A stretch of DNA of 64,000 nucleotides, taken from Phytophthora colocasiae (taxonomy: Eukaryota > Oomycota > Peronosporomycetes > Peronosporales > Peronosporaceae). Positions 1 through 64,000 of this stretch are shown here, one piece after another. The notes below the pieces were generated by a model. That model was not told the DNA's origin and searched no databases. It saw nothing but the letters and a program-made list of their open reading frames with translations. The DNA lies in contig JAGKQI010000094.1 of the NCBI GenBank assembly GCA_018806915.1, positions 744,001 to 808,000 of the forward strand. The letters run 5' to 3'. Every line of letters begins with the position of its first letter. The stretch's first letter is position 1. A program made the position numbers and the translations under genes.

Positions 1-468
1 GCCACAAGCTCCGAGGCAATCCTGCATGCAACATCGTGGTTTTCATCATATCCACCAAAGATTGATGAGTTCGTTCACACAAGTTCAACTGTGAACTCTT
101 TGGACCCACACGGATGTGCTCAATTCCTCTCCTTGCGTACCAGTTTTCCATCCCTCTGTTAATGAATTCACCACCTTTGTCCGTCAGTACTTGCTTCACT
201 TTGTAATCAGCACCGTCACCATCCCGTCCGGCTTGGCGCTCAGCCCAAAGTATGTACTCCTGCAAGTGCTTGTTCACAATGGGACTCTCCTTGCTCGTCA
301 ACAAGTACACTTTCACGAATCTAGAATATCCGTCCATTACAACTAGTACGGCTTCATACCGAGTCCGATTGTCCTTACTGGGGATTAACAGGTCCACATA
401 CACCACTTGATTCGGCCATTTTGTTGCTCTGTCAAGTTTCTTGCGGTGACCTTTCTTCTTCTGCTTTC
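1..468 (-). pseudogene. Copia integrase fragment
   Basis: Minus-strand translation gives the end of the HHCC-type motif (ICDACHLGKQKKKG), then a Copia-like integrase core with D in YVDLLIP, D in LTDKGGEF and E in NLCERTHQSL, the expected DDE set. The reading frame is not that of the gag next to it, consistent with a deletion between gag and integrase having removed protease and shifted the frame. Truncated by the window edge. Confidence 0.8.
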
Positions 469-888
469 CTAAGTGACAAGCATCGCAGATATCCCGGTCT
501 CATTCTCCAAGCGACGAATCGTGTAGGCCTTGATCGCTTCATTCTGCTTCCCTTCAAAAAGGTTGCAAAGCTCTGCCCACATCTCCGATCCGGTCTCCTT
601 GTCGCGTATCTGCTGAAGAACTTCGGGCGGCACAGACGTCCCAATCATGCGCATGATCTTAATTTGCTTTTTCTCGAACTTCTCCTGATCCTCTGCGCTT
701 GCCGTGGATAGCATTGCCTTAGTTAAGGTTCCATCAGCAATCGTCTTCAGGTCGTTCTCCTTGAAAACATTAGTCATTGCCCATTTGTACGTTGGCCAAT
801 CCTTACCCTGCCAGTTCTTCGGCACTCCCTCGTTCGTGTACTTCATCGGCTTACTCATGCCTGTGTTACCACCACCACTTGGGCTCAT
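469..888 (-). CDS. Copia Gag polyprotein, N-terminal part (truncated)
   Basis: 139 codons. The protein has the layout of a Copia Gag: a start region with W in KNWQGKDWPTYKWAM, then a helical region ending in WAELCNLFEGKQNEAIKAY and a short RRLENETGI helix. The usual C-terminal CCHC knuckle is absent because the frame runs into the integrase fragment after the internal deletion. The ATG lies about 50 bp inside the proposed 5' LTR. Role in an intact element: capsid formation around the RNA copy. This copy is dead. Confidence 0.75.
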   Translation of the reverse strand: MSPSGGGNTGMSKPMKYTNEGVPKNWQGKDWPTYKWAMTNVFKENDLKTIADGTLTKAMLSTASAEDQEKFEKKQIKIMRMIGTSVPPEVLQQIRDKETGSEMWAELCNLFEGKQNEAIKAYTIRRLENETGISAMLVT

Positions 889-937
889 AACCCTGTTGTG
901 ATTCCGACAAGCTGCAATAGCTCCGACGAGCTCCTGA

Positions 938-1099
938 TGAATAGGGAGAAATATGAAGACTGAATTACTTGGTGTTAGTTGCTCCTACCAGAGCACTGAC
1001 CAACACTCATGGGCCTTTGCCCTCTCTCATACAGCGACCTGGTTCCCTGCTGCTCAATCTTTCTTCAAACTGCGCCAGGTCTCGATGCACAATCCAACA
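938..1099 (-). repeat. Probable Copia 5' LTR
   Basis: On the minus strand it starts TGTTGGATTGTG, a typical Copia LTR start, and could end CTATTCA just before the gag leader, giving about 162 bp. The 3' limit is a guess because the second LTR lies outside the window. Confidence 0.5.
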
Positions 1100-1168
1100 T
1101 TGAGTTTTTTAATTCAATGTTTAAACAGAAATGACACTTCAACTACATGTAGCGTTATAACCAAAACC

Positions 1169-3254
1169 TTACGCGTCCTTCGCCACTACGGAGAACCAAC
1201 CTCCATACGGAACTTCCGACACAGTCACGTAGTCATCCGATCCAATAGCAGAGCCATATCCACTCCATGAAGCTGCACCGTTTGTCCACACTGTGTTGCC
1301 GTTAATGGAGATCTCAATCGCACTCAACGACTTGCCAAACGTGGGCACTGAGATGGACCCGGTGGTGTTCTGTGGCGTTTCAACGTTGGCCTGGAAGAAG
1401 CTGTCCTCGTCCTTGGTCGTCCACTCCACAGAGAAATCACCCGTCGCCAATGTGTAACCAGTGCGTAGTTCACCAATATCTGCTCCGGCAGCGTGCGGCA
1501 CGAACTCCCACGTTTTACCAGCGTCCGTCACGGGGTTCAAACCACCAACATGTAGCGTCAGGGATGCCGTCGGACCTGTGGACCAAGCGTGTGCGTGCGA
1601 AATGTATCCACCCAGTTCGAGACCGTAGAACGGGTACATGAGTTCACCTGTTTCATAGTACGCCTCAATTGTAGTCGAGTTGCTGAATGTGTTTAGCATG
1701 TAGCCCCATTGACGGCGAATGATCTCCAGAGCGAGTGACGCGTTACCGGGTGTGGCACGCAGATGCGCTTCAATCTCAACACTGGTGATGAAGGGAGATA
1801 GAACCAAGACCTTCCGGTGATACAGCACCGAATCTCGTTCCAACGAGCTGCAAGGTTCTCCGAGACGGTAGCAGCCTGTTCCGAAGACTGAGTCAGGTTG
1901 TAGCGAATAGCAAAGAGAGTTGCCGTCACTGCGGGTGCAGCTCATCGCCTTCAGCCGTAGTATTGTCACGGAAGATACCGACCGAATCGTCCCAGAGGTT
2001 GGTATTAACCGCGGTTTTGACTGCAGTAGCGAGGTCTCCGAACGACGTACCGTTGTAACTGGGGGCGTCCAGACCCAAGTGCTGTGCCAGTTCCGCGTAG
2101 TTATACAACGCATGGTACAGAAGCGAGTTAGCGGCGATGTTCTTGCCACCCTGACCAACTCGACCCCAATCGTAGATGCCCGTGACATTAAGCAGCATAT
2201 CCGAAGAGTCCACATTGCCTAGGATGAACTTGAAGCCAAACAGAGCTTGATCCCAAAGATTCTCCACGAAATCTATGTCTGCGGACAACGCTGCGTAGTC
2301 GGCCAAAGCGATCAGCGTCCAGATGTGATACGTGTCGGAGTTCACCCCTGCAATTTGAACACGAGGAGCGATCGGGGTACCAGCGTATGCGAACTGGCCG
2401 TTGGTGGTGTTCTGGATCGCGTACAGAGAGTTGATAGCGTGGCGAACAGATAAGAGGTTGTCGCTGTTTAGTGTCACAAGCTTAGAATGTGTGGACACTC
2501 CGAAATCACCCGGCCAAGGCGTTCGGTCTCGCTTAGCGCCATCCACATACACCTCTGCGCCAGTAGTGACGTTCTGGATAGTGGCGTTATTGAACCAGCC
2601 GTACTCCGTGATCGTCGGCGGGTTTGCACGCGACTCGTTCGAAGCGATCGTACAGATTTGTACAGTGTACGCGCCTGCGTACCAAATACGATTCAGCAGG
2701 TCGTCGTCACTGTAGAAGTAGCCTGAGTACTCGCGCAGTTTGTCGTCGGCTGTAGCAGGAGCTGCCGTGAAGTGCGTGGAGACACCTGTGATCTCAATTG
2801 GGTCGGACGAACTGGTAGACAGTGTCAGATAGCGGTAGCTTCCTCGAGCGAACTCCCGCCCGAACGTGTAGCTGGAGTCAGGCTCTGCTGGAGCGTAGAT
2901 GGTGCCGTCGATAATGGCCATGTCCGTAGACAAGTCGGATTCGATCCCAATGTATTGAGCACTCTCGGAGAACGCGACACCGAGCTGCGTGTCACTAGTA
3001 GTCTTTGAGCCAAAGTGCAGCGTGATGAAGCCCGTCACTTGTTGGCCGAAGTCGTATGTGACGGTAGATCCGTTGCCGGAGAGCGTAGCAGTGAGATCAG
3101 AGACATTGACGCTGCCCGAGGAGCCGTAGATGCCGACAGGTTCGATATCTCGAGACGCGGGCGACTGGATGTATTTCTCCCAAGGTGCGGCCGACCCAGA
3201 CGCGACGGCGATGACGGCACTTGCAACGAAAGCGACGGTGGTTAGCACTTTCAT
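1169..3254 (-). pseudogene. GH78 alpha-L-rhamnosidase, left copy, frameshifted
   Basis: Same gene as the intact copy at 54845-56929. The first two thirds are open from ATG at 3254 (signal peptide MKVLTTVAFVASAVIAVASG) to a TGA at about 1926-1928. Against the right copy there is a 1-base insertion making the stop, a further +1 about 20 bases on, another +1 at about 1835 and a 2-base loss at about 1803; the C-terminal part is open again to the stop at 1169. Four indels inside some 130 bp while flanking sequence is near-perfect may mean poor sequence quality rather than decay. As written, the catalytic domain would be cut short. Confidence 0.85.
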
Positions 3255-3268
3255 TGCTGTAGTCGAAA

Positions 3269-3284
3269 GCAAATTCGAAATGAA
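3269..3284 (-). promoter_or_regulatory. Oomycete-type core promoter (Inr + FPR) of left GH78
   Basis: Minus strand TTCATTTCGAATTTGC, about 15 bp before the ATG. It fits the oomycete initiator followed by the CAWTTT-like flanking element, but is one base shorter than the right-arm version (TTCATTTCCGAATTTGC). Confidence 0.6.
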
Positions 3285-3925
3285 CAGTGATGGCGACAGT
3301 TGAAGGAAGCACAGAGTCAATGGCAAGCATTTACAACTTCTCGGATTTGCTGTCTTGCAGCAACCACGCTCCATTGATGGTACTTCAACATGCTTTGCTC
3401 TTTGCTGGATTTGTGCCCGCGTAGCAGACAATTGTCCTTGTAGATGTACATGTATTGCCTCAGACTCTGAGTGAGTCTTTGAGTAATCTTCAGTCTGTAA
3501 CCATGCAGAAGACCACGGTTTACGGCTGAAGTTCCCAGCTCCGATCCGCAGTAACGAACTCTGACGTAATCAAGACTCTCTTCTCATTAATGTACATGCA
3601 TGACGAAAACTTCTGGTGAATGCACAGTAAGTATTTTACTATTGCTTGCTCCTACAGAGCTACATCACCGAGCCCAGAAATTACTTGGACTCCGGGTTGC
3701 AGGCGTTGAAGGCAAATGTGATTATGGCTATCAAAAGTGTTCAAGGCATCAAATCCGTAGAGTCTAAGTTCTTGTACCACAACCAGTAAGGCTCGATTCG
3801 ATGGAACTAAATTTGTAGCTGCTGAAGTTGAGATTAACTATAGCAAATAATTTCGGACATTTTATGAGTTGGCTTCAACTACAGGAGCCCTGCCTCCACA
3901 GCGGTTTAAGACAAAAGGAGAAATG
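3285..3925. other. Intergenic, no gene seen
   Basis: Upstream region of the GH78 gene, matched in the right arm (about 54190-54812). No coding frame of note; it contains TACATGTA-type palindromes near 3447 and 3593. Confidence 0.6.
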
Positions 3926-5050
3926 ATTGTTAGACGGAATTTGCAGGACATTTGCAGGACATGGATAATGTGTTATTTTAACCAATGAGATTCTTATATA
4001 GAGTAGCTTTCACCCAATTACATTAGTGATGTTGTTGAGCTCTGCGTTGCAGTGCCACGACGGTAATCCAGGTGAGCTGGCCTCGACGGCGTTTACGGTC
4101 AGTTCGGGGACAGCGACGCTCTTCGCACACGTAGCGAAGGTTACAACGGCTTCCTCCACGCTCTGTCGAGAGCGCCAGGTCCCGGTACGTCTTGCTTCAT
4201 CCTCTACCTTGCGCATTAGGTATCGAGCATCACTAAGTCGTTTCTGTTGATTTCTGTTTGGCATATCGCGTCTATCAAGCAATCGTAGAGGAGGTGTTCT
4301 TTTGTTGGCGTTGCCACATTGCCACAGGACCCATAGCATTGCAACTGTGCAGTCAGGTATTTTGAAGTCCGATGGAACTCGCCGAAAACGGCCTCCCCAG
4401 AAGTATGTTGGAGTAGAAGAGACGCTATCCGCGTGGAGATCGTTCTGCTGTGGATTTTCGTCAACTTCTCAATCAAAGTGGAAACCCCTGTCGCTTCTAG
4501 ACACCGTTTCAATGCACTATCTAGACCGTCAAATGTCACGACACCTGCCCCAATTGCCCGTTGCTCCAGCTCGCCTATAATATCCTTCACAGTCACAGTC
4601 CGTGAGTCATCAATATGCTCGACGGTTTTAAGAGTTACTTCCAATAGTGACTTCATTTCACGTAATATAGCAACATGAGGCGGTACACCCGTTGCCTGTA
4701 GACGATTACTGGTCTGAGTACCGGCTTATAGAGAACGATCCACGCGATGAATCTACAGTACAAGTTCTGGTACACTGCGCGATCGAGTACTTACGGTGTA
4801 TCTCCGTGACTTGCCGTGTCAGATCCTCCCAGTCAACACGTTGTGAAATAGCGGACTGAACTTATATAGAAAATTGTATACAGAAATCACTGGACGGTTG
4901 TCCTGCAAAAGTTGTCGAAATCGTTTATGAATCAGACCTATAGTGAGCGCCTGCTTATTTCTGATTGTGCTGCTTTCCATTTGGATTTTGCAGGACATTG
5001 TGTCCTGCAGAAACCTGACCGATGGGTTCAACGTCCTGCAAATTCTGGAG
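3926..5050. mobile_element. 1125-bp arm-specific insertion, probable DNA transposon
   Basis: Absent from the right arm, where the flanks join directly. AATG stands on both sides (3922-3925 and 5051-5054) and occurs once in the empty site, a plausible 4-bp target duplication. Near the ends lie inverted GAATTTGCAGGAC (3937-3949) and GTCCTGCAAATTC (5032-5044), and the motif TGCAGGACA recurs near both ends (3951, 4898, 4986, 5001), like sub-terminal transposase-binding repeats. Superfamily not recognised. Loss from the right arm instead of insertion is possible but less likely given the terminal symmetry. Confidence 0.6.
4010..4656 (-). pseudogene. Unrecognised ORF inside the 1125-bp insertion, two overlapping frames
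   Basis: Two overlapping minus-strand frames (4216-4656, 146 codons; 4010-4339, 109 codons) look like one product broken by a frameshift near 4216-4340. The first holds a Cys/His pattern, CYGSCGNVATPTKEHLLYDC, that could be a small zinc-binding motif. I cannot place it in a transposase family; no DDE residues are visible. It may be a cargo or accessory protein of the element. Confidence 0.4.
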
Positions 5051-5497
5051 AATGTATATTATACATGTAGTCTAGACTCTAGATGTAAATGTAGTACATG
5101 TACCCCTCTGCAATCTTTGTAGCGTGGTTGGTTTACATGTATTGGCCTGTTGAAGTTGCCAACAGCTGGGCAGTCCGTGCTAGGCAGACTGCGTATGCAC
5201 TCAATTACGCAGTATAACGACTACAGTGATCAATTTTTCTTCAAGGTCAGCGTTCCTAAAAACAGCGTACCAGTCTGGTATTACCTTTAGCAACCAGTTA
5301 GTCTGGTATTACGATTCAGGATTGCATGACACACTGAACCCCAAATACTGTTGATTCACAGCGCCACCAATGTTGGGCGATAGATAAATCTTTCGCTGTC
5401 TGATTCGACGTATATCGATCACGAGAATTCCTTGTGTTTTTTCTGAAGCTGGCAGTTTCCTCGACAGAAAAGTTGAAGGGACGTTGAAGCGAAATCA
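5051..5497. other. Intergenic, no gene seen
   Basis: Upstream region of L5, matched in the right arm (53730-54180). It contains several TACATGTA/ACATGT palindromes (about 5063, 5096, 5137) and a short duplicated CAGTCTGGTATTAC motif (about 5270 and 5300). Confidence 0.55.
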
Positions 5498-6604
5498 TTG
5501 CTAGACCTGGAGATGCAGAATAGAATGTCTCTCAAAGCCTCGACAGGCCAAAGACCAAAGCCTCGCTTCACCGACAGCTTAATTTTTGTCACTCTCGCTC
5601 TAGTTGTGGTGATTCTGCTGACTTGCGGCTTTATAATCGAGGCTCGCATCCTCGCGCGTGGTCCTGAATCGATTTTTTTCGGAATCATCGATCTGTCGTG
5701 CTCCCCTGACGTTGTGGACTTGACCAATGTGAAGTATCATTCTGACAACGAGTACTACAGCAAATTGAAAGAAATGACTCCTCTCCATCCTCCAGTTTTC
5801 GTCGGAAATCATACAGATTTGTGCAAAAATCGCATCCACCTCAAGCGAAAACAGCTCTCGTTCAACAAGTGCCTCCCCATTTCGGGGCGAGAAGATCCAG
5901 ATATTTGCAGTGGCGCCGATCGGATGGATTTGTTGAAGAAAAACTCCTCGGGGCTTACAATTTGTCGTGCCAGTATTTTACACTTATTGCTGGTGGAAGT
6001 GTACGAAGAGCTCCAAGCGTTAGGAAAGTCTCCTGTTATTTTGTATGGATCACTCCTAGGAGCTGTACGTGATAAAGGTATGATCCCGTACACCGAAGAT
6101 GCTGACATTGGCTACAGCGGTAGACTTCGTGTGGGTAATGATTTGCAGCGATTATTATGGCAAAAAGGATATCATCTATTTTTCCAACAAATTTGGCGTG
6201 TTTGTGTGGCACCGACGCATCCTTTAGCTGCCAAAATGTACGATTCAAGTGTATTAACCTCCAGTGACTTTGTTGTCCCGTACTTGGATCTGTACTACAT
6301 GAATCAACGGGATAAACGCTCTAGCGCCTGGAAAATCGAAGAGATGAACAAAGTGAACGGTAGCAATTTGATACCTGCGGACAAGGTCACACCATTCTCT
6401 CAAGTGACAATCAACAACCAGCAGTTTGATACAGTCCACGACACTAAATACTTTTTAGAACGGATGTATGGGGAAGACTACATGACTCCGAAACCAAGAC
6501 ACAATATGAATCAAGTTACGAGTCTGCAAGGGCTTAGATTCTACAAAACTAACAGGATCGAGCCCGAAGCACCTGTCGATGGGCATAATTTACGGGAAAA
6601 TTGA
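5498..6604 (+). CDS. LicD/fukutin-family type II membrane protein L5 (left copy)
   Basis: 368 codons from the first ATG; ATGs at 5513 and 5525 are alternatives. Order: short basic cytosolic tail, transmembrane helix (about residues 28-50), stem, then conserved region with YHSDNEYYSKLKEM, CLPISGREDPDICSGADR and the nucleotidyltransferase-like motif YGSLLGAVRDKGMIPYTED.DIGY, later IWRVCVAPTHPL and YGEDYMTPKP. LicD, fukutin, FKRP and fungal Mnn4 proteins with this core move phosphocholine, ribitol-phosphate or mannosyl-phosphate onto glycans; a Golgi phosphosugar transferase is inferred, substrate unknown. It differs from the right copy at eight residues, the most divergent pair, and ends only 8 bp from the convergent L4. 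Confidence 0.85.
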   Translation: MLDLEMQNRMSLKASTGQRPKPRFTDSLIFVTLALVVVILLTCGFIIEARILARGPESIFFGIIDLSCSPDVVDLTNVKYHSDNEYYSKLKEMTPLHPPVFVGNHTDLCKNRIHLKRKQLSFNKCLPISGREDPDICSGADRMDLLKKNSSGLTICRASILHLLLVEVYEELQALGKSPVILYGSLLGAVRDKGMIPYTEDADIGYSGRLRVGNDLQRLLWQKGYHLFFQQIWRVCVAPTHPLAAKMYDSSVLTSSDFVVPYLDLYYMNQRDKRSSAWKIEEMNKVNGSNLIPADKVTPFSQVTINNQQFDTVHDTKYFLERMYGEDYMTPKPRHNMNQVTSLQGLRFYKTNRIEPEAPVDGHNLREN

Positions 6605-6612
6605 ATCAATTC

Positions 6613-7640
6613 TTAGCGTTTACGCAGACTCTTACTACTGTATTCGCGTGGGTTTGGTGACATGAAGTGATCGCCGTACATCTCGATTAGGAAGTAATTT
6701 GGATCATGCACAGTGTCGAATGGTAACCCATTGATTGTCACTTGGGAGAATGGCTCCATTTTGTCTGCTGGTATTGTATCGCCGTTGAATCCCTCCATCC
6801 TCCAAGTGGTATCGTCCAGCTTCTCAGTAGCGTAAAGATCAAGATACGGCACTGCATAATTTTCAGTGATCGGTAGGCTCGGATCATACAGCAGAGCAGT
6901 AAGAGGGTGCGTTGGGGCCACACACACTCTCCAAATGTTGAAAAAGAAAAAGTGATAGCCTTTAGACACCAAAGCACGATTGAGATCGCTGTCCACGCTC
7001 AGTTGACCGCTGTATGCGATATCTGTGTCTTCAGTGAACGGGATCATGGATCCATTGCGAACTGCACCCAGGAGCGAGCGAAGACGACGATTGGATGTTT
7101 CCCGAACACCTGAAGTTCCTCGTAGACTTCAACTAGCAGCATGTGCAGTACACTGGCATAACAACGCGTTAGATTGGAGTGATGAGTCAGGAGATCCATT
7201 CGATCGGCACCAGCACAGAAAGTGGAGTCCTTGCGTCCTGAGATGGGCAGACAATACTTAAAAGCGACGTCGCTCTCGTCACTCTTGTTGCACAATGCGA
7301 TGTGGTTATCGCGGAATACTGGCGATGGTAAAGGAGTCATCCCTCCCACAGTAGCATAGTATCGATGCTCAGAACGATACTGGATCTCGCTCATGTTAAC
7401 CATACTGGGGCTGCAAGTCGACTCTTCCGTAGCGTGAAAGGCGTTTAAGTTTGCGCTGGCTTCGTTTTCGTTGGTTTTCGTAAAGGATTCCGAGAGGAAT
7501 TTCGTCTCCACTGCGACGTTACAGAGTATGAGTCCAGCCGCCAGTAGCGTGACAGCCAGAATCGTCATTGTGTTTGCAGAAATCGTTGTTGGTGTCCGAA
7601 TGTGCTTAACTGAAGAAGCGACGTGTTGTGAAGCGGGCAT
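6613..7640 (-). pseudogene. LicD/fukutin-family protein L4, left copy, frameshifted
   Basis: Same gene as the intact 51582-52583 copy. One G is missing in the catalytic motif (the GSLLGAVR codons near 7074), which splits the frame into an N-terminal 198-codon part and a C-terminal 144-codon part. Near the end a 4-base loss removes the original stop, adding nine codons (about 6613-6640). If the base is truly absent, this copy makes no active enzyme. It is divergent from L3, with a 1.25-kb shared upstream region. Confidence 0.8.
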
Positions 7641-8848
7641 TGTTGGGATACTTCTGGTTTGTCAGTCAGCTCGTAGAAGCAAAAATGAACGTCCAGTGGT
7701 TTGGTCCAAAGGAAAAGCAACTGAAGTGCCAGACCGATGGGAGCTACGGTCTATGACGACCAGTAGCGGCTTGCCGCAACCAGGTTCTTTTCATTGCTGT
7801 AGATGCATTGTTTTGCTGTTCGTTGAGAGTTCTTTTATTTTTTTCGAACGTTGAAGCTGCCCACCTCTAGCAGTTGAGACCGGTATCAACTTGCAAGAAT
7901 ACGATACATCCTGAGTTTTGGCGTCTGTATAATATACAGACGCGTAAAGAATGATATCTGCTTAGCTACATGGCCACTGCTTCTTTACTCGAAGTGGATC
8001 ACCTCGGTGTGACAGAATAGCATTGCTGTTATAGCAAGAGCTTACCATAATGAAAAAATGCACGTTACAATCTTCCGCAAGTCTTGATCCGACTCGGATG
8101 TTGCAGTGGCTGCGATAACCATCACAGGCAACAGGAACTACGGACGGTTTACAGTCCATGTTGGTCCAACATGTGCAACACTTGTACGTCCCTTTTCAAT
8201 CTTTTGGAGACACGGTTTTGGTATCTGGAAAAGAGCCCACACGGCACTCGTCACGGCACTGTCGTCACGGCAATGCCGTCGACCAGCTCGTTTGCTTGCT
8301 CTAGCGAAGCGACAGCGGAGAATAATCAAGATTGTCGATTTTTCGCCTACAAATCTCAGTTGACACATCGGCGCTGTCTGAGTTTGCATGGGTACGGCTG
8401 CAACTTCTTACGATACTGTATAGACTTCAGTACATGTATGTAAATTTCAGCATGTACATGTAGATTTCGGCATCTCGTAAGTCATTTAGAGAGAGAGTCT
8501 CTCTCTCTGAGAGACCCCATGGAACTTGGATTTTGCTGCTCGGCAGTGTTGCTGACGCGACGTTCCCTATGCGCACCAGCTGATCACGGATATGGCGTCG
8601 ATCGTCGGGTGCTGAGCTCTAATGCCTTCATGGAAAGGAAGGCATTGAATGACAGCCTGTATGCAGCACATGCTTGAGTTTGTAGCGCTGCGTCCCCTGC
8701 TCAAAAATCCACGTTAACTCCCCTACCAACCACTTGATATGATTTTGAGCCGGGTGGATGTACCCGTCCAATTTTCTGGCCTGTTTTCGGTCGTTAACAT
8801 GAAGTCGTCCACTTGCACTGCCTGTGCTTGGGACACCACGTGAAGCTG
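7641..8848. other. Intergenic region between divergent L4 and L3
   Basis: No convincing gene. A 119-codon frame at 8084-8443 is kept in the right arm only because the whole arm is a recent copy. Notable items: an inverted repeat GCGTCTGTAT-AAT-ATACAGACGC at 7921-7943, an AG/TC-rich patch at 8491-8512 and ACATGTA palindromes around 8432-8460. All are conserved in the right arm. Confidence 0.5.
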
Positions 8849-8866
8849 CTCAGTTTCGTATTTCCC
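8849..8866 (+). promoter_or_regulatory. Probable initiator of L3 (left)
   Basis: CTCAGTTTCGTATTTCCC fits the oomycete YTCANTYY initiator and lies 25-42 bp before the ATG at 8891. It argues against the upstream in-frame ATG at 8813 as the start. Same sequence in the right arm at 50343-50360. Confidence 0.45.
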
Positions 8867-8890
8867 TCTGACGACTCGTCACCAACAGCC

Positions 8891-9925
8891 ATGAAGAACG
8901 ACCACAAGATCGATGAGGAGGAGCCCGAGGTGGAGATGGCGTACCGCGTGCCGACGACCAAGAAGATCCGAGCGCATCACCGCCGTAAGGAGCTTTGCAC
9001 CGGAATTATGGTGCTGCCAGCTCTGGCTCTAGCATTGATTGGTCTCGTGGCGTTCGATATCATAATGGAGACCAACATTCTAGCACGCGTCCCGGCTGCA
9101 ATGCTGTCCAGTGAAAGCAAGATCTGTACACCTAGTGTCGTGAACTCCAGCTCCATTGACTACCACTCCGGTCACAGATATTATGACGAGTTAAAAGAGA
9201 TGACACTGCCTATTCCAGTCTTCCGAGGCAAACATACCAAGCTGTGCGATAAAACCAAGAGGAAAACAGCCAAGTACGAATACTGTCTGCCGATCTCCGG
9301 TCGGAAAGACTCGCCGTTCTGTGCTGCAGCGGACCGGATGGATCTATTGAACCTCCGGTCGTCCAAAGCTATTTGCTATGCCAGTGTACTGCATATGCTA
9401 CTGGTGGAAGTGTATGAAGAGCTGCAAGCGAAAGGGAACATCCCGTTCCTAGCGTTTGGGTCGCTGTTAGGAGCTGTTCGCAATGGCTCTATGATCCCGT
9501 TCACAGAAGACGTGGACATTGGATACGTGGGCGAAATGATCTCCGTCGATGCTGTGAGGCTCGCGCTGAGGAAGAAAGGCTATCACATGTTCTTTATGGA
9601 TATTTGGCGAGTCTGCGTGGCGCCGACGCACCCGTTAGCTGGGCATCTATACGACCCCAGCGCACCTGTGTCTCAGACGTATGAAGTGCCTTACGTAGAT
9701 CTGTACATGATGGAGCAGCTGGACAACGGCGACTGGAACCTGCAAGAACTGGAGGGCAGCAATGGTAGTATTCTACCGTACAACAAGGTGCAACCATTCT
9801 CACAAGTGTCGATCAATGGGATGACATTCGACACAGTGAAAGACCCGCAATTCCTCTTAAAAGAAGCGTATGGAGACGACTACATGACGCCTAAACCAAG
9901 AGGAGAAAGCTCAGCTAGCGCATAG
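8891..9925 (+). CDS. LicD/fukutin-family type II membrane protein L3 (left copy)
   Basis: 344 codons from the ATG at 8891, preferred over the in-frame ATG at 8813 because the initiator-like motif lies between them. Acidic/basic cytosolic tail of about 40 residues, a transmembrane helix (GIMVLPALALALIGLVAFDI), then YHSGHRYYDELKEM, CLPISGRKDSPFCAAADR, CYASVLHMLLVEVYEEL and GSLLGAVRNGSMIPFTED.DIGY with the acidic metal-binding cluster. Ends YGDDYMTPKPRG. Family role: transfer of a phosphosugar group onto glycans in the secretory pathway (inferred). From this start the protein is identical to the right copy. Confidence 0.88.
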   Translation: MKNDHKIDEEEPEVEMAYRVPTTKKIRAHHRRKELCTGIMVLPALALALIGLVAFDIIMETNILARVPAAMLSSESKICTPSVVNSSSIDYHSGHRYYDELKEMTLPIPVFRGKHTKLCDKTKRKTAKYEYCLPISGRKDSPFCAAADRMDLLNLRSSKAICYASVLHMLLVEVYEELQAKGNIPFLAFGSLLGAVRNGSMIPFTEDVDIGYVGEMISVDAVRLALRKKGYHMFFMDIWRVCVAPTHPLAGHLYDPSAPVSQTYEVPYVDLYMMEQLDNGDWNLQELEGSNGSILPYNKVQPFSQVSINGMTFDTVKDPQFLLKEAYGDDYMTPKPRGESSASA

Positions 9926-10077
9926 GCAACGAATAGGAAAACTGTAGTAATAGTAGACCATTATCAACCCTCAGAGCCCTCAGTAAGGTGTTAGCCTCAT
10001 TCACAGGATACGTGTGTGTTATGCTATGAAATACGGGATAAGATCACGGACAGAAAATGGTATGCTGTCGTCTGTTC

Positions 10078-10086
10078 CTCATTCTC
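10078..10086 (+). promoter_or_regulatory. Initiator-like motif of L2 (left), absent in the right copy
   Basis: CTCATTCTC about 23 bp before the ATG fits the oomycete initiator. The right arm has lost roughly 25 bp here, including this motif. Confidence 0.5.
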
Positions 10087-10108
10087 TTCCTGGCTGAAGT
10101 GGAGATAA

Positions 10109-11104
10109 ATGAGCACAAGTGACGACCAGTACGATAAAGCACGTCGCTTGAAGCCTCAATGGACCATGGCGCGTGTATACAGAAGCCTAACGACAGGTGC
10201 GACGAGGCCGGTCCTAGTGTTGGTGGCTATTTGTCTATTGGTTTTCGTGCAGACGAGTATCAACTACAAAGCAACTGTGTCCACAATGGGAGGGAATGCA
10301 TGCAGTCCGAAGGTATTAGACGCCAACAATATCAAATACCATTCAGGACACAGATACTACGCTGGTTTGAAGGAGATCGGATCTCTTCCTCCGCCACAAA
10401 TGGCACAACAACACGCCAAACTCTGCAGCAAGACGAACCGACTCCAAGCCAAGTACGAATACTGCTTACCGGTTTCCGGTCGGAAAGACACGCCGTTCTG
10501 CAGTGCAGCAGACCGGATGAACTTACTGAACGTTAACACCAAGTCGATCTGCTATGCCAGTGTACTACACTTGCTATTGGTGGAGGTCTACGAAGAGCTC
10601 CAAGCGACTGGAAACACACCGTTCCTAGCGTTTGGCTCGCTATTGGGAGCTATACGCAATCAGAGTATGATTCCGTTCACGGAGGACGTCGATATCGGCT
10701 ATGTTGGTGATGTTTTCACTGGTGACAAGGTCAAGCTCGCTCTTAGAAGGAAGGGCTATCACATGTTCTATATGGGTATCTGGAGAGTCTGTGTGGCGCC
10801 TACACATCCGCTTGCTGGACATCTTTACGACCCGGAGTTGCCTATTTCAGAGAGTTTCGCTGTACCGTACGTAGATCTGTACCAGATGAAGCAGACGGAA
10901 AATGGAGACTGGGATGTACAAGAACTGGAAGGCACCAATGGGAGTGTTCTCCCTTACAAGAAGGTCTGGCCATTTACGCAAGTGAATATCAACCGGATGA
11001 CATTTGAGACTGTGCGAGATCCACATTTCTTCTTGACAGAGGCTTATGGGACTGACTACATGACACCAAAACCACGAAACGAGTCTTCGGGGGCATTAGA
11101 GTAG
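10109..11104 (+). CDS. LicD/fukutin-family type II membrane protein L2 (left copy)
   Basis: 331 codons. Short cytosolic tail rich in basic residues, a transmembrane helix (PVLVLVAICLLVFVQTSI), then the family blocks YHSGHRYYAGLKE, CLPVSGRKDTPFCSAADR, CYASVLHLLLVEVYEEL and GSLLGAIRNQSMIPFTED.DIGY, IWRVCVAPTHPLAG and YGTDYMTPKPR. It has QSM in place of GSM before the catalytic acidic cluster, a small family variation. Differs from the right copy by two residues in the cytosolic tail. In tandem with L3 and L1, all on the plus strand, each with its own upstream region rather than an operon. Confidence 0.88.
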   Translation: MSTSDDQYDKARRLKPQWTMARVYRSLTTGATRPVLVLVAICLLVFVQTSINYKATVSTMGGNACSPKVLDANNIKYHSGHRYYAGLKEIGSLPPPQMAQQHAKLCSKTNRLQAKYEYCLPVSGRKDTPFCSAADRMNLLNVNTKSICYASVLHLLLVEVYEELQATGNTPFLAFGSLLGAIRNQSMIPFTEDVDIGYVGDVFTGDKVKLALRRKGYHMFYMGIWRVCVAPTHPLAGHLYDPELPISESFAVPYVDLYQMKQTENGDWDVQELEGTNGSVLPYKKVWPFTQVNINRMTFETVRDPHFFLTEAYGTDYMTPKPRNESSGALE

Positions 11105-11532
11105 AATATTTTGTCTTAGAATTAGTAAATTGCTGTAAAAAATGCTTTCAACAACGAACAACACGTTAAGGATGCTTCCGATATGAGAAGAGTCTCAAAG
11201 AGCAAGCAAAACAGTTCTGGCTGCTGCTGACTAGCAAATTTGAAAACAAAAACAGATTGAACTTCAAGAAACAATTAACAGTGAGCACCATTCATCAGTT
11301 GCAGTACGATAACGCGGGTATGGTACCGTCACAGCAACCAGATGGAGGCGGAATGTGTTGCGTCTTCAGGCTGGGACGGCAACGTAAGCTCAAAAAGAAC
11401 AGAGTCATGAGAGAATTTGGATTGAGCCATTATTCCGATTCGATGTGCCATGTCGCCGAGCCGTAGTTAGCAAAGACGTCCCATTCTCTCTTTCACTGTC
11501 TGTAGATCAAGTCATCCACAAGAATCGATCCA
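11105..11532. other. Intergenic between L2 and L1
   Basis: 428 bp without a supported gene. A C/T-rich stretch around 11481-11505 just before L1 may hold its transcription start, but no clean initiator is seen. Confidence 0.5.
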
Positions 11533-12561
11533 ATGGAGAACAGCGCGATCGTCATGGACGTAAAAGTCGAAAAAGGTCTCGAAGTGATCAAGGTCGCTCC
11601 TGTTGGCGTTGCTGGGTGGTTTGTGCTGCGATGCAGACACTTTTGGACGGGAATGACAGTGCTCCTAACATTCCTAGTGGTGCTGCTCGGATTGCTGATG
11701 TTCGGCTTGTTCATGGAGTCACGGATCATCTCGTGTATACCGGAAGTTGCTGTCCTAAATGAGACAGCAGTGTGTCGTCCAAGAGCCCTCGATGCAAGCA
11801 ACATCCAGTATCATTCAGGACACCGATACTACAGCCAGTTGAAGGAGATGGAGGCAACACCCCCTACCTTCCGTAACAATAACCACACCGTGCTTTGCCA
11901 CGAAGAGCTACGAACACAGATCAAGTACGGCTATTGCCTCCCCATCTCCGGTCGTAAGGATGTCCCGTACTGCACTGCTGCGGACCGAACGGACTTACTC
12001 AACGCTCAGTCGCACAAGTCGATTTGTTACGCCAGTGTATTGCACATGTTGATGTTAGAAGTGTACGAGGAGCTACAGGCCACCGGAAACACTCCTTTGA
12101 TCACGTTTGGTTCGCTACTTGGAGCTGTTCGGAATGGCTCGATGATTCCTTTTACGGAAGACACTGACATCGGGTTTGTGGACGAATTGAAGGCGCAAGA
12201 AGCTTTACAAGAGGCGCTTTGGCGAAAAGGTTATCACATGTTCTTCTTGGGTATTTGGAGAGTTTGCGTGGCGCCAACACATCCACTTGCTGGTCGAATT
12301 TACGACCCGGATCTCCCACTGACCAAAAGATACTCTGTCCCGTATGTGGATCTGTATCGTATGAAGAAAACCAACAAGGGTAATTGGGATGTTCAGGAAC
12401 TGGTAGGAAGCAACGGGCGCTTTCTTCCGAATGGCAAAGTGGAGCCATTCTCGCAGATCACGATCAACGGGATGCCATTCGACACGATGCACGACCCAGA
12501 TTACTTCCTAAGAGAGGCATACGGACCGAACTACATGACTCCAAAGCCACGAAGGGAATAG
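11533..12561 (+). CDS. LicD/fukutin-family type II membrane protein L1 (left copy)
   Basis: 342 codons. N-terminal tail of about 35 residues, a transmembrane helix (TVLLTFLVVLLGLLMFGLF), stem, then YHSGHRYYSQLKEME, CLPISGRKDVPYCTAADR, CYASVLHMLMLEVYEEL, GSLLGAVRNGSMIPFTED.DIGF, IWRVCVAPTHPLAG and YGPNYMTPKP. The TED.DIG cluster is the presumed metal site of the LicD/fukutin nucleotidyltransferase fold. Protein identical to the right-arm copy. It lies 17 bp from the LTR of gypsy element A, so any 3' UTR must read into the retroelement. Confidence 0.88.
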   Translation: MENSAIVMDVKVEKGLEVIKVAPVGVAGWFVLRCRHFWTGMTVLLTFLVVLLGLLMFGLFMESRIISCIPEVAVLNETAVCRPRALDASNIQYHSGHRYYSQLKEMEATPPTFRNNNHTVLCHEELRTQIKYGYCLPISGRKDVPYCTAADRTDLLNAQSHKSICYASVLHMLMLEVYEELQATGNTPLITFGSLLGAVRNGSMIPFTEDTDIGFVDELKAQEALQEALWRKGYHMFFLGIWRVCVAPTHPLAGRIYDPDLPLTKRYSVPYVDLYRMKKTNKGNWDVQELVGSNGRFLPNGKVEPFSQITINGMPFDTMHDPDYFLREAYGPNYMTPKPRRE

Positions 12562-12578
12562 CAAACATTTAGAAGCAT

Positions 12579-13438
12579 TGTAGCGGGTTGGATTGGGAGA
12601 CGACGGCGGACGGCGAACCTAAGGACAGCGAACCTAAGGACGATGAGGAGAACGAGTCGACCATGAAGCGCGTGGTTGAAGGACGGCACCAGCACAGTGC
12701 AGACGTGGAGGTCCAACGGGACTAGGAACGACGAATGAGCATCGAGCGCAGCGCGCTGCTGAGCTGTTGATTGGGCGTTGATGCCTGCGGAGGGATTGCT
12801 CGACGGAGGCCGTGTAGCGGAAGTGGTACAACGCGAGGTACGCGCAGTGAGAGCGGCTGCACGGAGGAGCGGTTTTGATGGGCAGTTTGGAATTCGCCAC
12901 CGAGGGCGCAGAGTTCGGAATTTGCCACGACGGGCAAAGGACGATTGAGGAATCGAGGAGAAGGGCGCAGAGACCCTTAGACGTGGACGTGGGGCTGTGA
13001 GTCTTCAGCGACTTTGAGAAGAAGGGCGCTTTCTGACGGTGGAGCGGGAACGAGGAACTGGCGGACGACGACCGGGCTGGAGTGGCGCTGGACGTTGTTG
13101 GCGGGCTGGAACCTGGGGAACGACTTGGAGCGGAAGCGAGGAACTGGCGGACGACAACCGGGCTGGAGTGGCGCTGGGCGTTGTTGGCGGGCTGGAACCT
13201 GGTGGACGACCTGCCGGACGAACCGTAGGAGACTTAGCAGTTGAGGTAGACGTGTATTGAGAGGTTAATAAATAGGATCGACCGTACCGCGTTACGGGAG
13301 ATCCGGCGCAGTACCAAGTGGGTGCTGTTGGCCAGTGGACGAGTTGAGAAACAAGTAAACGCCTGTTCGTCGCCCTAGGACGGCAGCGGGCTATGCGACA
13401 CGCCCAACTAGCCGGGCGAGATAAGAGGCTACGCTACA
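12579..13438 (+). repeat. 5' LTR of gypsy element A
   Basis: 860 bp, TG...CA bounded, about 99.5% identical to the 3' LTR by eye. Internal tandem duplication at 13041-13212. Its first 57 bases are also found at the inner end of the right arm. The sequence right after it (TGGTGGTCATAC) should hold the primer-binding site; the tRNA is not identified. Confidence 0.92.
13041..13212 (+). repeat. 86-bp tandem duplication inside the LTR
   Basis: Two copies of an 86-bp unit starting GGAGCGG at 13041 and 13127, differing at a handful of positions. The same duplication is in the 3' LTR (about 22217-22388), so it predates this insertion. Confidence 0.85.
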
Positions 13439-13741
13439 TGGTGGTCATACAGGGGCCGAGGTTGAGACAACGAGGCGTAGAACGCATGAAGACGATAACG
13501 ATGACGACAACATCCGAGACGGCCAAGCGGGCAACGAAGGCGAAACGGCCCAAGTCGAAGTCAAGCGCTGAGCGTGAACGGAAAAACGAAGATGACGAGC
13601 CCGGTGAGGAAATTAACGACGACGAAGGGAGCAGTCGACCCCAGAAGCTTCGCGCATGGTACTCAGGAGTCAGGCGACGGAGCACACCACCGAGCCGAGG
13701 CGTGAGGCGGTAGACGAGGGCAGGCGGCACTCGATGAGACC

Positions 13742-15856
13742 TTGGCACTGGCAGGGCAAATAGTAGCTGATATCCAAGCGCGCGAAGCAGAGTCGCAGGT
13801 GTCGCGGGGCGAAGAGGAAGCGTTGGACGCAGGAGGACTTGGTGACGGCCGTGACGGACGTGAACCAGACCAGCAAGCGAGAGTCGGCCACGAGGAGCCG
13901 AGCTTGGAAAACGTTACGGCACTGCTGCGAGAATTGGCCACCCACGTAGCCGAGCTGAAGGCTGGGCGAGCAAGACCACCCCGACGAGGGCGAGATGAGC
14001 AAGGACCGATTCTGCAGCCGCACGACGACGGAGTAGACACCGCTCCTGAAGAAGAGGTACTGGGACAGGGCAATGCGAACGAAGAGACCCCACGGCGAGA
14101 AGTGATCAACGACGGAAGTCGTAGAGCTGGCCAGCAACGCCGAGATGGAGACGATGGACGCGGACGCAGACCCAGGTACCGAGACGGGCGGCGCTCAGCT
14201 GGACGCGAACGACGACGACGTGATGAAGATGCCCAACGCGAGCGACGGCGTAGCCGGGGAACGCCATGAACGCCGAAGAGAGCGGCGACAAATTCGTGCG
14301 GGAGGAGACCCACCCGACGACGAAGGAAGTTCGGGAGACTCCGACGACGATGGACGCCGACGGGGACCAGCCAGACGCGGCGACGGCGATGATAATGACA
14401 GTAGTTCCGGCGATAGCTCCAGTGATAGCAGCTCCAGTGGCAGCAGCAACGAAGACGGCGATAGTGACGCGAGTCGAGGGGCACGTAGACGACGCGACCA
14501 CCGTCGACGCGAGCCGCGGCGAGACCAGCATGAACGGCGCGGCCGGCACGAACGGCGAGATAGGCGAAGACGACGTGAGCGGCGCGAGAGCGAAGAACGT
14601 GACGAACGGCGAAGACGAACGGGTCGACGCAACATCAGGGACTTGGAGTTGCCTACGTTCACGCCATCCGCGAGAGTATCTGTGACGACGTGGATAGATC
14701 GGGTGGATCTTGCGCTGCAGGGGGCGCGTGAATCCGGACGAGGCGAGTGGTCGGATAAGAGCGCTGTACTTTATCCTGGGAACAAACTACTTGAGAATGC
14801 AGCACGCTGGTGGGTGAACGCCGACAGGAGACTGACGAGAGAACAGCGTACCTGGACGAATCCTGAAGCGCAGCTTGCTAAGAAGATACGCGCCACCACA
14901 GGATCTCGCCGAGGCAGAATGGAGAGTGAACTCGAGAGCGATGATGGCGGGAGAAACGTACGCGGATTTCGCAGCCGGTCTGAGAGATGCAGCAGATAGG
15001 AACGCGGTCGAAGAACGGGTGTTCCTGGCGCAATTCTACGAGGAATCTGGACCGGACGACGAGACAACTGGTGAAGCAGCCGCCGGCTCCGCAGACGCTC
15101 GAGGAGGCTGTGGACAAGGCGACGGAGCTGAGCGATCCCATGGACAACGTAGCAAGGGGAATGCGAGCCATCGGACAACCTTTCCCTCCAGCGCCAGGTG
15201 CTCAGTTGATGCAAGTGAACGGACCGAACGGAACGACAGTGTTGATACCTGGGGTCGGTGGTATCGCAATACCAGAAGGAGCAGCAGCAGGGACCGCGGG
15301 AGATGCGCATGAGAGCCAGAGAGTACAGACGGAGGAAGAGCAGTTGGCTCTCTTCACCAATCCGCAGGGCGTGTACAACAGGTTGACGGGCGTGAATCAG
15401 CCGATCCCCGGCAGAGAATGGACTGGACGACAGTGGGAACCGAAGGCAACTGGGAAGCGACGTGCTAGGAACCCTCCGACGAAAGAACAGAAGCAGCCGT
15501 CCAAGCGACACAAAGGGAATAAGCAGGAGACTACGAAGCCGGCGACAGTAACGCAGGCGAATGCAGCGGCTCCGACGGCACCGATTTTACAAGTAGCAGC
15601 GGGCGAACGGCGTGTAGAAGCACAAACGGCGGCGAAGACTCAAGCGGCGACTGGTTCAACGTTGAGCACGGGATGCCGAAGGTGCGGGAAGCAAGGTCAC
15701 TGGGTGATGCAATGTCCCGACACACCGAGGTGCTATGCGTGCAACAACTCGGGACACTATGCGCGCGATTGCCCGGACAAGGACGCGAAGGCACGTAACG
15801 ACGAGTATCTGAAGCAGAGAGGTCAAGCACGAGGAAAGACGCCGGGAAACGAGTAG
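13742..15856 (+). pseudogene. Gypsy A Gag region, frameshifted
   Basis: Several overlapping plus-strand frames cover one Gag. An N-terminal part (from about 13742) is charged and low in complexity, with long Arg/Asp/Gly runs. The capsid-like core starts near 14640 (LELPTFTPSARVSVTTWIDRV, later LENAARWW) and changes frame near 14880 and 15000. The last frame (14987-15856) ends with two CCHC knuckles, CRRCGKQGHWVMQC and CYACNNSGHYARDC, the RNA-binding nucleocapsid motif. Intact elements make one polyprotein; this copy cannot. Confidence 0.8.
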
Positions 15857-15891
15857 CGAGCGGCGTTGAGGGGATACGGCGTTCGAGTGCA

Positions 15892-16616
15892 TTGCGAGCA
15901 CCCCGACGGATGAGACCAACGAGAGTGAAAGGCGAGGATGGCGATGCGCGGCGACTGGATGCAGAAGTGGCTGCCGTGCGACGCGTGGAAACGCTGACGG
16001 ACGGAAAACTGAGTGAATTGATGGCGAAGATGACGGAAGAGGTGGCGATGCGTGACGCTGAGCGAGCGGCGCTATATCTGCCGACGGTGCGACCGGCGTG
16101 GGCTGCTACGCGGTTCGTACGTGAAGAACGAGAGCAGCAAGAAGAGGCGAGTGTGCAACCAGAGACGGGGAACGGCAGTGGCCGACGTCCAACTGGGGAA
16201 GGCGCGAAGGTAGTGGTGACTACGGACACGGTGGCTGCGGCGGACGCAGAGTCTCAGGCAAGGACGCAGTGAGCAAGAGTGAGTCGACGGCCGTGGCAGC
16301 GAAAATTGCGACCGTGGCGCTGGATGAAGAGAAAGCAGTGTACCCGGCCGATGTGGACGACGAGGTGAAATCGAGTGGGACACAGGCGGTGAGCGAGGGT
16401 GAGTCGAGCGAAGACGACGGTAGCGACCGTCCCGGTGACTCTGAAGGTGACGTCGCTCGAGCACGGCAAGAACGGCGACGGGCGCGGAAGACAATCAAGC
16501 AGCGGAAATTGAAGGCGAAGCAAGCAGCAGTACGAACCGCCATTCGCGAGGACGTTGAGGAGCGTGAGCGTCGGGCTACCGTGCAACACGAAGAGCGCGC
16601 ACGACAAGCGACATAG
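15892..16616 (+). pseudogene. Gypsy A charged linker between gag and protease
   Basis: Two adjoining frames (15892-16272, 16269-16616), rich in Glu, Arg and Ala, with a probable coiled-coil stretch (RARQERRRARKTIKQRKLK). No enzymatic motif seen. It lies where the N-terminal end of Pol is expected. Confidence 0.5.
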
Positions 16617-16691
16617 GCACTGACGGCACTTGAAGAACGACGGCGGCAGCGTACGAGTAAGGACAAGAGTTCGGACACACAAACGAGGAAT

Positions 16692-17423
16692 TTGGCGCGG
16701 GTGAGCCTCACCAAACAGCGGCAGTCACCTGGAGTCGGTGATGACGGACTGGAACACGTTGGCGCTGAGGACGGACTCCCGACAGCGATACTGACGGTGG
16801 ATAACGTGCGTAAGGAGGTGAAGTTGGACAGCTGTGCGAGATACTCGATCGCAGGAACTGACTGGATGGCCCACGGAGACAAGGTGGCGAAAGTGGCGCC
16901 CGTGGACTACGTGGAGGGCATCGGTGGTTTCTTGCTGGACGTGGTCGGAGTGTGGCGTTTTGAATTTCGGAACGTGTACGACGAGTTGATAAGCGTGGAA
17001 GCTTTGGTGGTCTCGGGATATACGGATGAGTTCCTTCTCGGCGTGGACTTCATGCAGGCACGTGGAGCAACGATGGACTTTGGGCGGAACGAAGTGCGAT
17101 ATAACGACGACGGCAGGGCGGTAGTGATCCCCTTTAGGACGACAGACAAGCAAGGCGGACGGAAGATTGCTGCTGTGAGAATTGCTGGGAAGGCACGGTT
17201 GACGGCACGGACGGTGACGCCGGTGGTAGTGTCCGTGACAGCAAAAGATGGTGAACGTGGGCTGTTTATCCCAACGCGAAACACGGGGGCAATCATGTTG
17301 GCGGCGACGGTGACAACGGCGCGCGGTGGAAAAGCATGGGTTCCAGCGATCAATGCGAACGATCGGGCGGCGAACTTGCCGAACAAGCGCGAAGTTGGGA
17401 ACGTGGATTCCGGTGGACGATGA
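16692..17423 (+). CDS. Gypsy A retropepsin-type protease
   Basis: About 243 codons. The aspartic protease is recognisable from LDSCARYSIAG (the active-site D in a DSC-A context instead of the usual DSGA), hydrophobic strands following, and FLLGVDFM towards the end, equivalent to the ILG motif. It would process Gag-Pol. The Gly-to-Cys change next to the catalytic Asp is unusual. The following RT frame overlaps its 3' end (from 17326), so a frameshift lies between protease and RT. Confidence 0.75.
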   Translation: MARVSLTKQRQSPGVGDDGLEHVGAEDGLPTAILTVDNVRKEVKLDSCARYSIAGTDWMAHGDKVAKVAPVDYVEGIGGFLLDVVGVWRFEFRNVYDELISVEALVVSGYTDEFLLGVDFMQARGATMDFGRNEVRYNDDGRAVVIPFRTTDKQGGRKIAAVRIAGKARLTARTVTPVVVSVTAKDGERGLFIPTRNTGAIMLAATVTTARGGKAWVPAINANDRAANLPNKREVGNVDSGGR

Positions 17424-18495
17424 CATGACCATCCTGGCGATGAATGACGGGCTAGGAACGAAGCGTTTGAACGACTGGATGAGCAAACTGGGCGACAGCC
17501 AGACGCCATTGAAGAACGAGAGCGAGGTGAAAGTGGGCACCAAGGATCAGGAAGCTCGTGAGTTGGTGTTGAAGTTGTTGCGTGTGTACCGGGGGTTGTC
17601 TGCGGACGAGAGTGACTGCCCTCCAGCAACGGCGTTAAACATCCACCATCACATTGACACCGGCGAGACGACACCGATTATGTTGAAGCGGCGTCGACAG
17701 GCTCAAACGGAAGACAAGATAATTGAAGAGAACGTAGAGAAGATGCTCCGCGCCGGCGTTATCGAAGAAGGAGATGGTGCATGGGGATTTCCCGTTGTAT
17801 TAGTGCGCAAGAAAGATGGAGAAATACGCTTTTGCATTGACTATCGTGCTCTTAATAAGGTGACGAAAAAAGATGTGTATCCTCTGCCCCGGATCGACGA
17901 GACGTTGGAGGCGTTGGGAGGTGCTTTACTCTTCACGACCTTGGATTTGAAAGCGGGTTACTGGCAGATATTGGTTGCGCCAGAGGATCGGGACAAGACG
18001 GCGTTTACGACGAAGAGAGGACTGTACCGTTTCGTGAGGATGCCCTTTGGACTTACGAACGCGCCGTCTACTTTTCAAAGAATGATGAATCATGTATTGA
18101 GAGGGCTCACGTGGAGCACGTGTCTAGTTTATCTAGATGACACTATTATTTTCACGCGTGGCGGGATCGAGCGGCACGTAGTGGAACTGGCGACGGTGTT
18201 GGAGAGACTGTCGATGGCTGGGTTGACGTTGAAGCTGAAGAAGTGCAGCTTCGCCATGCGATCGATGGAGTACTTGGGCCATGAGTTGAGCAACGAGGGT
18301 GTGAGACCGGTGGAGCGGCTGATCACAGCTGTACGGGGAGTTTCCGAAGCCTCGCGACGCTCACGAGGTCAAGCGGTTTGTGCATCTGGCGGGCTATTAT
18401 CGACGATTCGTGGAAGGATTCGGGTCGATTATGGCGCCAATGACAAAGTTGCTGAGAAAGAAGGTGGCGTGGGAATGGACGGCGAAGCAGGATGA
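17326..18495 (+). pseudogene. Gypsy A reverse transcriptase
   Basis: Ty3-type RT: GAWGFPVVLVRKKDGEIRFC, DYRALNKVTKKDVYPLPRID, FTTLDLKAGYWQI, MPFGLTNAPSTFQRMM and the catalytic box LVYLDDTIIF, then KKCSFAMRSMEYLGHELS. A frameshift near 18340 cuts the thumb/connection; the right frame goes on from about 18345 (FVHLAGYYRRF). The gene was a functional RT before this lesion. Confidence 0.88.
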
Positions 18496-20870
18496 AGCGT
18501 TCGAGAAGGTGAAAGCGATCCTAACAAGCAAACCTCTCCTTATCTATCCTGACTTTCGACTGCCATTTCGAGTGGTGACGGATGCGAGTGTTGTTGGACT
18601 TGGCGCATGTTTGATGCAGGACCAAGGCAAGGGCTGGCAACCTGTGGCGTATGCGAGTAAGGTTAATAGCGAGACCGAGAGCAAGTACGGTATCCACAGA
18701 ACTGGAGTGTTTGGCGGTGGTCTGGGCGGTGAAGCTGTTTCGGCCCTACTTGTATGGGCGGCAGTTCGTCATAATTACGGATCACTCGGCCTTGCGGTGG
18801 CTGATGACGAGTGCGAACTTGACGGGCAAGCTCCATCGTTGGGCGCTGACCCTGCAAGAGTTCGACTTTGTAGTCGAGTATAGACCTGGAAGCACTAATG
18901 TGGTGGCGGATGCGCTCTCGAGGGCTCCGGCGATTGGCGTGATGCGAGCAGCGGTTGGTAGAAGACGGCGTGCGCGGTTGCGGCGAGAAGCTGGGCAAGG
19001 ACCACCAGCAAAGGGCGCGATGCGAGCGGCGGTTGGCAAGCGGCGGCGGTCGAAACGACGGACGGCGAAACAAGGGCGGTCGAGGACGGCGCGAGGCGCT
19101 GCAGATGGCGATACGACGGGCGCTAATAATGAGGGAGCGAGCGTGGACGGCGTGGCGTCGGAAACGGGAGCGACTGCTGGTTCGCTCGACGTTCAGGACG
19201 GTGGCGAGGACGTGGACGAGAAGCCTGTAGAGACGATAATGAGGACGAGTTTGGGCGACGCGGTGGCCGGCAAGGACGGACGGCGACGACGGAAGGCGAG
19301 GACGGTGCCGACGGTCGACCAACGGGTGACTCGGGCCACTACGAGAAAGGAAGGCGAGCGGCAGTGGCAGGCGGAAGCAGAGCGTGCGCTGCGGGACTTT
19401 GCCATGGACGAGAAGACGGACGGAGTTGCGGTAACGGCACAGGATTCGGTAGTGCACGGCGCGACGGCGGCGCACGAACGTGCGATGCTGGAAGCAGCGA
19501 CAGAGACGGCGACAGGACGAGGAGCCGAGATGACGTGTGGCACGACCCCAGTACGGAACGAGGCGGACGTGGACTACGGCGACGCGGTGTTGACTACTGA
19601 CGCGGGCGATTCGATGGAAAACGGCAATTCGGTGAACCAGGCGAAGACGGCGACCGATGTGGCGAACGACAGTACGGCAGATGAGCACGGGCGCGCGGTA
19701 CGGGATGAGACTCGGAATAACCTGGTGGCGGACGTGAGTGTGGGACAGGAGCAAGCAACGACCGAGACGCACGGCACGACGGCGAGCAGGACGGACGTGA
19801 ATCCTGGGGAAGGAAGTGACGAGCGACCGAGGGCGAATGCGGCGACGAGAAGTGCGGATCCAGCTCACGTACCGGCAGCGAGAGTGGACGACTCGGCGTT
19901 GGTGAATGAGACGGTGGCTGAAGACCTGCAGGCGAGTGACGATACGGCGGTTGCGCAGGTGGCGTCGGGTGACCAGTGCGTGGATGAGTCGACGATGGAT
20001 GCGGCGTTGAGCGGGACGATGGAGACTGGCACGGCGGCCACGTATGAGGGAGATCACCGGCGTCGGCGTGCAGCGGAAGCCGAGCGGCGACGGTTGACGG
20101 AGCAGACCCTGCAAGTTACTGACGACGAGATCCAGGAGGAGCAGGCGAAGAGTCGGTTGGTGCAGCGATTGCTAACCGAGGGAGAGTATCGAGGGCAGAA
20201 GGTGGCCAAGGTGTTCGGCTTAGTGTTGATTGAGACGGTTAAGGGACGACGGGTGATTCTACCCCCGGCGTTGTGGGCTGTAGTGTTCAAGGAGTGTCAC
20301 GATTCGGTGTGGGCGGGCCATTTGCGGGCTCCACACACTTACGCGAGGATTGCAGCGACGTACTGGTGGCCGGGACTGCAGAACGAGGTGAAGAAATGGG
20401 TGCGCGGCTGTAGAGAGTGCGGCAGCAGGAAGGCGAGGCCCAGAGAGGTGGTGCCGCCGCTGCGTAGTATCCGAGGAGGTGACGTGGGCGACAGGTGGGC
20501 TTTAGGCGTGGCAGGCCCATTACCCGCGAGCGATGGCGGCAAACGTTACGTGATAGCGGCGGTGGAGTATGTGACTCGTTACGTGGTGGCGACGACGGTG
20601 GACCGGCACGTGGCGGAGAACGTGGCCGAGTTCCTGATGAAGGACGTGGTTTTGAAATTCGGGCCGTTCCGGGAGCTGTTGACGGATGGGGCACCCGAGT
20701 TGACGGGAAAAGTGATCGAGGAGTTGGTGATGATGTTGCAGGCGAGGCAAGCAAACCCCGTGCCTTACCGACCCCAAATGATCGGCCTCGTCGAGAGATT
20801 TAACAGAACGTGGAAGGACATCGTGGCGACATTCATGCAGGATGAAGAGCAGCGCGACTGGGAGCGTTAG
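18380..20870 (+). pseudogene. Gypsy A RNase H, long linker, and integrase core
   Basis: RNase H starts in one frame (LLIYPDFRLPFRVVTDASVVG) and moves to another near 18690 (ELECLAVVWAVKLFRPYL, TDHSALRWL, VVADALSRAP). Then comes an unusually long insert of nearly 400 residues rich in Ala, Thr, Asp and Arg with no known domain. The integrase follows: HHCC-like zinc motif (H in HDSVWAGHL, CRECGSRKARPR) and a core with LLTDGAPELTG and ER in GLVERFNRTWK. The frame ends at an in-frame TAG (20868-20870) inside the integrase. Confidence 0.82.
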
Positions 20871-21758
20871 GTGAACTTTGCGGTGTACTCGTACAATTCT
20901 GGGCGGCACTCGACGGTCGCATTGTCCCCGAACGAGTTGATGTTAGGACGGCGCTTGAAGAGCCCGAACGAGTTATTGAGGACGACAGGACGAACGGAAG
21001 CTGGTGAGCTGAGCGCGTATCACCAGAAGTTGGTGGCGACGCTGAGGAGAAGTCACGAATGCGCAGAGAAGGCGAGGATGCGCGAGCAGCAGCGACAAGC
21101 TCGGCATTACGACAAGAAGGTGAGACGGCGACGGACGTTCCGAACGAACGATAGGGTGTGGGTATACCGACCGCCGAGAGGGCCGAAGGCGACGAAGTTA
21201 GCGCACCAGTGGATGGGGCCGCTGAGGATAATTGAGGCCGTCGGTTACGACAACTACCTACTTGAACGAGAAGACACGGAGGGTGAAGGCGAACAAATTA
21301 TCGCCCACGTATCATTCTTAGTTTCCTATCACTACCCTGAAGATTGTCTGGTGGATGCGGCGAAGGACATTGCGGACGAGCTGCAGTACGAGAATGAGGA
21401 AACGGACGGTGACGCAAGACCGAAGGACGGCGAGACTGGTAGAACAACGAAGGCTCCAGTGCGCGAGGCGACAGGAACAGGAGGAAAGAAACGGCGTCGA
21501 AGAACAGTGGCGCGTGAAACAACAGGCGAGCAGCAGAACGAGCCTTTGGTGGAACTACGACGGCGAAGAAGACGGAACGCCGCGGGGCAATACATCCTGG
21601 AGTTCGAGCTCCAACCCGAACGAGAAGTGCGACGACGATCAACCGGTCGCGTGTCCGAAGAGCATGATGGACGGTGCTGGGTGTCGGTCGACGAGTACGA
21701 GAGACTGTTTAAGGACGGTAGAGTCGTGGAAGACCCTAAATGTGGGGAAGGCGTGTAG
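20871..21758 (+). pseudogene. Gypsy A integrase C-terminal part
   Basis: In frame with the preceding integrase after a single TAG stop. It begins VNFAVYSYNSGRHSTVALSPNELM, then a GPY/F-like module (DRVWVYRPPRGPKATKLAHQWMGPLRII...YDNYLLER), then a charged tail. No chromodomain is seen. The tail runs up to the 3' LTR; purine-rich TGTGGGGAAGGCG just before the LTR is the likely polypurine tract. Confidence 0.75.
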
Positions 21759-22614
21759 CGGGTTGGATTGGGGAGACGACGGCGGACGGCGAACCTAAGG
21801 ACAGCGAACCTAAGGACGATGAGGAGAACGAGTCGACCATGAAGCGCGTGGTTGAAGGACGGCACCAGCACAGTGCAGACGTGGAGGTCCAACGGGACTA
21901 GGAACGACGAATGAGCATCGAGCGCAGCGCGCTGCTGAGCTGTTGATTGGGCGTTGATGCCTGCGGAGGGATTGCTCGACGGAGGCCGTGTAGCGGAAGT
22001 GGTACAACGCGAGGTACGCGCAGTGAGAGCGGCTGCACGGAGGAGCGGTTTTGATGGGCAGTTTGGAATTCGCCACCGAGGGCGCAGAGTTCGGAATTTG
22101 CCACGACGGGCAAAGGACGATTGAGGAATCGAGGAGAAGGGCGCAGAGACCCTTAGACGTGGACGTGGGGCTGTGAGTCTTCAGCGACTTTGAGAAGAAG
22201 GGCGCTTTCTGACGGTGGAGCGGGAACGAGGAACTGGCGGACGACGACCGGGCTGGAGTGGCGCTGGACGTTGTTGGCGGGCTGGAACCTGGGGAACGAC
22301 TTGGAGCGGAAGCGAGGAACTGGCGGACGACAACCGGGCTGGAATGGCGCTGGGCGTTGTTGGCGGGCTGGAACCTGGTGGACGACCTGCCGGACGAACC
22401 GTAGGAGACTCAGCAGTTGAGGTAGACGTGTATTGAGAGGTTAATAAATAGGATCGACCGTACCGCGTTACGGGAGATCCGGCGCAGTACCAAGTGGGTG
22501 CTGTTGGCCAGTGGACGAGTTGAGAAACAAGTAAACGCCTGTTCGTCGCCCTAGGACGGCAGCGGGCTATACGACACGCCCAACTAGCCGGGCGAGATAA
22601 GAGGCTACGCTACA
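21754..22614 (+). repeat. 3' LTR of gypsy element A
   Basis: 861 bp, same structure and internal 86-bp duplication as the 5' LTR, differing at about four positions, including one extra G near its start that the right-arm LTR fragment lacks. Confidence 0.92.
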
Positions 22615-23010
22615 GCATGTTAGAAAGCAAAAATATGTTTAAAAAAAATTCGAATGTGTGTCGAAAAAAAGGAAGGGTATAATTCTACCGGTAGGTTTTG
22701 GACGTTAGCAAAAATGTTCGGCATCGATCTTTTTGGATGGTGCGTTTTGCTGACAGGCATTGTGGATTGAGGAATGCGTCGAATAATCATACTGGGTTTG
22801 CAGGTTGTGCACCTGATGACTGTCATTTTCAGTTTTCAAAAAGAAGAAATGGACAAGAAACTCGAGGAAAAGGCTCAGTTGGAGTAAGATAACTTCTTCC
22901 ACCGGTGCGAGGGACCAAATCGGGTGTGAGACGCAATCTGATTGGCCAAAACTGTAGCCATCTAAAATAGTGCACTCATTTATAGTCCCATTTATCAGTG
23001 AAAGGGTGGC
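22615..23010. other. AT-rich spacer, no gene seen
   Basis: The sequence right after the 3' LTR continues the pre-insertion site downstream of L1. It contains A/T runs and nothing codes convincingly. Confidence 0.6.
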
Positions 23011-23026
23011 ACTCCTTTTGAGTTCG

Positions 23027-23080
23027 ACTAGACTTTTGAGGCAGAGTGGACTTTTGAGGCAGACTGGACTTTTGAGGCTG
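23027..23080 (+). repeat. 18-bp repeat array, left, 3 units
   Basis: Three adjacent 18-bp units with core GGACTTTTGAGGC; a partial unit may precede them at 23011-23026. Confidence 0.85.
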
Positions 23081-23107
23081 TACCTCCACTACAGAGTAAG
23101 ATTATGC

Positions 23108-23124
23108 TTCATTTTCCAAATTTC
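23108..23124 (+). promoter_or_regulatory. Oomycete-type core promoter of the Crypton recombinase
   Basis: CTTCATTTTCCAAATTT matches initiator plus flanking element and lies 22-38 bp before the ATG at 23146. Confidence 0.55.
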
Positions 23125-23145
23125 ATTGCTTGTGCGCATGCCGAC

Positions 23146-24945
23146 ATGGATCTCCCAGAAAACAGCCCGCTATACAGCGCTGCGCTCACCGCAGCTAAAT
23201 TTGCGGATCAGCGGCTGGAGCCTCGGACGCGGACGGACTACAACAGTAGCCTTCGCCGCTTTGCAGAATTTTGCCAAATTCAAGGATACCCAAACCCACT
23301 CAAGGAGCGCTTCGTTCAGCTACCTGGTGTGATCGCTGCATATATCAATCAGCTTGCGACAACCAACAAGTGCCAGTGGCCAGCTGAAAAGCTTCGCGCT
23401 GCTATCAGTTGGCATTACACTAAGCCCGAGATGCTTGCAGATGGTCATCCACACGATCGCTGGGTTGTTGATATTGCGTCGGATGGAACCCGAATTACAA
23501 GGGGCAACCCTGCCAGGTCAGCAGCAATCACGCAAATGCTTTCCGGTCTCAGCAAGGCAAAAAAGCGCGAGCGCACCCCCAAATGAGCTTCATCTATGTC
23601 GCTGTCGATGTTGTCTCGGATGATGTCGTTTCTTGAAGCGGATTCTATGTTCAACGAAACGATGCGCACATGGTTTTCGGCTGTTTGTTCACTCGCGTTC
23701 TGCGGGATGTGTCGAATCAACGAAGTTTTACTGATGAAGAAAGGTGATATTCAGTTTGGACTTCGTCGACGATCGCGTAAGAGCAATACTTCAATTAAAT
23801 TTGGTTGTTTTACGATCCGCGATCGCAAGACTGATCATGACCCACTAGCCAGCCGCACGTACTCATTGCACTACCTTCCAAAAAAAGAGCCGCTGAGGCA
23901 TTGACGTATCGAGAGATGGTTCACATATGCTGCTACTCGCCTACATCACAAATGGAGAGATGATGACTATGCATTCCCTTCGTTGGCGAAAATCCCGCGA
24001 AGTACCAAAAAGCGGCGCACATGCTCCAAAAACGTTGGTTCCGGTGAAGGACCGTTTACTAAAGTTGGCATTAAGTGGGGATCACCGATGTCTGATACAA
24101 ATTTCACGCAGGTTCTAAACATTGTAGCCGGTGCCTGTGGAATCTGTAAGAGTGTGTTAGGAGACGACATATGATTTACGTCGCGCTGTTTTCGGCGTGG
24201 TGGTGCTCAACATCGCTTCATGTTTGCTCCGGAGAAGAGACGATGGTCGCTGAAATTGGTTAAGTGGTGGGCTGGGTGGTCCCTTGCGAGAAACGAGACA
24301 GTGATTAAGTACTTTCTGGATGACGTTCTGGACCGTGAAGAAAATCAGCTTGGTGACTCCACTAGCACCGGATGCAGTGTCATGCTCCGATAACGCGTTG
24401 ATAGGCTTCCAAGATATTTCCTATGACTCGTTTAACGCTGGTGCTGAAGCTAGAACTGTATCTAGAAATGAGGAAATTACGATGCAATCCTCTGTTTTGG
24501 ATGATTTAAAAAGCTCTCTGCTGGAAGGTATACGAGACATGGTCACGGAAATTGCAGCTAGTCAAACGGTCTCACTGGATGGACAACCTTCCGAATGTTC
24601 TGAGACTGCCGCTGGTGAAGAAGACAACACCCATTTGATGTCTGAATGACTGGATGCGAAGTCATGGAGAGACTACATAGATCAGTACTGGAATGCTAAC
24701 CCCTCTCTCCATCAGTACCGAGCAGGCGTGGCTATGCTTCCACATGAGCGAAAACGGCACAGGTCGCGGTTGTCAAGGATGAAAATCATTGCGGAATTTT
24801 TGTCCGAGACAACTATAACGACGACAAGGACCGGTTTGAGACTGCGTTTAGCAGTCAAATCAACGGCGAGTTAACAGTGAACAAGATACTTTGCGCGATA
24901 CGAATGCTGAAAAGGTCACCAGTAGATGACATTGTAATGTTGTAA
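23146..24945 (+). pseudogene. Crypton-type tyrosine recombinase, with stops and frameshifts
   Basis: N-terminal SAM-like part LEPRTRTDYNSSLRRFAEFC; first catalytic Arg in CGMCRINEVLLMKKGDI; second block FTSRCFRRGGAQHR, where the His of H..R has become Arg; then KWWAGWS and a likely nucleophile Tyr in VIKYFLDDV. After it comes a Gly/Ser/Glu-rich linker and a helical C-terminal region (SWRDYIDQYWNANPSLHQYR, ERKRHRSRLSRMKII) that resembles the GCR1_C-type DNA-binding domain of some Cryptons. Lesions: frameshift near 23590, TGA at 23902 and 24172 (both could be CGA before), further shifts after 24640. Such enzymes cut and insert circular elements; this copy is inactive. Confidence 0.8.
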
Positions 24946-24955
24946 AAAAATAAAT

Positions 24956-25137
24956 CTGCCTCAAAAGTCCACTCCTCCTCAAAAGTCTAGTCCTCCTCAA
25001 AACTCCAATCTGCCTCAAAACTCCAATCTGCCTCAAAAGTCCAATCTGCCTCAAAATTCCAGTCTGCCTCAAAAGTCCAGTCTGCCTCAAAAGTTTAGTC
25101 CTCCTCAAAAGTCTAGTGTCTGCCTCAGAAGTCCAGT
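24956..25137 (-). repeat. 18-bp repeat array, right, about 10 units, inverted
   Basis: Ten units of CTGCCTCAAAAGTCCAGT-like sequence with small substitutions (CCTCCTC and CTGCCTC variants); unit 9 has two extra bases. Inverted relative to the left array. On the minus strand the units read as a Leu-Leu-Arg-Gln-Thr-Gly repeat, as does the left array on the plus strand. Confidence 0.85.
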
Positions 25138-25144
25138 TGTGACA

Positions 25145-25727
25145 AACGAGATGAGATGTATGTAACATACATGTATTTACCAGATTACCTTGGTTTCGTG
25201 CTAAAACTAATTGTCTCCTGGTTGGTAATCTTCGTCCGACGAATGATCCGGCTCGCTGTCGAAATCACTGTCGCGGAAGTCGTCGTCAAAGCTGTTTACT
25301 GATCTGGCCGATGGTGTCGTCGCGGGCAACGTCATCATAGGTAAAGATGGTGCATCTTGGGGAGCCTGATCACTGTAAAACAAATTGTCCACGGGAAAGG
25401 GGTATTTGCTGTCCGGACACTTGAAGTCAGACGAGCTGGTCAACTTGAAGTATCGCTCATTGTACGCACGCAAACACTTGAGACCACATGTGTGAGCAAT
25501 GAGAGCCTTCCTTGATGATCTCGCCACAATTGGTGTCACGTTTCCTTTCACGCTCTCTTGCATACTCATCTTCCATTTTCTTGCAAATCATACATCTTGG
25601 AGGCGCCGGAACGTGATTGACCACCAAAACTTCGTCGTCGCCAAGTTCAAGTACTATCTCTTTACGACAGAGGGGACACCTACTATCGTGCTTGAGATAT
25701 GTCGTAACACAGCCGCGGTGACTCTTG
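25145..25727 (-). pseudogene. RING-like Cys-rich protein, 5'-truncated and frameshifted
   Basis: Minus-strand frame carries the second half of a RING-type zinc finger (HRGCVTTYLKHDSRCPLCRK), then CMICKKMEDEYARER; after a frameshift near 25555 it continues to an acidic, Ser-rich C-terminus ending DEDYQPGDN (stop at 25207). The N-terminal half of the zinc finger is missing because gypsy copy B1 abuts at about 25728. It may be a host ubiquitin-ligase-like gene or transposon cargo. Confidence 0.5.
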
Positions 25728-25749
25728 TGTCGAGCTTGGACACGCGTCG

Positions 25750-26656
25750 TTGAGGACTGCTGCCCCCAGCGAGAAGGTTTCTCGCTGTAAGCTGCAAGAT
25801 GACAAGCCAAACCTTGTCATCCTGAACTTGATGTCGAAGAGAGTGAACTCTCTTCGTGCCCTAGTGGACTCGGGCGCGTCGAACAAACGACAGGGAACTC
25901 TTCAAAGGCTTGACTTCGAAGAGGCCGACACGCCACGCAGCGTGTTGGAGGTGCGGCTGGCAACAGGTGCCACCGTGAGGGCTGAGAAGCGCGTAGTCCG
26001 TGTGCGCTTCTCTTACAAACGAAGGACGTTTGTGGAAGACCTTATCGTCTTGGATCTAGACGATAAGTTCGACTTGGTATTAGGCATGCCGTGGCTTGCA
26101 CGGCATGACCCGATGATCAACTGGGAGAAGCGTACGCTCGTACGCTTCAACAACACATGCGCGACAGAGAGCGATGGCCCTGTCAGTGCTGCACATGCAC
26201 CGGCCGGTGCATGTGATTCCCCAGTTGAGGCAGCAGCGTCCGCCGCTGCCTCCGATCGCTGCCGGCGACCGCCAGCGACTCAGGGAGTCGTTGGGAGAAA
26301 ATGTGTGTCGACTCAGAAAGAAGGGTCGCGGTCACATGAGTGATGGTCAGGTGAATGTGAATCACCTGACGCATAAACATCTGAATGATGTTTGTCACAT
26401 GAGTGATGGTCAGGTGAATGCGATTCACCTGAGAGAAGGTAAAATACCGGTATTACCGGTATCCTTGGAGGTAGTTCAAGCCCCCAAGGGTCGCGCCGAC
26501 GACGTCGCGTCAACTCTGGGAGTTGACGAAGCAAATAATATTCGGGGAACCGAAAGGCGTGCGTCAGCTCTGGGAGCTGACGCCACTGGCGCGTCGCTGC
26601 TAGTTCTGGGAACTAGCGATCGTGCATCAGCTCCGGAGCTGATGATGCGTGTATAG
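25750..26656 (+). pseudogene. Gypsy B1 protease region
   Basis: Aspartic protease: RALVDSGASN at the active site, LVLGMPWLARHDPMINW at the second conserved block. Against B2 about ten bases are missing right after DSGASN, exactly one arm of a local hairpin, so the frame here differs. A later frame change near 26300 leads into a Ser/Ala-rich region built on hairpin-forming repeats. Confidence 0.8.
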
Positions 26657-26720
26657 GCGAACGTTCGCTGCTAGTTCCGGGAACTAGCGATCGTGCGTCA
26701 GCTCTGGGAGCTGACGATAC

Positions 26721-28890
26721 GTGTACAAGCGAACACTCGCTAGCGCAGGAAGCAGCGAGAGCACGTCGACTCCGGGAGTCGACGATGCGGTTGCTTCATC
26801 CGTAGTAGCGGGTGAAGTTGCTCCATCCGTAGGAGCGGAAGGAGGCGCAGCGGTTCAGGGAACCGACTGCGCGGCAGGAGGTACTGGCGGTTGCAAACGC
26901 CCAGCACCCGAAGAACCTGCGTGCTCACGTGCAGCGGTGCTGCACGCGATGAGCGGCACACAAGCAGTGCTTGGATGTGCGAGTCAGCGGATGGAATCCG
27001 CTGACGATTGCGATAAAGTCCCGTTCAAGGTGGGATGCCTTGGACGTGGAGCGCCTGGAGCTGAGCTCCATGGCAGACCTTCGCGGCGCAAGCTCAGGGA
27101 GCTTTGCGAGTCCCAGTCCGTGACTGAGGAGGGTGTATCTGCAGGGCAGACACCGAGTGTCGAGACGTTGAACGTCTTGACACGTACTGGTACTGGGTTA
27201 CAGTACCAGAGGATGCGGTTGGAGAATCCGCCGACGTGTGCGTCGGCGTTGACCGCACTTCCAACGATGAGTAGGAAGAGCTTCGCGCGAGACTTGTACG
27301 ATGGACGTATCGAACAAATTTGCATTCGCTCGGATATCGAGAGAGTGGATCGCGAAGCCGAAGAGCTGAAGCAGCTCGTCTTCGATGGCATCACTGAGGG
27401 TGATGACTCCCTCAGTGCGAAGACTAAGAAGCAGCGCTTCGAAGAGCATAGTTGGGACTCGGTGAGGTCGAGTCCCTACTACGAGGTTCTGCGGGAGTAC
27501 AAGGATGTACTCCCGGACGAGATTCCTTCGGAGCTTCCGAAGGATAAGGGCGTACAGCACGAGATTGATCTCGTGCCAGGCACGAAGTACTGTGTTACAC
27601 GGCAGTGGCCACTGTTGCGTGAACAAGTGACGACTTCTTTGAAAGTCGTCGCCTTGCAGGTCAAGTGCGGGAATCAAAGTCCCCGCACAGTGCCCCAACG
27701 TTCTGTGTGAAAAAGCCACAGGGCGGCTGGCGCATCGTTCATGCGTACAACAAGTTGAACGATGCGACGATACCGGCGCAGAACGCCGATACCGCGAAAA
27801 AGATGTTATCATCGATTCGATGGCCTTGAGCACTATCTTCAGTGCTCTAGATCTGCGTGATGGATTCTATCAGATCCTCATGCGTAAGAGGGACATCCCT
27901 CTCACAGCAGTAAGCACTCCAAGCGGTATGCTTTGGGAGTGGCTCGTCATGCTACAGGGACTTAAGAACGCCCCTGCGATGTTCAATAGATGCGTGACAC
28001 ATCTATTGCGCTCGATGCGCGACTTCGCACCGAGCTACTTCGACGACGTGTTCAGCCACAGCTGTGAACGGAAAGGCGGACATTGAAATGCACAAGGTGC
28101 ATCTTCGGAAGCTGCTAGAGCTTATGAGGAAACATAAGCTCTATGCGAACCTGAAGAAGTATATCTTCGGGGCGAGCGAGATACCCGTGCTGGGGTGTCT
28201 CGTGGGGAAAGACGGCGTGCGCCCTGACCCTGAGAGGTCAGAGTGATCAATGAATGGCCCACGCCATCCAATGTGAAGGAACTGAGGCAGTTCTCTTGGC
28301 TTGCCACGTACTTGTGCAAGTACGTGGACAACTATGCGGGCAAGATTCGCCCATTGTCACAGCTTCTTAAGAAAGAAGCTGAGTGGATTTGGACGACCGA
28401 GTGCGAGGAGGCATTCGGTGCAGTCAAGCAGGGCTTGACTGAAGCGCCGATCTTGGCCGTGGCGGACCAAGATCGTCCATTCCACGTAGTGTGCGATGCA
28501 TCCGACTTTGCAATCGGATGTGCATTGATGCAACACGATCACGAAGGGCGTGATCGTGTAGTCTACTATCAATCGCGTCAGCTGAAGCCAGCTGAGCGTA
28601 ACTATCCCGTACATGACAAGTAGCTCCTTGCCATGAAGTTTGCACTCGCAAAGTTCCGAGTGTATCTACTTGGGAGTAGACCGTTCGTGGTATATACAGA
28701 CCACGCATCATTGCGGACGGCGGTTAAGTCGCCGCACATCTCGCAACGTATGGCGAGATGGTTGTCCTTCTTCGCGGAGTACAACTTCCGGGTAGAGTAT
28801 AAACCCGGAAGACTCAATGTAGTGGCCGACGCGTTATCACGTCGACCTTTTTTGTTAGTTTCTTTTGGGCATTTTTTCATTCAGCTTTAG
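26721..28890 (+). pseudogene. Gypsy B1 reverse transcriptase and RNase H, multiply broken
   Basis: An RT lead-in ends with YKDVLPDEIPSELP and the start of the palm; after a frame change the RT continues with KKPQGGWRIVHAYNKLN, FSALDLRDGFYQI, LQGLKNAPAMFNR and catalytic SYFDDVF. Frameshifts follow near 28060 and 28245, then RNase H (PFHVVCDASDFAIG) with an in-frame TAG at 28621, then YTDHASLRTA and VVADALSRRP. The post-YFDD shift, the shift near 28245 and the TAG are all shared with B2. Confidence 0.85.
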
Positions 28891-28959
28891 CACCAACTCC
28901 TGAAATTGGATCATTAACCTGACTATGCGAAGACGGTCGACGCCAACGCAGTTGGCGTC

Positions 28960-30714
28960 GTGAGGACAAGTGTGCCGTTGTCAACGTTGATTGACGACGT
29001 GAAGAACGCGTATGCAACGGATGCAGACGCGAAGGGGCTGCTGGAGTTCCTCGCAGCACCTTCCGACGTGGCACGTCGGAAGCTAACCCCTCATCTTCGA
29101 GCTCGTGTACACCGCTATCGTGTACACGAAGGCCTACTGTTGTACAGTGCAGTAGACGACAATGCGGATCGCATTGTCGTTCCGAATGATCATGACCTCC
29201 GGTTGAGGATCATGTTCGAGTATCACGATGCCCCCACGGCAGGGCATCCGGGTCGTGAGAAGACATACACTCTTCTCACGCGTGACTTCTACTGGCACCA
29301 CCAGTACAAGTGGGTGCGCAAGTACGTACGTGCTTGCGAGGTTTGTCAACGCGTGAAGCCTGCGCGGTTCTCGCAGGCTCCTCTTCAATCACTTCCGACT
29401 CCGTCGGAGTTTGGCAGTCCATGTCCATGGACTTTGTCTTCGGTCTTCCGCCTGACAACAAGCGGAGGACAGGCATCGTTGTCTTTGTGGACCGATTCAG
29501 CAAGATGGTCCATCTTGCTGCCGTCCCGACAACTGATACAGCCGCGCAGGCTGCGCGACTGTTTGTTGACATGGTGTTCAAACACCATGGCATGCCGCTC
29601 GACATTGTGTCGGACCGTGATCCACGCTTCACAGCGCGGTTCTGGCAAGAAGTGTTTACACTTCTTGGTTCACAGTTATCAATGTCGACTGCGGATCATC
29701 CGCAGACGGACGGACAGACCGAACATGTCAACCGCGTACTGGGTGACACGCTGAAGAGCTACGCTCACTCGTTCCCGCACTGGAGCGAGTGCTTGCCGAT
29801 GGCAGAGTTTGCCATCAACAACTCGGTGCATGCCTCGACAGGGCATACACCATTCTACGTGAACGCCATGAGGCATCCACGATTGCCGAGCATGCTCGGC
29901 GGGGTAGCTTCCTCCTTAAGTGGGGGAGGATCTACGGTTGCGTCCGAACAACCGCAGAATGCAACTGATAGCAGCACACTATCAGCTGCGGTGACGCGTG
30001 CGACGTCTCGTTCTAGCAGGAACGAGCGCGCGATGTCTGTGCCGGGCACAGACATGAGAGAAGATAGCGAGCAGGCAGGGCCTGCTGCTGACAAGGGCGA
30101 CAAGCTGAATGGATTCAGCTCGAGTGCGCTAGACTTTGTCCAGCGAAGACAAGCCGTCATACGGTTTGTCCAGGATGCTATCGCAGCTTCTGTCGATCGA
30201 ACGCTGATAATGTTGGTAGGGGTAACATAAATGAATTCAAAGTGGGTTCGTTAGTTTTGTTAGCTACACAAAACCTGCCTAAACATGCAGTGTCTGACTT
30301 TGGAGCAAGCAAGCTTGCTCCAAGATTCATTGGGCCGTTCAAAGTACTTGAACGGCACGGCAACGCGTACCGGCTGGACATACCGTCCAGCATGAGGCTC
30401 CACCCGACCTTCTACGTCGGACGGTTGAAGCCGTACGTGCAGCACGGACTACCTAGGGTTGGTAGTCCGACTGAGGAGTGCGAGAGGCCTGGAAGGCCTT
30501 CTCGAGACCGTCGACACGGTCGACCAACCGGTTCACTCTCGTCCCAAGACCGGACGAGAGGTTCGAGGCAGTCTGAGCTGCCTCGCAGACCTCAGCACGG
30601 AGGACACGAACCTCCTGCTTCAGAGCCGCTATCTCAGCGCTCTGTGTCTGCTCCAGCGCAGCAACTCGATCGTGCAGGGCACGATCGTCATGGTCATAGC
30701 GTTGACCATGCGGA
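28960..30714 (+). pseudogene. Gypsy B1 integrase, frameshifted
   Basis: Zinc motif (HDAPTAGHPGREKTY, CEVCQRVK) and core with SMDFVFGLP, VSDRDPRFTARFW and HPQTDGQTEHVNRV give the HHCC and DDE signature. A one-base loss against B2 near 29410 shifts the frame between zinc domain and core, and another break lies near 30225. The tail has a GPY/F-like module (LAPRFIGPFKVLERHGNAYRLD, LHPTFYVGRLK). The chromodomain is lost by the deletion next to the LTR. Confidence 0.85.
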
Positions 30715-30723
30715 GGGAGTGTT

Positions 30724-31132
30724 TGTAACGGGGTTACACGTACAAGTGGTTGTACCACTTGTAACTCTAACAGTTAGGATAACTGTTAGAGGTTGGAAAT
30801 GGGCCTCAGACCTTGGTGTGCTGTACACACCAAAGGATACATGAGCGGACCACATTATTGGGTGGTTCGTGTGCATTTGTGCACCAACCACACGTTGGCA
30901 GACCCTTTAGAAATAGATAACAAACAGTTTTAGGAGGTCCATAATTGGCTAATGCCAAATTCAATAACAGTTCTCATTTTTACGGTATTTTGCAGTTTAA
31001 TTTAGTTATATTTGATTTAATTATACTTATTTAAATAAGTATACTTAAATTAAGTCTATTCTAATTGCACGCTTCCTCATACACGTAAGCGCACGTGTAC
31101 GCCACCTAATAGGTCTAGGTAGACCCATTACA
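30724..31132 (+). repeat. LTR1 of gypsy B, shared by B1 and B2
   Basis: TGTAACG...CCATTACA, 409 bp. Against LTR2 it lacks a 52-bp stretch holding one hairpin and half of another. Carries a 12-bp perfect stem (CTCTAACAGTTA, 30765-30791). It serves as 3' LTR of B1 and 5' LTR of B2, the arrangement left by LTR-LTR recombination or tandem duplication. Confidence 0.88.
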
Positions 31133-31216
31133 CCTGGTAGCACTTTGTAGTCCGTCCCACGACCGACTGCTGTTCGTTCGTATGGAGTCATACGAACGCG
31201 GGGTAGAGAACTCCCA

Positions 31217-32166
31217 ATGGATGAGGGATCCACTGGGACCCCTCAAATGTCCGTGACGCGCACGGACTGCGCCCACCTGTCTGATCCAGAGTGGGAGGCT
31301 CTCCAAAGACTTTCACAAGTCATTGGAGAGGCAGCGGTAGCGACGATGCTTCGTACGCTATCGCCGACAGAGCAACACGGTGTTGCTCTGGGGTACATTG
31401 TTAAGGAGCAACGAGATGTTGCTGCCTCGGTGGCTTCCCCTAAGCCACGCGTGGAGTCGTTGAAACTCCACGTGAGTACCTACACGGGGAAGGAGGACGA
31501 GACCCTCCTTCGGTGGCTTGTCGAACTCGACACAGCCGTTGCGGCTCGACGTATCGTCGATCCGATGTCGAAGGTCGCGTTCGCCATGTCATGTCTTGGC
31601 GGACGTGCGAGGAGTTGGGCCTATGGGCGCCGACTCTCGGATCCTACGTGCTTCAGCACGTACGAGGTGTTCAAGGAGGAACTCAAGCTTGCGTTTGAGC
31701 CTCCGAAGAACGAGTTCAGATCGAGAGCAGAGTTTCTCGATCTGCAACAGGGCAAGGATGATATTCACACCTTTGCCCAGCGTGCCTCGATACTTGGTAT
31801 CGAACATAGTGGCCAACCCGATCGACGAGGCGACCAAGGTCGTCACGTTCATGAAGGACTAAGAGATGGTCCCGTCAAAACATATCTCTTCCGAGAGTAT
31901 CCGAATACTCTCGAGGAGGCGATCAGCCTTGCAATGCAAGAGGAGTTTAGCCGGCGTCAAGCTAAACTCCATGCGAACGCGCCGAAGCCGGCGCGTCCTG
32001 TTGTGAAGACGGGAGGTCCGGAACCTATGGACCTCTCGAGTGCTACGACTGCTGGTCAACAGCAGCGTAGATACGGCTAGGTTCGATGTTACAAGTGTAG
32101 TAACATCGGTCACTATGCACGCGAGTGCACAGCGGGCGGGCGTTCAAAAAACGCCAAGGACCAGTA
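31217..32166 (+). pseudogene. Gypsy B2 Gag with CCHC knuckle after an in-frame stop
   Basis: 287 open codons: start region, capsid-like part (LKLHVSTYTGKEDETLLRWL, FAMSCLGGRARSWAYG), then EYPNTLEEAISLAMQEEF, typical of oomycete Ty3 Gag. A TAG at 32078 stops it just before the zinc knuckle CYKCSNIGHYAREC, which is in the same frame and ends near 32166. A small frame irregularity may lie near 31800. Would form the particle and bind RNA in an intact element. Confidence 0.82.
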
Positions 32167-32300
32167 GGCGCGGGGCGTCCTACTGGTGATGCAGTCTCGC
32201 GTGTCGAGCTTGGACACGCGACGATGAGGACTGCTGCCCCCAGCGAGAAGTTTCTCGCTGTAAGCTGCAAGATGACAAGCCAAACCTTGTCATCCTGAAC

Positions 32301-33143
32301 GTGATGTCGAAGAGAGCGAACTCTCTTCGTGCCCTAGTGGACTCGGGCGCGTCGAACAACTTTGTTCGACAGGGAAGTCTTCGAAGGTTTGACTTCGAAG
32401 AGGCCGACACGCCTCGCGGCGTGTTGGAGGTGCGGTTGGCAACAGGTGCCACCGTGAGGACTGAGAAGCGCGTAGTCCGTGTGCGCTTCTCTTACAAACG
32501 AAGGATGTTTGTAGAAGATCTTATCGTCTTGGATCTAGACGATAAGTTCGACTTGGTATTAGGCATGCCGTGGCTTGCACGGCATGACCCGGTGATCAAC
32601 TGGGAGAAGCGTACGCTCGTACGCTTCAACAACACATGCGCGACAGAGAGCGATGGCCCTGTCAGTGCTGCACATGCACCGGCCGGTGCATGTGGATCCC
32701 CAGTTGAGGCAGCAGCGGCCGCCGCTGCCTCCGATCGCCGCCGGCGACCATCAACTACTCCGGGAGTCGTTGGGAGAAAATGTGTGTCGACTCAGAAATC
32801 TGAGCCGAAGGGTCGCGGTCACATGAGTGATGGTCAGGTGAATGTGAATCACCTGACGCGTAAACATCTGAATGATGTTTGTCACATGAGTGATGGTCAG
32901 GTGAATGCGATTCACCTGAGAGAAGGTAAAATACCGGTATTACCGGTATCCTTGGAGGTAGTTCAAGCCCCCAAGGGTCGCGCCGACGACGTCGCGTCAA
33001 CTCTGGGAGTTGACGAAGCAAATAATATTCGGGGAACCGAAAGGCGTGCGTCAGCTCTGGGAGCTGACGCCACTGGCGCGTCGCTGCTAGTTCTGGGAAC
33101 TAGCGATCGTGCATCAGCTCCGGAGCTGATGATGCGTGTATAG
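32301..33143 (+). CDS. Gypsy B2 protease and hairpin-encoded linker
   Basis: 280 codons. Aspartic protease with RALVDSGASNNFVRQG and LVLGMPWLARHDPVINW. The second half (from about 32750) is a low-complexity region whose DNA is a row of small palindromes: repeated MSDGQVN motifs come from a repeated hairpin unit. Intact here, where B1 has lost about ten bases after DSGASN. Confidence 0.82.
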   Translation: MMSKRANSLRALVDSGASNNFVRQGSLRRFDFEEADTPRGVLEVRLATGATVRTEKRVVRVRFSYKRRMFVEDLIVLDLDDKFDLVLGMPWLARHDPVINWEKRTLVRFNNTCATESDGPVSAAHAPAGACGSPVEAAAAAAASDRRRRPSTTPGVVGRKCVSTQKSEPKGRGHMSDGQVNVNHLTRKHLNDVCHMSDGQVNAIHLREGKIPVLPVSLEVVQAPKGRADDVASTLGVDEANNIRGTERRASALGADATGASLLVLGTSDRASAPELMMRV

Positions 33144-33205
33144 GCGAACGTTCGCTGCTAGTTCCGGGAACTAGCGATCGTGCGTCAGCTCTGGGAACGG
33201 ATGAT

Positions 33206-34708
33206 ATGTGTACAAGCGAACACTCGCTAGCGCAGGAAGCTAGCGAGAGCACGTCGACTCCGGGAGTCGACGATGCGGTTGCTTCATCCGCTCCGGGAGC
33301 GGATGGAGGCGCAGCGGTTCAGGGAACCGACTGCGCGGCAGGAGGTGCTGGCGGTTGCAAACGCCCAGCACCCGAACAACCTGCGTGCTCACGTGCAGCA
33401 GCGCTGCACGCGATGAGCGGCACTCAAGCCGGGCTTGATAGTGCGAGTCAGCGGAAGGAATCCGCTGACGATTGCGATAACGTCCCGTCCAAGGTGCGAT
33501 GCCTTGGACGTGGAGCACCTGGAGCCGGGCTCCACGGTAGATCTTCGCGGCGCAAGCTCAGGGAGCTGCGCGAGTCTCAGTCCGGGACTGAGACGGGTGT
33601 ATCTGCAGTGCAGACACCGAGTGTCGAGACGTTGAACGTCTTGACACGTACTGGTACTGGGTTACAGTACCAGAGGATGCGGTTGGAGAATCCGCCGACG
33701 AGTGCGTCGGCGTTGACCGCACTTCCAACGATGAGTTGGAAGCGCTTCGCACGAGACTTGTACGATGGACGCATCGAACAAATTTGCATTCTCTCGGATA
33801 TCGAGAGAGTGGAGCGCGAGGCCGAAGAGCTGAAGCAGCTCGTCTTCGATGGCATCACTGAGGGTGATGACTCCCTCAGTGCGAAGACTAAGAAGCAGCG
33901 CTTCGAAGAGCATAGTTGGGACTCGGTGAGGTCGAGTCCCTACTACGAGGTTCTGCGGGAGTACAAGGATGTACTCCCGGACGAGATTCCTTCGGAGCTT
34001 CCGAAGGATAAGGGCGTACAGCACGAGATTGATCTCGTGCCAGGCACGAAGTACTGTGTTACACGGCAGTGGCCACTGTTGCGTGAACAAGTGACGACTT
34101 CTTTGAAAGTCGTCGCCTTGCAGGTCAAGTGCGGGAATCAAAGTCCCCGCACAGTGCCCCAACGTTCTGTGTGAAAAAGCCACAGGGCGGCTGGCGCATC
34201 GTTCATGCGTACAACAAGTTGAACGATGCGACGATACCGGCGCAGACGCCGATACCGCGAAAAGATGTTATCATCGATTCGATGGCCTTGAGCACTATCT
34301 TCAGTGCTCTAGATCTGCGTGATGGATTCTATCAGATCCTCATGCGTAAGAGGGACATCCCTCTCACAGCAGTAAGCACTCCAAGCGGTATGCTTTGGGA
34401 GTGGCTCGTCATGCTACAGGGACTTAAGAACGCCCCTGCGATGTTCAATAGATGCGTGACACATCTATTGCGCTCGATGCGCGACTTCGCACCGAGCTAC
34501 TTCGACGACGTGTTCAGCCACAGCTGTGAACGGAAAGGCGGACATTGAAATGCACAAGGTGCATCTTCGGAAGCTGCTAGAGCTTATGAGGAAACATAAG
34601 CTCTATGCGAACCTGAAGAAGTATATCTTCGGGGCGAGCGAGATACCCGTGCTGGGGTGTCTCGTGGGGAAAGACGGCGTGCGCCCTGACCCTGAGAGGT
34701 CAGAGTGA
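33206..34708 (+). pseudogene. Gypsy B2 reverse transcriptase, broken
   Basis: Linker, RT lead-in (YKDVLPDEIPSELPKD), frame change near 34140, then palm with WRIVHAYNKLNDATIP, STIFSALDLRDGFYQI and catalytic SYFDDVF. The frame then ends prematurely (SHSCERKGGH, stop near 34546) by a one-base defect; the next frame continues to VGKDGVRPDPERSE (stop 34708). Both defects are also in B1. Confidence 0.85.
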
Positions 34709-35379
34709 TCAATGAATGGCCCACGCCATCCAATGTGAAGGAACTGAGGCAGTTCTCATTTGCCACGTACTTGTGCAAGTACGTGGACAACTATGCGGGC
34801 AAGATTCGCCCGTTGTCACAGCTTCTTAAGAAAGAAGCTGAGTGGATTTGGACGACCGAGTGCGAGGAGGCATTCGGTGCAGTCAAGCAGGGCTTGACTG
34901 AAGCGCCGATCTTGGCCGTGGCGGACCAAGATCGTCCATTCCACGTAGTGTGCGATGCATCCGACTTTGCAATCGGATGTGCATTGATGCAACACGATCA
35001 CGAAGGGCGTGATCGTGTAGTCTACTATCAATCGCGTCAGCTGAAGCCAGCTGAGCGTAACTATCCCGTACATGACAAGTAGCTCCTTGCCATGAAGTTT
35101 GCACTCGCAAAGTTCCGAGTGTATCTACTTGGGAGTAGACCGTTCGTGGTATATACAGACCACGCATCATTGCGGACGGCGGTTAAGTCGCCGCACATCT
35201 CGCAACGTATGGCGAGATGGTTGTCCTTCTTCGCGGAGTACAACTTCCGGGTAGAGTATAAACCCGGAAGACTCAATGTAGTGGACGACGCGTTATCACG
35301 TCGACCTTTTTTTTTTTTCTTTTGGGCATTTTTTTATTCAGCTTTAGCACCAACTCCTGAAATTGGATCATTAACCTGA
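34705..35379 (+). pseudogene. Gypsy B2 RNase H with shared in-frame TAG
   Basis: Starts at the frame change NEWPTPSNVKELRQF, then LSQLLKKEAEW and RNase H (PFHVVCDASDFAIGCALMQ). TAG at 35080-35082 interrupts NYPVHDK-LLAMKFALAKFRVYLL, at the same codon as in B1. Continues YTDHASLRTA and FRVEYKPGRLNVVDDALSRR, with D for the usual A in VADALSR. A poly-T run near 35307 precedes the spacer to the integrase. Confidence 0.85.
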
Positions 35380-35416
35380 CTATGCGAAGACGGTCGACGC
35401 CAACGCAGTTGGCGTC

Positions 35417-36925
35417 GTGAGGACAAGTGTGCCGTTGTCAACGTTGATTGACGACGTGAAGAACGCGTATGCAACGGATGCAGACGCGAAGGGGCTGCTG
35501 GAGTTCCTCGCAGCACCTTCCGACGTGGCACGTCGGAAGCTAACCCCTCATCTTCGAGCTCGTGTACACCGCTATCGTGTACACGAAGGCCTACTGTTGT
35601 ACAGTGCAGTAGACGACAATGCGGATCGCATTGTCGTTCCGAATGATCATGACCTCCGGTTGAGGATCATGTTCGAGTATCACGATGCCCCCACGGCAGG
35701 GCATCCGGGTCGTGAGAAGACATACACTCTTCTCACGCGTGACTTCTACTGGCACCACCAGTACAAGTGGGTGCGCAAGTACGTACGTGCTTGCGAGGTT
35801 TGTCAACGCGTGAAGCCTGCGCAGTTCTCGCAGGCTCCTCTTCAATCACTACCGACTCCGTCGGAGTGTTGGCAGTCCATGTCCATGGACTTTGTCTTCG
35901 GTCTTCCGCCTGACAGCAAGCGGAGGACGGGCATCGTTGTCTTTGTGGACCGATTCAGCAAGATGGTTCATCTTGCTGCCGTCCCGGCTACTGTTACAGC
36001 CGCGCAGACTGCGCGACTGTTTGTTGACATGGTGTTCAAACACCATGGCATGCCGCTCGACATTGTGTCGGACCGTGATCCACGCTTCACAGCGCGGTTC
36101 TGGCAAGAAGTGTTTACACTTCTTGGTTCACAGTTATCAATGTCGACTGCGGATCATCCGCAGACGGACGGACAGACCGAACGTGTCAACCGTGTATTGG
36201 GTGACACGTTGAAGAGCTACGCTCACTCGTTCCCGCATTGGAGCGAGTGCTTGCCGATGGCAGAGTTTGCCATCAACAACTCGGTGCATGCCTCGACAGG
36301 GCATACACCGTTCTACGTGAACGCCATGAGGCATCCACGATTGCCGAGCATGCTCGGCGGGGTAGCTTCCTCCTTAAGTGGGGGAGGATCTACGGTTGCG
36401 TCCGAACAACCGCAGAATGCAACTGATAGCAGCACACTATCAGCTGCGGTGACGCGTGCGACGTCTCGTTCGAGCAGGAACGAGCGCGCGATGTCTGTGC
36501 CGGGCACAGACATGAGAGATGATAGCGAGCAGGCAGGGCCTGCTGCTGACAAGGGCGACAAGCTGAAAGAATTCAGCTCGGGTGCGCTAGACTTTGTCCA
36601 GCGAAGACAAGCCGTCATACGGTTTGTCCAGGATGCTATCGCAGCTTCTGTCGATCAACAGAAGCTGAACGCAGATAATGTTTGTAGGGGCAACATAAAT
36701 GAATTCAAAGTGGGTTCGTTAGTTTTGTTAGCTACGCAAAACCTACCTAAACATGCAGTGTCTGACTTTGGAGCAAGCAAGCTTGCTCCAAGATTCATTG
36801 GGCCGTTCAAAGTACTTGAACGGCATGGTAACGCGTACCGGCTGGACATACCGTCCAGCATGAGGCTCCACCCGACCTTCTACGTCGGGCGGTTAAAAGC
36901 CGTACGTGCAGCACGGACTACCTAG
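35417..36925 (+). CDS. Gypsy B2 integrase, open
   Basis: 502 codons without a break: zinc domain (HDAPTAGHPGREKTY, CEVCQRVKPAQF), catalytic core with SMDFVFGLPPD, VSDRDPRFTARFW and HPQTDGQTERVNRV (DDE), then a Ser/Ala-rich insert and a GPY/F-like module (LAPRFIGPFKVLERHG, LHPTFYVGRLK). One extra A at about 36897 then ends this frame early; the chromodomain is in the next frame. This is the least damaged enzyme of the element. Confidence 0.9.
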   Translation: MRTSVPLSTLIDDVKNAYATDADAKGLLEFLAAPSDVARRKLTPHLRARVHRYRVHEGLLLYSAVDDNADRIVVPNDHDLRLRIMFEYHDAPTAGHPGREKTYTLLTRDFYWHHQYKWVRKYVRACEVCQRVKPAQFSQAPLQSLPTPSECWQSMSMDFVFGLPPDSKRRTGIVVFVDRFSKMVHLAAVPATVTAAQTARLFVDMVFKHHGMPLDIVSDRDPRFTARFWQEVFTLLGSQLSMSTADHPQTDGQTERVNRVLGDTLKSYAHSFPHWSECLPMAEFAINNSVHASTGHTPFYVNAMRHPRLPSMLGGVASSLSGGGSTVASEQPQNATDSSTLSAAVTRATSRSSRNERAMSVPGTDMRDDSEQAGPAADKGDKLKEFSSGALDFVQRRQAVIRFVQDAIAASVDQQKLNADNVCRGNINEFKVGSLVLLATQNLPKHAVSDFGASKLAPRFIGPFKVLERHGNAYRLDIPSSMRLHPTFYVGRLKAVRAARTT

Positions 36926-37415
36926 GGTTGGTAGTCCGACTGAGGAGTGCGAGAGGCCTGGAAGGCCTTCTCGAGACCGTCGACACGGTCGATCAACCGG
37001 TTCACTCTCGTCCCAAGACCGGACGAGAGGTTCGAGGCAGTCTGAGCTGCCTCGCAGACCTCAGCACGGAGGACACGAACCTCCTGCTTCAGAGCCGCTA
37101 TCTCAGCGCTCTGTGTCTGCTCCAGCGCAGCAACTCGATCGTGCAGGGCACGATCGTCATGGTCATAGCGTTGATCATGCGGAGGGAGTATTCCCACCCC
37201 CTCCGCCGCCGTTGCGCGACGCGCGTGGAGCGATCCGCTGGATTGTGGAGCGGAGCGTGGCTCATAAGAGAACGAACTCTCAAGGGGTTCGTTTTCGTAT
37301 TCGTTGGAGAGGATTTCCTCCCCATCGAGATACATGGGAGCCGCGGAACGTCCTGATGGAGGACGTTCCGGAAATGGTGAGGGCGTACGAAGCCCACCAT
37401 AACTTGCAGGGTTAA
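36906..37415 (+). pseudogene. Gypsy B2 integrase tail with chromodomain
   Basis: 169 open codons displaced by +1 from the integrase. After an Arg/Gly/Ser-rich stretch comes a chromodomain: IRWIVERSVAHKRTNSQG, FRIRWRGFPPHRDTWEPR, then MVRAYEAHH, with aromatic residues where a methyl-lysine cage is expected. In chromoviruses this domain steers insertion to heterochromatin. The coding region overlaps the 3' part of the minus-strand ORF. Absent from B1. Confidence 0.85.
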
Positions 37416-38468
37416 ACCCTGCACGAGGAGTGCTGCGGTCAGCCACAGCACTCGGAGCTTCGCGTGGCACAATACGACCACGGAGTTCCTTGATGTGATC
37501 GGGTACACGGACGACCGTGTACCCCAGGAGATCACTTTCGGTGAGACGTGTTGCCAAGGGTGGGCAACACGGACAGGGTGTGCCAAAGGGAACGGCACAT
37601 GGGATCCCCGCTTCCATGGACTGATCATGGAGGCGTTCACACTTACCACGTGTAGTGTAAGTGTAGTAGCGATCGCGAGCCGCAGCAACGCGATCGCGAT
37701 ATGCCTTCGGGTCTTTGTTGAAGTTATCAACAAAGGCGTTCCACGACTGACAAAGTGCCTGCCACTCGGGCACTTTGCTCTTGCGCGAAGTCTTCTTCGC
37801 TGCATAGTATCGGAGCTCATGGAAGAGTCCGATATAGTAGTCGCGTCTTTGAGTCTCGGACTCAAAGACAACCTTAGCGGCGACGTCGTCGTCGTTGATA
37901 CTGTTGCATGAGTACAACAGTATCGGGTTCGGTGGTGAACTAGCACCGAACCGGTCATGGATTTCTGCCTCAGTAGGCATCCATGGTGTGCGCACTGGCG
38001 GATCAGTGCGCGGGGCAGTGAGCGCCCTCGACATGGGGGACGCTTCATCATCACTGCGCGGACGCTTCGAGCTCGAAGCGTCCGAGGCCTCATCACGAGG
38101 TCGTCGAGATCCCACGGGTGGGTCTGACGTGTCTTCAGACGAAGACACGGGAGCGGGAGCCTTGACATCAACCTCCCCCTCCTCGACATCCTCCTCGTAG
38201 TCGAGGATGTCTTCGTAGTCCTCTCCAAAGAGTTCTTTGAGAGGGACAGCAGGATTCTTAACTCTGCTAGAGAAGAAGACTTCTTCTTCTTCTCATGCTT
38301 CTCCTTATGGAGAGCATGGTACTTGGTGACAGAGAGCTTCTCTGTCGGACCGCTGGAAGCAGCAGTGCTAGTGAGCACTGCTGAGGTCGTTGTTCCTGCT
38401 GCAGAGGCAGCAGGTGAGGCTTGCGCGTCCGCAGTAGCGGACGGAGACGTGGGCGTTGGCGAGTCCAT
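36922..38468 (-). pseudogene. Antisense ORF of gypsy B2, coiled-coil protein, one frameshift
   Basis: From an ATG at 38468 the frame reads a Ser/Thr/Ala-rich start and KKKKSSSLA, then shifts near 38270; the second frame is open for 408 codons from 38148 to 36922. Features: acidic patch (DYEEDVEEGEVD), basic SSSKRPRSDDE like a nuclear signal, a central folded-looking region with W in VPEWQALCQSWNAFVDNF, and a C-terminal heptad coiled coil (VAALEQTQSAEIAALKQEV, ending DRVDGLEKAF). Function unknown. It faces the sense genes, overlaps the chromodomain and ends before LTR2. B1 keeps only about 100 C-terminal codons. Confidence 0.65.
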
Positions 38469-38569
38469 TGCGAAATGAACTCGGATTTCTCTTGGGAACT
38501 TGACGGTCTTGTCAAGTTCTGTTGATTGACGTATCGAGACCGATATGTCGAATCTTAACGGGGGGATGG

Positions 38570-39019
38570 TGTAACGTACAAGTGGTTGTACCACTTGTAA
38601 CTCTAACAGTTAGGATAACTGTTAGAGGTTGGAAATGGGCCTCAGACCTTGGTGTGCTGTACACACCAAAGGATACATGGGCGAACCACATTATTGGGTG
38701 GTTCGTGTGCATTTGTGCATATTATTGGTAGAAAGTAACGGATTTCTACCAATCACTGAGCAGAGTTTCTGCCAACCACACGTTGGCAGACCCTTTAGAA
38801 ATAGATAACAAACAGTTTTAGGAGGTCCATAATTGGCTTATGCCAAATTCAATAACAGTTCTCATTTTACGGTATTTTGCAGTTTAATTTAGTTATATTT
38901 GATTTAATTATACTTATTTAAATAAGTATACTTAAATTAAGTCTATTCTAATTGCACGCTTCCTCATACACGTAAGCGCACGTGTACAACACCTAATAGG
39001 TCTAAGCAGACCCATTACA
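38570..39019 (+). repeat. LTR2, 3' LTR of gypsy B2
   Basis: TGTAACGTACA...CCATTACA, 450 bp. Includes 38720-38771, absent from LTR1, with a 10-bp stem (TTGGTAGAAA, 38725-38752) and half of a 9-bp stem around GCCAAC. Confidence 0.88.
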
Positions 39020-39369
39020 CAATTGCTTAGCAACAAGGAGCTCTTCAAGCGTGTAAGTATTTTGGGGGACTGCACATGTCAAAATGAATTACTATACATG
39101 TAATGGCCTACAGATCGAGCACAGTGCAACACCAGTTGAGACAGCGTCGTGTACACAGTTTCAGGAGAGGCAGAAATCTCGATAACCACTAGAACCAGTT
39201 GGCAGTTTGCTTTGCAGCCTGAAATCCAGCGCGCTAGGAATGACCTGGCTTCAAAATATCGTTAAGTGCGTCAAATGGTAAAGCTGCAACAACGAACAAC
39301 ACGTCGCCAACAGCAAGAACTTCAAGATTGCCTGTCAACACTTGCTAAGGTCATGGACAACTTATAGTT
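39020..39369. other. No gene seen
   Basis: AT-rich unique sequence between LTR2 and an LTR fragment; a TACATGTA palindrome lies near 39095. Confidence 0.5.
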
Positions 39370-39520
39370 ATTTTACGGTATTTTGCAGTTTTAATTGTTT
39401 ATATTTAATTTAACTATACTTATTTAAATAAGTATAATTAAATTAAGTCTATTCTAATTGCACGCTTCCTCATACACGTAAGCGCACGTGTACGCCACCT
39501 AACTAAGCAGATCCATTACA
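39370..39520 (+). repeat. 3' fragment of a gypsy B LTR
   Basis: About 150 bp closely matching the end of LTR1/LTR2 (from ATTTTACGGTATTTTGCAG to CCATTACA), with small indels. A solo or truncated older LTR of the same family. Confidence 0.8.
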
Positions 39521-39959
39521 TGAGAGGTCCGTAAGCATGCTAGCACGAAACAATTCCATACTGACACCCTCGAGCTCCAGCATTATATCGAACGCGCTGA
39601 TCGCAGTCGTTCGCGCCTTCTGGGTGTTTGTAGGCACAAACGCTGAGAGGCTCATATGACCACAAGGACTCTTTCGTTATGCACTGGTGACTGTCCACCA
39701 GTGTCTTGCTACCTAGAATAGTGTATTCCAACTGTAGGAACTGTATGAATACGCCTAGTTGTCTGAATAACTATAATATTTGTAAAATATTTTTTGTGCT
39801 GGGTTTTAGTATGATAATATCCATATTTTGACAGCAATTCCGACAAATATATGCAGGGAACTGTCGGAACATTTCCCCTACCACTGTCTGATTTGATCGG
39901 ATAAAATATCTTTAGGTAGAATTTTCATTGGCTGTTGTCGGCCAGGAAACAATATTGCT
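39521..39959. other. No convincing gene
   Basis: Mixed sequence with a 63-codon minus-strand frame (39540-39731) of no recognised family, then AT-rich DNA. Confidence 0.45.
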
Positions 39960-40510
39960 CACTTATCTGTCGAAAAGACGTGTATATTCATCCGTATCAG
40001 CCATAGTATTGAAGGCGCTCCACAAGCGGTTCAGAAGGTTCAAGGGGTAGCTCCTTACGATCCTGCTGCTCAGTAGAGTTTGACACTCAGCGTATCTGTG
40101 CGACCGGACTGACACGTGACCTGGAACACGGGGAAAAGGATCTTCGGCAAGCCACGTCCACAGTTCTGTACCTTGCGGTAATTGGAGATCAAGATCACCA
40201 ACGTTGGTGATCCGCAAGCCATGCATGATCCATAACTTCTCTCGTTTAAAAGTGCGTGGTGATTTCAGGAGAACTTCGACTGAATCACCAACACGTCGTC
40301 CTCCAGTGGCGGCCGTACGGCGGGCATCCTCCCGATATTTGGATCCTGAGCTCGTTGGTCAAACACATAGTGCGTCCGCGAGATCAAGGCGGAACCCGGT
40401 TGGGACCATGAAGACCATGCCCAAGATCGCGTCCTGACTGGCCAGGGCGCCAACCCAAACGTTGAAGAAGTACGCCCGATACCCAGTCAATGTGCCCTTT
40501 ATCGTGGTGC
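39960..40510 (-). pseudogene. Ty3/gypsy protease-region relic
   Basis: On the minus strand a retropepsin C-terminal block is readable: YFFNVWVGALASQDAILGM then FMVPTGFRLDLADALCV, typical of oomycete gypsy proteases. It is followed by a stop and about 90 residues of loosely readable linker (WIMHGLRITNVGDLDLQLPQ). A separate, older element in the opposite orientation to B. Confidence 0.6.
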
Positions 40511-40668
40511 GTCCAGGTTTCCACAATACTTACATGCTTACATACTTTCTACTGTAGATAATACACTTTTTGTGCGACAACTTAACTCGTGAAACGGCGT
40601 AATTACGCATTCTTCAAATTCCACTTTTATAGGGAATCAAATCCATATTTTCGATTATACGCTACACT

Positions 40669-41320
40669 CCCTCCTGGTCGGGCTGGGGTGACGCCCTCCC
40701 GTGGAACGGCGCAGCGGCGTCGTTCTCGGGGGCGCTAAGGCGGAAGACGCCGGCGCCCCCTGCTCTAATTTGGACAAGGACGTAGAGGCCAACGGTCTCC
40801 GGGCTGAGAACCTGGCAGGGCACAGCTCGGCTACGGGCGCGGACAAGCCACGGGAGCTCAGTGCTCAGCCGACGACTCCCAGGGGCCAGATGACTACGGC
40901 ATCGCGCCGGGAGACGCTTCGACGGCGAGGCGCGGGCGTCCGAGGGGGGAACGACGCGGAAGACTCTTCGCCAAGGAAGGAGATCAAGGGGGTCGACACA
41001 AGGCGCAGAAGATTACGAGAACGCAGACAACAGGCGTACTGGCCGGAACTGACGTGGCCCCGGACCACGCAGCTGCTCGGAGGAGGGGTTAGTGGCCTGA
41101 CGAAGAGCTAACCAAGACCACCAGACTAGCGAAGAGGGAGAAGCAGTGGGCGCGCCGCAACCAAAGCCGCCATGTCGCCCATGCAGGGGGAGCCATCCAT
41201 TCCGACGGATGCGAACACACGAGGACCTGTAGGAGCCCAAACAGTGGACCGTCCACTTCTGGGGTGGATACGGTCCATTTTTGAGTGTAGATACACAGTT
41301 AACCGATTACCGTACCGTAC
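40669..41320 (+). other. GC-rich segment of probable transposon origin with a 136-codon ORF
   Basis: GC content is far above the flanks. The ORF (40701-41111) is Arg/Gly/Ala-rich without a recognised motif. Both borders carry ACGCTACACTCC, the right one running into the mariner-type element. It could be part of an LTR or leader of another retroelement. Confidence 0.35.
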
Positions 41321-41329
41321 CGTACGCTA

Positions 41330-41916
41330 CACTCCGCGACAGGATAGATCGGCCACCTGTGTCGGCGGTCAAAACTCGGTCAATTTTAGGAGTTGTAGCC
41401 TGCTATAAAGATATGTTTTACATCTATTTCAATGTGAAGCGGTGTTTGTGCTAACGAGCTGGATATTGCAGTTCATTGCGTGGCTACCATACAGAGGAGT
41501 ACTTTTGGCACTGCGACAGGTTAAATCGGCCACCCAAGAATATACAAAAATCAAGTACTTCGTTTCGAAATGATTGTATCAGTAGTGACCTGTTTCCTTT
41601 TTATCAACAACTTCTACGCATCGACGCGGCATCGACTGGATGAGGGACTCCAGTAGAGCTAATGGGATTGATTCCCATGCCAGCGAAGTACTTGATTTTT
41701 GTATAGTCTTACTTTTGGCACTGCGACAGGTTAAATCGGCCACCCACTCCTCTGTATGGTAACCACGCAATGAACTGCAATATCCAGCTCGTTAGCGCAA
41801 ACACCGCTTCACACTGAAATAGATGTAAAACATATCTTTATAGCAGGCTACAACTCCTAAAATTGACCGAGTTATGACCGCAGACACAGGTGGCCGATCT
41901 ATCCTGTCGCGGAGTG
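41330..41916. mobile_element. Tc1/mariner-type miniature element with long terminal inverted repeats
   Basis: 587 bp flanked by TA on both sides (41328-41329 and 41917-41918). The ends, CACTCCGCGACAGGATAGAT and its complement, are inverted repeats of about 170 bp. In the middle a 37-bp motif starting ACTTTTGGCACTGCGACAGG occurs twice as a direct repeat (about 41503 and 41709) around a second inverted repeat pair and a transposase remnant. The inner motif resembles the outer end (GCGACAGG..A.ATCGGCCACC), as if one element inserted into a relative. Confidence 0.75.
41579..41770 (-). pseudogene. Tc1/mariner transposase C-terminal remnant
   Basis: 63 codons on the minus strand ending WESIPLALLESLIQSMPRRC then VEVVDKKETGHY, very like the C-terminus of Tc1-type transposases (W..IP...L..LI.SMPRR...V). 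The catalytic DDE/D part is missing, so the element depends on another source for movement. Confidence 0.7.
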
Positions 41917-42149
41917 TAGCATGTTCGTTCAATGGAAATGCTCAAAGTTAAGTGAGCCATTCAGGTTGGGCTCGTGTGAGCACATCAGCTTTTTACACAT
42001 TGTAAATCACACATAATTGCAATTGCTGGATTTTCTACATGGGTTGCAGTCACCGATGTAAGAAGCAAAATACTTATAACTCCAAGGCCACGATAAGACT
42101 AAGGAAGACGCCAACCAATCCTCACTACTTGCACTGTCCTCGTCCTCGT

Positions 42150-42621
42150 CTAGCTTGTACACTTGTTCGTATAGTGACTCAACATCTTATTCGCTTTGCG
42201 AATGCATCCCGCCACCACAGACGCTCTTAATGCGCGAAAGCTGTCCTCCAGTCGCTCGAGCACTTGTTTGAATGAGGCTTCAGCAGTGTACTGACGCCCA
42301 ATCTCCCCCTTCACCACTGCCCACAGTCTCAATTGGTTGTAAGTCGGAATGATGCGGCGGTGTAAGCTCTACCGTGTGCCCCGCCTTCTCCGCCATTTCT
42401 ACTTTAACCGATTTGACATGCTGCCGTACATGCGGTCGTAGTTTTTGCCAGAGAGGAGCCTTCAGCTCGCCCTTTGAATACTGTATATCGTACTCTTTAC
42501 ACTTTGCCTGCATTGCGCTCTTGCGAGTTGGGTTTCCGTCTAAAAGTCGCTTGTGATACTTAGCATTAGTGGTTCTCACGGTTAGCAGGTTTGCAGGCTG
42601 CAGATAAAACCATCCAATCAA
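42150..42621 (-). pseudogene. Tc1/IS630-type DDE transposase, C-terminal part, frameshifted
   Basis: Minus strand: LKAPLWQKLRPHVRQHVKSV, MAEKAGHTVELTPPHHSDLQPIE, then after a frameshift near 42320 LWAVVKGEIGRQYTAEASF and VLERLEDSFR. The TPPHHSDLQPIE block carries the third catalytic acidic residue of this superfamily. The N-terminal half with the first two acidic residues is not found nearby, though the frame runs towards 42621. Confidence 0.75.
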
Positions 42622-42779
42622 ATCAAACCTGCAGAAGTCAGCTGTAGGCGAGCTACCCTACTCGTCGGAGAACGCACGGCGGTTTGCTTGCCTGCAGGTT
42701 GTCATCCGTTGGTTAAAATACCGTTTCCTACCCTCCATCAGTTGCCAGCTGGCTGTTAACGCTCTGGCAGGCGGCAACC

Positions 42780-43619
42780 ATGCTAAACAAGCGATGGAGC
42801 ACTGATGAGGTGCTGCTGCTGATCGGCTACCTTGCAGATCACCCCAAAGCCTACACCACTGGTGTCAAGGAACGTTTTTATGAGAGTGCTCGTGTGTATT
42901 TGGATCAAAACCATTACAGCAAGACCAAAAGCAGTGCAAGACTAAGTTATCCGACTTGGAGTCAACTTACAAGGAGTACAAGATGAAATTATCGCAGTCG
43001 GGCTTCGGCATCAAGGACTCGGACCCACCCAGCATCAAAGGCGAGTCTTACTCGGTTTATTTAATATCTGAGAGTACAAACTTTGCGTTGCTGCTAACCA
43101 GAGCTTCTTAAGAAGAAGTGCCTGTTCTTCTACGAGCTCGATGACATCTTTGGCTTGGTACAATACCACCCCACCAGTATTGATGGAGCCTGGCCGTGTG
43201 CTCCTTGGTGATGCAGTTTCACAGGTGGCTACGCCAAGTAGTAATAGCGTATCATCTGAGCCCGACAACGGCTCAAACAGCGAGGAAAGAAATGCAACTA
43301 GCAGTACACCGAGCTGCACAGCAACAAGTACAGCCAGTAGTACTGCAACGAGTACAGCGAGCAGCACGGCAACGCAGCGACTGAGCAAATGACGCTACGT
43401 AAACGAGTGTATACCGCAGCAGGTGCCGATAGTTTGCACGACACGTTAATGCATATTCACGCGGAGAAGATGGAACGACGCGAAAAGCGGCAAAAGCGCG
43501 AGGAACAATGGCAAGAGCTGAGATATCATATTACAACGTGAGCAGATTGAGCTTCAGAAAGAAGAACTCCGACTTCGTGAGAAAAAGATGGATCAACAGT
43601 TTGCTCTGCTTCACGCATA
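42780..43619 (+). pseudogene. PIF/Harbinger Myb/SANT-like DNA-binding protein, broken
   Basis: Starts MLNKRWSTDEVLLLIGYL, a trihelix/SANT-like domain as in the second protein of PIF/Harbinger elements. It continues in other frames: MKLSQSGFGIKDSDPP, then FYELDDIFG, then a Ser/Thr-rich stretch (43141-43392, short STAS-type tandem codons), then a charged coiled coil (MERREKRQKREEQW, LQKEELRLREKKMDQQFALLHA) to a stop at 43619. At least three frameshifts. In active elements this protein brings the transposase to the DNA and nucleus. Confidence 0.7.
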
Positions 43620-43780
43620 ACCGATCTCGTAGAGCATGCATATCTCTTAACGCACACTCAGCGTAAGCCAATCAGATCAAACATTTCTGCAAGTTTTATT
43701 ACCATTTCTCATAAAGCACACTCAGTGATTGTGTTAAAATTTATAGCAGTGAAGAACTGATAAAACACACACTCCCGCAG

Positions 43781-43981
43781 TTGCAGCAGTCTACCTTTTC
43801 ATTTTTGAATTTGCGTCGGTTTACAATGGCGATTGTAGGAAGACCTCGTACGAGCGGCACCGGATCTCGTCCGAAGCAGTACAAACGCGCTGCTGTCTCG
43901 TATGGCTACAAATTGCACATGTACTATCCTATGCACCTGCCGAACAGCCACGTCAACCTGTACATGGGGTATGCTCTATGA
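43781..43981 (+). CDS. Small ORF of unknown function inside the Harbinger element
   Basis: 66 codons, perhaps from the inner ATG (MAIVGRPRTSGTGSRP, AAVSYGYKLHMYY). The GRPR patch then a short helix is reminiscent of the N-terminal DNA-binding tips of oomycete transposases, but too short to assign. It lies between the two Harbinger genes. Confidence 0.25.
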   Translation: MQQSTFSFLNLRRFTMAIVGRPRTSGTGSRPKQYKRAAVSYGYKLHMYYPMHLPNSHVNLYMGYAL

Positions 43982-44044
43982 GATCGGTTATGCGGTAACA
44001 GAAACGTATTGTCTTCAAATTAAAATGGTTTCTCTTGCTTCGTT

Positions 44045-44990
44045 CTAAACTATAATCCGCAAGTCATCTGAAGACAGGAACTGAGAAGCATCATAAGGGA
44101 GTTGTAGATCGTTTCCGGATTCTTCATTGCTACTCGGTGGATCCAGCACAGCTTCGAATTGTACTTCACGAAGTTGAATGCAAAAGTTGTGTAGAATGAT
44201 GCATGCCTTTTGACGCTTGCACACACTCACGATATCATCTTCATCTGCCAGATAGACAGCGCATTCCCTCAAAAAAGGGAAAGCGGCCCTTAAGTATTCC
44301 GATGCAATGTTCAACTGCAACTCGCTGACCACTCAACGCGATGTTGAAATCTGTATTTCCTGGGTCAAGAGCGGCGGGCCGTTTGTATGGCGAGACCACA
44401 AACGGAAAGCACGTACCGTAAGCACTGTCACCAAGAATATACTCATTCCTGTCAAAATATACTCGAGGGTCCGCTGCCATTTTCGTGAAGGACAAGGCGC
44501 GTTTGTCATGAACCGAACAATCTGATCAAAAAATACCAAAGTCAAATTAATAACTACATCGACAAATCAAAACAAAAATACCAACCTGGTAATATGTAAT
44601 CCGACGGCGATGATCATACATGTATACAATTTGAGCGTTGAAGCAGTACACACTTTTCTAGAGAAGTAGCACTCTGCATCACGTTGTGGCGCGTACTTCA
44701 AATTGAAGGTGGAACCATCCACAATACCAATGCAGTTAGGAAACCCGTTTGCACTTCTTACTTGAGTGGAGATCTCATGCTTTTCTCGGGGCAAAGGCAA
44801 TCGAACCAGTTCATTCTCCAGCCCAAGCAACGCCTCCACAACTCTATCGCCAAACTTTCGAACAGAGCCCAAATACAACAAAAACACATTGTTAAGCACA
44901 TTGGTAAGTTAAGCACATTAGTAAGTAGAACCTTAGAAAAAGTAGCGTACTGATGCCTTCTGCGATTCCGAAATGTTGTGCTACTAAATG
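44045..44990 (-). pseudogene. PIF/Harbinger transposase (DDE_Tnp_4 type) with one intron
   Basis: Minus strand: AQHFGIAEGIS helix-turn-helix trace at about 44970, FGDRVVEALLGLENELVRLP, GFPNCIGIVDGSTFNLKYAP with the first catalytic D, a one-base loss near 44655, then after the intron SVHDKRALSFTKMAADPR, ILGDSAYG with the second D, ALSGQRVAVEHCIGILKGRF with the catalytic E, and C-terminal ACIILHNFCI. This is a complete Harbinger catalytic layout apart from the frameshift and an unclear 5' exon. It converges on the Myb-like gene, the usual two-gene organisation. Confidence 0.8.
44522..44581 (-). other. 60-bp intron in the Harbinger transposase
   Basis: GTATTTTTG...TTGATCAG on the minus strand. 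Removing it joins YYQV to DCSVHDKRAL in frame, the sequence expected at this place in the family; without it the frame breaks. Confidence 0.7.
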
Positions 44991-45107
44991 AGTATCATGT
45001 GTTGGATTGTTTGGGTCCTGACCCGAGTCAACACCAAATTTAGGACTCAATCAAAATATCTGTTTTCAAAGTATTTTGAAACCTTTTTTCAGCGAAGTGA
45101 AGGTGAC

Positions 45108-46584
45108 ATGGGCAAGCGAACTGGAGTGTCTATACGATCCTATGCAGCTGCCGTAGCGCCGTGCAAGACGGTCGAAGCGATAGAACCAAGTGAAGTTGAT
45201 ATGCAGCTCGAAATTGACGAAAGCGAACGGTGCTACAATTCAGACTACGCTTGAAACGCGACCAATCAACACTAAGCGTAAGTATGACGCTTACCAGAAA
45301 GAATACATTCAGTGGTGTACTGCTCGCGAATTCCGAGATAGAGACACGGTCGCTGGGGGCAAACTTTACTTTCGAGTATGGTAATCAGGCGAAAGTCAAA
45401 GATGAACAGCGAAAAAACGATTGGCGGGTCTACGGTTTGCGGCTACACGAACGCAATTGTAGATCTCTATAACCAACAGGTTGCCCTTCGCACAAATTCG
45501 AATCAGCACCCTCGAACACCAGCCGTGATCCAACTCATAAAAAACGTCCAGACGCAGACTACTGCTACAAAGAAGAAGAACTACGAAGACAGAGGAATTG
45601 GCTCCCTGTTGGATGGATATTCTTCTGCGGGCCAGTTCCAGCAAATTTGCAACACATTTTTTTCTGTCTCTTGCCCTAGTGATACTGGTTCAACATGGAA
45701 AAACCTACACATTTGGAAAGTTGCAGCATGTCGGGTACATGAGAAACAAGTACGTTCATATATGGCCGCTCAATGTACTTTTTTTTAATTATTTCACGTT
45801 GACAGAGAGCCCTGTTTTCGAAAACCGCAAGACTGGTACGACACTAAGTTGTTACGTGGGCGGCAGCGGGATAAATCAATCACGTACGAGACTCACAAAG
45901 CCAGCTACGAGGCAGTCTTCAAGTACTTAGGGCTTACTTTTAACAAGAAGACGCATATTAATCGGCAACAATGTGTGCGTCATCTCGAAAGCGCGGATGT
46001 CGACATTTCTCAGACTCGACGCCATGGAAGATGGGGAATGGATACGTGTGAAGCAGTGTATGCTGCTCCGCTTGCACGATGCGCGCACTGTCAGGGCATC
46101 CACCTCGCTCTCGATTGTACTATCTGGAACGTGCATCTGTTGATCCACCTCTAGAACTGCAACAACTTATTTTTCCTGAAGTGGGATTATGCGAAACCAA
46201 ATGTTAGAGGGGACTAGCAGCTCGTGGTTTCTTACAGTTGTTACGGTACCTTCGTTCTGTATTTCTTCGATGCAGCGGTGTTGTATGACCTTCTCCCCTC
46301 TCGGTTCCAGCAGCATCAAATTTTAGGTGATGCATGTCATCGTTTTAGAGCTCAAGCTCTTGAAGTGGCTGCGACCGCTAAGTCCCCGGTTGAAATGCAA
46401 TTGCAAGTCGCGATGCCGTTGTTATCCGCTCAAATATTTAAACAACACGCAGAAATTATGCTGCGGTTAGAATCAAATCAAGCCAAGATCGCTCAAGTCT
46501 TAACTGAAACAAATACCTGTCTCACCTCGATGCTGCATGGGCAGATGGAATTTAGGCTCGTGCCACTATGTACTACTCAAACTA
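45108..46584 (+). pseudogene. Second Crypton-type tyrosine recombinase, frameshifted, cut by the arm junction
   Basis: Start MGKRTGVSIRSYAAA; then in shifting frames an N-terminal DNA-binding region (TKRKYDAYQKEYIQWC, GYTNAIVDLYNQQV), a middle domain similar to the Crypton-derived CBF3/Ndc10 core (QHGKTYTFGKLQHVGYMRNK), and the C-terminal catalytic block KKTHINRQQCVRHLESADVD, QTRRHGRWGMD and a possible Tyr in VYAAPLA. A C-terminal coiled coil (46300-46550) is cut at 46585 where the right arm begins. At least three frameshifts. Unlike the first Crypton it keeps H..R but not its 18-bp arrays. Confidence 0.7.
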
Positions 46585-46658
46585 AGGTTCGCTGTCCTTA
46601 GGTTCGCCGTCCGCCGTCGTCTCCCAATCCAAACCGCTACAATGCTTCTAAATGTTTG

Positions 46659-47687
46659 CTATTCCCTTCGTGGCTTTGGAGTCATGTAGTTCGGTCCGTA
46701 TGCCTCTCTTAGGAAGTAATCTGGGTCGTGCATCGTGTCGAATGGCATCCCGTTGATCGTGATCTGCGAGAATGGCTCCACTTTGCCATTCGGAAGAAAG
46801 CGCCCGTTGCTTCCTACCAGTTCCTGAACATCCCAATTACCCTTGTTGGTTTTCTTCATACGATACAGATCCACATACGGGACAGAGTATCTTTTGGTCA
46901 GTGGGAGATCCGGGTCGTAAATTCGACCAGCAAGTGGATGTGTTGGCGCCACGCAAACTCTCCAAATACCCAAGAAGAACATGTGATAACCTTTTCGCCA
47001 AAGCGCCTCTTGTAAAGCTTCTTGCGCCTTCAATTCGTCCACAAACCCGATGTCAGTGTCTTCCGTAAAAGGAATCATCGAGCCATTCCGAACAGCTCCA
47101 AGTAGCGAACCAAACGTGATCAAAGGAGTGTTTCCGGTGGCCTGTAGCTCCTCGTACACTTCTAACATCAACATGTGCAATACACTGGCGTAACAAATCG
47201 ACTTGTGCGACTGAGCGTTGAGTAAGTCCGTTCGGTCCGCAGCAGTGCAGTACGGGACATCCTTACGACCGGAGATGGGGAGGCAATAGCCGTACTTGAT
47301 CTGTGTTCGTAGCTCTTCGTGGCAAAGCACGGTGTGGTTATTGTTACGGAAGGTAGGGGGTGTTGCCTCCATCTCCTTCAACTGGCTGTAGTATCGGTGT
47401 CCTGAATGATACTGGATGTTGCTTGCATCGAGGGCTCTTGGACGACACACTGCTGTCTCATTTAGGACAGCAACTTCCGGTATACACGAGATGATCCGTG
47501 ACTCCATGAACAAGCCGAACATCAGCAATCCGAGCAGCACCACTAGGAATGTTAGGAGCACTGTCATTCCCGTCCAAAAGTGTCTGCATCGCAGCACAAA
47601 CCACCCAGCAACGCCAACAGGAGCGACCTTGATCACTTCGAGACCTTTTTCGACTTTTACGTCCATGACGATCGCGCTGTTCTCCAT
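46659..47687 (-). CDS. LicD/fukutin-family type II membrane protein L1 (right copy)
   Basis: 342 codons, protein identical to L1 at 11533-12561; see that entry for domains. Here the gene ends about 75 bp from the arm junction, with the LTR start and then Crypton DNA downstream, so its 3' UTR must differ from that of the left copy beyond the junction. Confidence 0.88.
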   Translation of the reverse strand: MENSAIVMDVKVEKGLEVIKVAPVGVAGWFVLRCRHFWTGMTVLLTFLVVLLGLLMFGLFMESRIISCIPEVAVLNETAVCRPRALDASNIQYHSGHRYYSQLKEMEATPPTFRNNNHTVLCHEELRTQIKYGYCLPISGRKDVPYCTAADRTDLLNAQSHKSICYASVLHMLMLEVYEELQATGNTPLITFGSLLGAVRNGSMIPFTEDTDIGFVDELKAQEALQEALWRKGYHMFFLGIWRVCVAPTHPLAGRIYDPDLPLTKRYSVPYVDLYRMKKTNKGNWDVQELVGSNGRFLPNGKVEPFSQITINGMPFDTMHDPDYFLREAYGPNYMTPKPRRE

Positions 47688-48114
47688 TGGATCGATTCTT
47701 GTGGATGACTTGATCTACAGACAGTGAAAGAGAGAATGGGACGTCTTTGCTAACTACGGCTCGGCGACATGGCACATCGAATCGGAATAATGGCTCAATC
47801 CAAATTCTCTCATGACTCTGTTCTTTTTGAGCTTACGTTGCCGTCCCAGCCTGAAGACGCAACACATTCCGCCTCCATCTGGTTGCTGTGACGGTACCAT
47901 ACCCGCGTTATCGTACTGCAACTGATGAATGGTGCTCACTGTTAATTGTTTCTTGAAGTTCAATCTGTTTTTGTTTTCAAATTTGCTAGTCAGCAGCAGC
48001 CAGAACTGTTTTGCTTGCTCTTTGAGACTCTTCTCATATCGGAAGCATCCTTAACGTGTTGTTCGTTGTTGAAAGCATTTTTACAGCAATTTACTAATTC
48101 TAAGACAAAATATT

Positions 48115-49110
48115 CTACTCTAATGCCCCCGAAGACTCGTTTCGTGGTTTTGGTGTCATGTAGTCAGTCCCATAAGCCTCTGTCAAGAAGAAATGTGGAT
48201 CTCGCACAGTCTCAAATGTCATCCGGTTGATATTCACTTGCGTAAATGGCCAGACCTTCTTGTAAGGGAGAACACTCCCATTGGTGCCTTCCAGTTCTTG
48301 TACATCCCAGTCTCCATTTTCCGTCTGCTTCATCTGGTACAGATCTACGTACGGTACAGCGAAACTCTCTGAAATAGGCAACTCCGGGTCGTAAAGATGT
48401 CCAGCAAGCGGATGTGTAGGCGCCACACAGACTCTCCAGATACCCATATAGAACATGTGATAGCCCTTCCTTCTAAGAGCGAGCTTGACCTTGTCACCAG
48501 TGAAAACATCACCAACATAACCGATATCGACGTCCTCCGTGAACGGAATCATACTCTGATTGCGTATAGCTCCCAATAGCGAGCCAAACGCTAGGAACGG
48601 TGTGTTTCCAGTCGCTTGGAGCTCTTCGTAGACCTCCACCAATAGCAAGTGTAGTACACTGGCATAGCAGATCGACTTGGTGTTAACGTTCAGTAAGTTC
48701 ATCCGGTCTGCTGCACTGCAGAACGGCGTGTCTTTCCGACCGGAAACCGGTAAGCAGTATTCGTACTTGGCTTGGAGTCGGTTCGTCTTGCTGCAGAGTT
48801 TGGCGTGTTGTTGTGCCATTTGTGGCGGAGGAAGAGATCCGATCTCCTTCAAACCAGCGTAGTATCTGTGTCCTGAATGGTATTTGATATTGTTGGCGTC
48901 TAATACCTTCGGACTGCATGCATTCCCTCCCATTGTGGACACAGTTGCTTTGTAGTTGATACTCGTCTGCACGAAAACCAATAGACAAATAGCCACCAAC
49001 ACTAGGACCGGCCTCGTCGCACCTGTCGTTAGGCCTCTGTATACACGCGTCATGGTCCATTGGGGCTTCAAGCGACGTGCTTTATCGTACTGGTCGTCAC
49101 TTGTGCTCAT
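48115..49110 (-). CDS. LicD/fukutin-family type II membrane protein L2 (right copy)
   Basis: 331 codons, differing from the left copy at two cytosolic-tail residues (MTRVYRGL for MARVYRSL). All family blocks including GSLLGAIRNQSMIPFTED are kept. The upstream region has lost about 25 bp containing the initiator-like CTCATTCTC of the left copy and has gained a 14-15-bp duplication (near 49151-49166), so expression may differ between the two copies. Confidence 0.88.
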   Translation of the reverse strand: MSTSDDQYDKARRLKPQWTMTRVYRGLTTGATRPVLVLVAICLLVFVQTSINYKATVSTMGGNACSPKVLDANNIKYHSGHRYYAGLKEIGSLPPPQMAQQHAKLCSKTNRLQAKYEYCLPVSGRKDTPFCSAADRMNLLNVNTKSICYASVLHLLLVEVYEELQATGNTPFLAFGSLLGAIRNQSMIPFTEDVDIGYVGDVFTGDKVKLALRRKGYHMFYMGIWRVCVAPTHPLAGHLYDPELPISESFAVPYVDLYQMKQTENGDWDVQELEGTNGSVLPYKKVWPFTQVNINRMTFETVRDPHFFLTEAYGTDYMTPKPRNESSGALE

Positions 49111-49283
49111 TTATCTCCACTTCAGCCAGGAGTACCATTTTCTGTCCGTGACATCTTATCCTGTATCTTATCCCGTATTTCATAACGTAACACACACGTA
49201 TCCTGTGAATGAGGCTAACACCTTACTGAGGGTTCTGAGGGTTGATAATGGTCTACTATTACTACAGTTTTCCTATTCGTTGC

Positions 49284-50318
49284 CTATGCGCTAGCTGAGC
49301 TTTCTCCTCTTGGTTTAGGCGTCATGTAGTCGTCTCCATACGCTTCTTTTAAGAGGAATTGCGGGTCTTTCACTGTGTCGAATGTCATCCCATTGATCGA
49401 CACTTGTGAGAATGGTTGCACCTTGTTGTACGGTAGAATACTACCATTGCTGCCCTCCAGTTCTTGCAGGTTCCAGTCGCCGTTGTCCAGCTGCTCCATC
49501 ATGTACAGATCTACGTAAGGCACTTCATACGTCTGAGACACAGGTGCGCTGGGGTCGTATAGATGCCCAGCTAACGGGTGCGTCGGCGCCACGCAGACTC
49601 GCCAAATATCCATAAAGAACATGTGATAGCCTTTCTTCCTCAGCGCGAGCCTCACAGCATCAACGGAGATCATTTCGCCCACGTATCCAATGTCCACGTC
49701 TTCTGTGAACGGGATCATAGAGCCATTGCGAACAGCTCCTAACAGCGACCCAAACGCTAGGAACGGGATGTTCCCTTTCGCTTGCAGCTCTTCATACACT
49801 TCCACCAGTAGCATATGCAGTACACTGGCATAGCAAATAGCTTTGGACGACCGGAGGTTCAATAGATCCATCCGGTCCGCTGCAGCACAGAACGGCGAGT
49901 CTTTCCGACCGGAGATCGGCAGACAGTATTCGTACTTGGCTGTTTTCCTCTTGGTTTTATCGCACAGCTTGGTATGTTTGCCTCGGAAGACTGGAATAGG
50001 CAGTGTCATCTCTTTTAACTCGTCATAATATCTGTGACCGGAGTGGTAGTCAATGGAGCTGGAGTTCACGACACTAGGTGTACAGATCTTGCTTTCACTG
50101 GACAGCATTGCAGCCGGGACGCGTGCTAGAATGTTGGTCTCCATTATGATATCGAACGCCACGAGACCAATCAATGCTAGAGCCAGAGCTGGCAGCACCA
50201 TAATTCCGGTGCAAAGCTCCTTACGGCGGTGATGCGCTCGGATCTTCTTGGTCGTCGGCACGCGGTACGCCATCTCCACCTCGGGCTCCTCCTCATCGAT
50301 CTTGTGGTCGTTCTTCAT
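49284..50318 (-). CDS. LicD/fukutin-family type II membrane protein L3 (right copy)
   Basis: 344 codons from the ATG at 50318, identical to the left copy from that start. An in-frame ATG at 50396 would add 26 residues; the single residue differing between copies in that stretch and the initiator motif after it favour the shorter form. Catalytic block GSLLGAVRNGSMIPFTED.DIGY intact. Divergent from L4 (51582). Confidence 0.88.
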   Translation of the reverse strand: MKNDHKIDEEEPEVEMAYRVPTTKKIRAHHRRKELCTGIMVLPALALALIGLVAFDIIMETNILARVPAAMLSSESKICTPSVVNSSSIDYHSGHRYYDELKEMTLPIPVFRGKHTKLCDKTKRKTAKYEYCLPISGRKDSPFCAAADRMDLLNLRSSKAICYASVLHMLLVEVYEELQAKGNIPFLAFGSLLGAVRNGSMIPFTEDVDIGYVGEMISVDAVRLALRKKGYHMFFMDIWRVCVAPTHPLAGHLYDPSAPVSQTYEVPYVDLYMMEQLDNGDWNLQELEGSNGSILPYNKVQPFSQVSINGMTFDTVKDPQFLLKEAYGDDYMTPKPRGESSASA

Positions 50319-50342
50319 GGCTGTTGGTGACGAGTCGTCAGA

Positions 50343-50360
50343 GGGAAATACGAAACTGAG
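50343..50360 (-). promoter_or_regulatory. Probable initiator of L3 (right)
   Basis: Minus strand CTCAGTTTCGTATTTCCC, the same as in the left arm, 25-42 bp before the ATG. Confidence 0.45.
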
Positions 50361-51581
50361 CTGCTTCACGTGGTGTCCCAAGCACAGGCAGTGCAAGTGG
50401 ACGACTTCATGTTAACGACCGAAAACAGGCCAGAAAATTGGACGGGTACATCCACCCGGCTCAAAATCATATCAAGTGGTTGGTAGGGGAGTTAACGTGG
50501 ATTTTTGAGCAGGGGACGCAGCGCTACAAACTCAAGCATGTGCTGCATACAGGCTGTCATTCAATGCCTTCCTTTCCATGAAGGCATTAGAGCTCAGCAC
50601 CCGACGATCGACGCCATATCCCGTGATCAGCTGGTGCGCATAGGGAACGTCGCGTCAGCAACACTGCCGAGCAGCAAAATCCAAGTTCCATGGGGGTCTC
50701 TCAGAGAGAGAGAGAGACTCTCTCTCTAAATGACTTACGAGATGCCGAAATCTACATGTACATGCTGAAATTTACATACATGTACTGAAGTCTATACAGT
50801 ATCGTAAGAAGTTGCAGCCGTACCCATGCAAACTCAGACAGCGCCGATGTGTCAACTGAGATTTGTAGGCGAAAAATCGACAATCTTGATTATTCTCCGC
50901 TGTCGCTTCGCTAGAGCAAGCAAACGAGCTGGTCGACGGCATTGCCGTGACGACAGTGCCGTGACGAGTGCCGTGTGGGCTCTTTTCCAGATACCAAAAC
51001 CGTGTCTCCAAAAGATTGAAAAGGGACGTACAAGTGTTGCACATGTTGGACCAACATGGACTGTAAACCGTCCGTAGTTCCTGTTGCCTGTGATGGTTAT
51101 CGCAGCCACTGCAACATCCGAGTCGGATCAAGACTTGCGGAAGATTGTAACGTGCATTTTTTCATTATGGTAAGCTCTTGCTATAACAGCAATGCTATTC
51201 TGTCACACCGAGGTGATCCACTTCGAGTAAAGAAGCAGTGGCCATGTAGCTAAGCAGATATCATTCTTTACGCGTCTGTATATTATACAGACGCCAAAAC
51301 TCAGGATGTATCGTATTCTTGCAAGTTGATACCGGTCTCAACTGCTAGCTCCCCTGAGGTGGGCAGCTTCAACGTTCGAAAAAATAAAAGAACTCTCAAC
51401 GAACAGCAAAACAATGCATCTACAGCAATGAAAAGAACCTGGTTGCGGCAAGCCGCTACTGGTCGTCATAGACCGTAGCTCCCATCGGTCTGGCACTTCA
51501 GTTGCTTTTCCTTTGGACCAAACCACTGGACGTTCATTTTTGCTTCTACGAGCTGACTGACAAACCAGAAGTATCCCAACA
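50361..51581. other. Intergenic region between divergent L3 and L4
   Basis: Mirror of the left-arm region: AG/TC patch near 50701-50727, inverted repeat GCGTCTGTAT-ATT-ATACAGACGC at 51272-51294, TACATGTA palindromes near 50753-50782. No gene supported. Confidence 0.5.
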
Positions 51582-52583
51582 ATGCCCGCTTCACAACACG
51601 TCGCTTCTTCAGTTAAGCACATTCGGACACCAACAACGATTTCTGCAAACACAATGACGATTCTGGCTGTCACGCTACTGGCGGCTGGACTCATACTCTG
51701 TAACGTCGCAGTGGAGACGAAATTCCTCTCGGAATCCTTTACGAAAAGCAACGAAAACGAAGCCAGCGCAAACTTAAACGCCTTTCACGCTACGGAAGAG
51801 TCGACTTGCAGCCCCAGTATGGTTAACATGAGCGAGATCCAGTATCGTTCTGAGCATCGATACTATGCTACTGTGGGAGGGATGACTCCTTTACCATCGC
51901 CAGTATTCCGCGATAACCACATCGCATTGTGCAACAAGAGTGACGAGAGCGACGTCGCTTTTAAGTATTGTCTGCCCATCTCAGGACGCAAGGACTCCAC
52001 TTTCTGTGCTGGTGCCGATCGAATGGATCTCCTGACTCATCACTCCAATCTAACGCGTTGTTATGCCAGTGTACTGCACATGCTGCTAGTTGAAGTCTAC
52101 GAGGAACTTCAGGTGTTCGGGAAACATCCAATCGTCGTCTTCGGCTCGCTCCTGGGTGCAGTTCGCAATGGATCCATGATCCCGTTCACTGAAGACACAG
52201 ATATCGCATACAGCGGTCAACTGAGCGTGGACAGCGATCTCAATCGTGCTTTGGTGTCTAAAGGCTATCACTTTTTCTTTTTCAACATTTGGAGAGTGTG
52301 TGTGGCCCCAACGCACCCTCTTACTGCTCTGCTGTATGATCCGAGCCTACCGATCACTGAAAATTATGCAGTGCCGTATCTTGATCTTTACGCTACTGAG
52401 AAGCTGGACGATACCACTTGGAGGATGGAGGGATTCAACGGCGATACAATACCAGCAGACAAAATGGAGCCATTCTCCCAAGTGACAATCAATGGGTTAC
52501 CATTCGACACTGTGCATGATCCAAATTACTTCCTAATCGAGATGTACGGCGATCACTTCATGTCACCAAACCCACGCGAATAA
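51582..52583 (+). CDS. LicD/fukutin-family type II membrane protein L4 (right copy, intact)
   Basis: 333 codons. Start at the first ATG gives a 24-residue tail before a transmembrane helix (TILAVTLLAAGLILCNVAV); a second ATG at the helix start is an alternative. Then YRSEHRYYATVGGM, CLPISGRKDSTFCAGADR, CYASVLHMLLVEVYEELQ, GSLLGAVRNGSMIPFTED.DIAY (A for the usual G), IWRVCVAPTHPL and YGDHFMSPNPRE, with H and S changes in the terminal YMTP block. The left copy has a frameshift. Convergent with L5, 39 bp apart. Confidence 0.87.
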   Translation: MPASQHVASSVKHIRTPTTISANTMTILAVTLLAAGLILCNVAVETKFLSESFTKSNENEASANLNAFHATEESTCSPSMVNMSEIQYRSEHRYYATVGGMTPLPSPVFRDNHIALCNKSDESDVAFKYCLPISGRKDSTFCAGADRMDLLTHHSNLTRCYASVLHMLLVEVYEELQVFGKHPIVVFGSLLGAVRNGSMIPFTEDTDIAYSGQLSVDSDLNRALVSKGYHFFFFNIWRVCVAPTHPLTALLYDPSLPITENYAVPYLDLYATEKLDDTTWRMEGFNGDTIPADKMEPFSQVTINGLPFDTVHDPNYFLIEMYGDHFMSPNPRE

Positions 52584-52622
52584 AAACAGTAGTAAGAGTC
52601 TGCGTAAACGCTAAGAATTGAT

Positions 52623-53729
52623 TCAATTTTCCCGTAAATTATGCCCATCGACAGGTGCTTCGGGCTCGACCCTGTTAGTTTTGTAGAATTTTAGCCCTTG
52701 CAGACTCGTAACTTTATTCATATTGTGTCTTGGTTTCGGAGTCATGTAGTCTTCCCCATACATCCGTTCTAAAAAGTATTTAGTGTCGTGGACTGTATCA
52801 AACTGCTGGTTGTTGATTGTCACTTGAGAGAATGGTGTGACCTTGTCCGCAAGTATCAAATTGCTACCGTTCACTTTGTTCATCTCTTCGATTTTCCAGG
52901 CGCTAGAGCGTTTATCCCGTTGATTCATGTAGTACAGATCCAAGTACGGGACAACAAAGTCACTGGATGTTGATACACTTGAATCGTACATTTTGACAGC
53001 TAAAGGATGCGTCGGTGCCACACAAACACGCCAAATTTGTTGGAAAAATAGATGATATCCTTTTTGCCATAATAATCGCTGCAAATCATTACCCACACGA
53101 AGTTTGCCGCTGTAGCCAATGTCAGCATCTTCGGTGTACGGGATCATCCCCTTATCACGTACAGCTCCTAGGAGTGATCCATACAAAATAACAGGAGACT
53201 TTCCTAACGCTTGGAGCTCTTCGTACACTTCCACCAGCAATAAGTGTAAAATACTGGCACGACAAATTGTAAGCCCCGAGGAGTTTTTCTTCAACAAATC
53301 CATCCGATCGGCGCCACTGCAAATATCTGGATCTTCTCGCCCCGAAATGGGGAGGCACTTGTTGAACGAGAGCTGTTTTCGCTTGAGGTGGATGCGATTT
53401 TTGCACAAATCTGTATGATTTCCGACGAAAACTGGAGGATGGAGACGAGTCATTTCTTTCAATTTGCTGTAGTACTCGTTGTCAGAATGATACTTCACAT
53501 TGGTCAAGTCCACAACGTCAGGGGAGCACGACAGATCGATGATTCCGAAAAAAATCGATTCAGGACCACGCGCGAGGATGCGAGCCTCGATTATAAAGCC
53601 GCAAGTCAGCAGAATCACCACAACTAGAGCGAGAGTGACAAAAATTAAGCTGTCGGTGAAGCGAGGCTTTGGTCTTTGGCCTGTCGAGGCTTTGAGAGAC
53701 ATTCTATTCTGCATCTCCAGGTCTAGCAA
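52623..53729 (-). CDS. LicD/fukutin-family type II membrane protein L5 (right copy)
   Basis: 368 codons. Same architecture as the left copy, with eight replacements: Pro/Arg and Arg/Lys in stem and core, Ala/Val and Leu/Ser after THPL, Pro/Leu before ADK, and three near the C-terminus. The catalytic YGSLLGAVRDKGMIPYTED.DIGY is unchanged. Of all family members here L5 departs most from the GSM consensus (DKGMIPY). Confidence 0.86.
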   Translation of the reverse strand: MLDLEMQNRMSLKASTGQRPKPRFTDSLIFVTLALVVVILLTCGFIIEARILARGPESIFFGIIDLSCSPDVVDLTNVKYHSDNEYYSKLKEMTRLHPPVFVGNHTDLCKNRIHLKRKQLSFNKCLPISGREDPDICSGADRMDLLKKNSSGLTICRASILHLLLVEVYEELQALGKSPVILYGSLLGAVRDKGMIPYTEDADIGYSGKLRVGNDLQRLLWQKGYHLFFQQIWRVCVAPTHPLAVKMYDSSVSTSSDFVVPYLDLYYMNQRDKRSSAWKIEEMNKVNGSNLILADKVTPFSQVTINNQQFDTVHDTKYFLERMYGEDYMTPKPRHNMNKVTSLQGLKFYKTNRVEPEAPVDGHNLREN

Positions 53730-53911
53730 TGATTTCGCTTCAACGTCCCTTCAACTTTTCTGTCGAGGAAACTGCCAGCTTCAGAAAAAACACAAGGAAT
53801 TCTCGTGATCGATATACGTCGAATCAGACAGCGAAAGATTTATCTATCGCCCAACATTGGTGGCGCTGTGAATCAACAGTATTTGGGGTTCAGTGTGTCA
53901 TGCAATCCTGA

Positions 53912-54812
53912 ATCGTAATACCAGACTAACTGGTTGCTAAAGGTAATACCAGACTGGTACGCTGTTTTTAGGAACGCTGACCTTGAAGAAAAATTGATCA
54001 CTGTAGTCGTTATACTGCGTAATTGAGTGCATACGCAGTCTGCCTAGCACGGACTGCCCAGCTGTTGGCAACTTCAACAGGCCAATACATGTAAACCAAC
54101 CACGCTACAAAGATTGCAGAGGGGTACATGTACTACATTTACATCTAGAGTCTAGACTACATGTATAATATACATTTCTCCTTTTGTCTTAAACCGCTGT
54201 GGAGGCAGGGCTCCTGTAGTTGAAGCCAACTCATAAAATGTCCGAAATTATTTGCTATAGTTAATCTCAACTTCAGCAGCTACAAATTTAGTTCCATCGA
54301 ATCGAGCCTTACTGGTTGTGGTACAAGAACTTAGACTCTACGGATTTGATGCCTTGAACACTTTTGATAGCCATAATCACATTTGCCTTCAACGCCTGCA
54401 ACCCGGAGTCCAAGTAATTTCTGGGCTCGGTGATGTAGCTCTGTAGGAGCAAGCAATAGTAAAATACTTACTGTGCATTCACCAGAAGTTTTCGTCATGC
54501 ATGTACATTAATGAGAAGAGAGTCTTGATTACGTCAGAGTTCGTTACTGCGGATCGGAGCTGGGAACTTCAGCCGTAAACCGTGGTCTTCTGCATGGTTA
54601 CAGACTGAAGATTACTCAAAGACTCACTCAGAGTCTGAGGCAATACATGTACATCTACAAGGACAATTGTCTGCTACGCGGGCACAAATCCAGCAAAGAG
54701 CAAAGCATGTTGAAGTACCATCAATGGAGCGTGGTTGCTGCAAGACAGCAAATCCGAGAAGTTGTAAATGCTTGCCATTGACTCTGTGCTTCCTTCAACT
54801 GTCGCCATCACT
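53912..54812. other. Intergenic between L5 and GH78
   Basis: No gene supported. Carries TACATGTA palindromes, a duplicated CAGACTGG motif near 53950, and the empty site of the left-arm 1125-bp insertion at about 54175-54190. Confidence 0.55.
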
Positions 54813-54830
54813 GTTCATTTCCGAATTTGC
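54813..54830 (+). promoter_or_regulatory. Oomycete-type core promoter of GH78
   Basis: GTTCATTTCCGAATTTGC: initiator TTCATTTC directly followed by a CGAATTTGC flanking element, 15 bp before the ATG at 54845. The clearest core promoter in the window. Confidence 0.65.
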
Positions 54831-54844
54831 TTTCGACTACAGCA

Positions 54845-56929
54845 ATGAAAGTGCTAACCACCGTCGCTTTCGTTGCAAGTGCCGTCATCGCCGTCGCGTC
54901 TGGGTCGGCCGCACCTTGGGAGAAATACATCCAGTCGCCCGCGTCTCGAGATATCGAACCTGTCGGCATCTACGGCTCCTCGGGCAGCGTCAATGTCTCT
55001 GATCTCACTGCTACGCTCTCCGGCAACGGATCTACCGTCACATACGACTTCGGCCAACAAGTGACGGGCTTCATCACGCTGCACTTTGGCTCAAAGACTA
55101 CTAGTGACACGCAGCTCGGTGTCGCGTTCTCCGAGAGTGCTCAATACATTGGGATCGAATCCGACTTGTCTACGGACATGGCCATTATCGACGGCACCAT
55201 CTACGCTCCAGCAGAGCCTGACTCCAGCTACACGTTCGGGCGGGAGTTCGCTCGAGGAAGCTACCGCTATCTGACACTGTCTACCAGTTCGTCCGACCCA
55301 ATTGAGATCACAGGTGTCTCCACGCACTTCACGGCAGCTCCTGCTACAGCCGACGACAAACTGCGCGAGTACTCAGGCTACTTCTACAGTGACGACGACC
55401 TGCTGAATCGTATTTGGTACGCAGGCGCGTACACTGTACAAATCTGTACGATCGCTTCGAACGAGTCGCGTGCAAACCCGCCGACGATCACGGAGTACGG
55501 CTGGTTCAATAACGCCACTATCCAGAACGTCACTACTGGCGCAGAGGTGTATGTGGATGGCGCTAAGCGAGACCGAACGCCTTGGCCGGGTGATTTCGGA
55601 GTGTCCACACATTCTAAGCTTGTGACACTAAACAGCGACAACCTCTTATCTGTTCGCCACGCTATCAACTCTCTGTACGCGATCCAGAACACCACCAACG
55701 GCCAGTTCGCATACGCTGGTACCCCGATCGCTCCTCGTGTTCAAATTGCAGGGGTGAACTCCGACACGTATCACATCTGGACGCTGATCGCTTTGGCCGA
55801 CTACGCAGCGTTGTCCGCAGACATAGATTTCGTGGAGAATCTTTGGGATCAAGCTCTGTTCGGCTTCAAGTTCATCCTAGGCAATGTGGACTCTTCGGAT
55901 ATGCTGCTTAATGTCACGGGCATCTACGATTGGGGTCGAGTTGGTCAGGGTGGCAAGAACATCGCCGCTAACTCGCTTCTGTACCATGCGTTGTATAACT
56001 ACGCGGAACTGGCACAGCACTTGGGTCTGGACGCCCCCAGTTACAACGGTACGTCGTTCGGAGACCTCGCTACTGCAGTCAAAACCGCGGTTAATACCAA
56101 CCTCTGGGACGATTCGGTCGGTCTCTTCCGTGACAATACTACGGCTGCAGGCGCTGCGCTGCACCCGCAGGACGGCAACTCTCTTGCTATTCGCTACAAC
56201 CTGACTCAGTCTTCGGAACAGGCTGCTACCGTATCGGAGAACCTTGCAGCTCGTTGGAACGAGTTCGGTGCTGTATCACCGGAAGGTCTTGGTTCTATCT
56301 CCCCCTTCATCACCAGTGTTGAGATTGAAGCGCATCTGCGTGCCACACCCGGTAACGCGTCACTCGCTCTGGAGATCATTCGCCGTCAATGGGGCTACAT
56401 GCTAAACACATTCAGCAACTCGACTACAATTGAGGCGTACTATGAAACAGGTGAACTCATGTACCCGTTCTACGGTCTCGAACTGGGTGGATACATTTCG
56501 CACGCACACGCTTGGTCCACAGGTCCGACGGCATCCCTGACGCTACATGTTGGTGGTTTGAACCCCGTGACGGACGCTGGTAAAACGTGGGAGTTCGTGC
56601 CGCACGCTGCCGGAGCAGATATTGGTGAACTACGCACTGGTTACACATTGGCGACGGGTGATTTCTCTGTGGAGTGGACGACCAAGGACGAGGACAGCTT
56701 CTTCCAGGCCAACGTTGAAACGCCACAGAACACCACCGGGTCCATCTCAGTGCCCACGTTTGGCAAGTCGTTGAGTGCGATTGAGATCTCCATTAACGGC
56801 AACACAGTGTGGACAAACGGTGCAGCTTCATGGAGTGGATATGGCTCTGCTATTGGATCGGATGACTACGTGACTGTGTCGGAAGTTTCGTATGGAGGTT
56901 GGTTCTCCGTAGTGGCGAAGGACGCGTAA
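54845..56929 (+). CDS. Secreted GH78-type alpha-L-rhamnosidase (intact copy)
   Basis: 695 codons from the ATG after the core promoter; an upstream in-frame ATG at 54827 falls inside that promoter. Signal peptide of about 20 residues (MKVLTTVAFVASAVIAVASG), beta-sandwich region, then the catalytic six-hairpin region with DGAKRDRTPWPGDFG, the family's acidic signature, and GVNSDTYHIWTLIALADY and YDWGRVGQGGKNIAAN; a C-terminal beta domain follows. Many N-glycosylation sites (NVT, NGS, NAT). Family enzymes release terminal L-rhamnose from plant pectin and rhamnosides; acting outside the cell on plant wall is inferred. It sits inside the LicD cluster. Confidence 0.88.
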   Translation: MKVLTTVAFVASAVIAVASGSAAPWEKYIQSPASRDIEPVGIYGSSGSVNVSDLTATLSGNGSTVTYDFGQQVTGFITLHFGSKTTSDTQLGVAFSESAQYIGIESDLSTDMAIIDGTIYAPAEPDSSYTFGREFARGSYRYLTLSTSSSDPIEITGVSTHFTAAPATADDKLREYSGYFYSDDDLLNRIWYAGAYTVQICTIASNESRANPPTITEYGWFNNATIQNVTTGAEVYVDGAKRDRTPWPGDFGVSTHSKLVTLNSDNLLSVRHAINSLYAIQNTTNGQFAYAGTPIAPRVQIAGVNSDTYHIWTLIALADYAALSADIDFVENLWDQALFGFKFILGNVDSSDMLLNVTGIYDWGRVGQGGKNIAANSLLYHALYNYAELAQHLGLDAPSYNGTSFGDLATAVKTAVNTNLWDDSVGLFRDNTTAAGAALHPQDGNSLAIRYNLTQSSEQAATVSENLAARWNEFGAVSPEGLGSISPFITSVEIEAHLRATPGNASLALEIIRRQWGYMLNTFSNSTTIEAYYETGELMYPFYGLELGGYISHAHAWSTGPTASLTLHVGGLNPVTDAGKTWEFVPHAAGADIGELRTGYTLATGDFSVEWTTKDEDSFFQANVETPQNTTGSISVPTFGKSLSAIEISINGNTVWTNGAASWSGYGSAIGSDDYVTVSEVSYGGWFSVVAKDA

Positions 56930-57139
56930 GGTTTTGGTTATAACGCTACATGTAGTTGAAGTGTCATTTCTGTTTAAACATTGAATTAAAAAACTCAAGG
57001 AAGTCCGATCGCAACGCAAGATCCTGTTCATTTTGAGCCCTGCTGCGTGACGGGCACTGTGAAAGTATTGATTTCTTGCCGTTGGCCTACATGTAGGCCC
57101 TAGCTACTCTATGAATACCGTACTGTACATGCTGAACAA

Positions 57140-57346
57140 ATGCTCAAGGTAAGAACTGCTGGCATTACATTCGCTACCGTAGCTGTAGCTCCACCACGCA
57201 ACCAACAGCGTAGCATCCACGTCTTCAATTATTTGCTCACCGAGAACACCGAACAGAAAAATGGGACCGTCTCAACGGTTCAAATCGCCAAGAACGATGA
57301 TACTGTGTACCAGCTCACCACTCGCTCCATCGAGTTTCGTTCATAA
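57140..57346 (+). CDS. Small ORF, unknown
   Basis: 68 codons, from a region just beyond the arm. No signal peptide or known motif; contains KNDDTVYQLTTRSIEF. May be chance. Confidence 0.2.
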   Translation: MLKVRTAGITFATVAVAPPRNQQRSIHVFNYLLTENTEQKNGTVSTVQIAKNDDTVYQLTTRSIEFRS

Positions 57347-57350
57347 AAAT

Positions 57351-57362
57351 CTTCATTCCTCC
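57351..57362 (+). promoter_or_regulatory. Initiator-like motif of L6
   Basis: CTTCATTCCTCC, 50 bp before the ATG of the broken LicD gene L6. Confidence 0.45.
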
Positions 57363-57411
57363 TGATCGGATACGCGTATCATAGCTTCGGCAGAATAAAA
57401 CATAATTTGCA

Positions 57412-59044
57412 ATGGAGAAGAACATCGAAGAACCTGTTGAAGTCATCAAGCACCACCCTCCGCCTCGCGTTGGTGTTGTTCACAGACTTGTACTTGGCTG
57501 CAGAGACTTCTGGACGGGGGTTACAGTCATCCCCACTCTCTTACTGGTGTTAATCAGCCTTCTTCTCTTTGGTCTCGTCATGGAGATGCACATCATCTCG
57601 TGCATGCCTCAAGCCGCAGTCCTAAACGAGGAGGAAGCCTGTGCCCTGCAAGTCCTGGAATGCCAGCAACATCGAGTATCATTCCGGTCACCGGTACTAC
57701 ACAGCACTGAAGGAAATAGATCCACCTGTAGCGCCAACGTTTCGCGGAAAGCACACAGAGCTGTGCGACGAAGGAGTGAGAGCCAAGGCCAAGTACAGCT
57801 ACTGCTTGCCGATCTCTGGCCGAAAGGATACACCGTTCTGTACGGCAGCTGATCGGACCGATCTGCTCAACGTTCGGTCTTCTAAGTCGGTCTGCTACGC
57901 TAGTGTGCTGCACATGTTGATGGTGGAAGTCTACGATCAGGGAATACTCCTTTGATCACGTTTGGGTCATTGCTTGGGGCTGTTCGCAATGGCTCGATGA
58001 TCCCATTTACGGAAGACACGGACATTGGATTCGTGAATCAGCTCAACTCCGTAGACGTCCTGGGTTTGGTAATTTTCCGTAACTATTGCCGATATTGGCA
58101 ATGTCATATTGCAATAATTTATTGCTCCTCAACCCCAATAACATGCAATTTTTTATATAGGTCAATCTTGGCTATAGCCAAATGTCGTTGACATGTGTGG
58201 TTGTTTTGGCAATGGATGGTAGAGAGAACTATCGCCAAACCGGTTGTGTGGCCACGTTTGCACACAGGGCACACGGGTTATTACAGTTGCTTGTCATTTC
58301 CTAACTGAATTATAATATATCAGTTGATTTGTGTGTTGTATGTATGATGTCGAGGAATTCGGACTATGACTTGTGTGTGTTGGTTGGAGAGGTTGGACGC
58401 GGTGGGAGGGTTCTCGAGGTAACCCCCTCCCGAATCCAGGCGCATCGACAGCAACCAACTCGTTCAAAAACTCATGAGAAAAGACGACATAGTGTCACAT
58501 ATTCATGTGACCTACTGACTTGGTTGATATTGTCGAAAAATGTGGCAATAACTCAATTATTTATTGGCTTGGATGAAGGCCTCCAATCCGTATGATATTG
58601 TATTTTTCCTATCCCTGCCTTCGACACGAGCTGTGGCAGAAGGGGTATCACATGTTCTTCTTGGACATTTGGCGTGTGTGCGTGGCCCCGACTCACCCTT
58701 TAGCTTCTCGTCTATATGACCCGAGCTTGCCGTTGACCAAGTACTACTCCGTGCCGTACGTGGATCTGTACCAGATGAGGAAGCTCAACAACGGCAATTG
58801 GGACATCCAGGAACTCCAAGGCAGCAACGGACGTTTAATGCCTTACGATAAGGTGGAGCCATTCACCCAAGTGACGATCAATGGGATGCCGTTCGAGACT
58901 GTTCACGACCCCCATTTCTTCCTGAGGGAAGCGTACGGCGCAAACTACATGACGCCCAAGCAACGAACACCTCCGACCGTTAAACAAGTCACGGAGAAAG
59001 TAAAAGAAGCAATGAAGAAGCTCACAAAGGGGGCAGTCCCTTAG
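57412..59044 (+). pseudogene. LicD/fukutin-family gene L6, interrupted
   Basis: Start MEKNIEEPVEVIKHH, transmembrane helix TVIPTLLLVLISLLLFGLV. A one-base shift near 57650 moves the reading to the frame with YHSGHRYYTALKEI, CLPISGRKDTPFCTAADR and CYASVLHMLMVEVY; about 17 bases are then missing (the usual EELQATG) near 57935, giving a second shift; GSLLGAVRNGSMIPFTED.DIGF follows. A 559-bp block at about 58063-58621 splits the core between VDVL and RHELWQKGYH, and the C-terminal third is open to 59044 with a longer tail (KVKEAMKKLTKGAVP). Relative of L1/L7/L8. Confidence 0.82.
58063..58621. mobile_element. 559-bp insertion in L6, type unknown
   Basis: Interrupts the LicD frame cleanly: bases up to 58062 and from 58622 rejoin to the expected protein. 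AT-rich, with TATTGCCGATATTGGCAAT-like short inverted repeats near the left end, but no clear terminal inverted repeat or target duplication. An unspliced intron is less likely because splice sites are poor and the gene is already broken elsewhere. Confidence 0.5.
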
Positions 59045-59221
59045 TGGTAACAGTTTTCTCATAAGATATCGTCTTATCCTCAAGCTTTAGTGCAACGTGC
59101 TTTACCTTGGGGCTCGGGCAGATAACTATCCACCGAGCAGCAAAATTCAGCCATCCAGCTGATGCGTCTCTCGCACAACACGTGAACACGACATGCCTCG
59201 CATTGTCATTCGTCCCATCGT

Positions 59222-59233
59222 CTCATTTTCTCC
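59222..59233 (+). promoter_or_regulatory. Initiator-like motif of L7
   Basis: CTCATTTTCTCC 36-47 bp before the ATG at 59269. Confidence 0.5.
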
Positions 59234-59268
59234 TGTGTTCTTGGCAGCGCATATCTCCTCAGGCCACT

Positions 59269-60333
59269 ATGGACAAGCAGCTCGAGGAAGGTGGTAGCGT
59301 CGCTAAGCAGACCCCACCGCGTCGTCTCGGTATCGTTCGAGGATGCAGAAACTTCTGGACTGGAATGACAGTCGTCCCGACGTTCGTGGTGGTGCTATTT
59401 GGGCTGGTCGTCTTCGGTTTTGCAATGGAGACGCATATTCTAGCGTGCATGCCGGAGTTCTCCGTCTTCAGTGAAGGAGGCACTTGTACTCCGCGGGTTT
59501 TAAACGTCAGTGGGATCGAATACCATTCAGGACATCGGTTCTACTCGATACTAAAGGAACGAGGGACGCCAACAGCGTTAACGTTCCGTGGTGACCACAC
59601 CAAGCTCTGCGAAGAAAGCCAGCGGACCAAGATGAAGTACAGATATTGTTTACCAATTTCAGGACGGAAGGACACCCCGTTTTGCACTGCAGGTGACAGG
59701 ACAGATCTCTTCAGTATTCAATCCCCCAAGTCCGTCTGCTATGCGAGTGTACTACACATGCTGCTAGTGGACGTGTATGAAGAGCTCAAGGCGACGGGAA
59801 ATACCCCACTAATTACGTTTGGATCTTTGCTTGGAGCTGTTCGAAATGGATCGATGATCCCGTTCACTGAAGACACGGATATTGGCTACACGGAGAGACT
59901 CAAAGAGATTCAACCGCTACGGAAAGCGCTGTGGAACAAAGGTTATCACATGTTCTACTACCAAATTTGGCGAGTTTGCGTCGCTCCGACGCATCCGTTG
60001 GCTTCCAGTCTTTATGATCCAAGCTCACCATTGACCAAGAGCTACGCAGTGCCGTATGTGGACTTGTACAGAATGAAGAAAGCTCGGAATGGTAATTGGG
60101 ATATCCAAGAAATGGACGGCAGCAACGGCCGCTTCTTGCCTGGTCACATGGTGGAGCCCTTTTCACAAGTGACAATCAATGGGATGCCGTTTGATACGGT
60201 GCACGACCCCCACTTCTTCTTGACAGAGGCCTACGGACCAGACTATATGACGCCGAAGCAACGAACAGAAGCCCCAGAGATTGAAGAACAGAACAACAGT
60301 ACAAATAACTCAACGGAAGTCAAGAAAGAGTGA
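59269..60333 (+). CDS. LicD/fukutin-family type II membrane protein L7
   Basis: 354 codons from the ATG at 59269, chosen because the initiator motif lies between it and the in-frame ATG at 59107. Tail MDKQLEEGGSVAKQ, transmembrane helix (TVVPTFVVVLFGLVVFGFAM), then YHSGHRFYSILKER, CLPISGRKDTPFCTAGDR, CYASVLHMLLVDVYEEL, GSLLGAVRNGSMIPFTED.DIGY, IWRVCVAPTHPL and YGPDYMTPKQRT; C-terminal Asn/Thr/Lys-rich tail. No copy in the inverted arms. Intact and likely functional. Confidence 0.88.
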   Translation: MDKQLEEGGSVAKQTPPRRLGIVRGCRNFWTGMTVVPTFVVVLFGLVVFGFAMETHILACMPEFSVFSEGGTCTPRVLNVSGIEYHSGHRFYSILKERGTPTALTFRGDHTKLCEESQRTKMKYRYCLPISGRKDTPFCTAGDRTDLFSIQSPKSVCYASVLHMLLVDVYEELKATGNTPLITFGSLLGAVRNGSMIPFTEDTDIGYTERLKEIQPLRKALWNKGYHMFYYQIWRVCVAPTHPLASSLYDPSSPLTKSYAVPYVDLYRMKKARNGNWDIQEMDGSNGRFLPGHMVEPFSQVTINGMPFDTVHDPHFFLTEAYGPDYMTPKQRTEAPEIEEQNNSTNNSTEVKKE

Positions 60334-60640
60334 GGAGGAGGTGCGATGTTGATAGAGTTAGAAGAGCCTAGATGATAATGACACCCCACTATTTAGACGA
60401 GATTGCTGTAAGAAGCTTCGGAAGCACCTTGGCGGTTTTTGGACCACAGTGCCCTGACGCAGCGAAAATGCAACATACAGCACCAATACTGGCGGTGAGG
60501 TTTGCATGCACCGTACCTTCATGTTACAACAGTGGTGTAACAGCACAGATTGTGCTACAGCGGGAACGCGTCTCTAATCTTTATCTCAAGATCTGACGAT
60601 CACGGCTGGAGCTGCACCAAGTGGCAGCGTCCGGACACTT

Positions 60641-60652
60641 TTCATTCTTCTC
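60641..60652 (+). promoter_or_regulatory. Initiator-like motif of L8
   Basis: TTCATTCTTCTC 45-56 bp before the ATG at 60697. Confidence 0.5.
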
Positions 60653-60696
60653 TTTGCGGCCTTCACCTCAAGTCCCTATCTCAAGACTTCAGAACA

Positions 60697-61818
60697 ATGG
60701 CCAAAAGACTTGAACCGGTTCGCGATGCACTCAAGGTTGACACACATCACCACACGGGGGTCGTTAAGAGCTTCTGGACTGGAATCACAGTGGCTCTGAG
60801 CTTCATCCTAGTGCTGTCTGGACTGCTGGTCTTCATGGAGTCACAGCTCATCTCCTCCACGCCTGAAGGTACTATCGTCAACATAATAGAAGAGGAAGAA
60901 GTCTGCTCTCCACGAATCCGAAATGCCAGCGGCATTGAGTATCATTCAGGCCACCGATACTATTCACTACTCAAAGACCAGGACCTCCCAGTACCAACCT
61001 TCCGTAAGACCCACACGGTTTTGTGTGATGAAGACGCCCGACCTAAGGCTGAATTCAGTTACTGCCTTCCAATTACAGGGAGGAAAGACACGCCATACTG
61101 CACTGCCGCGGACCGTAGCGACTTGCTCCATACTCGTTCTCCCAAGTCCATCTGCTATGCCAGTGTACTGCACCTGCTACTGGTCGAAGTCTACGAAGAG
61201 CTTCAAGCGACTGGAAATATTCCTCTGGTCGTGTTTGGGTCCTTGTTAGGGGCTGTTCGGAATGGTTCAATGATTCCTTTCACAGAGGATACGGACATTG
61301 GATTCGTTGGGGAACTCAGCGCGAAAGAAGTTCTGCAGCAGGAGCTCTGGAACAAAGGCTATCACTTGTTTTTCAAGGGAGTTTGGCGCGTGTGCGTGGC
61401 TCCAACGCATCCACTTGCAGGTTTGCTGTACGATCCAGACCGGTCGCTTACCAGATACATTGGCGTGCCCTACGTCGACTTGTACCGGATGCAGAACCTC
61501 AACAACGGTAATTGGGACGTTGAGGAGCTCAAAAGCAGGAACGGGAGTATTCTACCAACGGATAAAGTTGAACCTTTTTCACAAGTGACGATCAACGGGA
61601 TGCCTTTTGATACGGTTCATGATCCGACGTTCTTTTTGAAGAGAGCGTACGGGCCCAATTACATGACTCCAAGACGGCGGGGGTCCTTCTCCTTCTCCAA
61701 AGCGAATTTCTCTACGCAGACGAAAGCTATGCTCCAACATGTTGATAAGAGCAAGATGCTAACGGCACTGAAGAAATTCAAGAAAGAACCTGGAGCGAAT
61801 GATGAACAGGAGCGATGA
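60697..61818 (+). CDS. LicD/fukutin-family type II membrane protein L8
   Basis: 373 codons from the ATG after the initiator motif. Tail with His-rich DTHHHTG, transmembrane helix (TVALSFILVLSGLLVF), then YHSGHRYYSLLKDQ, CLPITGRKDTPYCTAADR, CYASVLHLLLVEVYEEL, GSLLGAVRNGSMIPFTED.DIGF, VWRVCVAPTHPLAG and YGPNYMTPRRRG. The C-terminal tail is longer than in the others (about 40 residues, Lys-rich). Unique to the flank. The MULE-type element starts 38 bp after its stop. Confidence 0.88.
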   Translation: MAKRLEPVRDALKVDTHHHTGVVKSFWTGITVALSFILVLSGLLVFMESQLISSTPEGTIVNIIEEEEVCSPRIRNASGIEYHSGHRYYSLLKDQDLPVPTFRKTHTVLCDEDARPKAEFSYCLPITGRKDTPYCTAADRSDLLHTRSPKSICYASVLHLLLVEVYEELQATGNIPLVVFGSLLGAVRNGSMIPFTEDTDIGFVGELSAKEVLQQELWNKGYHLFFKGVWRVCVAPTHPLAGLLYDPDRSLTRYIGVPYVDLYRMQNLNNGNWDVEELKSRNGSILPTDKVEPFSQVTINGMPFDTVHDPTFFLKRAYGPNYMTPRRRGSFSFSKANFSTQTKAMLQHVDKSKMLTALKKFKKEPGANDEQER

Positions 61819-61847
61819 GGGAAAGGAAGAACCAATTGGACTGTACA

Positions 61848-62460
61848 CGTTGAAACGAGGAATTTCCATAAAGGAGTACCTAGGTACTGATTTTGTTCTA
61901 CCACACCAAATTGCTTTTCCCAATACATGTACATGTACACCGGTAAATAAGAATCCTCGCATCCAGACTTAGTGTTTCCTGTAAGTCACCCCTTCAACTC
62001 AAAAGAGAAACGCAAATACTTTCACTTCCTCACTCTCACTTCCATGACCAAGAACGCAAAGAAGAAGTCGACGTTTGGTACGGCTCCTTTCGATCTAGAA
62101 GAGGAACACCTTAAGAAAGCAGCTACCCTCGGGCCAACCAGATACGCAACTTGAGTCCTCTGACCCCGCTCATGACCTATTCTGCGTCGCGTATGACAAA
62201 TACAGAAACATTGGCACCGAAACGTTTGGTTCACAGAAAGCGATTCAAACCAGGGTCAAATTGCTGGCAGAACAGTGTGGGTTTCAGATTCGCGTTCATA
62301 GTAGTGGTACCTGGCGGAACAACTCAGGCAACGCCAAGTACATCTTAAGTACATCTGTAAGAAGCTACACGGCCAAATACAAGTGAACTTTTCCAATTTG
62401 GTGTGGTAGAACAAAAATCAGTACCTATGTACTCCTTTATGGAAATTCCTCCGTTGAAAC
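61848..62460. mobile_element. Short MULE-type DNA transposon with perfect 9-bp target duplications
   Basis: CGTTGAAAC stands at 61848-61856 and 62452-62460. The 595-bp element between them has terminal inverted repeats of about 56 bp starting GAGGAATTTCC (one substitution, one indel between the ends). Nine-base duplications are the mark of Mutator-like elements. It contains a fragment of a probable transposase DNA-binding domain, so it is a deletion derivative. Confidence 0.85.
62044..62386 (+). pseudogene. FAR1-like/MULE N-terminal DNA-binding fragment, one frameshift
   Basis: Begins MTKNAKKKSTFGTAPFDLEE; the frame stops near 62152, and the downstream frame (62141-62386) reads HDLFCVAYDKYRNIGTETF, then LLAEQCGFQIRVHSSGTWRN and KYILSTSVRSYTAKYK. 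The GFQIRVHSS..W strand pattern resembles the WRKY-like FAR1 domain at the start of MULE transposases. No catalytic part. Assignment is tentative but agrees with the 9-bp target duplications. Confidence 0.5.
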
Positions 62461-62690
62461 ATAGCGCTTACGAGCGTTTGTTTACATCTTGTGACAAGAT
62501 TCTTGTCATCACTTGAACGGCGTTACCGCAACCATGTAACGACAGCACGACAGCGCTTAGTGCAACCATATCGCCTAAAGCAACCCCAAAACATATGTTT
62601 TCAACCGTAATTTATAATAGATTGCACTGCCACGTCGCCATCGTCATAACTTGAGCCGTAGATTACATTGAATTCTCTAAAAATAGAGAA
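62461..62690. other. No gene seen
   Basis: Short AT-rich spacer after the MULE element. Confidence 0.5.
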
Positions 62691-62692
62691 AT

Positions 62693-63052
62693 GTGTACCA
62701 CACAGTAGTGTGTGCTACACTCCAAGTACATGTGTGTCACACATTCTTCATACTTCTCGTTTTTCAACTACACGCAAGGGCCTCACGACGATGGATAGAA
62801 GATCGCTATCACACGAACTGGTACGAGCAAGACGCGAAGAGCTCACGGACAACAAAACGCAAGCTGGAGGAGATTGGGGAGATACTGGAACAAATACTCA
62901 GGGTTCAGATGGAGCTAATGGCCCGGATCGAGGAGAATGAGGAATGCTTGTACGCTATGGACTCTGATTTGGGCAGTGACGGAGTGGTTCAAGACAGTAT
63001 GATGTCATTTGGAGTGCTGCTAGAGATGGCAGTAAATAGATTAAGAAACTAG
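62693..63052 (+). CDS. Coiled-coil ORF of unknown function
   Basis: 119 codons, first half poorly supported. The second half has a strong heptad pattern (TTKRKLEEIGEILEQILRVQ, then ELMARIEENEECLYAMDS) and a short hydrophobic C-terminus. It converges with the Ulp1-like gene, 37 bp apart, and may be the tail of another gene or of the same mobile element. Confidence 0.35.
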   Translation: MYHTVVCATLQVHVCHTFFILLVFQLHARASRRWIEDRYHTNWYEQDAKSSRTTKRKLEEIGEILEQILRVQMELMARIEENEECLYAMDSDLGSDGVVQDSMMSFGVLLEMAVNRLRN

Positions 63053-63089
63053 GCAGTGAAGTGAAGCTGTATTAATTGTTTAAGCATGA

Positions 63090-64000
63090 CTACTTGAGCT
63101 GATCCTGGAGCTTCTGATCTATTTCAGCTGCTGTAGAAGCATCAACTTTCGGCATTCGACGCTCGCGGGACCGCAACAGCATCAACCATAGCATCCGCAA
63201 GCGCATTACGTCGACGTCTGTCTTGCTAACATTGTAGCAATGCAGATCTGCGTTCCCGCAACGACGCTATGTGCGTGAGCGACGATCAAAACACCACAAC
63301 TGGAGTTATCAGGTTGTTGTGGGGCATCCACCCAGGTTACTGGATCGACATTCATTTTACTCCCTGGATTTGATGACTTGTGCCAGCGATTAATAAATCC
63401 TCGCAGCCCCTCTCGCTTGTCGCCGTTCCAAATTGTCTCCATTTCTTCGTGATAGCAGTCGTCAATAAGTGGTTCATACATATGAGGACGTACATGAAGC
63501 TCGCCACCGGAAAGCTCGAGCTGAATGATAATAATGCCCCAGTGACTGCCACTCAGATTAACGGGATGCACGACGAACTGATAGTCGCCAAGCTGGTCCC
63601 GTGGAGTTGCTGGCCAACCAATTTGCCATAAAAGTGAAGACACCACGCAACAACCCCGCGGATGCTGCAATTTCACTCAAGCAGAACTCGATGGAACTGT
63701 CAGAGAGCCACCCACGACAAACACTTCCGACCAGCTCTTCGAAAGGAATGGTGACCTTGTCACACCTTGTAGCGAACGCGCTGCGAAGACGACAGCTTGT
63801 AAACTTCGAGATCACTTCGTTGGCGAGAGTTTGATGGCGCTTTCGGACAGTTTCGCGCGTTACACCCCAAGTTTGCGTTTCCTTCGCGAAAAAGTCAACA
63901 TCCGAGTCCAACTTTGACCAATTGCGTTCAAGCCACTTCCGATCTTCGACCCATGACTTGGCCTTGGCCTTCACTCGGTAGAATTCTGTCGATGCATTAA
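63090..64000 (-). pseudogene. Ulp1-like (C48) cysteine protease, frameshifted, truncated by window edge
   Basis: Minus strand, entering from the right edge: VKAKAKSWVEDRKWLERNWS, WLSDSSIEFCLSEIA (the Ulp1 W-L-D entry motif), frameshift near 63640, NLSGSHWGIIIIQLE with the catalytic His, an acidic residue in MYEPLID, and APQQPDNSSCGV with Gln and the nucleophile Cys. A second shift near 63215 leads to the C-terminus (MRLRMLWLMLLRSRE, ending IDQKLQDQLK, stop at 63090). In oomycetes such Ulp1 domains are frequent in mobile-element proteins, so a transposon origin is likely; a host SUMO-type protease is possible. Confidence 0.72.

What the first reader, a model, noticed from the sequence alone, without database searches (positions are those of the whole stretch)
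25728..39019. A retrotransposon whose whole sequence is built from short perfect hairpins
Both gypsy B copies show local inverted repeats throughout LTRs, gag, pol and the antisense ORF. Examples: GAGCTTATG/CATAAGCTC (28118-28141), CCACGTACTTG/CAAGTACGTGG (28304-28327), ACACGATCACG/CGTGATCGTGT (28533-28559), CTTCCGACGTG/CACGTCGGAAG (29060-29082), CGACAATGCG/CGCATTGTCG (29157-29179), CAGCAAGATG/CATCTTGCTG (29498-29520), TTGGAGCAAGC/GCTTGCTCCAA (30300-30323), CTCTAACAGTTA and complement in the LTR (30765-30791), GAGCAACAC/GTGTTGCTC in gag (31370-31388). In 28118-28830 I count about 14 stems of mostly 6-11 bp, near one per 50 nt, inside coding sequence. Gypsy A, the Cryptons and host genes show nothing like it by eye. 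I know of no described element with this property. Possible causes: selection for folded genomic RNA (packaging, RNAi effects), or a copying process that repeatedly perfects near-palindromes by template switching.
Basis: seen in the sequence. Interest (0 to 1): 0.92.

Follow-up and report, generated by a model that had tools for sequence, protein, structure and literature searches.

The report
Retrotransposon clade written in perfect hairpins
A family of jumping genes in a Phytophthora-like water mould has nearly its whole sequence, protein-coding parts included, written as short perfect hairpins, most likely because its copying step repeatedly folds back and copies one hairpin arm from the other, which would mean that a copying quirk has shaped an entire coding element.

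Summary
25728-39019 holds 343 perfect stems of 6 bp or more (loop 0-15) against 46 +- 7 in dinucleotide shuffles, and 132 of 9 bp or more against 0.8. The quoted stems are exact; the count of 14 in 28118-28830 is exact (2.1 +- 1.5 expected). Gypsy A lies below its shuffles. A genomic copy open over 1145 codons has 44 stems of 9 bp or more against 0.75 +- 0.8 in synonymous shuffles. The 60 fetched loci of the family share it; two sister families have it more weakly, at positions shared no more often than the protein alone would allow. G.T and A.C mismatches are about equally common and both strands fold well, so RNA pairing is not what is kept. Synonymous changes in stems are depleted among inherited but not private variants. 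At four hairpins the loop is exactly reverse-complemented between copies (0.155 expected), the signature of template switching. Best explanation: element-specific template switching during replication makes and re-perfects short palindromes. Selection for structure remains a rival. The mechanism is known elsewhere; this scale in one retrotransposon clade looks new.

The parts
25728..30737 (+). Copy 1 of the Ty3/gypsy family (called B here), truncated at its 5' end: protease-linker-RT-RNase H-integrase; lacks the antisense-ORF region present in copy 2
   Evidence: Direct repeats of 91-100% identity with copy 2 at spacing about 6460; Pfam Integrase_H2C2 and rve; 12-18 stems >=7 bp per kb
30738..31133 (+). 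LTR between copy 1 and copy 2 (396 nt align to the right LTR; lacks 52 nt present there)
   Evidence: BLASTN alignment to 38574-39020, 388 of 448 columns identical, 53 gaps; hairpins included
31151..32080 (+). gag frame of copy 2 with hairpins such as GAGCAACAC/GTGTTGCTC 31370-31388
   Evidence: Retrotrans_gag PF03732 E=3e-7; leader+gag 13.7 stems >=7 bp per kb v 1.0 in shuffles
32190..33143 (+). protease and start of linker frame, copy 2; in copy L049 the linker carries tandem palindromic units
   Evidence: RVP_2 PF08284 E=1.6e-8; gag-pro-linker stretch 23.8 stems >=7 bp per kb; covarying units in L049
34087..34548 (+). reverse transcriptase frame, copy 2
   Evidence: RVT_1 PF00078 E=5.4e-18; 150 of 2575 candidates in the own genome were scored and all 150 match at 91% aa identity or more
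35375..36925 (+). integrase frame, copy 2
   Evidence: Integrase_H2C2, rve, SH3_Tf2-1; 16.1 stems >=7 bp per kb
36922..38292 (-). antisense ORF (456 aa) in the 3' part of copy 2, also hairpin-dense
   Evidence: 561 related proteins, the 120 listed mostly Phytophthora; the region has 19.7 stems >=7 bp per kb
38574..39020 (+). right LTR of copy 2 (by eye TGTAA...TTACA, about 38570-39019)
28849..28916 (+). 68-bp insert between RNase H and integrase of copy 1, without hairpins; matches of most other listed copies have a gap here
   Evidence: in the copies other than the four on C30 near the window, matches stop at query 548 and resume at 617 or later; 0 stems

Best explanation
This is a Ty3/gypsy LTR retrotransposon family whose sequence is being turned into an array of short perfect palindromes by an element-specific mutational process. 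During DNA synthesis in the retrotransposition cycle (most simply by the element's own reverse transcriptase; inferred), the growing strand at a near-palindrome leaves its template, copies the opposite arm (fold-back, or jump to the complementary strand) for about 8-11 nt and returns. This perfects the arms and sometimes inverts the loop. Purifying selection on the proteins removes events that damage them, so in conserved domains hairpins survive where synonymous codons allow. Shown: density, restriction among the families sampled, positions not conserved beyond what the protein allows, loop inversions, double arm changes, no clear G.U preference, upkeep only in inherited variation. Inferred: the responsible enzyme, the strand, the step of the cycle, and that no benefit to the element is needed.
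For: (1) Loop inversions: at 4 hairpins a minor loop is the exact reverse complement of the common one (GCG/CGC 14 v 7 copies; AAG/CTT 53 v 1; AAGGG/CCCTT 48 v 2; GCT/AGC 27 v 5) among 182 minor loop haplotypes, 0.155 expected (54 de-duplicated copies, 60 loci); one more loop, TGC, is the reverse complement of the second commonest loop GCA. Of these 16 carriers, 14 have no mismatch in the nine outer pairs and 2 have one. In non-hairpin windows 4 of 1988 haplotypes are reverse complements, each differing at one base only. (2) Concerted arms: double WC-to-WC variants 5 in 635 stem pairs v 2 in 4966 displaced pairs (the displaced pairs were not required to be WC to begin with); where both sites are synonymous, 3 doubles to 8 singles (60 loci); sister-family copies show the same, e.g. 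GTTGCCGGC/GCCGGCAAC v GTTACCAGC/GCTGGTAAC; eight linker units in L049 covary, 68 of 72 pairs WC. (3) No clear G.U excess: G.T 188 v A.C 166 in single-mismatch stems, 60 loci; inherited 26 v 20, private 65 v 71; fold z -4.0 plus, -5.4 minus strand. (4) Upkeep occurs in replication: rare (<=10%) synonymous changes, inherited/private 15/67 in stems v 82/131 outside (OR 0.36, p 0.0009); nonsynonymous 34/152 v 76/282 (p 0.43). (5) Gradient: stems >=7 bp per kb about 20 in B (L065-L068), 6-8 in F2, 2.4-2.9 in F3, 0-0.5 in gypsy A. (6) Positions: of 13-19 F2 stems per copy, 1-3 share a centre with L049; 1.8-2.5 expected among centres that the protein permits. (7) Precedent: template switching homogenises inverted-repeat arms and inverts spacers in yeast genes.
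Against: The enzyme is not identified; no RT was assayed. Stems rarely exceed 11 bp even where the protein would allow more (L049 linker: 1 of 65 centres with >=11 bp achievable), which a plain copying process does not predict by itself. Weaker protein constraint does not clearly mean more hairpins: per achievable centre the linker is not richer than RT-RNase H (31 of 301 v 29 of 188 at >=7 bp), and the non-coding LTRs (12 and 17 per kb) are not denser than coding parts. Four loop inversions versus the major loop is a small number, and flip carriers are scattered on a weakly supported tree (13 of 53 nodes >0.9), so recurrence cannot be told from recombination. Depletion of inherited synonymous variation in stems fits purifying selection equally well. 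A rough balance by me (inference) suggests correction at the visible flip rate alone may be too slow to keep stems perfect without non-flipping events or some selection. Inherited stem mismatches lean slightly to G.T (26 v 20). Hairpin excess in other parts of the window and in one of three other genome stretches suggests a weaker background process in the host or in other elements.
Confidence: 0.62

Rival explanations
1. Selection for nucleic-acid structure acting on both strands or at DNA level (for example compact or nuclease-resistant cDNA, escape from small-RNA targeting, dimeric protein binding sites) keeps stems perfect; template switching merely supplies variants.
For: Synonymous inherited variants in stems are as rare as nonsynonymous ones (0.069 v 0.057-0.070 per opportunity); fold z about -4 to -5 on both strands; stem length is capped near 11 bp although longer stems are achievable, as if longer duplexes were avoided; non-coding LTRs are not denser than coding parts; many copies have frames over 1000 aa.
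Against: Loop inversions need a copying explanation in any case; hairpin positions are shared with sister families no more than the protein permits; no clear RNA-type G.U tolerance.
Confidence: 0.25
2. Selection for genomic RNA folding alone (packaging or RNAi evasion, as in genome-scale ordered RNA structure of some RNA viruses).
For: Strong RNA folding of the plus strand, z -4.0 in 16 windows.
Against: G.T and A.C about equally frequent among mismatches; the minus strand is as strongly folded; loop flips.
Confidence: 0.05
3. A host replication or repair process (cruciform correction) acting on integrated DNA.
For: Hairpin excess in other parts of the window and in one of three other genome stretches; such a process is described for yeast chromosomes (PMC8604942).
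Against: Private, mostly post-insertion changes hit stems and non-stems alike (0.18 v 0.20 per synonymous opportunity), so integrated copies are not visibly corrected; gypsy A in the same genome has fewer hairpins than shuffles.
Confidence: 0.06
4. Chance, composition, codon usage or an assembly artefact.
For: None found.
Against: Dinucleotide, codon-order and synonymous shuffles; the same hairpins in dozens of separate copies on many contigs.
Confidence: 0.01

Closest known systems
Coding palindromes in mitochondrial genes of Nematomorpha (PMC6649704; abstract and discussion read)
   Same: Perfect inverted repeats inside functional coding sequence, both arms encoding conserved protein, dynamic gain and loss, no excess of imperfect repeats; template switching proposed as one possible mechanism.
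   Different: There: long repeats (up to 284 bp) in mitochondrial DNA. Here: 7-12 bp stems about every 50 nt through an LTR retrotransposon, with observed loop inversions and family-specific intensity.
Template switching between inverted-repeat arms in Saccharomyces cerevisiae genes (PMC8604942; abstract and one results section read)
   Same: Arm homogenisation and spacer inversion; inverted spacers of 2-5 bp between arms longer than 9 bp, inside coding sequence.
   Different: There: 39 genes, 10 spacer inversions, chromosomal DNA polymerase. Here: dozens of hairpins per element, a whole element affected, apparently tied to the retrotransposition cycle.
Template switching that creates and maintains RNA hairpins (PMC8794818; outline, abstract and start of introduction seen)
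   Same: One event can create a perfect stem or restore pairing; explains multibase compensatory changes.
   Different: Studied in RNA genes where structure is functional; here in protein-coding transposon DNA without clear sign of selection specific to RNA pairing.
Ty3/gypsy (Metaviridae) LTR retrotransposons of Phytophthora
   Same: gag, protease, RT, RNase H, integrase, LTRs; Phytophthora relatives up to 89% aa identity over the RT region.
   Different: Hairpin-built sequence; whether the relatives share it could not be read from proteins.
Genome-scale ordered RNA structure of some RNA viruses (recalled; listing only)
   Same: Strong folding along the whole genome.
   Different: Here mostly perfect Watson-Crick stems, no clear G.U preference, both strands alike, loop inversions.

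Membership tests
Ty3/gypsy LTR retrotransposon | gag, protease, RT, RNase H, integrase domains in that order | tested here: met
   Pfam gag, RVP_2, RVT_1, H2C2, rve, SH3_Tf2-1 in order along copy 2; the RNase H domain was seen in relatives, no window frame covering it was scanned
Ty3/gypsy LTR retrotransposon | flanking LTRs | tested here: met
   30738-31133 and 38574-39020 align, 388 of 448 columns identical, 53 gaps
Ty3/gypsy LTR retrotransposon | primer binding site after the 5' LTR and target-site duplication | tested here: inconclusive
   TGGTAGCAC follows the LTR by eye; which tRNA was not tested; copy 1 shows no 5' LTR, so no target duplication was read
Template-switch (quasipalindrome) mutation | inversion of the spacer between inverted arms | tested here: met
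   4 exact flips, 0.155 expected; arms of the carriers checked
Template-switch (quasipalindrome) mutation | arms homogenised; paired changes with few intermediates | tested here: met
Template-switch (quasipalindrome) mutation | the polymerase and the switching event observed directly | not testable with these tools
   needs an in-vitro or cDNA experiment
Genome-scale ordered RNA structure (selection on RNA) | G.U pairs tolerated in stems above A.C | tested here: not met
   G.T 188 v A.C 166; inherited 26 v 20, private 65 v 71: a slight lean only
Genome-scale ordered RNA structure (selection on RNA) | plus strand more structured than minus strand | tested here: not met
   z -4.0 plus, -5.4 minus, 16 windows
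Nematomorpha-type coding palindromes | perfect inverted repeats in conserved coding regions without changing the protein | tested here: met
   stem codons keep the relatives' residues about as often as other codons: 0.75 v 0.78 against six distant relatives
Nematomorpha-type coding palindromes | long arms (tens to hundreds of bp) in mtDNA | tested here: not met
   maximum stem 13 bp at loops up to 15; a dispersed LTR element

The most novel reading that the evidence does not exclude
A clade of LTR-retrotransposon reverse transcription makes frequent short fold-back or strand-switch excursions, so that the whole protein-coding element is driven toward an array of 8-11 bp perfect palindromes: a mutational drive that writes nucleic-acid structure into coding sequence, copy cycle after copy cycle, without needing selection for structure, with intensity differing between sister families.
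Probability: 0.5. Interest if true: 0.88.

Novelty: new variant of a known kind. Interest (0 to 1): 0.8.

Why it matters
Perfect pairing and compensatory changes are usually read as proof of a functional RNA structure. Here a whole coding element has both, while the details (loop inversions, no clear G.U preference, positions not conserved beyond what the protein allows, upkeep seen only in inherited variation) point to a copying mechanism. If right, it is a natural large-scale record of template switching, would make the switching behaviour of one reverse transcriptase directly testable against its sister families, and warns that covariation alone cannot prove function.

Tried and rejected
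Rejected: chance, composition and codon usage; decay artefact (hairpins coexist with a 1145-codon open stretch); RNA-only selection; host-wide process as main cause (one search is mixed); hairpins changing conserved residues (they do not).

Led nowhere: related DNA in GTDB genomes and IMG/VR (no relatives confirmed); parsimony of loop flips (the first run, mis-scored missing data; corrected; the tree is weakly supported). The first mutation counts used 60 loci in which four genomic copies were present twice and two were taken to be segmental duplicates of the window pair, so they were repeated on 54 copies with the same outcome; still rest on the 60 loci. The first stem-variability comparison used hairpins perfect in L049 only, which biases stems towards low variation; it was replaced. 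The first position comparison took only the RT part and four of six F2 loci; one search took all six F2 loci and one F3 locus over RT to integrase, found more shared centres (1-3 per F2 copy), and showed that this is what the protein alone would allow. The first arm check of the linker units was mis-indexed and redone; of nine matches to the unit pattern one poor match was left out. I expected denser hairpins where the protein is less constrained; searches do not clearly show that. Hairpin content of relatives in other species could not be tested: only their proteins are available.


Full report
What was checked. Eight of the nine quoted examples were tested by program and all eight exist exactly as quoted; the ninth, in the LTR, reads as a perfect hairpin. 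The region 25728-39019 holds 343 perfect stems of 6 bp or more with loops of 0-15 nt, against 46 +- 7 in 30 dinucleotide shuffles; at 9 bp or more it is 132 against 0.8. The gypsy A stretch 13400-23600 has 18 against 26.8, none of 8 bp or more. Of three 3-kb stretches elsewhere in the genome two are at or below their shuffles for stems of 7 bp or more and one is above (9 v 2.2). Of 191 stems of 8 bp or more found with loops up to 60 nt, 177 have loops of 0-14 nt; stem lengths have a second peak at 9 bp and fall off after 11 bp, maximum 13.

What carries it. Copy 2 (31151-39020) has Ty3/gypsy gag, protease, RT, integrase and the Tf2-1-like SH3 domain between LTRs that align at 30738-31133 and 38574-39020. 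Copy 1 (25728-30737) is 5'-truncated and shares the middle LTR. An antisense ORF in the 3' part of copy 2 belongs to a protein family with 561 hits, the 120 listed ones mostly Phytophthora. The RT region finds Phytophthora proteins at up to 89% identity; that the host is a Phytophthora or close relative is inferred from these hits. In the own genome (92.5 Mb) 150 of 2575 RT candidates were scored and all 150 match at 91% aa identity or more.

All fetched copies share it. Of 60 fetched loci, 57 have 19-29 stems (>=6 bp) per kb; the other three (L034, L035, L042; 15-17 per kb) match the family over only part of the locus. Stems >=9 bp run at 4-13 per kb in all 60. One copy, L049, is a single open frame over the fetched 1145 codons and holds 69 non-overlapping perfect stems of 7 bp or more, mean spacing 50 nt. 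Synonymous shuffling of that frame gives 0.75 +- 0.8 stems >=9 bp; the real sequence has 44. In the conserved RT-RNase H part, stem codons keep the residues of six distant relatives about as often as other codons do (0.75 v 0.78), so the hairpins are written in synonymous choices there. Of 65 centres where a stem of 9 bp or more could be written without changing that protein part, 18 carry one.

A gradient among related families. Stems >=7 bp per kb: family B about 20 (L065-L068); sister family F2 (L061-L064, L071, L074; about 59-65% aa identity to L049) 6-8; F3 (L069, L070, L072, L073; the other three 97.6-99.6% identical to L069; L070 is one of the 84.9-bit class that fills most of the list) 2.4-2.9; gypsy A (about 31-47% aa over pieces) 0-0.5. 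Over the aligned RT-to-integrase stretch, 1-3 of 13-19 F2 stems per copy, and 1 of 7 in L069, share a centre with L049. That is above a random placement (0.2-0.6) but equal to random placement among centres which the L049 protein permits (1.8-2.5 for F2, 0.85 for L069). So this is a shared tendency steered by the protein, not a set of conserved structures.

Evidence on mechanism. (a) Comparing copies, whole loops are reverse-complemented between arms that stay paired: GCG/CGC, AAG/CTT, AAGGG/CCCTT, GCT/AGC, with 0.155 such cases expected among 182 minor loop haplotypes; a further TGC is the reverse complement of the second commonest loop GCA at the same hairpin. Of the 16 carriers, 14 have no mismatch in the nine outer pairs and two have one. 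Windows outside hairpins gave 4 of 1988, each differing by one base only. Loop inversion is a described result of template switching between inverted arms (PMC8604942, section read). (b) Pairs change together: double Watson-Crick variants are 5 in 635 stem pairs against 2 in 4966 displaced pairs, which were not required to be Watson-Crick at the start; they include an A-T/C-G pair (15 and 11 loci) with one intermediate seen; F2 copies show several hairpins with paired changes; eight tandem linker units in L049 keep 68 of 72 pairs while the pairs themselves vary (one poor ninth match left out). (c) Mismatches in stems are G.T about as often as A.C (188 v 166; inherited 26 v 20, private 65 v 71), and both strands fold well (z -4.0 and -5.4; gypsy A +0.6 on both). 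Selection on RNA should favour G.U and the plus strand. (d) In 54 distinct copies, rare synonymous variants inherited by two or more copies are depleted in stems relative to private ones (15 inherited to 67 private, v 82 to 131; OR 0.36, p = 0.0009; with variants up to 20%, 23/67 v 101/131, p = 0.003); nonsynonymous variants show no significant difference (p 0.43 and 0.15). Private changes fall on stems and elsewhere alike (0.18 v 0.20 per synonymous opportunity). Upkeep therefore happens while the element replicates, not in resident copies.

Against the reading. The stem-length cap near 11 bp is not predicted by copying alone. Per achievable centre the little-conserved linker is not richer than RT-RNase H (31 of 301 v 29 of 188 at 7 bp or more), and the non-coding LTRs are not denser than coding parts (12 and 17 per kb). 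Point (d) fits purifying selection as well.

Reading. An element-tied copying process that perfects near-palindromes, filtered by selection on the proteins, explains (a)-(d), the gradient and the unconserved positions. Selection for structure on both strands, with template switching as supplier, explains (c) and (d), and the length cap better, but gives no reason for (a). I put the copying process at 0.62 and structure selection at 0.25. The enzyme (the element's RT) is inferred from the family restriction and from (d).

What is known. Template switching that homogenises inverted-repeat arms and inverts spacers is described in yeast genes (PMC8604942, abstract and one section), proposed for RNA genes (PMC8794818, outline and abstract), and suggested as one possibility for long coding palindromes of Nematomorpha mitochondria (PMC6649704, abstract and discussion). 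In eight searches of the open-licence PMC library none of the listed papers (1 to 20 per search; titles and starts of abstracts seen) is on a retrotransposon built of hairpins; most subscription journals are not held there. Hence: a new variant of a known kind, at an unusual scale.

Limits.

Noticed in passing
36922-38292 (-): Antisense ORF of 456 aa in the 3' part of copy 2 belongs to a family of uncharacterised proteins (561 hits, the 120 listed mostly Phytophthora; P. citrophthora 87%, P. sojae about 50%), without a Pfam match; apparently an accessory antisense gene of these gypsy elements.
   Followed up: partly
28849-28916: A 68-bp A+T-rich insert between RNase H and integrase is present in the window copy and three other copies on the same contig, and falls in a gap of the matches of the other listed copies.
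   Followed up: partly
G000:C30:772-781 kb and 858-867 kb: The tandem pair of copies in the window has a second pair about 86 kb away on the same contig, with nearly the same spacing and the same 68-bp insert, suggesting segmental duplication.
   Followed up: no
   Followed up: no
41326-41920: A 175-nt inverted repeat, 97% complementary, with a 245-nt spacer.
   Followed up: no
39371-39526: A third, 84% identical fragment of the LTR end lies about 350 nt beyond the right LTR.
   Followed up: no
30690-30760 and 38560-38590: At the copy 1-LTR junction TGTAAC is followed by GGG and its exact reverse complement GTTACA, absent from the right LTR start; it looks like a small templated inverted insertion (by eye).
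   Followed up: no
30883/30884 v 38720-38771: The two LTRs differ by a 52-nt stretch that itself contains an 11-bp perfect hairpin (ATTGGTAGAAA/TTTCTACCAAT).
   Followed up: no
L077 (G000:C48:600001-603000): One of three arbitrarily chosen genome stretches also has a hairpin excess (stems >=7 bp 9 v 2.2); its content was not annotated.
   Followed up: no
protein P0005 (P. ramorum H3GBI2): A public protein that matches family B at residues 2-212 and sister family F2 at 530-1187, i.e. a chimera or a nested insertion.
   Followed up: no
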